A DNA stretch of 28,097 nt from IMG/VR virus record IMGVR_UViG_3300025671_000393, positions 1 to 28,097 of that record. One strand, written 5' to 3'. Positions 1 through 28,097 of the stretch are shown here, piece after piece. Every line of letters starts with the position of its first letter. The first letter of the stretch is position 1. The notes under the pieces are model-generated. The model saw only the letters and a list, made by a program, of their open reading frames with translations. It had not been told where the DNA came from and ran no database searches. Both the position numbers and the translations under genes were made by a program. Source of the stretch: a virus.

Positions 1-2
1 GC

Positions 3-1223
3 ACGCACCCGGACGAATGGTTCGGTGTGCCGTTCCTGATCCCCGCTGTGAGCGGTGCGGACTCGGTCACGTTCACCGCGATCATGCAGGTCGCAAACGC
101 TGCAATGGACTTTTCGTTGCAGGTCGAGGGCAACACCGGATCAACGGTCAGCGTCAGCGCCGCGTCGTCAACATCGGTGACAGTGACGTGCACCGCGCCG
201 CGCGCGCCGTCGCCTGATCCCGCGGACGTGTGGCGGTGCATGTTCCGAATGAGGAGCACCGAAAGCGCGACGACGGTGACAGTCAACCAGATCGACTTTT
301 CCGCACAGGGTGGGAACGCTCTGTTCACTAGCTACGACTCGGGACTGTCTGTCGGTGTGTCGCACTATTCGCTGGACCTGTCCGCGTACGACACTGACGG
401 ACTCGACCTTGGGACGGTGTACGTGGGCAACATCAGCACCGCGGGACCGTCCACGGGGTTCGAATACAACCGCCTGCTGTGCTGGCCGTCGCTTCCGTCG
501 ATCGCTGGACCCATCATCGACAGCACAGGCAAGTCCGCAACACTGACACTGCTGTCAACGTGCACGCTGCGCGCGTGCTCGTGGGCGGTCGTAGGCGGTG
601 CTGATGCGCCACCCGTGACGGAGTTGTATCAGACCGGGGCGACTGCATACGCTCGCTCGGTGCGCGGGTTGTCGCGATACGCGCTCGGCATCTACCACCG
701 CACGCCGCACGTCGCGTGTCCGAGTGCGATCAATGCCGCGGGCGGGGTCACGTTCGGTCAGGACAACGGTGACACACCGACGTTCGGATACTGCCATATC
801 CCGCAGCGTGCGGACGTGACCGGGTGGCGGGCGTGGATGATGATCGGGCGCCGAGGCGGGGATCGAACTCTCACATTCGACTGGACGATCGCACCGTACG
901 CGCCGACAGCGGGGTCCGCGCTGACTCACTCGACGAGCGCGATCGAGGTGCTGACGAGCGACGGTCCGCGGTCAAGCGTCGAGGACTCGGGGTTGCTGTC
1001 TCTGTTCGGACTGGACGCGCTCGTGTGGGGTGCGCGGGATCTGTCGTACGCTGGCAGGGACTCGGACTTGTCACGGTTCCAGCTGGTCGCAATCGAGTCG
1101 CCTGACACGAGCACGATCGGGGACGATCTGCTGTTCGAGATCGGCACTACTCGCAGCGGTGCCGCGGGCAACACGTACGTTGCAGCGTGCACGATCGCGG
1201 AACGGATCGAGGTGACACTGTGA
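3..1223 (+). CDS. Putative tail/adhesin structural protein, 5' end cut
   Basis: The frame is open to the left edge: codons before the GTG at 27 read T-H-P-D-E-W-F-G. This is therefore the C-terminal part (about 407 residues) of a longer protein. It is rich in Ser, Thr, Gly and Val, with alternating short hydrophobic stretches and no membrane segment, as in beta-sandwich virion proteins. I recognise no named domain. It sits at the head of a run of small virion-like genes that leads into the lysis cassette, where tail fibre or adhesin genes usually lie. The stop overlaps the next gene's GTG start. A role in tail-tip or receptor binding is inferred from position and composition only. Confidence 0.6.
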   Translation, partial: THPDEWFGVPFLIPAVSGADSVTFTAIMQVANAAMDFSLQVEGNTGSTVSVSAASSTSVTVTCTAPRAPSPDPADVWRCMFRMRSTESATTVTVNQIDFSAQGGNALFTSYDSGLSVGVSHYSLDLSAYDTDGLDLGTVYVGNISTAGPSTGFEYNRLLCWPSLPSIAGPIIDSTGKSATLTLLSTCTLRACSWAVVGGADAPPVTELYQTGATAYARSVRGLSRYALGIYHRTPHVACPSAINAAGGVTFGQDNGDTPTFGYCHIPQRADVTGWRAWMMIGRRGGDRTLTFDWTIAPYAPTAGSALTHSTSAIEVLTSDGPRSSVEDSGLLSLFGLDALVWGARDLSYAGRDSDLSRFQLVAIESPDTSTIGDDLLFEIGTTRSGAAGNTYVAACTIAERIEVTL

Positions 1224-1726
1224 CGACATCATACACCGGGGCATGGGAACGACTAGAACAGCGGTACGCGGTGACGCCGGGGATCGCGATCAGGTCGGGC
1301 AGCACTACGGACGACGCGGCGCGCTCGCTGCCGGTGGACGCGCGGTTGATCTATCGCAGGCAAGGGCGCGCGCTCGCAAGTGTCGGCGGATCGACATCGT
1401 CGCCACTGGTCAGCACGACCGCCACGCTGTATCCGGGCGATCCGCAGTACCGGTTGATCTGGCGGAAGTCGCCCGATCAGCGTCCCGATCTGCGCGTGAC
1501 CTTGATCGGTGACGACATCGACGTGGAGATCAAAGTGTACACGCTCGCGGGCGCGCTCGTCGAAACGCTGACGATCTCGCGGGCCAGCACTACGACCGGC
1601 ACGAGCACGACAACCGCGACCACGTCGCAGACAGCGGACACGGTGTATCGTGCTGACGTTCGGGCGAAGTCTCGCAGCGGTGGCACGGGTGAACTTGTCT
1701 CACTCTGGTTGACCGAAGAACCCTGA
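1220..1726 (+). CDS. Hypothetical virion-associated protein (168 aa)
   Basis: The GTG start at 1220 overlaps the previous stop (GTGA), so I prefer it to the in-frame upstream start at 1187. The N-terminal half has mixed charge. Residues around 110-150 form a strongly Ser/Thr-rich linker (TTTGTSTTTATTSQT) before a last beta-like segment ending LVSLWLTEEP. No domain is recognised. Translational coupling to the upstream adhesin-like gene and the Thr-rich linker suggest a small tail or baseplate accessory protein. This is inference. Confidence 0.6.
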   Translation: MTTSYTGAWERLEQRYAVTPGIAIRSGSTTDDAARSLPVDARLIYRRQGRALASVGGSTSSPLVSTTATLYPGDPQYRLIWRKSPDQRPDLRVTLIGDDIDVEIKVYTLAGALVETLTISRASTTTGTSTTTATTSQTADTVYRADVRAKSRSGGTGELVSLWLTEEP

Positions 1727-1761
1727 TCTGTTAGCAGTCGAACACACACGGAGCTTGACAT

Positions 1762-2091
1762 ATGAAACCGATCCTCGCTGAAACTGTCACCGCCACGACA
1801 GGCGGTGCCGCGTCCGATGTCTCGGGCGATCTCGTCGATGGGATCGACTACTACGGGTGCCGCGTGTACAACGCGGGGTCCGTGGCTGTCTCAATCAACG
1901 AGCCCGGACTTGCCGCGTCCGCAGCGAACAGCGGAGTGGTTCTCGCGGCGGGCGGTTCGTCGCCCCTGCTTGGACCGTACAAGCGGACGATCTTGGACTC
2001 GACCGGTACGAACTCGGTGAGACTGACGACCGCCAGCGGCACGAGCGCGTGCGGTGTGACGTGGTACGCGTTCACCGATGGCGAGGTCTGA
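1762..2091 (+). CDS. Hypothetical small structural protein (109 aa)
   Basis: The ATG is preceded by GGAG about 10 bases upstream. The protein is small, slightly acidic, and rich in Gly, Ala, Ser and Thr. Its predicted beta-strands include DYYGCRVYNAGSVAVSI and a C-terminal CGVTWYAFTDG. The sequence looks like a compact beta-sandwich, as seen in small phage virion or head-fibre proteins, but I cannot name a family. It lies between two tail-like genes; the next ATG starts one base after its stop codon. Confidence 0.6.
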   Translation: MKPILAETVTATTGGAASDVSGDLVDGIDYYGCRVYNAGSVAVSINEPGLAASAANSGVVLAAGGSSPLLGPYKRTILDSTGTNSVRLTTASGTSACGVTWYAFTDGEV

Positions 2092-2092
2092 C

Positions 2093-2911
2093 ATGGGACT
2101 GTTCCCCGGTCTGCTATTCGGTGCCCCGCCTGCCCCGCCTGCGGCAATCGTGCGCGACGGATCCGCGTCGCTGCCGTGGATCACTGACACGGCAGGACAG
2201 GCGGGACTTGACGCCATCGAAGCTGCGCACACCGTCATCGATGGACAGTATGCAGTGATCGGCGCGTCGACAACGCCGGTGCTCTACACCGCAAACGTCA
2301 CGAGCGGCGTGATCACGTGGTTTCGACCACTGCTTGGCGCGACGATCTCGAGCGTCAACGCCATCGCCAGCGATCCAGGCGGTGCTGGATGGTCCGAGTC
2401 TATCGCGGCGGGTGGCGCGATCGACTTCGACTCAACCGAGGCGAACCGGATCGCTGTAGTCTCAGGGTCCGCGTCAGGTCAGTCCGTTGCAGGTACGCCG
2501 GACACGAGGGGAGCAACGGATGCAATGTGCATGGTTATCCAGCGCGCTAAGGCTACCGATCCGGGCGGATCGGCGGTGCAGTCTGCGACGTTCGGTGTGC
2601 GAACATCATCGGGTGGAGGTCGCGGACAATTTCTCGTGACTACGTCAGGCAACACGACGTGGCGGCTTTATGACTCTGGAGCGTCGTTTGACACTGGGAT
2701 CGACAACTCTGTGGAGACAACGATCGAGGTGTATCAAGATCGCGTAAACAATGGGGTGCTGGTAGTCGTCGATCGGTCGCCTGACGTGATCGCGTTCGAT
2801 GCGGTCGCGGTGTCAACCGCGGGCACCGAACTTGGTTTGATCGCCAGTGCCTACGCCGGATCGCAGCAGTCTACGACCTGCGAGCGATTCGCCGCCTTCT
2901 ACTTGTCATGA
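2093..2911 (+). CDS. Putative tail-associated beta-sandwich protein (272 aa)
   Basis: I chose the ATG at 2093, one base after the preceding stop, over the in-frame ATG at 2078, which lies inside the upstream gene. The N-terminus is hydrophobic and Pro-rich (MGLFPGLLFGAPPAPPAA). The rest has the strand-rich, low-lysine pattern of concanavalin/laminin-G-like virion domains, for example a region around residues 170-200 (FLVTTSGNTTWRLYDSG). No catalytic motif is seen. The stop overlaps the endolysin start (ATGA). A host-surface-binding or tail-fibre role is inferred from position; the lectin-like fold is a guess. Confidence 0.55.
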   Translation: MGLFPGLLFGAPPAPPAAIVRDGSASLPWITDTAGQAGLDAIEAAHTVIDGQYAVIGASTTPVLYTANVTSGVITWFRPLLGATISSVNAIASDPGGAGWSESIAAGGAIDFDSTEANRIAVVSGSASGQSVAGTPDTRGATDAMCMVIQRAKATDPGGSAVQSATFGVRTSSGGGRGQFLVTTSGNTTWRLYDSGASFDTGIDNSVETTIEVYQDRVNNGVLVVVDRSPDVIAFDAVAVSTAGTELGLIASAYAGSQQSTTCERFAAFYLS

Positions 2912-3468
2912 TCTCGCAAGCACTGCACACGTTGCAGCGCGCGCCCGGTGTGGTTGCTGTTCTCGTCGCTCGGTCGTTCGCGCTGATGCAGGTACGCGAG
3001 CGCGGATCAAACCGCGGTCGGTGGGTCGATGCAATCGTCGAGATCGGCGGGGGCGATGACGAGGCGGCGGGCGCTTGGTGTGCCTACTTCGGGTGGGCGT
3101 GCTGGCACATTGCCGCGCTTGCCCTCGGGCACCGCGTCACGTCACGCACGTCGGGCGGTGTCGTGCGGTCGTGGCATTATGCGACCGAGGACGAGCGCGT
3201 CACCGGCACGCCTCGACCGGGCGATCTCATGTGCATCGTCCGCAACCCGAAGCACCTGCCCGCTGTTCGTCGAGGCGAGACTGTACCGGGACACATGGAG
3301 GTCGTGCGGCGCGTATACGACAGCGGCATGATCGACACGATCGGTGGCAATACCACGGGCGGGGACAGTGCAGAGGGTGACGGTGTGTACACGCACGAGT
3401 CGCTGTATTCTGTGTACGACCCCCGCTTGATCGGATTCATCCGACCCACACTGGAGCGATTGCGTTGA
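2908..3468 (+). CDS. Endolysin, CHAP/NlpC-P60-like cysteine peptidase
   Basis: This 186-residue protein carries a plausible thiol-peptidase triad: Cys58 in AWCAYFGWACW, His129 in PGHMEVVRRV, and Asn148 in DTIGGNTTGG. This is the Cys-His-Asn order of CHAP/NlpC-P60 enzymes, which cleave peptidoglycan peptide or cross-bridge bonds. There is no signal peptide, so release would depend on a holin. The ATG overlaps the previous stop. The next three or four small membrane or lipid-anchored ORFs follow with overlapping codons, forming a lysis cassette. The family assignment is firm from motifs; the bond cleaved cannot be told from the sequence. Confidence 0.82.
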   Translation: MISQALHTLQRAPGVVAVLVARSFALMQVRERGSNRGRWVDAIVEIGGGDDEAAGAWCAYFGWACWHIAALALGHRVTSRTSGGVVRSWHYATEDERVTGTPRPGDLMCIVRNPKHLPAVRRGETVPGHMEVVRRVYDSGMIDTIGGNTTGGDSAEGDGVYTHESLYSVYDPRLIGFIRPTLERLR

Positions 3469-3665
3469 AATACGTCAACATCGGATTGATTCTCGCGGCG
3501 GTGTCGGGGTTGCTGACACTGCTCGCGGGTATGCTTGAACGCGGTGCGCCGTGGCACGAGATGGCGCTTGCGTCACTGACCGCGATCGCTGCTCTGCTGT
3601 GGCGGGACTCGGACGGGGACGGGACGCCGGACTTGCGAGACCGTACACCGACCGGGGGTCAGTGA
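3465..3665 (+). CDS. Holin-like small membrane protein with DxDxDG motif (66 aa)
   Basis: The start is TTG at 3465 (TTGA overlap with the endolysin stop). The protein has two hydrophobic segments, about residues 4-24 (IGLILAAVSGLLTLLAGML) and 33-47, and then a charged tail, DSDGDGTPDLRD. This resembles the calcium-binding DxDxDGxxD repeat of thrombospondin type-3/EF-hand-like loops. Two membrane spans directly after an endolysin fit a class II holin. A single Ca-binding-like repeat at the end of a holin is unusual. The rare TTG start may keep expression low. The holin role is inferred. Confidence 0.65.
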   Translation: MKYVNIGLILAAVSGLLTLLAGMLERGAPWHEMALASLTAIAALLWRDSDGDGTPDLRDRTPTGGQ

Positions 3666-3874
3666 TGCGCGCGGCGGTCGTGCTCGCGTGCCTCGGGCTC
3701 GCAGGTTGCGGCGCCCCTATTGCGGCACAGGTTGACACCGCGGATCAGTCCGCGGGCGTCACTGTGGACGGGTGGGGCGTGGAAGTGTCGTGCAAGGCGG
3801 ATCACCTGTGCGTCGTCACGCCAGTCGGTCCCGTTTGTTTTCCCATGCCTGGAAAGGTGTGTGCGTGGCTTTGA
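3665..3874 (+). CDS. Small lipoprotein, candidate spanin/lysis accessory (69 aa)
   Basis: The ATG at 3665 shares its A with the holin-like stop (TGATG). The N-terminus MRAAVVLACLGLAGCGAP is a lipoprotein signal peptide with lipobox LAGC, giving Cys14 as the lipidated residue. The mature part of about 56 residues has four further cysteines (VSCKADHLCVV, GPVCF, GKVCAWL), which suggests disulfides outside the cytoplasm. Position in a lysis cassette makes an outer-membrane spanin subunit possible if the host is Gram-negative. It lacks the Pro-rich stretch usual in Rz1. An exclusion or surface lipoprotein is an alternative. Confidence 0.6.
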   Translation: MRAAVVLACLGLAGCGAPIAAQVDTADQSAGVTVDGWGVEVSCKADHLCVVTPVGPVCFPMPGKVCAWL

Positions 3875-3933
3875 TTGTCCCGTTCGTCGCGTTGGCGATC
3901 CTCGTCATTGCGGCGGCACACTTTACGAGTTGA
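3865..3933 (+). CDS. Candidate 22-residue single-pass membrane miniprotein
   Basis: A GTG at 3865, inside the end of the lipoprotein gene, opens a 22-codon frame reading MALIVPFVALAILVIAAAHF-TS, then TGA at 3931. Almost the whole peptide is one hydrophobic helix. It bridges the otherwise unexplained space between the lipoprotein and the next membrane protein, which begins five bases after its stop. Overlapping starts are the rule in this cassette. Too short for standard gene callers. It could be a holin regulator or small toxin-like holin; function is unknown. Confidence 0.4.
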   Translation: MALIVPFVALAILVIAAAHFTS

Positions 3934-3937
3934 CATC

Positions 3938-4189
3938 GTGCCGATCGAATCACTCACAGTCCCGATCGTTCTGGCCGTTGGTGCGGTCAGCACTGCGGGC
4001 GGTTTTGCTTGGTGGCTGTCCTCGCAACTCAAAGCGGTGAGCAGCAAGATCGACGATCTGCGACTGCACATTGTGTCGAGCTACGTCACACACGCGGCAC
4101 ACGATCGACTGTCCGAGAAGGTCGACACACTCAACGATCGGGTGGTTCGACTTGAGGCGACGCACGACCTGCGATCGCGTCCCGAGTAA
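3938..4189 (+). CDS. Membrane-anchored coiled-coil protein, holin/XhlA- or i-spanin-like (83 aa)
   Basis: I chose the GTG at 3938, giving MPIESLTVPIVLAVGAVSTA; the longer frame from 3875 begins with Arg-rich shadow sequence. There is one transmembrane segment at about residues 8-28 and then a heptad-like amphipathic helix (SQLKAVSSKIDDLRLHIV, LSEKVDTLNDRVVRLEATH). A single N-terminal membrane helix followed by a coiled coil is the architecture of inner-membrane spanins, and, with the order reversed, of XhlA-type holin partners. With the lipoprotein at 3665 it could form a two-component spanin. That pairing is inference. Confidence 0.6.
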   Translation: MPIESLTVPIVLAVGAVSTAGGFAWWLSSQLKAVSSKIDDLRLHIVSSYVTHAAHDRLSEKVDTLNDRVVRLEATHDLRSRPE

Positions 4190-4209
4190 ACCCGCGAAAT
4201 GGGGGCGGA

Positions 4210-5685
4210 ATGTGGTTACGCGCAGCGGATGCAGCGGCAGAACTTGAGATCAGCACGAGCACACTTCGGGACCGCAAAGCGGCGGGCAAGATCGCCACGA
4301 GACCGGACCCGGAATACCCGCACCTCAATCAATACTGGTGTGGGGACAGTTCGCCCGCCGAGTCCCCGACGAGTGCGCCTCGCGAAGATGGCGACCCGTG
4401 CGATGCGGACTCGGCGGGCACCCAACACCTGACCGCTGACGACGAGGTCCGCACAACGGGCGCCACGGTTGAGCGTGACGGGTACGTGTACGTCGGCAGC
4501 GAGGACACGTACATCGTGCAATGTGCACCCGCTGGCGGGCACCTCGTGCGACCCGGTGCGTGGGTTCGCAGACTGTGGCGAGCATACACCGCGGGCGGCA
4601 TGACGATCGCAGAGATCACCCGCGAATTTGAGATTGATCGCGCGTCGTTCTCTGCGGTCAAGCACAGTCTGTGCTTGACGAAAACCCGAGCGCCGTGGAC
4701 GGACGAGGAGATCGCAGGGTCGACGATCGGAGCACTAACCGCGGACGCACTGCGAGCGCGCGAGCGCGAGGCAATGGTTCGCGCGGACCGCAGGGACTGG
4801 AACCGCACCCGGCAGGATGCACAGCGGTGGCGCGAGGTGCACGACGCGTTGCGGGATGCGGTGTCAGAACTAGACATTCCCGCGGTGTCAATCGACCCCG
4901 AGTCGTGCGACCGTGGCCCGTGGGACTGCATCGTGGGAACAACCGATCTCCACGTTGGCAAGCGGACGCACGATCGCGATCACACGCTGCGCGAGCAGGT
5001 GGACGGACTGCGAGCACTGCTCGCCCGAGTGCCGAGCGACGTGCGATCGACGTGGGGCGAAATGCCTGACCGGTGGATTGTGCCAGTCGGTTCGGACCTG
5101 CTCCACTCGGACACGTACTCGCAGACAACCACGAGCGGCACGGCACAGGGTGCGCAGTCTGTCGGCAGTACCGCGCAAGCGTTACGCGCGGCGATCGAAC
5201 TGATGGCAGGATTGATCGACCTGCTCGCGACGACTGCCCCGGTGCTAGCTGTGCACGTGCCGGGGAATCACGATCGGGTACTCGGTCACGCTGTCGCGCT
5301 CGCGCTTGATCAGCGGTATCGCGACGAGGCACGAGTGACCGTTGACACGAGCGAGACACCGCACAAGGTGATCGCGATCGGTCGCGTGCCCCTGATGCTG
5401 CATCACGGGGACGGCGCGGACGCAAAGCGAGCAGCTGCGACACTACGACGCGAGGCGCCGCGGGACTGCGACATCCGCCACGCCATGATCGCGCACGGTC
5501 ACTTGCACGCGCGCCGCGCGCAGTGGCAGGACGATCACGGAGTGCTGACGGTCTGCATGGGGTCGCCCGCATCCGCGGACGACTGGCACGCCACAAAGCA
5601 CTACACCGGATCGCGTCGGTGCGTCGGTGTGTGGCGAGTGCATCACTCGGGGCGGTTGCCCATGCCGATGTGGTGCGAGGTTTAG
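4210..5685 (+). CDS. HTH-domain plus calcineurin-like metallophosphoesterase (491 aa)
   Basis: The ATG follows a GGGGGCGGA ribosome site. Residues 1-28 (WLRAADAAAELEISTSTLR) look like a MerR/excisionase-type winged helix. A second possible HTH lies near 128-150 (GGMTIAEITREFEIDRASF). Residues about 238-485 are a metallophosphoesterase core with Asp246-x-His248 (TTDLHVG), Asp296 (GSDLLH in place of GD), Asn353-His354-Asp355 (PGNHD), His398/399 (LHHGD), and His429/431/433 (AHGHLH). Such enzymes are two-metal phosphodiesterases or nucleases. The DNA-binding N-terminus suggests a nucleic-acid substrate. Similar HTH-MPE proteins occur in other phages with unclear roles. It is convergent with the leftward operon; stops overlap by four bases. 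Confidence 0.75.
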   Translation: MWLRAADAAAELEISTSTLRDRKAAGKIATRPDPEYPHLNQYWCGDSSPAESPTSAPREDGDPCDADSAGTQHLTADDEVRTTGATVERDGYVYVGSEDTYIVQCAPAGGHLVRPGAWVRRLWRAYTAGGMTIAEITREFEIDRASFSAVKHSLCLTKTRAPWTDEEIAGSTIGALTADALRAREREAMVRADRRDWNRTRQDAQRWREVHDALRDAVSELDIPAVSIDPESCDRGPWDCIVGTTDLHVGKRTHDRDHTLREQVDGLRALLARVPSDVRSTWGEMPDRWIVPVGSDLLHSDTYSQTTTSGTAQGAQSVGSTAQALRAAIELMAGLIDLLATTAPVLAVHVPGNHDRVLGHAVALALDQRYRDEARVTVDTSETPHKVIAIGRVPLMLHHGDGADAKRAAATLRREAPRDCDIRHAMIAHGHLHARRAQWQDDHGVLTVCMGSPASADDWHATKHYTGSRRCVGVWRVHHSGRLPMPMWCEV

Positions 5686-5846
5686 AACTCGACGAACGAC
5701 GCGCGCTCCCCGTCCTCAACAATCGCAACCCACCGATCGCGCTGTCGCTCCACACCGAGCACCCGCCGCCCGTCGATTGACTCGGGGACGGCGGGGCGCG
5801 GTGGGTTGCCGATACGGCGATCGCGGGGTTGGCTATTCCGGCGCAT
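5682..5846 (-). CDS. Hypothetical small protein, last gene of leftward operon (54 aa)
   Basis: The frame starts with ATG at 5846, 14 bases inside the end of the preceding gene (a TTG at 5867 is also possible). It ends with TAA overlapping the opposite-strand phosphoesterase stop. The N-terminus is Arg/Pro-rich. The C-terminal half (GRRVLGVERQRDRWVAIVED) has the alternating pattern of a small beta-sheet. No family is recognised. It closes the coding gap with the usual overlap spacing, which is the main reason to call it. Confidence 0.45.
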   Translation of the reverse strand: MRRNSQPRDRRIGNPPRPAVPESIDGRRVLGVERQRDRWVAIVEDGERASFVEF

Positions 5847-5997
5847 TGCTGCCCGCGGCACGCTCAAGCAATCGGCGGGCCAGTGCCTCGCACTGACGCG
5901 GAGTCAGCAGCACCGCAACACCGTGCACGTCGATCAACGTGCACCCGTGGTCAGCGGGTCGGACTCTGATGTCCTCGATCTGGTTCGTCGTCATCAT
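5833..5997 (-). CDS. Small strand-helix protein (54 aa)
   Basis: The ATG at 5997 overlaps the SSB stop (TGATG; a second ATG follows at once) and the frame ends with TAG at 5833-5835. It is short but has a clear pattern: two beta-strands (IRVRPADHGCTLIDVHGVAV) and then an amphipathic helix opened by TPRQCEALARRLLERAA. The same layout recurs in the proteins at 15501, 19290 and 19483. No function is known. Co-transcription with ssb places it in the replication operon. Confidence 0.6.
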   Translation of the reverse strand: MMTTNQIEDIRVRPADHGCTLIDVHGVAVLLTPRQCEALARRLLERAAGSNAPE

Positions 5998-6359
5998 CAG
6001 AACGGGATCGCGTCGTCGGTGAATCCGCCGCCCTGCGACTGCTGCGCACCCTGCGAGGCGCGGGCGGTGCGACCGCTGCCGCCTCCCTGCAACGCGATGT
6101 CATGCACGCGGATCTTTGCGTACACTTTCCCATTGTGCTCGCGGGTCGAGTATTCCCCGACGACAGTGACCTGTGCACCTTTCGTCAGGTACGGCGCGAG
6201 CACTTCGCCACGTCGTCCCCACAGTTCGCAATCGAACCACGTGGTTTCTTTATCGCGTCCCGACTCCGCTGCGACCGCGAAGTTGCACACGGTGCCGTCC
6301 CCGATCCGCTTGACTTCGCTGTCCCGCCCGAGTCGTCCACTTGCTGTGATCGTGATCAT
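5997..6359 (-). CDS. ssb: Single-stranded DNA-binding protein
   Basis: This 120-residue protein starts MITITASGRLGRDSE and has an OB-fold core with TTWFDCELWGRRGE and GAQVTVVGEYSTREHNGK, as in bacterial SSB. After about residue 92 comes a short Gly/Gln-rich linker, and the acidic tip DDAIPF, the conserved motif that recruits partner proteins. It is shorter than the E. coli protein (178 aa), mainly in the linker. It would coat single strands at the fork and work with the ERF annealing protein encoded two genes upstream. Start and stop codons overlap both neighbours. Confidence 0.93.
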   Translation of the reverse strand: MITITASGRLGRDSEVKRIGDGTVCNFAVAAESGRDKETTWFDCELWGRRGEVLAPYLTKGAQVTVVGEYSTREHNGKVYAKIRVHDIALQGGGSGRTARASQGAQQSQGGGFTDDAIPF

Positions 6360-6793
6360 TCGTTGCCCTCATAGCTTGCGGCGGTTGCCGCGGTGATAGT
6401 CTCGGCCAGTGCGAGACGGGTTGTTGACCACCGGCACGGATGCTCGCAGCGATACCCGCAGGCATAGCGGCAGAGCGCCGCACCGATCTGGTCGATTGTC
6501 GGAATCTCGACGCACGATTGCGCCTCGTGATCTAGCCACTGCCGGAAGATCCGCGCACCGTCGTCGATCAACCCCGCGTCCGTTTGCAACTGCGGCATGA
6601 CCTGCAACGGTCCCGCTGCACCTGACTCCGGGTGCACTACGTCGGGCCACAGTCGCGACTCGTGCCACGCAATCGAGACCAGCACGGACGGCGGCAGGTG
6701 ATACGCTTCCGCCGCTTCAACGACATCAGCACACACCGGTTCGGCGGTCGGTGCGATGTCGAGTCCGAGCGCGAGCAATGCGACACAGATCAT
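6356..6793 (-). CDS. Lytic transglycosylase-like protein, secreted (145 aa)
   Basis: The N-terminus MICVALLALGLDIAPTAEP is a likely signal peptide or anchor. The SLT/goose-lysozyme-like motif follows: Glu45 in IAWHESRLWP as the probable catalytic acid, and ESGAAGPLQVMP as the second motif. The C-terminal half carries five cysteines (SCVEIP, ALCRYACGYRCEHPC), typical of an exported disulfide-rich protein. These enzymes cleave the glycan chain of peptidoglycan. It sits between ERF and SSB with overlapping codons, away from the lysis cassette, an odd place for a wall enzyme. It could be a second lysin, an early wall-remodelling enzyme or a virion-linked lysin. Confidence 0.75.
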   Translation of the reverse strand: MICVALLALGLDIAPTAEPVCADVVEAAEAYHLPPSVLVSIAWHESRLWPDVVHPESGAAGPLQVMPQLQTDAGLIDDGARIFRQWLDHEAQSCVEIPTIDQIGAALCRYACGYRCEHPCRWSTTRLALAETITAATAASYEGNE

Positions 6794-7392
6794 GTCGTCC
6801 CCTGCTGTTTGCGTGCCAGCGTTGCGCGCGCTTGTGCGTCCGTCAGTCCGTCGATGTAGTCGATCGACTTTGCCAGCCTGTCCGTGTCGCTGCCCGCCGA
6901 CTCGCGTGCCATTCGATACAGCACGTCCTGTGCTGTCTGCCCTTCGGGGATCACCGGTTCCGGCAGGCGGGGCGCGGGCGGTGCGGGCGTGTGCTGCTCC
7001 GCGTCGTCACCCGTCGCGATGCAGAACAGCAAGCGGAGCAGATACTTGCGCGCCCCTGTCATGCACTTGTAAACCGTTTTACCATCGCCGCGGTCGGCAT
7101 CCTCCCCGATCGTCATCATCTGCATCGACTCGCCTGACGAGTGCCGGATCTCCCACGTGACCGTGACGATCACGGACTTACCCTCGCGGGCGTGCGTCAT
7201 GTTGACCGGCGCAATCGCGAGACCGTGCGCGACGAGCGCCGGGTTGACTGCTCGTGCAAGATCTTCGTCCGACGCGTACGCGTACCGATGGTGCGTGTTT
7301 TGCCCGGTCTGACGCACGTATCCGATCGACCCTGTCGCTGCTGCGATCGCTGCTGCGATCTGTCCTGTCTGCTTTCCTGTCACTTGATCCAT
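6790..7392 (-). CDS. ERF-family single-strand annealing protein (200 aa)
   Basis: Residues about 10-135 match the ERF superfamily of phage recombinases. Recognisable are the stretch GYVRQTGQNTHHRYAYASDE, a GLAIAPVNM strand, a typical TVTWEIRHSSGE, and the TGARKYLLRLLFCIATGDD segment near the core's end. A Pro-rich linker and a helical C-terminal region follow. ERF proteins anneal complementary single strands during phage recombination and genome circularisation. The start overlaps the end of the upstream RecE-like nuclease gene by 13 bases, the usual exonuclease/annealase pairing, and SSB is close by. Confidence 0.88.
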   Translation of the reverse strand: MDQVTGKQTGQIAAAIAAATGSIGYVRQTGQNTHHRYAYASDEDLARAVNPALVAHGLAIAPVNMTHAREGKSVIVTVTWEIRHSSGESMQMMTIGEDADRGDGKTVYKCMTGARKYLLRLLFCIATGDDAEQHTPAPPAPRLPEPVIPEGQTAQDVLYRMARESAGSDTDRLAKSIDYIDGLTDAQARATLARKQQGTT

Positions 7393-8120
7393 GTCGGCAC
7401 CTCCACCATGATCGGATCGGGTCCATACCCGTCCTCGCGCGGACCCATCGTCCGCAGTAGCTCAAGCGCGCCCTCGTATGCAGCGCGCCCCGCGTCAATC
7501 GCCGCGGGTGGCAACTGGTACACCGCCACCCCGAACGGCGCAACATTGTCGACCGCCACGATCATCCAGTGACGCGTTGGGATGTCGTGCAACGCCAGCG
7601 CGTCCGCGTACCATGCAAGCTGCAAGTGCACGTCGTACCGGAAGATCGATCGCGCGTATGCAGGGCCAGCGTCGCGGGTTGTCTTTAGGTCGACGAGCAC
7701 GTCACCCGCGACCGCGTCAACGCGTGCTTTACGGTCGCCCCATGTCATGCTGATCTCTGTCCGCGCGGACAGCAGCAACGGTCCCGCGTACGGGTGATCA
7801 AGCACCGCGTCCCGCATACGGCGCGCGTCGTCGAACTGTGCTTGCGTGATCACCGCGCGATCGCCTGCCGCCTCCATGAACTGCGCGTATTCCTCGCGCC
7901 CTGCTTTCGTGCGGCGGTTGATGTCCGGCAGGATCACGACCTCGTTGTTGAACTGCTCCGGGTCGAGAATCAACGCGTGACCTGCGGTCCCCTTGTGCGC
8001 CGAATCACCGACCGGTCGCGGGTCGTGATAATGCGGCGCACCCTGTCGCAGTCGCTTCAATAGTGACGCGCTGATCGCGTCGTGCGCGTGGTATTGCGCA
8101 GCGGTCCAGTCGTGGATCAT
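7380..8120 (-). CDS. PD-(D/E)XK exonuclease, RecE/YqaJ-like (246 aa)
   Basis: The N-terminal ISASLLKRLRQGAPHYHD and the HKGTAGHALILDPEQF box are typical of the RecE C-terminal/PDDEXK nuclease group. The catalytic core is seen in KARVDAVAGDVLVDLKTT (Asp...Asp-x-Lys), and the helix HLQLAWYADAL corresponds to the conserved QxxxY-type motif. The enzyme would resect double-stranded ends to give 3' overhangs for the downstream ERF protein. A GGAGG-like site precedes the ATG. A 14-base gap separates it from the primase-helicase. Confidence 0.85.
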   Translation of the reverse strand: MIHDWTAAQYHAHDAISASLLKRLRQGAPHYHDPRPVGDSAHKGTAGHALILDPEQFNNEVVILPDINRRTKAGREEYAQFMEAAGDRAVITQAQFDDARRMRDAVLDHPYAGPLLLSARTEISMTWGDRKARVDAVAGDVLVDLKTTRDAGPAYARSIFRYDVHLQLAWYADALALHDIPTRHWMIVAVDNVAPFGVAVYQLPPAAIDAGRAAYEGALELLRTMGPREDGYGPDPIMVEVPTWIK

Positions 8121-8134
8121 CCCTCACACCTCCA

Positions 8135-10579
8135 TCAGATCGGCAGTCCATTCGCTGCCGGTCCGTCGTTGCTACCTGCCCCGAGTGCGCGCGTCAACCC
8201 TTTTTCGGTCAGCACGACACACCGCACGCGACCGTGCCCGATCCTGACCTGCTTCGTGTATCGCGTGGACGACTCGCACTCGACCCACCCGCGCTCGCGC
8301 CACGCGGGCAGCACTGTGTCCGCCGCGTATCCCTGCCGCCGAAGATGATCGCGCAGCCAGCCAGCATCGAGGGCCAGCGACTCGGGACCGTGATCGCCCC
8401 ACGTCACACGACCGATCCATCCACCGGGCGGCATCTGCGTTGCACCGGGCGAAGCGAGCCGATCCGCCTGCATCTGCGCACCTGTCACAGCTTCCTCCAG
8501 CGCCTCGCGCGAGCGGTCCGCAGTTGCTCCGGTCGACATGATTGACAGTGCGATGCCTCGATCTATCCAGTTGTCCGCATCGTGCAACCCCGTTGCACGG
8601 TGCAACAGTTCGCCCACGACTGCGAGGGACGCCAGGTGCATACAGATCCGATCGCCTACCGGATGATCTGCCCATCGCGCGTAACATTGCGCGGAGTACA
8701 CCTCGCACCATTCCGCGTGTCTGCGTCGCAGCTCGTCACGGTTCGCCCCTCGCAGCAACTCAACGAACCGCGGCAGCGCGTGCCCGTGATGCTCGCGCAC
8801 CGTTGCGACAATGCCTCGCACCTGCCGCCCCATGTCCTGACCGACTGCACCCCATACCGGATCGCGCACGGTCAGCACACGCGCGCGCAGTCCGCCAGCA
8901 CCGCAGGCAGCCTCGACCAGTGGACCCTCGCCCGTGCTGATAATCCACGAGTGCGACGGCGGTGACGCCTGCATGCCTCCACCGGCAGATCCTCGCAGTC
9001 GCGACTTGCCTGACGTGATGTCGTAAACAATCCCCTGCACGTCCTCGATCCGGCGCGCGCGCATCGTGTCATCTAGGGCCAGTGTGATCCCGCGGGACCG
9101 TGCCGCCAGTCGTTCGACTGCGATCCGCGTAGTGTCCCACGTGCGAGTCAGTGGCTCGGGGTCCCCGAGACAGGACAGCGCCACGCGAAGCGCGGACGTT
9201 TTGCCCTGCGATGTCGTGCCCGCGATGTCGATGCACGCCGCGTCAATCTCTAGCCACTGCGTCAGCGTGGACGCGAGCGCGCCGCACATTGCGAGTCGGA
9301 CTCCGGGTGACTGCACCGCGTGCCGCATTGCGCCGATCCACGTATCGAACGACCCGCGCGGCGCTAGTGCCTCGATCCCCGGATCGGTGCCGGGGTCGCC
9401 TGCCGCGTAGACAGGGGCGTCCCCGTGGCGAATCGTGCCCGCGAGAAAGGCTCCATTATACCACCCGGTCGATGATGCGGACCGGTGCCGCGGGATGCGC
9501 GATCGGTTCGCTTCCTCGTACGCGGTCAGGTATCGCACTAGCTCCGGGGCGGTGTGCTGATCGACTGGCAGTCCACGACCGGACCACGGGGTCAGAGTGC
9601 GAGACGATGCGAGGTCCGCTCGTGGGATGTCTAGCACGTGCGATCGCCACTTGATCCGCCACGTGTGCAACCCGGTGTCCACGTCCACGCCGCAGTTGAC
9701 AACGGCGATCGGACACTCGCACACCGCCGCGCGCTTGCTGTCGTCCACAATCCGCACGAGCGCGCCCGCCTCGACTGCCCATCCCTCGGGGATGATCGGG
9801 CGGTCCAGTGCGCGAAGCGCGCCCGCCAGCCCATCGTCGCCCACCTTTCGGTGGAGATCGTCCACGTCGTACCCCTTCGGTCCGTCGAGGCGCACGATCT
9901 CGCAGTCGATGCCAGCGTCCCGCAGCGTCGCGCGTGCCTTCTCTGCACCCTTCTCGCCTGCCTCGTCCGCATCGTATGCGATACGCACGACACGATCTCG
10001 CAGTGCGGGGATCAGCGCGCTGATGTCCTGCGTCGCACCGACGAGACCGCACACCGCGTTGACGCCCGATTGCCAGCACGCCCACACTGACGGCTCGCCC
10101 TCGACGAGATACACAAGATCACCGGGCTCGCCCGTGCGACCGTACGCGCACGCGCGCCCGCCTCTGCGAGCCCATCGAGGCTCGGACGGACCGGTCGACA
10201 GTCCGCGCAGTCGGTCCACGCCGCACGGTGTGCCGAACCTGATCAGGCCCTGCTTGACCTCGACGATCTCGAACTCCGCGGCGATGCGGTCCGGGTCGAG
10301 GTGTCGACGGTGACACCATTCGCGCCACCCCATGATCTGCGGCGTGCTCGTCGGTGCCTCAACCCCGAGTCTCTGCGCGAGGTCGTACAGACTGCCGGAT
10401 TCGTCGGTGCTGTGATCTCGCCACGCACCGCCGTCCGTGTCGTCCGGTCGACAGTCGAACGACGGGCGCTTGTCCGGTCGCAGTGGCGATCGGATTGTAT
10501 ACCACCCTGACGCTTTAGGCTTCACGCCTCGCGTCGCCTCGTCGAGTCCGCACGCGTGCCACAGTTTCCGATCAGTCAT
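8135..10579 (-). CDS. Primase-helicase: TOPRIM primase fused to DUF927-like P-loop ATPase (814 aa)
   Basis: The N-terminal 75 residues follow the CHC2 primase pattern (SPLRPDKRPSFDC, then SLYDLAQRLG), but the zinc cysteines are missing. TOPRIM follows at about 150-260, with VEGE (159-162) and DADEAG (203-208), giving the metal-binding Glu and Asp-x-Asp. The second half is a helicase/ATPase domain with Walker A GTTSQGKT (454-461) and Walker B LALDD (500-504). The C-terminus looks like a winged helix (GWVECESSTRYTKQVRIGHG). It would unwind and prime at the fork. No DNA polymerase is in the window, so synthesis may depend on the host or on genes outside. The start overlaps the helicase stop by eight bases. 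Confidence 0.85.
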   Translation of the reverse strand: MTDRKLWHACGLDEATRGVKPKASGWYTIRSPLRPDKRPSFDCRPDDTDGGAWRDHSTDESGSLYDLAQRLGVEAPTSTPQIMGWREWCHRRHLDPDRIAAEFEIVEVKQGLIRFGTPCGVDRLRGLSTGPSEPRWARRGGRACAYGRTGEPGDLVYLVEGEPSVWACWQSGVNAVCGLVGATQDISALIPALRDRVVRIAYDADEAGEKGAEKARATLRDAGIDCEIVRLDGPKGYDVDDLHRKVGDDGLAGALRALDRPIIPEGWAVEAGALVRIVDDSKRAAVCECPIAVVNCGVDVDTGLHTWRIKWRSHVLDIPRADLASSRTLTPWSGRGLPVDQHTAPELVRYLTAYEEANRSRIPRHRSASSTGWYNGAFLAGTIRHGDAPVYAAGDPGTDPGIEALAPRGSFDTWIGAMRHAVQSPGVRLAMCGALASTLTQWLEIDAACIDIAGTTSQGKTSALRVALSCLGDPEPLTRTWDTTRIAVERLAARSRGITLALDDTMRARRIEDVQGIVYDITSGKSRLRGSAGGGMQASPPSHSWIISTGEGPLVEAACGAGGLRARVLTVRDPVWGAVGQDMGRQVRGIVATVREHHGHALPRFVELLRGANRDELRRRHAEWCEVYSAQCYARWADHPVGDRICMHLASLAVVGELLHRATGLHDADNWIDRGIALSIMSTGATADRSREALEEAVTGAQMQADRLASPGATQMPPGGWIGRVTWGDHGPESLALDAGWLRDHLRRQGYAADTVLPAWRERGWVECESSTRYTKQVRIGHGRVRCVVLTEKGLTRALGAGSNDGPAANGLPI

Positions 10580-12170
10580 TGCCTATCCCCTCCACGATCT
10601 TCGTCGTTGTCTCACTGTCACGTTCCATCGAACCGAGCACGAGTCCGCACGCGTACACCGTGGACACGCGAGGCGGGTCAGCAGCATACGCGAGGCGGGT
10701 CAGCAGCGGCAACCCGCGACCGCGCACTTTCTGCCGCAGCCACCCGAGTTGCCGCCAGCTTGCGGCGCTCTGCAAATAGGTGTCAATCCGCTGTGCTTTG
10801 ATCTTGCGTGCGTTCTCGCGCACTAGCTCGGGCAGGGTGCGACACAGTCCCGCGGCATGTAGTCGCAGAACCGCGTTTCTGATCGCAACCTCGTCGTCCG
10901 ACATAACAGCAGGGATCGATCGCGTGCCCGCTGCGATGTCGAGATCGAGTCCGATGTCTAGCACGTGCCGCAACCATACCACGTCAGGCGGATCTTGTGG
11001 TCGGGGCGCGTATTGCGTGGACGGTAGTTCGATCGTCTCACCGTCGAGATCAAACGTCACGCCCTCGGGGGTCAGCGTGCACGGCAGCGGCAGATCATCC
11101 GGTGCGATCCGGTCTGCGATGTGCCGGTATACCTCGGTGATCATTCCGTCCCTGATCTGCATGGTCGCTTGCGCGGGCGGTCCCATGTCCGGCGCGATGT
11201 CCTCTAATGCCGCAGACAGTGCCGCGGGATCGTGCAACGAGTGGATGTCCGCCACCCCGAACGGGTCCCACACGAGGACTTGATCCTTGCTCGGATACGT
11301 CCGCAGCACTCGCCCGATCTCCTGTGCATACGCCACCCGAGACCCGCGCGGATGAGTCAGGCCGATCCATCGCAGCCACGGAAGATCGACACCCTCGACG
11401 AGACACGCGACATGCACGATCGCGCGAATCTCTCCGCGCTCAAGTCGTGCCAGTCGGTCCGATCGCTCGGCCTGCGACTGCCCGCTGTGGTACGACTCGA
11501 CACCGTCAAGCGCGCTCGCGAGCGCGTCCGCGCTGCTCCGCGTCGATGCCGAGAACACGCCCGATCCGTCCACCTGCTCAAGCCAAGCGCGGGCGCCCTC
11601 GACAAGATCGTCCTCGGTGCATCGCACGCCCGCAAAGGTCGGCAGCATCACGACACCGTCGCGCACAGCTTGCGTCAGGTCGTAGTGATACCACACGCCC
11701 GCCCACAGTTGCAGCGCGTCGCCCTCGTCAGCGAGGTACGGGGTCGCAGTGAATCCGAGCGAGCGCGACGGGGCGACCGACTTGCGCCACTCACTGATCG
11801 CCCACGTGTTCGTTCGGTGCGCCTCGTCCGCGATCCACACGTCGCAGTCCGTGACGTGCGACAGGCTGCGCGGATCGTAGCTCGTGACAGTCACACGTCG
11901 CGAGGTGTCTCGGTGCCCGGTGCAGACTCGCCCGACATCCAGTCCGCGGCGCTCAAGCGTGCCCGCTAACTGGTGGACCAGTCGCAGCGTGGGGGCAGTC
12001 ACCGCAACGCGTCCCTCGGTGTGCGCGATGACTTCCGCCAGTGCAACCGACTTGCCCGCGCCCATCGTCGCGACGATCAGTCCTCTGTCGTCGCCCGCGT
12101 CCCATCGCCTCAACACCTCGTCGAACGCTGCCGCCTGCCACTTTCGCGGGGTTAGTCCGCCCCACATCAT
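10572..12170 (-). CDS. DEAH-box superfamily 2 DNA helicase (532 aa)
   Basis: SF2 motifs appear in order: Q-like region LTPRKWQAAAFDEVLRRW, Walker A TMGAGKS (35-41), Ia TAPTLRLVHQL, motif II DEAH (115-118), motif III GFTATP (139-144), and motif VI QEIGRVLR (283-290). This is the UvsW/RadD/type III restriction-like branch used in phages for branch migration or unwinding. The C-terminal 200 residues are less conserved. The last 40 codons contain a 22-base tandem duplication that is not a multiple of three. The ATG overlaps the methyltransferase stop. Confidence 0.85.
   Translation of the reverse strand: MMWGGLTPRKWQAAAFDEVLRRWDAGDDRGLIVATMGAGKSVALAEVIAHTEGRVAVTAPTLRLVHQLAGTLERRGLDVGRVCTGHRDTSRRVTVTSYDPRSLSHVTDCDVWIADEAHRTNTWAISEWRKSVAPSRSLGFTATPYLADEGDALQLWAGVWYHYDLTQAVRDGVVMLPTFAGVRCTEDDLVEGARAWLEQVDGSGVFSASTRSSADALASALDGVESYHSGQSQAERSDRLARLERGEIRAIVHVACLVEGVDLPWLRWIGLTHPRGSRVAYAQEIGRVLRTYPSKDQVLVWDPFGVADIHSLHDPAALSAALEDIAPDMGPPAQATMQIRDGMITEVYRHIADRIAPDDLPLPCTLTPEGVTFDLDGETIELPSTQYAPRPQDPPDVVWLRHVLDIGLDLDIAAGTRSIPAVMSDDEVAIRNAVLRLHAAGLCRTLPELVRENARKIKAQRIDTYLQSAASWRQLGWLRQKVRGRGLPLLTRLAYAADPPRVSTVYACGLVLGSMERDSETTTKIVEGIGND
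10666..10707 (+). repeat. Tandem 20-bp direct repeat (22-bp period) inside helicase gene
   Basis: ACGCGAGGCGGGTCAGCAGC occurs perfectly at 10666-10685 and again at 10688-10707, separated by two bases. The period of 22 is not a multiple of three, so the two copies are read in different frames of the helicase: LLTRLA in one, ADPPR in the other. It looks like a recent slippage duplication near the C-terminus. Confidence 0.9.
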
Positions 12171-13543
12171 ACCAGATCCAAAAGTGAGGTTTGACCGGGC
12201 ACCGCGTCGGGCTCGTCAGCGGCGGGCGGATCGATCTCGGGGTCCCATTCGTGCGGGTGCGCGACCGCGTGCGCAATTCGCCCGCGTGCGAGGTCGGCGT
12301 ATTCGTGCGAGAGCTCGCAACCGATAAACCGGAACCCCTCGAGCGTCGCCGCGATCCCGGTCGTGCCGCTGCCGGTGAACGGGTCGAGCACGACTCCGCC
12401 CGGTGGCGTGACGAGTCGCACGAGCCACCGCATAACGGCGACCGGCTTGACCGTGGGGTGCACGTTGCGGCGCTCGGTTTTGCCGCGCTGGTAGGCGTTG
12501 TCAGCTGCGACCGCGCGACCGTCGCCCACCGTCTCGGGCTCGCGGTGCGTCAACCCGCGCTCGCGTTCGGCGCGGCTCGCTTTGGCGTGGTAGAAGAATC
12601 GGGCGGCGGATCCGGTGTCGCCCGTTACCCGAACGCTCTGCTCTGCCGCCTCGCTCGACCAGATCCCGCGCGTCTTCCGAGACGCAAAGACGCCGCTCGA
12701 CGTCACCGGAAACCCCGCGAGCACTTCGGGCGATCCGTCGTGTAGGACGTTGGCGGGGAATCTCCCGCGCACTGTGTTGTCAAATACAGGCTTTCTGGTT
12801 CCCCATCCTTCGGCCTGTGGATCGCCTTGTGCGACTACGTGCCCGACTCCGCCCTCACTCCCCACCCGACACCCATCCACATTGATCGCCCCGGTCCCGT
12901 GCGTCGTCACGTTGTGCGCGACGGTGCCGGATAGCGGCTTGCGAGCGAGCACGATCGGTTCGTGCGCGGGTTTGAGCGCGGTGCCCCATCCGTTCCACTG
13001 GCGAGCGGCTTCGGTGGCGGGTGCGGTTATGTCGTAAATTCCTGGGCTTGTGTTCATTCGCGCGGTGTGCCCGTCCGTTGATTCGGGACGGTTCCAAGAT
13101 TGTGCTTTCCCCACCACCTCCCGTTCCGCCCCGGCCGCGCGGTCAATCGCCTTGCTGACGTTCAGACTTTTCGGGAACCCGGACCCGTAAAGCCAAAGCA
13201 ATTGATCCCGCACTTCAAAGCCAGCGAGCCGCACGCCCATGACGATCCAGTCGTACGTGCGAGACCCCGCGAACGCGAGCAGGTGGCCGCCCGGTTTGAG
13301 CACGCGAAGGCACTCCGACCAGACGACCGGCGACGGGACGAAGGCGTCCCAGGCCTTACCCATGAATCCGCGCCCGCCCGGCTGATACTCGGCGCCGTCA
13401 AGCCACGCCGCGAGCACTTCGCGCGGGTCGGGCTCGCGCCCGAGTCCATACGGCGGATCGGTCACGACCGCGTCGACGCTCGCGTCGGGCATCGCGCGCA
13501 ACGTGTCGAGACAGTCCCCGACTGTGATCAGTGTATCCGTCAC
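12167..13543 (-). CDS. DNA N4-cytosine/N6-adenine methyltransferase (458 aa)
   Basis: I start at GTG 13543 (MTDTLITVGDCLDTLRAMPD), which overlaps the upstream stop as GTGA; the 82-residue extension to 13789 is antisense-like Arg-rich sequence. Motif IV is DPPYG (29-33), then TYDWIVMGVRLAGF. Motif I is DPFTGSGTTGIAA (387-399) near the end. DPPY-first order with the SAM motif last is the beta-type layout. The target domain lies between and includes the phage-typical AINVDGCRVG and FPANVLHDGSPEV boxes. It would methylate adenine or cytosine amino groups on phage DNA. There is no restriction partner nearby, so it is solitary. Specificity cannot be read from the sequence. Confidence 0.9.
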   Translation of the reverse strand: MTDTLITVGDCLDTLRAMPDASVDAVVTDPPYGLGREPDPREVLAAWLDGAEYQPGGRGFMGKAWDAFVPSPVVWSECLRVLKPGGHLLAFAGSRTYDWIVMGVRLAGFEVRDQLLWLYGSGFPKSLNVSKAIDRAAGAEREVVGKAQSWNRPESTDGHTARMNTSPGIYDITAPATEAARQWNGWGTALKPAHEPIVLARKPLSGTVAHNVTTHGTGAINVDGCRVGSEGGVGHVVAQGDPQAEGWGTRKPVFDNTVRGRFPANVLHDGSPEVLAGFPVTSSGVFASRKTRGIWSSEAAEQSVRVTGDTGSAARFFYHAKASRAERERGLTHREPETVGDGRAVAADNAYQRGKTERRNVHPTVKPVAVMRWLVRLVTPPGGVVLDPFTGSGTTGIAATLEGFRFIGCELSHEYADLARGRIAHAVAHPHEWDPEIDPPAADEPDAVPGQTSLLDLV

Positions 13544-13854
13544 GGTGCAAACCTCCGAGTGATGTCCTCGCAATACGGCGCGAGCAGGTCTCGCGCAGAG
13601 TCGCGGTTGTTTTCGTAACTGGTCACAATTCCGATCGATGCGTCCGCGTCGTCGAGTGCCTGCTTGATATCTCGCAGCAGTCCCACCGGGCGCATCCCCG
13701 CGCGCCCCGTGGGCACGTGCGACACGATCCACATATCCGAGTCGCGACGAGCGCGTCGAACGTGCCAGCGACCGGACGGTGACAACCACCCGTCGACCTC
13801 GATCGGCTCGCGGTGCCGTTGATTGATTCGGATTCGCTTACGTGTCCATTTCAT
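13540..13854 (-). CDS. Hypothetical basic protein (104 aa)
   Basis: The ATG at 13854 overlaps the stop of the upstream zinc-ribbon-like gene, and the stop overlaps the methyltransferase start. The N-terminus is very basic (MKWTRKRIRINQRHREPIEV). It is followed by a beta-rich middle (DGWLSPSGRWHVRRARRDSD, MWIVSHVPTG) and a helical tail. No family is recognised. The basic character and place between two methyltransferase genes would fit nucleic-acid binding, but this is only inference. Confidence 0.65.
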   Translation of the reverse strand: MKWTRKRIRINQRHREPIEVDGWLSPSGRWHVRRARRDSDMWIVSHVPTGRAGMRPVGLLRDIKQALDDADASIGIVTSYENNRDSARDLLAPYCEDITRRFAP

Positions 13855-14129
13855 TCGTCAACCCTCCCGATCCCACCGCACGCGGGACACGACATGTCCC
13901 ACAGTCCGCTATTGTTCCGAGGCTCGTGACGCGGGCGCCGCGGGTTGTCGACAAGCCCGGAGCCCTCGCACGCACTGCACCGCACTCGGGACACGTAGTC
14001 GTCCCACGCCCGATACACTGCGTCCATGTCCACGTCGTCACCGAACACGAGCACCGCGGCGGATTCCTCGCATCCCATGATCGCCGCACGCTCTGCCCAT
14101 CGATCGATCTCGTCGTCGGTTATCTGCAT
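13851..14129 (-). CDS. Small protein with DnaJ-like CxxCxGxG zinc motifs (92 aa)
   Basis: The first 45 residues are acidic (ITDDEIDRWAERAAIM). Two cysteine motifs follow, CSACEGSG and CPACGGIG, about 33 residues apart, the spacing of a single zinc-binding ribbon as in the DnaJ cysteine-rich region. Phages often encode such short zinc-ribbon proteins beside replication genes; their function is not known. The ATG lies ten bases inside the end of the cytosine methyltransferase gene. Confidence 0.75.
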   Translation of the reverse strand: MQITDDEIDRWAERAAIMGCEESAAVLVFGDDVDMDAVYRAWDDYVSRVRCSACEGSGLVDNPRRPRHEPRNNSGLWDMSCPACGGIGRVDE

Positions 14130-15022
14130 TGCTCAACCTCCATGATGATCCGCCCGAGTAGTTCGGGGATCTGCGGGACGATCGCGTTGCCTAGTCCTCG
14201 GAGTCGAGGCACGTCCAGTGCAACGGGAACCCCATCATCCATTCTACGAACTGGGGATGGAGCCTGCCGCGGTATCCAAGCGCACCGATCGCCCCCTCGG
14301 TGTGCATCCTTTTCTGGTGGAATCGCTGAATATTTGACGGGCAGATCGTCGCGCACTTGTGCATTGACGCGGTCGGGGTCGGAATCAGACAGCCCAACAT
14401 CGCCAGATCCGCCAGCGATAACATCGCCGTGCGACCGTCGCTCGTGCGCGTGCGAAGCGTGCCCGAGCTCGTGCGTTCGATCGGACCTGTCCGCGGACTC
14501 GTGCGCGTGTCCACCGTCGTTGGCGTCGGCAGTAGCTCGCCACGCCACGACGAACACTCGGTCGCGTAGGTGCGGGGCGCCGAGGGCCGCAGCGGGTATG
14601 CAGTCCCACCACGCATCGTACCCGAGCGCGGCCAGGTCTCCGAGAACGGCCCCGAAGCCCAATGAAAGGTGCCCTGCGACGTTTTCCAGTAGCACCCATC
14701 GGGGTCGTAGATGGCGCACGCATCGGGCAACCTCTGGCCAAAGATGGCGCGGGTCAGACTCGCCCGCACGCGATCCCGCGTGACTGAAGGGCTGGCACGG
14801 GTAGCCGCCGCACACGATGTCAACGGGTTCGACGGTCGACCAGTCGATCGATCGGATGTCTCCATAACAGGGCACCTCAGGCCAGTGTTTCGCGAGGATG
14901 GCGCGGGCGTCGGGGTCGATCTCGCATTGCCACGCAACCGACATTCCCGCGCGCTCAAGTCCGAGATCGAATCCGCCGATCCCGCTAAACAATGATCCTA
15001 CACGCACAGCGTGACCCCCCAT
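14120..15022 (-). CDS. DNA (cytosine-5) methyltransferase (300 aa)
   Basis: I start at ATG 15022 (MGGHAVRVGSLFSGIGGF), with AAGGGA eight bases upstream; the much longer frame to 15649 overlaps two real genes. Motifs run in order: I LFSGIGGFDLGLERAG, IV GGYPCQPFS with nucleophile Cys76, VI ENV (113-115), VIII-like PHLRDRVFVVA, and X LRGLGNAIVPQ at the C-terminus. The target-recognition region (about 165-265) is short and His/Asp-rich (HESADRSDRTHELGHASHAH). It would methylate cytosine C5 on phage DNA. No paired endonuclease is visible, so an anti-restriction or regulatory role is likely. Confidence 0.92.
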   Translation of the reverse strand: MGGHAVRVGSLFSGIGGFDLGLERAGMSVAWQCEIDPDARAILAKHWPEVPCYGDIRSIDWSTVEPVDIVCGGYPCQPFSHAGSRAGESDPRHLWPEVARCVRHLRPRWVLLENVAGHLSLGFGAVLGDLAALGYDAWWDCIPAAALGAPHLRDRVFVVAWRATADANDGGHAHESADRSDRTHELGHASHAHERRSHGDVIAGGSGDVGLSDSDPDRVNAQVRDDLPVKYSAIPPEKDAHRGGDRCAWIPRQAPSPVRRMDDGVPVALDVPRLRGLGNAIVPQIPELLGRIIMEVEQCR

Positions 15023-15504
15023 CGGACGCGTCCCTTGCTGTCCAGCGGACGACCGAACCTCACGATCCCCGCGCGGTGCATTTCGTCGAGACGCTGCTGT
15101 GCGTGCTGGATTGACGAGAATAGCAACGCGTCGCGCACCGAGGCAGGCGACCCCCACACACTGCGATTCGTCCGCAGCGTCAGCGCCGTGACCGCGCGCG
15201 CCATGTCGCGCGCCGCTGGATAATCCGTGATCGGGTCGCGCATCACGTGCACCTCGTCCCGCGGATCGTCCGTGTCGTCGTCGGTGAACTCGTACAGTCT
15301 GCGCAGCCTGTGCCGGTCCGCGCATCCGAGCGCCACCGCCGCAAGGTTCAACCTGCGCTCTGCGGCGCCGGGGTCGATGTTCTGCCGTTCCGCGATCACC
15401 TTTAGTGATTCGCCCTGCATCCAATTCGCGATCATACGAGCGGCCACTTCGGGGTACTTGACCTCGCGATCGGCCAGGTATTCGGTCAGTTCGTGGTGGT
15501 TCAT
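14998..15504 (-). CDS. Hypothetical HTH-like protein (168 aa)
   Basis: The N-terminal third contains a possible sigma-70 region 4-like helix-turn-helix (WMQGESLKVIAERQNIDPGA). The middle is acidic (FTDDDTDDPRDEVHVM). The C-terminal third (LLFSSIQHAQQRLDEMHRAG, then GRPLDSKGRVRWGVTL) looks like a second winged helix. No family name can be given. Two DNA-binding-like parts at the start of the leftward operon suggest a regulator. Both ends overlap neighbouring genes by codon sharing. Confidence 0.65.
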   Translation of the reverse strand: MNHHELTEYLADREVKYPEVAARMIANWMQGESLKVIAERQNIDPGAAERRLNLAAVALGCADRHRLRRLYEFTDDDTDDPRDEVHVMRDPITDYPAARDMARAVTALTLRTNRSVWGSPASVRDALLFSSIQHAQQRLDEMHRAGIVRFGRPLDSKGRVRWGVTLCV

Positions 15505-15704
15505 TTGTGATCCATTGTGTAGCGGATTGCGTTGACGATCGCGTCCCGCAGATCGCGGGCGCCCTCCATGTCCAGCACGATCGCCGCGGTGCTGCCTCCC
15601 GGTGTCGTGCTGTCAGTGCATACCACCGACAACGAGGTTGCATCGACATGCACAGTCAGCGTGTCCGCGGGATATTCGGCACAGTGCAGCGTTGCAACGA
15701 TCAC
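15501..15704 (-). CDS. Small strand-helix protein (67 aa)
   Basis: The GTG start at 15704 shares bases with the upstream stop (GTGA). The sequence has beta-strands (TLTVHVDATSLSVVC), a Gly/Ser turn, another strand (TAAIVLD) and a closing helix (MEGARDLRDAIVNAIRYTM). The pattern of a strand pair followed by an acidic-capped helix is shared with the proteins at 5833, 19290 and 19483. No function is assigned. Confidence 0.6.
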   Translation of the reverse strand: MIVATLHCAEYPADTLTVHVDATSLSVVCTDSTTPGGSTAAIVLDMEGARDLRDAIVNAIRYTMDHK

Positions 15705-16195
15705 CGATACGACCCCGCGCCGATGATCATGGATACGATCATCTCAAGCTGTGCACTTGTCGGTCCGACTGCCCATACTGATGTGTCGCCCTCACCGACT
15801 GGATTGACACCGTATTCGACGGACAGCGCCGCAAGCACTGTCTCGATCCTGTCGGTCTCGTCGTCGGTCAGCAGGCCAGGCACTCGCACGGACTCGGTTA
15901 GATCGTCGCCCAACCACGACCCGCTGTGCTCGTACCACGCGATCGACGTGTGCCGGTCGACAGTGACAGCGGAGCACGTATCGATCACGCTCTGGCAGTT
16001 GTGGATCTTCGCGTGCCAGCGATCATCGTCTGACATACCGCCAGCGGCCAGATTGTAGCAGGGTCGCCAGTCAGACAGCGCGACCGGATCAAGCGGTATG
16101 ATCTCGTCGCTCGTGTGCAGCACGTACACGTCCTCGAACTGCTCAAGCGTGCACCCGGTCTGGTCCTCAACCATATCCTCGTCAATGTATCGCAT
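15701..16195 (-). CDS. Acidic hypothetical protein, first gene of the leftward operon (164 aa)
   Basis: The ATG at 16195 has GGAGG eight bases upstream, the best ribosome site in the operon; the frame's extension to 16369 runs through the control region. I count about 30 Asp/Glu against about 8 Lys/Arg, with clusters such as YIDEDMVED and LLTDDETDRIE. No domain is recognised. As the first, probably earliest-expressed gene, upstream of two methyltransferases, a DNA-mimic anti-restriction role is possible, but there is no sequence match I can name. Confidence 0.65.
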   Translation of the reverse strand: MRYIDEDMVEDQTGCTLEQFEDVYVLHTSDEIIPLDPVALSDWRPCYNLAAGGMSDDDRWHAKIHNCQSVIDTCSAVTVDRHTSIAWYEHSGSWLGDDLTESVRVPGLLTDDETDRIETVLAALSVEYGVNPVGEGDTSVWAVGPTSAQLEMIVSMIIGAGSYR

Positions 16196-16243
16196 GCGTC
16201 TCGCCTCCACCGATCCGGGGACCCATCGCCCTCGGGTTGACCT

Positions 16244-16273
16244 ATGGATGCACGGTCGAGGATCGCGCGTCAA
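16244..16273 (-). promoter_or_regulatory. Possible leftward operon promoter
   Basis: On the minus strand TTGACG (16273-16268) is a good -35 element. The best facing -10 is weak: TGCATCCAT, 15 bases further. It lies about 50-70 bases upstream of the first leftward gene and just downstream of the palindrome, the right place for a regulated early promoter. The -10 match is poor, so confidence is low. Confidence 0.3.
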
Positions 16274-16295
16274 GCACAAAACGCGATCTGTCGCA

Positions 16296-16319
16296 GGGTG
16301 ATCGGTCCAGCGATCACCC
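16296..16319. promoter_or_regulatory. Palindromic operator-like site
   Basis: GGGTGATCG and CGATCACCC are perfect 9-base inverted arms around GTCCAG. There is no T-run on either strand, so it is not an intrinsic terminator. It sits 23 bases upstream of the candidate leftward -35, as an operator or activator site would. Confidence 0.5.
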
Positions 16320-16449
16320 CTTGTGTCCCCACTTGACGCTGACCGGTGGGGACAAGCGGTGCCCTGCAACCTGCCGGAATTGTTGCACTCTCAATTTCGT
16401 GTCTCCACCGGTGGGGACAGAGTGGGGACACGAGAAACCCGTGTGTTTC

Positions 16450-16472
16450 TAGATAGATAGATAGATAGATAG
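16450..16472. repeat. (TAGA)n tetranucleotide microsatellite
   Basis: Five full TAGA units plus TAG run without interruption, followed by TTCAAAAAATACCC. It is the most AT-rich spot in the window and lies between GTGGGGACA boxes. Tetranucleotide tracts are slippage-prone, so copy number may vary between phage isolates. Confidence 0.9.
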
Positions 16473-16516
16473 TTCAAAAAATACCCTTTGTCCCCACTGT
16501 CGCGAAACATAGCCTT

Positions 16517-16544
16517 TACGCGCGCGCGTGCGCGCGTGCGCGCG
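16517..16544. repeat. Alternating pyrimidine-purine CG tract (Z-DNA-prone)
   Basis: Twenty-eight bases alternate strictly between pyrimidine and purine, almost all CG with single TA and TG steps. Such tracts adopt left-handed DNA under negative supercoiling. It lies between the AT-rich segment and the downstream boxes. Confidence 0.8.
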
Positions 16545-16718
16545 GCGGTGTTGATCTCTATTGAGTGGGGACCGGGGACAAGCGCCCGAAACTGCAACCA
16601 AGCGCGCGGAATCATTGAAAGAATCTTGTCCCCGGTGGGGTGGGGACACGGTGGGGACACGGGCTCGGAATCCGCGCAACCCGTTGAAATTGCTACGGTC
16701 AGCGGTGGGGACACCCGG

Positions 16719-16747
16719 TTGCACCGCGCGCGCGCGCGTGATAGTGT
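16719..16747 (+). promoter_or_regulatory. Rightward promoter, leaderless start for the resolvase gene
   Basis: TTGCAC (16719-16724), a 17-base spacer, then TAGTGT (16742-16747) preceded by TGA, an extended -10. Exactly six bases separate the -10 from the ATG at 16754. Transcription would therefore begin at or next to the start codon. No ribosome site is present. The same geometry is seen before the portal gene. Confidence 0.5.
16725..16740. repeat. Second alternating CG tract, inside the resolvase promoter spacer
   Basis: CGCGCGCGCGCGCGTG occupies almost exactly the space between the proposed -35 and -10 elements of the rightward promoter. A B-Z transition there would change promoter geometry. 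Confidence 0.75.
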
Positions 16748-16753
16748 CGGCGC

Positions 16754-17188
16754 ATGCAGGTCATCGGGGTCGACATCGGCGCGAAGGGTGGGATCGCTGT
16801 CTACGACGGACAGCGGTTCGAGACATGGCAGGCAACCCGAGACCGGCCACTGTGGCAACTGGCGATGCTCGTGCGCGAGCAGCACTCGGGGTTGCCCTGG
16901 TACGTGGAAGCGCCGATCGACGTGGCACACGGTCAGCGAAGTGAACGCAGTATCGGGCGGGGACTCGGACAGCTTGACGTTGCGATCCACGGGGTCAGTC
17001 GATTCGACGTGCATCCGTCACGCTGGCAGTCCGCGTTAGGTCTGCGAGGACTGACAAAGGCACAGAAGAAAGCAGCGGCAGAGAAGATCAGCGGATGCGC
17101 GCTCGGTGAGGGCGCCGCGGACGCGGTGTTGATCGCTCTGTACGCGTGGCGATTGCGGGACACGATGTCCGTGACGTTGAGAGGGTGA
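16754..17188 (+). CDS. RuvC-like Holliday junction resolvase (144 aa)
   Basis: RNase H-fold motifs are visible: Asp7 in VIGVDIGAKGGIAVYD, Glu52 in WYVEAP, and Asp123 in EGAADAVLIALYAW. The conserved VHPSRWQSALGL stretch of phage RuvC-like proteins lies in between. The enzyme would cut four-way or branched DNA before packaging. It is translated from an ATG without a visible ribosome site, just behind an extended -10. It is followed two bases later by the small terminase gene, so debranching and packaging are coupled in one transcript. Confidence 0.88.
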   Translation: MQVIGVDIGAKGGIAVYDGQRFETWQATRDRPLWQLAMLVREQHSGLPWYVEAPIDVAHGQRSERSIGRGLGQLDVAIHGVSRFDVHPSRWQSALGLRGLTKAQKKAAAEKISGCALGEGAADAVLIALYAWRLRDTMSVTLRG

Positions 17189-17190
17189 CA

Positions 17191-17595
17191 ATGGGCAAGC
17201 GTAAGGGACCCGATCCGAGCGCGGTAGAACGCAGGGCACAGGCGCTCGAACTGCGCAAGCGCGGGATGTCGTACCGGCAGATCGGACAGGAACTCGGGGT
17301 TAGCAGGAACACCGCGCACAAGTACGTGACCGCAGAACTCGACGAACTGCGCGCAGAGACCAGGGTCAGCGCGGAGCAGCTGCGGGATCTCGAACTCGAA
17401 AGACTCGATCAGTACCTCGCGCGACTGCAACCGAAGATCGAGGACGGTGACGAGAAGGCGATCGCGACCGCGTTGCGAGTGCAGGAACGGCGCGCGAAGC
17501 TGACCGGACTCGACGCACCGCAGCGGACCGAGGTGACGATCGGGGGCGAGTCCGCGATCGACCGACTGCGCGAGGTTGTTGGGGGCGACAGTTGA
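17191..17595 (+). CDS. Terminase small subunit, HTH DNA-binding (134 aa)
   Basis: I use the ATG at 17191 with a GAGGGTG site, not the earlier in-frame ATG inside the resolvase gene. Residues about 10-50 form a helix-turn-helix: ALELRKRGMSYRQIGQELGV, then SRNTAHKYV. A long helical middle (AEQLRDLELERLDQYLARLQ) follows, as expected for the oligomerisation domain of small terminases. It is directly upstream of the large subunit. It would recognise the packaging site on phage DNA. The stop codon overlaps a TTGACA promoter element. Confidence 0.85.
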   Translation: MGKRKGPDPSAVERRAQALELRKRGMSYRQIGQELGVSRNTAHKYVTAELDELRAETRVSAEQLRDLELERLDQYLARLQPKIEDGDEKAIATALRVQERRAKLTGLDAPQRTEVTIGGESAIDRLREVVGGDS

Positions 17596-17621
17596 CACCC
17601 GCTCGCATCGCGTGGCATGCT
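17592..17621 (+). promoter_or_regulatory. Promoter ahead of the large terminase gene
   Basis: A perfect TTGACA (17592-17597) overlaps the small terminase stop. After 18 bases comes CATGCT (17616-17621), preceded by TGG. The layout matches the promoters at 19035 and 19997 when aligned on TTGACR and TGG. It gives a leader of about 70 bases before the terminase ATG. Confidence 0.45.
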
Positions 17622-17640
17622 GCGTCAACCCCTCCATCGG

Positions 17641-17679
17641 CCCCCGGTCTGCGGACGCGTATGCGACCCGGACCGGGGG
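17641..17679 (+). promoter_or_regulatory. Stem-loop in the large-terminase leader
   Basis: CCCCCGGTC (17641-17649) and GACCGGGGG (17671-17679) form a perfect nine-base GC stem with a 21-base loop. No T-tract follows. It lies between a promoter and a start codon that lacks a ribosome site, so a role in translation control, RNA stability or factor-dependent attenuation is possible. Confidence 0.55.
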
Positions 17680-17697
17680 TTCGTCGTTCGTGGCGTC

Positions 17698-19023
17698 ATG
17701 CCTAGTCTGATCGAGAAACTGCGCGCGCGCCCCAAGCACGAGCGCGACGCGTGGCTTGCGACGCTGACACCGGACGAGGCGGTCCGCTTGCTGCACTCGT
17801 GGATCGTGCACGGTCGACACGAGCAGATGACGCCGCGCGGGGACTGGCGATGGTGGGTCGTGCTCGCGGGTCGTGGCTTCGGCAAGACACGGACCGGCGC
17901 GGAGCAGGTGCACTTATGGGCAGAGCAGCAACCCGGATGTCGCATCGCGCTCGTCGGCAGGACGTACCGCGACACCCGGTCCGTGATGGTCGAGGGCGAG
18001 TCTGGGATCGTCGCAACGTCGAAACCGTGGAACCCGTGCCAGTGGGAACCGGGCAAGCAAACGATCACGTGGGCGAACGGCAGCACGGCGCAGTGCTACA
18101 CCGCCGATAAGCCTGACGTGCTCGCGGGTCCGCAGCATCACTTCGCGTGGGGCGACGAGTGGTGCTTGTGGCGCGAGGTGGGCGGCATGCACGCGCTTGA
18201 TCAAATGGCGATGGGACTGCGACTCGGGACTGACCCGCGGGCGATCATCACGTCCACACCTCGACCGACTGCGCGCGTGCGGGCGATGCTGTCTCGGGAC
18301 GACGTGCACGTGACGCGCGGGTCGACAATGGACAACCGGCAGAACCTCGCGCCGGGTGTCGTCGACGAACTGTTGAGGCGGTACGAGGGGACGAGGCTCG
18401 GTCGTCAGGAACTACACGCGGAAGTGTTGGACGCGGTCGAGGGTGCACTGTGGGACATCGACACGATCGACGCTGCCCGCGTGGACACCGCGCCGCGCAC
18501 GCTGCCCCGAGTCGTGGTCGCGATCGACCCCGCGGTCACTGCACTCGACGAGTCGGACGAGACAGGGATCGTTGTCGTCGGTCTCGGGGCGGATGGCGAC
18601 GCCTATGTGATCGAGGACTTGAGCGGTCGTCACCCGGTCAGCGACTGGACGCGGATCGCTGTTGATGCCTATCACCGGCACGGCGCGTCGCGCATCGTGG
18701 CGGAAGTGAATCAGGGCGGGGACCTCGTCGAGTCGACGATCCGCGCGGTTGATCGCCGTGTGGCGTACGAGGCGGTCAGAGCGTCACGCGGAAAGGCGAC
18801 CCGCGCCGAACCTGTGTCCGCGCTATACGAGCAGGGGCGGGTGCATCATGTCGGCATGCTGCCCGAGCTAGAGGATCAGCTGTGCGCGTGGGTGCCCGGT
18901 CTCGCGTCACCTGACCGACTGGACGCGCTCGTGTGGGGCGTCACGTGGCTGATGCCGAGCATAGGTCGCGCGCCCGAGGTGTCGTGGGCGGCAGCACCGA
19001 AGATCGCGCGCCGCGGATTCTGA
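17698..19023 (+). CDS. terL: Terminase large subunit (441 aa)
   Basis: I start at ATG 17698; the longer frame from 17617 begins in the promoter. The ATPase domain has Walker A GRGFGKT (58-64) and Walker B FAWGDEW (Asp153, Glu154), with a SAT-like coupling box TSTPRP. The nuclease domain has Asp277 in VVVAIDPAV, Glu336 in VAEVNQGGD, and Asp407/Asp410 in SPDRLDALVWG, the RNase H-like metal ligands of terminase nucleases. It cuts concatemers and pumps DNA into the prohead through the portal. Length is normal for the family. Confidence 0.95.
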   Translation: MPSLIEKLRARPKHERDAWLATLTPDEAVRLLHSWIVHGRHEQMTPRGDWRWWVVLAGRGFGKTRTGAEQVHLWAEQQPGCRIALVGRTYRDTRSVMVEGESGIVATSKPWNPCQWEPGKQTITWANGSTAQCYTADKPDVLAGPQHHFAWGDEWCLWREVGGMHALDQMAMGLRLGTDPRAIITSTPRPTARVRAMLSRDDVHVTRGSTMDNRQNLAPGVVDELLRRYEGTRLGRQELHAEVLDAVEGALWDIDTIDAARVDTAPRTLPRVVVAIDPAVTALDESDETGIVVVGLGADGDAYVIEDLSGRHPVSDWTRIAVDAYHRHGASRIVAEVNQGGDLVESTIRAVDRRVAYEAVRASRGKATRAEPVSALYEQGRVHHVGMLPELEDQLCAWVPGLASPDRLDALVWGVTWLMPSIGRAPEVSWAAAPKIARRGF

Positions 19024-19034
19024 TCGCTTTTTTA

Positions 19035-19062
19035 TTGACGGACGCGATCGGTGTGGTAGGGT
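19035..19062 (+). promoter_or_regulatory. Strong-looking promoter downstream of terL
   Basis: TTGACG (19035-19040), a 16-base spacer, and TAGGGT (19057-19062) with a TGG extension, preceded by a T6 run that could act as an UP-like element. It drives the structured stretch that follows and the four small genes after it. Confidence 0.55.
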
Positions 19063-19067
19063 TTGCG

Positions 19068-19262
19068 GTGCGTCCCTCGCATGGTGCGAGGAGGACCCCG
19101 CCGCGCTTCGGTGGTTCCGGTGGGGTCCACTGACGACGCATCACAGATCGCGCTTGACGCGCAAAATTGATGGAACTACGAACAGAACACCGCCCGCGTC
19201 AATAACAAGTGGGCAGTCACCGCGCCCCGCCCTCGCGCCCCATCAGTTTGTGGGGGCGGGGT
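19068..19262 (+). ncRNA. Candidate structured leader or non-coding RNA
   Basis: The 266-base gap 19024-19289 has no conventional gene, but several stems follow the promoter. CCTCGCA/TGCGAGG (19075-19091) has a 3-base loop. GGACCCCGCC/GGTGGGGTCC (19093-19128) makes ten pairs with one G-U. TTGACGCG/CGCGTCAA (19154-19161, 19195-19202) is an inverted repeat, and CCCCGCCC/GGGCGGGG (19225-19261) is a further stem. A 21-codon frame from GTG 19068 to TGA 19133 would be translated across the first stems if the message starts there, so a leader peptide is the alternative. No known RNA family is recognised. Confidence 0.4.
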
Positions 19263-19289
19263 CCGGTGGCGCAGATGGAGGGTTGAGAG

Positions 19290-19493
19290 ATGGCGTACGA
19301 CGAGATCGTGAGAAGTGATGCGGATGGCGAGTACATCGCCGCGAGCGAGTACGAGGGACAGGTGATGATCGCTTGTGCGGTGCTCGGTGCGAACATTGCT
19401 GTGTTCGTTTCACCGGAGCACGCGCGGCAGATTGCCGCAATGATCGGACGAGTAGCTGACAAGGCGGACAAGGGGTCGGCAGATGGCGATTGA
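19290..19493 (+). CDS. Small strand-helix protein (67 aa)
   Basis: GGAGGG precedes the ATG. Acidic N-terminus (MAYDEIVRSDADGEYIAA), then beta-strands (GQVMIACAVLGANIAVFV) and a closing helix with the signature SPEHARQIAAMIGRVADKA. The layout matches 5833, 15501 and the next gene. It overlaps the next ATG. Its place between terminase and portal does not reveal a role. Confidence 0.7.
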   Translation: MAYDEIVRSDADGEYIAASEYEGQVMIACAVLGANIAVFVSPEHARQIAAMIGRVADKADKGSADGD

Positions 19494-19653
19494 TACGGAT
19501 GGGATCAGGTGGCAGGTGCGCGCTTGTATCGGACCGAACACGGTGCTCGTCACGACTGGCGGTGTGGTTGCCGAGTTCACGCGGGACGAGGCGCAAGCGA
19601 TGATCGACGAACTGCGCGACGCACTGTCGCGCGTGTCCGGTGAGGTGCAGTGA
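19483..19653 (+). CDS. Small strand-helix protein (56 aa)
   Basis: ATG at 19483, with AAGGGG upstream, and TGA at 19651-19653. It reads as paired strands (IRWQVRACIGPNTVLVTTGG, then VVAEF) and a helix TRDEAQAMIDELRDALSRV. It is a likely paralogue in architecture of the preceding gene. The stop shares its A with the next ATG (TGATG). Confidence 0.65.
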   Translation: MAIDTDGIRWQVRACIGPNTVLVTTGGVVAEFTRDEAQAMIDELRDALSRVSGEVQ

Positions 19654-19742
19654 TGGGGTTCGATGCTTTGATCGCGGTCGTGGTATCTGCACTCGGTGGC
19701 GGTGGCGTGGGGTGGCTGGCATGGTGGGCGCACCGTGACTGA
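19653..19742 (+). CDS. Single-pass membrane miniprotein (29 aa)
   Basis: The ATG at 19653 overlaps the previous stop. The peptide is MGFDALIAVVVSALGGGGVG-WLAWWAHRD, one glycine-rich hydrophobic helix with a Trp-rich end. Its TGA overlaps the next gene's GTG start region. Too short for usual gene calling, but bracketed by coupled start and stop codons on both sides. Function unknown. Confidence 0.5.
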   Translation: MGFDALIAVVVSALGGGGVGWLAWWAHRD

Positions 19743-19983
19743 TCGGCGCATCATGATCGCCGCAGCACTGGCGATGCTGGCGGGGCGCGCGCTGGCCCTC
19801 GCTCGTCGCATCGCCCCGACACCTGACGACGACGACGACGACGAACCGGACGGACTGCCGGACGAGTGGCACGACATCGACGACGCGTTGCCTATGCTTG
19901 AATCCGGTGTATTCGTAGTGCACACGCACGGGTCTACGTTCTGGCGGTACATGCACACCGCGCCGGACCAGTGGTCGGCATAA
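19735..19983 (+). CDS. Membrane-anchored acidic protein (82 aa)
   Basis: I use GTG 19735 (MTDRRIMIAAALAMLAGRAL), which overlaps the preceding stop; the ORF from 19696 is a frame extension inside the miniprotein. One hydrophobic segment at about residues 6-24 is followed by a basic patch and a run of six Asp (PTPDDDDDDEPDG), then a hydrophobic-aromatic C-terminus (HGSTFWRYMHTAPDQW). A possible superinfection-exclusion or membrane accessory protein; this is a guess. Confidence 0.6.
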   Translation: MTDRRIMIAAALAMLAGRALALARRIAPTPDDDDDDEPDGLPDEWHDIDDALPMLESGVFVVHTHGSTFWRYMHTAPDQWSA

Positions 19984-19996
19984 CGCGCGCCAAATA

Positions 19997-20025
19997 TTGA
20001 CACGCCTGATCGTGTGTGGTAACGC
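19997..20025 (+). promoter_or_regulatory. Promoter with leaderless start for the portal gene
   Basis: Perfect TTGACA (19997-20002), 17 bases, then TAACGC (20020-20025) with TGG just before it. Six bases later is the ATG at 20032. This copies the arrangement before the resolvase gene, including the GCGCATGC end. It argues for ATG 20032 over the GTG at 20026. The hexamer itself is a weak match, compensated by the TGG and -35. Confidence 0.5.
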
Positions 20026-20031
20026 GTGCGC

Positions 20032-22680
20032 ATGCCTAATAGCGGTGTGCGCACGCCAACGTATCAAACCGGGTGGCAGGTTCCCACGCGTGAACCGACA
20101 TCCGAACTGTACCCGAAGTCCGTCCGCGGACTTGCGGGGATGCCTGGCATATACGATCAGATGGAGCGAGGGCACCCGCGGATCGCCGCTGCTGCCGAAG
20201 AACTCGTACTGACGATCGGTCGCAACGTGCCCGAGTACCGCACGCCCGACGAGGCGACCGCGGACGAGGCGCGCTTTTCTGCACTGTGTCAAGCGTTGTT
20301 CGTCGATGACGTGACGCCTGACGCGGAGTGCGACGCTACCGGGTGGCAGGCACTCGCACCGATGTTGTCGGACTACTACCGCCGCGGGTTCTATCTTGCC
20401 GAGCGGCGCTGGGTCGAGGCACCGACCGAGCGACGACCGAGCGCCGTGGGTGACGGGCGCCGCGTCGAGTTGTTCCAGTTGCACGCCTCGACTGTTGATC
20501 AATACGGGTGGCCCTCGACCCCGAGCGCGAAACCGAACCGCGTGCGGCAGACATCGCGCAGCGGGTCAGCGGTGATCGAGTGGTCGAGGTTGATCCATTT
20601 GCAGCACGGCGGGACGCCCGGTGAGGTCGAGGGGGTCTCGTGGTACCGTCCGCTGGTGATGCTGTTCGAGCGTTGGAAGTCCACGCTACTCGGGGCAGAG
20701 CGTCGCTTGTTCATGGACGCGGGGATGCTGCGGGTGCAGTCGCCCGCGGGCGAGTCGCAGGCGGATCGCGATGCGATGCTGTCCACGCTGCAATCGTGGG
20801 CGAACGGTTACGCGCCGTGGATGATTCACCCCGAGGGGTATGATGTCGCGGTCGAGTACCCGTCCGGGTCGATGCCTGACGTGCGATCGTCGCTTGAGTA
20901 TCTAGACAGCGAGATCGACAACAAGTTGTCGCGCGCGCTTCGGTCGCTCGGAGCAGCTGCGCACGGGTCGCGCGCCCTCGGTGAGGAGATCAGCGCGTCC
21001 GATGACGACGAGACCGCCGCGCGACTGGAGGTGCTGTACGCGGCATACGGTCGGGACAATGCGGCGTGGTTGGCACGAGAGATCGGGTACGCTGGACGAC
21101 TGCCGGATCTGTGCCTCGTCGACGATGTCAGCGTTGACGCTGCGACGTGGGTGACGCGGACCGCCGCCGCGGTGTCGTCCGGTCTGCTGACGTGGAGCGC
21201 GGACGACGAATCGCAGGCACGCGAGATACTTGGACTCGGTGAGCGCGCAGAGGTGGGCGATTCCCGCACGCTGCTCGTCGGTCAGATCCAAGCGGCACAG
21301 GCGATCGTCCAGTCGCTCAATCCGACCGAGCCCGGTGTTGCGCCGATCGCGTCCGAGACCGCGCTTGAGTTGCTGACCGCGGCAGGTGTGCCGTTTGAGT
21401 CCGCACAGCGGATCGTTGATGCCGAGTCGCGCAAGCGTGTCGCATCGCAACCGGTCGCGATGTCGGACGGATTCGTCCCGCCGAAGGGCGCCGCAGATAC
21501 TGCCGCCCGCGCGCTTGAGTGGCGCCGCGAGTACGGACGAGGCGGGACCGAGGTTGGTGTTGCGCGCGCTCGGGACCTGTCGAATCGCGCGAACCTGTCG
21601 CTGGATACCGTCAAGCGGATGAAAGCGTATTTCGATCGCCACGTGGGCGACCTCGACGCAGAGGGTGCAGAGGACGGGGACCCCGGATTCCCCTCTGCGG
21701 GTCGCATCGCGTGGGACCTGTGGGGCGGTGACGCGGGGCGCGCGTGGGCGGAACGGGTTATCCGTCGCAGCGTGGAGCAGCGCGAGCACGCCTCGTGCAA
21801 CCATGCCGAGATCGAAGGCGTAACGGTAACGGGCGCGGACGGTCGCGAGTTCGTGACCTATCGCCCGCTGACCGAGATCGAGGCGGGTGTCACGTGGGCG
21901 GACAATTTCGAGGCACGCGAGGCGCTTGACGAGGCGATGCAACGCGATGTCAACGCGATCGCAGTCGAACACCGCGCCGCAGTGTGGGACGCGCTGTCGG
22001 ACGGGTGGCAACCGGGCGAGCGTGCGTCAGTGTTCGATTCGTACGTTGCACGGTATGAGGCGCGGATCGCGCAGTACCGGCAGGACCTGATCGCGCTAGT
22101 GGGCGAGCAGGCGGCGGGCGAAGCTGCGCGCGCAGTGGCTCGCGGACTGACGACCGACGCAAGCGCGGGCGCGTCCGAGGCTGTCCAGCGTGTCGCCGCG
22201 GAGTCGTCCGCTCGCACCGCTGCCGGTGTGCAGCGTGCCGCCGAGACCGTGGCGAGCAGAGTGCAGGGCGAAGTGGAAACCGCGTGGACGCAGGGCGGGG
22301 ACCGCGGGTCGTTCGCTTCGCGCATCACACCGGGCGGACTGGTTCGCGAGGTGCGCGGAGTAGGCAACGCGATCGAGTCAACCGGGCGACTGGTAGCAGG
22401 CACGCCCGAGGGCGTGGACGTGGTCGCGGTCGTCCGCACCTCGATCCCCGATCGCAACCGGTGCACTGTGTGCCGCGAGCGCGATGGGATCACGTTCCGC
22501 TTGCCCGAGGACTCGGACGAGTGGCGGTCGTGGCCCCTGCCCGATCCCTCGTGCAAGGGTGCGCCGGATTGCCGCTGCGGGTGGCTGATGCTGTACGGTC
22601 GCAGCGCGACGCAAGCGACCACGACCGACGACCAGAAGTTGGATCGACTCGCCAACTCGCCCGAGGTGCGCGATGCTTGA
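20032..22680 (+). CDS. Portal protein fused to a GRGGT-type domain and a MuF-like C-terminus (882 aa)
   Basis: Residues about 1-475 resemble Mu gp29/DUF935 portals: GIYDQMERGHPRIAAAAEEL near the start, DYYRRGFYLAERRW, a core with SWYRPLVMLFERWKSTLLG, and a helical C-region. Residues about 496-583 form a separate domain with GRGGTEVGVARARDLSNRAN and FPSAGRIAWDLWGGDAGRAW, known from phage head proteins but of unknown function. After a long helical stretch, the end has the MuF-type cysteine pattern NRCTVCRERDG then PSCKGAPDCRCGW. Portals are usually near 500 residues, so this is a three-part fusion of genes that Mu-like phages keep separate. It forms the DNA entry ring. Confidence 0.82.
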   Translation: MPNSGVRTPTYQTGWQVPTREPTSELYPKSVRGLAGMPGIYDQMERGHPRIAAAAEELVLTIGRNVPEYRTPDEATADEARFSALCQALFVDDVTPDAECDATGWQALAPMLSDYYRRGFYLAERRWVEAPTERRPSAVGDGRRVELFQLHASTVDQYGWPSTPSAKPNRVRQTSRSGSAVIEWSRLIHLQHGGTPGEVEGVSWYRPLVMLFERWKSTLLGAERRLFMDAGMLRVQSPAGESQADRDAMLSTLQSWANGYAPWMIHPEGYDVAVEYPSGSMPDVRSSLEYLDSEIDNKLSRALRSLGAAAHGSRALGEEISASDDDETAARLEVLYAAYGRDNAAWLAREIGYAGRLPDLCLVDDVSVDAATWVTRTAAAVSSGLLTWSADDESQAREILGLGERAEVGDSRTLLVGQIQAAQAIVQSLNPTEPGVAPIASETALELLTAAGVPFESAQRIVDAESRKRVASQPVAMSDGFVPPKGAADTAARALEWRREYGRGGTEVGVARARDLSNRANLSLDTVKRMKAYFDRHVGDLDAEGAEDGDPGFPSAGRIAWDLWGGDAGRAWAERVIRRSVEQREHASCNHAEIEGVTVTGADGREFVTYRPLTEIEAGVTWADNFEAREALDEAMQRDVNAIAVEHRAAVWDALSDGWQPGERASVFDSYVARYEARIAQYRQDLIALVGEQAAGEAARAVARGLTTDASAGASEAVQRVAAESSARTAAGVQRAAETVASRVQGEVETAWTQGGDRGSFASRITPGGLVREVRGVGNAIESTGRLVAGTPEGVDVVAVVRTSIPDRNRCTVCRERDGITFRLPEDSDEWRSWPLPDPSCKGAPDCRCGWLMLYGRSATQATTTDDQKLDRLANSPEVRDA

Positions 22681-23683
22681 ACTATCCGAGCGGCAGATCG
22701 TCACCCGCGATGATGGGCTTGCGTGGGTTTGGGCGGTCGGTGACGATCCGATCCACTACGGCGGGACCGTCTGGGAATGGGATCAGCGGTTCGACGAGTG
22801 GGTTGGTTCAATGCTGTCCTATCTCGACACGTGGCAACCGCCCGTGCTTCGCGAGCACGATCGCGAGGGAGTGGCCCTCGGTTGCGTCCGTCGGGGTCGT
22901 GTGTTGACTCGTGACGAGGCGCACGCGATGGGCATCCCGCAACAGCACGAGCGCGCGCTGTATCTCGGGGTCGAGTGGAACTCGATCGGCTCTGCACTGG
23001 ATGACGCCGGAGCGGTGCAATACGTGTCGATCGGCGCGGACTTCAACTGGTCGGACGAGGACGGGCGGGTGCATCCCGCTGTCCTGAAGGAATTGTCAGT
23101 CGTGACCGTGCCTCATTTGAAGCGCGGGCAACCCCAACGTGGCGAACTTCGCCACATAACCCTTGCCGAGGAGGTGCGTGTGGACACGCCCGAGGCTGAA
23201 TTGATGGACGGCGCCGCACCTGCCGAGGAACGTGCGAAGATGATGGACGACGACATGCTTGCGCAGATCGTCGCCATGATCGACGAGCGGATCGCCGCTG
23301 CGATGTCGGGACTTGAAATGTCCGAGCAGAAGCAGAGCGAACCCGCTGACGTGCTCAAGTTGCGCGAGCAGTACGACGCGCTGGCGTCCGAGTTCGCACA
23401 CGAGAAGGCTCGGGGTGAGGTTCTGGCCCTGCGCGAATCGCACGTGATCGAGGATGTCGAGGTCGATGAACTCGCGAAACTGCGACTGCGGGACGAGTGG
23501 GCGTACAACGCTGTCATCGCTCGCCTGTCCGAGCGTCCGAAGGTCACGCCACGAAAGGCGATCGCGGGCGACGGTGAGGATGTCCGCAACCTGTCCCTCG
23601 GTGAGCGCGCCCGCGCGCTGATGCAGTCCGAGGGTTGCACGTTCTCGGAAGCGTGGAACAAGATCAACAGCGAGGTGAAGTGA
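22673..23683 (+). CDS. Prohead protease with scaffold domain, Mu I-like (336 aa)
   Basis: The ATG overlaps the portal stop by eight bases. Residues about 50-155 look like a Mu I/DUF2213-type protease: PPVLREHDREGVALG (candidate catalytic His), AVQYVSIGADFNW (candidate Ser), and HPAVLKELSVVTVPHLK, a typical end of the domain. From about 170 the protein is strongly helical and charged (DVLKLREQYDALASEFAHEK), like an internal scaffold. It would guide capsid assembly and then cleave the scaffold. Catalytic residues are assigned by motif context only. Confidence 0.75.
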   Translation: MLELSERQIVTRDDGLAWVWAVGDDPIHYGGTVWEWDQRFDEWVGSMLSYLDTWQPPVLREHDREGVALGCVRRGRVLTRDEAHAMGIPQQHERALYLGVEWNSIGSALDDAGAVQYVSIGADFNWSDEDGRVHPAVLKELSVVTVPHLKRGQPQRGELRHITLAEEVRVDTPEAELMDGAAPAEERAKMMDDDMLAQIVAMIDERIAAAMSGLEMSEQKQSEPADVLKLREQYDALASEFAHEKARGEVLALRESHVIEDVEVDELAKLRLRDEWAYNAVIARLSERPKVTPRKAIAGDGEDVRNLSLGERARALMQSEGCTFSEAWNKINSEVK

Positions 23684-23684
23684 C

Positions 23685-24101
23685 ATGGGCATGTTGACGC
23701 AGTACGCCGCGCGCCCGCGCGTGGCAGGTGAAGCGATTTCTTCGGTCGGTCTCGTCGTTCGGGACTCGTCCGACAAGTGGGTGATCTGCGACGACGCAGG
23801 ACAGTCGACCGTTGCCGCGCTCAACTGCGCGGGGATCAACGTGACGACCGCGAGCGCGAGCGACAAGCCTGTGACGGTCTGCACCTTCGGGGAGTGCTCC
23901 GCGCTCGCTGGCGGAACGATCGTCAACGGTCAGCGCCTCGTAGCGGAAGCCGCGACCGGTCGCGTGATTCCGTTCGACCCCACCGACTACTCGGACGGTG
24001 ACGTGGTCCACATCATCGGGACCGCCCTTGAGGACGGGACGGATGGCGCGCTTTGCCGCGTCAACGTCAATCCGTCGATCCTTCTCGACACCACCACCTG
24101 A
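23685..24101 (+). CDS. Capsid decoration protein, DUF2190-like (138 aa)
   Basis: A GAGG site precedes the ATG. A Gly/Ala-rich beta protein with AISSVGLVVRDSSDKW, CTFGECSALAGGTIVNGQRL and GDVVHIIGTALEDGTDGALC fits the DUF2190/gpD-like group that sits on capsid capsomers. Its position directly upstream of the major capsid gene is the standard place for this family. The last residues (RVNVNP) match the usual end. It stabilises the expanded head. Confidence 0.8.
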   Translation: MGMLTQYAARPRVAGEAISSVGLVVRDSSDKWVICDDAGQSTVAALNCAGINVTTASASDKPVTVCTFGECSALAGGTIVNGQRLVAEAATGRVIPFDPTDYSDGDVVHIIGTALEDGTDGALCRVNVNPSILLDTTT

Positions 24102-24113
24102 TAGGAGACGATC

Positions 24114-25094
24114 ATGAGCAACGGACTCGGAGTCGTGCCTAGTCAGCGACCGGTTGATTCGGTCGCAGTCAAGGGCTTGTACAATGAAGCAATCGCGCAA
24201 GAGCGACAGTGGGCACTCGCCACGACTTGCGCACCGATCTCTGCCTTCGGCGCGCACGAGGGCACGTACCCGACTGACGCAACGTGGCGCGGTGTCGACC
24301 TGTCGACGGACGTGAACATCGCGAACGAGGTGGCACTGTCCGCCACGAACTACGCGCCACTGGCGATCGACTTCTCGTCGAACTCGTATCGGTGCAAGCG
24401 ATACCAACTCGGACAGATCGACCTGGCCGATCGCGAGGCTGCCAAGCTGCTGACCGACAATGGGATCGACGTGGAGTCGTACACGTCGAACATCCTCACC
24501 GGTCGTGCTGCGGCGCTTCACTACTACCACGTGTTCACCGCGCTCGGCACGTCGTCGAACTATACGAACGCGGCGGACTCTGGTGACATCACGTCGGCAT
24601 CGTTTAGCGTGATCGGCCTGCTTGACACGGTCGAGGACGCGCTCCTCGACGAGGAAGCATGGGACATCGGCGCCCCGCTGGACGTGTGGATCGCTCGCGA
24701 TTGCAAGCGGTACCTCAAGCTGCTGACCGAGATTCGGAACCGCGTCGGCACTGCGAACGACACGATCCCCACGGACGACGACGTGCTTGCGTTCTTCCGT
24801 GACTACCTGCCCGGTGTGCAGTCGGTCAACTACGTGACCGGCAAGTACAAGGCAGCCAACGGAACGAAAACCGACATCTTCTCGGGCAAGATCGCGTTCA
24901 CCGTTCCGGGGTCCGGTCTCGAAAAGTCGTTCCTCAAGACGATCGTTCCGAACGATGACAGCGGCGGTCCGTTGGATCTGCGCAACGAGCGCGTCGAGGC
25001 GATGCCTGGACAGCGCGTGTACGCGGACGCGTACTACGACGTGCACATTGCGGACGCGGGCGCGGGGTACCTGGCCTACGACCTGCTGACCTGA
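24114..25094 (+). CDS. Major capsid protein, HK97-fold Mu-like (326 aa)
   Basis: TAGGAG lies just upstream of the ATG. The size, gene order (portal, protease, decoration, this) and pattern match Mu-type major capsid proteins. Recognisable parts are CKRYQLGQIDLADREAA, a spine-helix region LTGRAAALHYYHVFTALG, IGAPLDVWIARDCKRYLKLL, and the C-terminal ERVEAMPGQRVYADAYYDVH. These form the HK97-fold shell. Codon use is strongly biased to C/G-ending codons, as expected of a highly expressed gene. Confidence 0.88.
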   Translation: MSNGLGVVPSQRPVDSVAVKGLYNEAIAQERQWALATTCAPISAFGAHEGTYPTDATWRGVDLSTDVNIANEVALSATNYAPLAIDFSSNSYRCKRYQLGQIDLADREAAKLLTDNGIDVESYTSNILTGRAAALHYYHVFTALGTSSNYTNAADSGDITSASFSVIGLLDTVEDALLDEEAWDIGAPLDVWIARDCKRYLKLLTEIRNRVGTANDTIPTDDDVLAFFRDYLPGVQSVNYVTGKYKAANGTKTDIFSGKIAFTVPGSGLEKSFLKTIVPNDDSGGPLDLRNERVEAMPGQRVYADAYYDVHIADAGAGYLAYDLLT

Positions 25095-25106
25095 TAGGGT
25101 GATCGC

Positions 25107-25421
25107 ATGCGATACCGAGTCACCGATCCACAATATGTACTCGTCACGGGGGGCGTTATGCGCCGTCCCGGTGACGCGTGGGACTGCGAGATCGACACGC
25201 TGCCCGAATGGGACGCCCTGCATGGGGCGGTCCGTCGAGGTCTCGTGTGTGCGGTCGGTGACTCGGCGTCGACGCCTGCCCCGGAACCTGTGACGCAGGA
25301 CACCGGGTCGGACCTCGACGACATGACGCGCGCGGAACTGTGGAGGCTGTATGATGGTGACGATCTCACCTATCGGACAGCGACGCGCGAGGCTTTGATC
25401 GTAGCTCTGCGGGGCGAGTGA
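25107..25421 (+). CDS. Head-associated small protein with HeH/SAP-like end (104 aa)
   Basis: The first half has beta segments (PQYVLVTGGVMRRPGDAW) and the middle is Pro/Thr-rich. Residues about 72-103 (LDDMTRAELWRLYDGDDLTY, then EALIVALRG) resemble the helix-extended-loop-helix or SAP motif often found at the ends of small phage head or head-tail genes. TAGGGT overlaps the region after the capsid stop and probably serves as the ribosome site. Its role in the connector is inferred from position. Confidence 0.65.
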   Translation: MRYRVTDPQYVLVTGGVMRRPGDAWDCEIDTLPEWDALHGAVRRGLVCAVGDSASTPAPEPVTQDTGSDLDDMTRAELWRLYDGDDLTYRTATREALIVALRGE

Positions 25422-25903
25422 TGGCGACGATCGCGACATTCGGTGTCGCTGTCTCTGACATCGCGGGGCGCGCGCATCGCCTCGCGATCACCGCTGACAC
25501 CTCACCGAGCAGCACTGTCGTCGGTGAAATGATCACCGAGCGAGGTGCAGAGATATCCGCGGCACTGCGCGACATGGGCGTGGACGTGGACACCGTGTCG
25601 GCGGATGCGACGTTGCAGGTGTACCAGATCGCGCGCCGTTGGATTATCTATGGTGTCGCCGCTGACGTGCTGCTTGCACGTGACCGCACGAGCACGGACC
25701 TCGCTGACGCGTACGAGCGCCGCACGTCCGAGGCGTGGGACCGGTTGTCGACCGAGGTGTCCCGCATGCTTGCGGACGGTCGCCCGATCAACGATGGCGC
25801 TGCGAACCTGCCCGCCTCGCACGTGACGCGAGCAGACGAGATTGAGTCCGCGATCGAGGTGCAGGGACTCGGACAGCGCCTCGCGTGGTCGGGGTCGGTC
25901 TGA
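25421..25903 (+). CDS. Head-tail connector (adaptor-like) protein (160 aa)
   Basis: The ATG at 25421 shares its A with the previous stop, so it is preferred to the GTG three bases earlier. The protein is mostly helical (ITERGAEISAALRDMGVDV, ATLQVYQIARRWIIYGVAAD, RRTSEAWDRLSTEVSRML). This is the all-helical pattern of gp6/gp15-type adaptors that bind under the portal. Its position after the capsid genes and before the tail-completion gene supports this. The exact family is not determined. Confidence 0.65.
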   Translation: MATIATFGVAVSDIAGRAHRLAITADTSPSSTVVGEMITERGAEISAALRDMGVDVDTVSADATLQVYQIARRWIIYGVAADVLLARDRTSTDLADAYERRTSEAWDRLSTEVSRMLADGRPINDGAANLPASHVTRADEIESAIEVQGLGQRLAWSGSV

Positions 25904-26496
25904 TGGCAGGGTTTCGCCTCGTCGTCAGTGATGATCTTGGGAACGTGCTGGACGGAATCGAGGGCGCGATCGGTGAGGTGCGCGACTTCCGCCCGCTGTG
26001 GCAATCGCTCAAGCGCGAGTGGTACTTGTCGCGGCGGCGGATGTTCCACACACAGGGTCGAAGCAACGGGACACCGTGGCCACAGTACGAGGACACCGCA
26101 GAGCGTCGCGCGTATCGTTGGATCAAGCCTCGACTGTTGAGCAATCCGCGGTTTGCAAACGTGCCGCTTCGGTGGCAACCGGGGCGCGAGTTGCTGTACC
26201 CGTCGATCGTGACCTCGCGTCACCCGCTGTCCGTGTGGGAACCTGACCGCCGCACGCTGACCACGGGGACGGATGTTCCGTACGCGTGGCGACATGATCG
26301 GGGCGCCGGTCGTGCTCCACTGTGGGCGGGTGCCTATGGCATCCCGCGTCGACCGCTGCTCGCGCTCGGACCCCGGTTCGTCAACGTCACCCGCGACAAG
26401 GTCCAGCGTGCTGCGGCGGAAGTGGCAGAGCAGATCGGCAAGGGCGCGCGGGTCGGGCTGTCGTCCGCTGCTGTGCGACGGAGGCTCGGTCTATGA
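25903..26496 (+). CDS. Phage virion morphogenesis/tail completion protein (197 aa)
   Basis: I use ATG 25903 (TGATG with the previous stop). The segments RRRMFHTQGRSNGTPWPQY (followed by EDT), then GTDVPYAWRHDRGAG and IPRRPLLALG, match the virion-morphogenesis (Mu G/P2 S-like) family: the FxxxGRP-W box, the Y-xxxH box and the RPLL-G box occur in order. The C-terminus is helical. These proteins close the head-tail interface. Next gene overlaps by ATGA. Confidence 0.8.
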   Translation: MAGFRLVVSDDLGNVLDGIEGAIGEVRDFRPLWQSLKREWYLSRRRMFHTQGRSNGTPWPQYEDTAERRAYRWIKPRLLSNPRFANVPLRWQPGRELLYPSIVTSRHPLSVWEPDRRTLTTGTDVPYAWRHDRGAGRAPLWAGAYGIPRRPLLALGPRFVNVTRDKVQRAAAEVAEQIGKGARVGLSSAAVRRRLGL

Positions 26497-27032
26497 CTGT
26501 CGCGATCAACTGGAACGCTGCAACCATGTTGCAGCAAGCGCAAGCAGTGATCGAGACCGAGTTACCCGCAGTGCTGAACGCGCTAGAGCTCGCGCACAGC
26601 GTGACGATCCCCGACGTGCGGCAGGTCATCCGCAGCGAGATCCCCGAGGTCGTGCTTGAGGACACGCCGCTTGTGCAATTGTACGTCGAAAGCACGCAAC
26701 GGGACTCGACCACGGCAGGGACCGCGGACGCGCTCGGGGCGTGGTACGTCGAACACACGCTTGTCGCCCGCGTGCTGATGGCTGCCGCGTCCGACTATGA
26801 CACAGCGACCGAGTACGCGGACGCGCGCCGGATCATGTGTTGGGGGATTGCCTACGCGCTTCAATTGCACCTGCCGACATCGTCATACGGTGCGGCGGTC
26901 GGTGTGTACGAGTGCCGCCCCGAGTCGATCAACACAGAGATCGTATTCGAGGACGAGCGGTCGGGACAGTGGTTCCAAGCGGTGCAGATTAGATTGACAG
27001 CAAACCAGCGGATGCGGATGGCGCCGCTATGA
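26493..27032 (+). CDS. Putative tail terminator protein (179 aa)
   Basis: The ATG at 26493 gives MTVAINWNAATMLQQAQAVI; the longer frame from 26322 overlaps the upstream gene. A helical start is followed by alternating strands (VVLEDTPLVQLYVES, VYECRPESINTEIVF, WFQAVQIRLTANQRM). This fits the alpha/beta tail-terminator (gpU-like) group. Position between the tail-completion and tail-tube genes agrees. No single diagnostic motif is visible. Confidence 0.6.
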   Translation: MTVAINWNAATMLQQAQAVIETELPAVLNALELAHSVTIPDVRQVIRSEIPEVVLEDTPLVQLYVESTQRDSTTAGTADALGAWYVEHTLVARVLMAAASDYDTATEYADARRIMCWGIAYALQLHLPTSSYGAAVGVYECRPESINTEIVFEDERSGQWFQAVQIRLTANQRMRMAPL

Positions 27033-27047
27033 TCGGAGCACACTGAA

Positions 27048-28031
27048 ATGCCTATTCAAAGCAGACAAACCGTTGTCACGGTCAAGTCGCAGTCCAGCGC
27101 GGGCAGCGCCGCAAGCATCACGATCGGTGTTGACGAGTCGTTGCGCGTACTTGGGGCACCGACGATCGAACCGATCGGTGAGCAGCTGATCGAGCGTGGC
27201 GACATGTCGTCCAGCGCGGGCGGTGTGGTCGGTCCGGTGCTCGGTTCGCAGGGGTGGCGCGTATCGTTCCAAACAGAGGACTACGGGTTCACCGACCTGA
27301 CCGACGCCACGTCCAGTCCGCTGACGCCACTGTGGGCAGCAAGCGGAGACATTGACACGCTGACGACCCCGGACCGGGTCCGCTGGACCCCCAAGTGTGG
27401 GCAGGTGTTCGCAACGGATCTTGTGTACGTCACGGTGCAGATCGACGAGATCGGTGGGAACCAGTACGTTCTGTACGACGGTGTCGCGAGCGTGACGAGC
27501 GAAGCGGACGCGGGCGGGCGAATCGTTCACACGTGGACGATCGAAGGCAAGTGGACGACCCCCACCGCGACCACGGTGAGCAATGGCGACGAGACGTATG
27601 GGACCGAACCGACCCCGTCCGTGTTCAAGCCTTCTGTCACGTTCACAAGCGGAATCGCTGGCACTGTCGCGGGTCTCGCCTCGTTCTCTGCGGACTATGG
27701 TGTCGAGATCGTGACGCGTCCCGTTGCCACCGCGACCGGCGCAATGGACGTGTCGTTTCTCGCGCGATCGTCAACTGGCCCGGTGCTCGGTGTGACGATT
27801 GACGCGGACGACGAGTCGTCGCTTGCGGTGTGGACCGAGGCGATCGGGGGGTCGACGGATTCTCGCTCGCTGGCATATACTGACGGGCAATCGAACACGG
27901 TCACGCTGGCATGGTTGGACAGTTTCGTCCGACTGCCGCAGCGAGGCGGGGACACGTTCCGCACGTACGACATCGAAATGGTCGGGACGACCGAGACCGT
28001 GCAAGATCCTGTCTACATCACGTGGAGTTGA
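27048..28031 (+). CDS. Putative major tail (tube) protein (327 aa)
   Basis: GGAG lies upstream of the ATG. The protein is beta-rich throughout, with Gly/Ser/Thr repeats. The first 180 residues (VKSQSSAGSAASITIGVDES, GWRVSFQTEDYGFTDL, VTVQIDEIGGNQYVLYDG) look like a tail-tube core. The second half (GTVAGLASFSADYGVEIV onward) is a further sandwich domain. This gene order, directly after the terminator, is where the tube gene lies in long-tailed phages. The call rests on context and composition. Confidence 0.65.
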   Translation: MPIQSRQTVVTVKSQSSAGSAASITIGVDESLRVLGAPTIEPIGEQLIERGDMSSSAGGVVGPVLGSQGWRVSFQTEDYGFTDLTDATSSPLTPLWAASGDIDTLTTPDRVRWTPKCGQVFATDLVYVTVQIDEIGGNQYVLYDGVASVTSEADAGGRIVHTWTIEGKWTTPTATTVSNGDETYGTEPTPSVFKPSVTFTSGIAGTVAGLASFSADYGVEIVTRPVATATGAMDVSFLARSSTGPVLGVTIDADDESSLAVWTEAIGGSTDSRSLAYTDGQSNTVTLAWLDSFVRLPQRGGDTFRTYDIEMVGTTETVQDPVYITWS

Positions 28032-28035
28032 TAGG

Positions 28036-28097
28036 ATGCCGCAAGCGACATTCGAGACACACACCGAAGGTCAAGTCACGCTTGAGTTTCGCGCGCC
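28036..28097 (+). CDS. Unidentified tail-region gene, 3' end cut
   Basis: The ATG at 28036 starts four bases after the tail-tube stop and gives MPQATFETHTEGQVTLEFRA before the window ends. Only 20 codons are visible, too few to name. By position it is probably a tail assembly or tail chaperone gene. Confidence 0.5.
   Translation, partial: MPQATFETHTEGQVTLEFRA

Follow-up and report, generated by a model that had tools for sequence, protein, structure and literature searches.

A candidate phage replication origin of the SaPI/Cch type, set apart from its presumed DUF927 initiator gene

The C-terminal domain of the SaPI Rep protein binds downstream iterons (PMC7581432), and PICI origins contain an AT-rich region between two iteron sets (PMC6092414). 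The locus described here comes from a virus record (IMG/VR record IMGVR_UViG_3300025671_000393, positions 1 to 28,097); this whole stretch of 28,097 nucleotides is called the window. As in the SaPIbov1 Rep-ori (PDB:8tch) and PICI origins, a DUF927-family initiator helicase with a C-terminal DNA-binding domain is accompanied by two iteron groups around an AT-rich region. The window differs from them in being a tailed-phage genome and not a satellite, in its iteron, GTGGGGACA, in the Toprim primase fused to its helicase, and in its array, which is not directly 3' of the helicase gene but 5.7 kb away from it. SCCmec Cch (PDB:5dgk) is also a DUF927 MCM-like helicase, homologous in the helicase core and with its HTH family weakly matched at the C-terminus of the phage protein, but it belongs to a cassette element, whereas the window is phage DNA. 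Lambda O and other phage iteron origins resemble the window in combining a phage-encoded initiator, iterons and AT-rich DNA, although Lambda O, unlike the initiator proposed here, is not a helicase. We consider, with a probability of about 0.77, that replication of this phage starts at the array, a SaPI/Cch-type origin whose GTGGGGACA iterons are recognised by the phage's own DUF927 primase-helicase.

The box array and its surroundings

The box occurs nine times in the window, where 0.32 copies are expected by chance and no shuffle gave nine. Eight exact copies, six forward and two inverted, are gathered with four variants in 390 bp, and the ninth, at 4340, is the sole copy outside the array. 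The features of the region are as follows.

15701 to 16195, minus strand: first leftward gene, for which no family was found in Pfam or PHROGs; left bound of the intergenic region
16324 to 16430: left iteron group, with GTGGGGACA at 16324 (-), 16346 (+), 16411 (+) and 16422 (+) and the variant GTGGAGACA at 16400-16408 (-)
16400 to 16419: near-perfect 20-bp dyad within the left iteron group
16445 to 16485: AT-rich segment, candidate unwinding element, with an A-run and, at 16450-16473, a TAGA microsatellite; the least stable 60 bp are centred on it
16489 to 16713: right iteron group, with GTGGGGACA at 16489 (-), 16640 (+), 16651 (+) and 16705 (+) and the variants GTGGGGACC at 16565-16573 (+) and CCGGGGACA at 16572-16580 (+) and 16627-16635 (-)
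16754 to 17188, plus strand: first rightward gene, a RuvC-like Holliday junction resolvase; right bound of the intergenic region

A preliminary description, made from the letters of the window, had proposed an origin here. Its eight exact 9-mers are all present at the positions it gave, and its two 11-bp pairs are real; the near copies number four. It was likewise right that the boxes flank the most AT-rich patch: the microsatellite is the lowest-GC 60-mer of the window (33%, against 45% for the runner-up) and, between the box groups, the least stable 60 bp. Equal density of the box elsewhere, which it had named as evidence against an origin, is not seen, the rest of the window being at background. 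Boxes and variants share the core GGGGAC or GGAGAC throughout the array. When 500-bp windows were scanned across the whole stretch, the short-repeat score was 36.6 at the array and at most 18.5 elsewhere. Same-strand boxes lie in helical phase with a period of about 10.9 bp, an agreement equalled by 116 of 5000 jittered arrays. The two iteron groups stand on either side of the AT-rich region as in SaPI/Cch-type replicons, without a clean two-sided arrangement of box orientations. Alternating CG/CA tracts, which could favour Z-DNA, are found on either side of the right half of the array (ACGCGCGCGCGTGCGCGCGTGCGCGCG and CGCGCGCGCGCGCGT, at 16518-16545 and 16725-16739). No Rfam family or tRNA was found in the window.

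The array occupies a 558-bp gap between a leftward replication operon and a rightward packaging operon, as had been described. Genes read leftward extend from 16195 down to about 6360. Besides early genes and the gene of the Toprim-DUF927 protein, they include those for a ResIII/DEAD helicase, a nuclease like exonuclease VIII and an Erf-like annealing protein. Inspection of the translations by eye also picked out, from the motifs DPPYGLG and SLFSGIGGFDLGLERAGM, two reading frames of this operon that resemble DNA methyltransferases, 12167-13789 (-) and 14120-15649 (-). On the right, the resolvase is followed by an HTH protein, located where a small terminase subunit would be expected, and by the large terminase, and the rightward genes are arranged as head and tail genes. 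The phage thus lacks the makeup of a PICI/SaPI satellite, a satellite gene set without capsid genes of its own. As had been anticipated for an origin, the sign of the GC skew switches at 16.0-16.5 kb; since gene orientation also turns there, the switch is not independent evidence.

This position bears on two other readings. Since the array lies in a divergent intergenic region and its boxes are of mixed orientation, they might be operators of a phage regulator serving the two divergent operons, with the AT-rich segment as part of a promoter. We regard this as improbable, because operators seldom reach 12 phased sites over 390 bp, as are present here, and because the arrays of relatives are found inside initiator genes, on the 3' side of helicase genes, or between genes of the same direction. 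A simple scan found no sigma-70-like promoter in the region, which carries little weight for a GC-rich phage. The boxes might also be terminase recognition sites (pac/cosB), given that the small-terminase-like HTH gene and the large terminase gene begin 0.4-0.9 kb to the right. Their relatives, however, lie at replication helicase genes, and the stretches identified hold no terminase genes; recognition by terminase is accordingly very improbable.

In two near relatives (L004 and L045) the array sequence is identical to that of the window, so near relatives offer no test of conservation. One of them, from another sample (L004/L076, compared with window positions 10096-22441), has the same sequence as the window over about 10.1-18.1 kb, apart from 1 difference in 10.35-18.1 kb, and diverges by about 7-13% to the right of 18.1 kb. 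The boundary is sharp, lies within the large terminase gene and reflects either recombination or mixed assembly.

A Toprim-DUF927 helicase as presumed initiator

The preliminary description saw no initiator of a known family and sought the binding protein among the early genes at 14998-16195. Both points need correction, since a recognisable initiator of a known family lies further along the leftward operon.

8135 to 10579, minus strand: presumed initiator, 814 aa, Toprim primase, DUF927 helicase and C-terminal winged helix (about residues 735-798)

Pfam identifies the Toprim (E=1.9e-8) and DUF927 (E=6.8e-33) domains, and the C-terminus has a weak match to the Cch-HTH family (PF18662, E=0.01). 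Its closest PDB relatives by sequence are 8tch (7.8e-19) and SCCmec Cch 5dgk (8.8e-15); Foldseek labels the former as the initiation-of-replication protein of SaPIbov1, with helicase activity. A nine-member profile finds 8tch with E=2e-62, and its C-terminal part matches the oriT-binding protein TcpK with E=0.006. The AlphaFold model has a low to modest overall confidence (mean pLDDT 59.6); searched with this low-confidence model, Foldseek ranks 8tch (2.9e-21) and 5dgk (6.9e-18) at the top and superposes 66 columns of the C-terminal region on the DNA-binding protein TcpK at 1.5 A. According to these sequence and fold relatives, the phage encodes an initiator helicase of the DUF927 family, and the TcpK profile match and superposition identify its C-terminal winged helix as a DNA-binding domain.

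The layout departs from the SaPI/Cch type, in which the origin is immediately 3' of the initiator gene. Here the 3' flank of the helicase gene holds recombination genes and no repeat array, and the array lies upstream of the start of the gene. By layout the locus is therefore not a standard member of this type, though it would work like one. A second displaced array was not found in MT835519, one DUF927 phage without a 3' array.

The distance between gene and array is one reason to consider that the array is an origin whose boxes are bound by another protein, the early product of 14998-15504 or another initiator, with the DUF927 helicase recruited secondarily. The 14998-15504 product has a weak HTH match, and GTGGGGACA boxes lie inside non-helicase initiator genes in two other loci (L022 and L399). 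On the other hand, the boxes adjoin DUF927 relatives that have no such gene in common, and the DUF927 protein has a winged helix of its own. We consider another binder unlikely, though it is the most probable of the alternatives, and prefer direct recognition by the DUF927 helicase.

Repeat arrays at DUF927 genes and recurrence of the box

A significant short-repeat array was present within 500 bp 3' of the gene in 32 of 39 DUF927 loci with enough 3' sequence, a set that includes close relatives and is thus not fully independent. When the six loci found through the box were omitted, 26 of 33 DUF927 genes had a 3' array, against 45 of 472 arbitrary ORFs drawn from loci themselves picked for repeats. 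The repeat word varies by gene (GGTAACC, AGTTCCC, GAGTAAC, AGGTGTA, GTCACAA, GGGGAAC and others). Even proteins 60-66% identical have different repeats, as expected if initiator and iterons coevolve. In alignments inspected by eye, close relatives have a common recognition helix and differ in wing and iteron, and no firm rule for a recognition-residue code emerged from this inspection. THSA-485A, FP_Epona, phiRg507T2_3, AC844P1 and the SaPI-like PT1028 resemble the window in having a DUF927 helicase and a repeat array, but their arrays lie directly 3' of the gene and their iterons (GGTAACC, AGGTGAAAC, GTAACAA, GTAACCA and AGTTCCC) are unlike GTGGGGACA.

Viral contigs with two close GTGGGGACA boxes were collected and then ranked by clustering. 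Irregular clusters occur directly 3' of DUF927 helicases in viral contigs (L084/L059, L085/L060 and L086/L036, from uncultured phages), and irregular arrays directly 3' of DUF927-type genes in bacterial genomes of Saccharibacteria (L145) and Chloroflexi (L138) and of a homologue in Methylocaldum (L116). These arrays are like the window's in having the exact box, phased, around AT-rich DNA, and differ from it in their place directly 3' of the gene; DUF927 helicases with adjoining boxes are only about 20-25% identical to the window's protein. The Methylocaldum gene (1735-3840) encodes a 701-aa protein without a Pfam match, homologous to the Chloroflexi DUF927-type primase-helicase (1.5e-64), and the array begins one base past its stop codon.

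Clusters of the same box are also found directly 3' of VapE helicases (L031; L005 and L054, one family; L322 and relatives, one family) and of a Prim-Pol/DUF3987 protein (L033), close to the end of a primase-polymerase gene (L042), and within replisome-organiser or initiator genes (L022 and L399), a layout that resembles Lambda O, unlike that of the window. In relatives, AT-rich or TATA-rich DNA is flanked by a box group on each side; often the left group is inverted and the right one direct, as in L031, L086 and L145. Pooled over twelve arrays, same-strand spacings peak at 10.8 bp, which none of 1000 nulls matched. Comparison with other elements thus gives good support to the origin reading of the preliminary description; the boxes, which it had allowed might be conserved only as promoter operators, lie elsewhere 3' of or inside replication genes. 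GATA/TATC runs resembling that of the window are seen between box groups 3' of a DUF927 gene (L087) and after a VapE gene (L005); this microsatellite is possibly a recurring unwinding element.

Some clusters have no recognised initiator nearby (L044/G003, L362 and L341). Those at 4775-5065 of L362 and 829-1262 of L341 adjoin genes of no recognised family, possibly new initiators. In phage record G003, six boxes (L098, 5460-5734) adjoin a tail-fibre-like gene, and no relative of the helicase seeds was found across the whole 43.9-kb record. A single GTGGGGACA...TGTCCCCAC hairpin is present in many complete-looking viral contigs of 4.4-5 kb (L358, L360, L367, L374, L379, L386, L389, L396, L404 and similar), which probably form a family of small phages sharing a conserved stem-loop.

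The box is used in hosts of 37% to 70% GC beside diverse phage initiators, and this bears on the possibility that host DnaA binds it as a variant of the high-GC DnaA box TTGTCCACA. The sequence TTGTCCCCA is a single position off TTGTCCACA. Nevertheless, TGTCCCCAC is found in every box and TGTCCACA in none, conservation does not extend to the leading T, and the DnaA boxes of a DnaA-dependent origin (TTATNCACA or TTGTCCACA) are absent from the array. Together with the range of hosts, this makes DnaA binding barely credible.

Controls limit what recurrence of the box can say. With the reversed motif as control, 2 of 80 loci had a mixed-strand cluster of at least three boxes; with GTGGGGACA the figure was 14 of 73, of which two (L004 and L045) come from the phage of the window itself. 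Enrichment was confined to such clusters, close pairs in viral contigs being no commoner than pairs of the reversed motif, and three-box matches in bacterial genomes were mostly tandem repeats. Both of these last results would suit chance or a functionless repeat (a minisatellite or REP-like element). Against this stand the mixed-strand enrichment and the irregular, phased boxes on both strands of the window, and we give such an origin of the array a negligible probability. A seed-related gene lay within 1 kb in 13 GTGGGGACA loci and 2 reversed-motif loci, a comparison biased because most seeds came from the test loci, with only L003, L070, L038 and L052 as independent non-seed matches. VapE and DUF3987 genes sampled without such bias from one class of genomes had no GTGGGGACA, and their arrays were weaker or absent, so use of the box across families rests on motif-selected loci. 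Most surprising of all is that an exact 9-mer recurs beside initiators of unrelated families, and search size as well as biology may be behind this recurrence.

Proposed mechanism and implications

According to the preferred reading, the DUF927 primase-helicase would recognise the GTGGGGACA iterons through its C-terminal winged-helix domain and assemble on both iteron groups. It would then melt the TAGA/A-rich segment between them, load itself and unwind, probably in both directions, and the fused Toprim domain would make the primers. The analysis shows the array with its weak middle segment, the helical phasing, the homology of the helicase, and the recurrence of such arrays and of the exact 9-mer beside related helicases; we infer that the protein binds the boxes and melts the segment, that unwinding runs both ways and that the locus acts as an origin. 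As GTGGGGACA also accompanies unrelated initiators, the box by itself does not point to DUF927.

It is tempting to go further and propose that GTGGGGACA is an origin box common to unrelated initiator classes (DUF927, VapE, Prim-Pol/DUF3987 and replisome organisers), through repeated convergence, exchange of DNA-binding modules or a common cellular factor, and that in the window's phage the origin has become separated from the initiator gene. We hold this wider proposal only tentatively and think it somewhat doubtful.

This kind of origin is already known from SaPI and PICI elements; the variant here belongs to a phage, has GTGGGGACA as its iteron and lies away from the initiator gene. No such phage was found in open-access papers, where the texts with both GGGGAC and iteron concern other elements.

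In summary, our results assign a probable origin and initiator to an unannotated phage lineage. They also offer an easy way to locate origins, by searching the DNA 3' of DUF927 helicases for phased short repeats, and such arrays appear widespread among the phages, plasmids and genomic elements that carry these helicases. With close relatives that have different iterons and distant ones that have the same iteron, these helicase/iteron pairs make a winged-helix recognition code directly testable.
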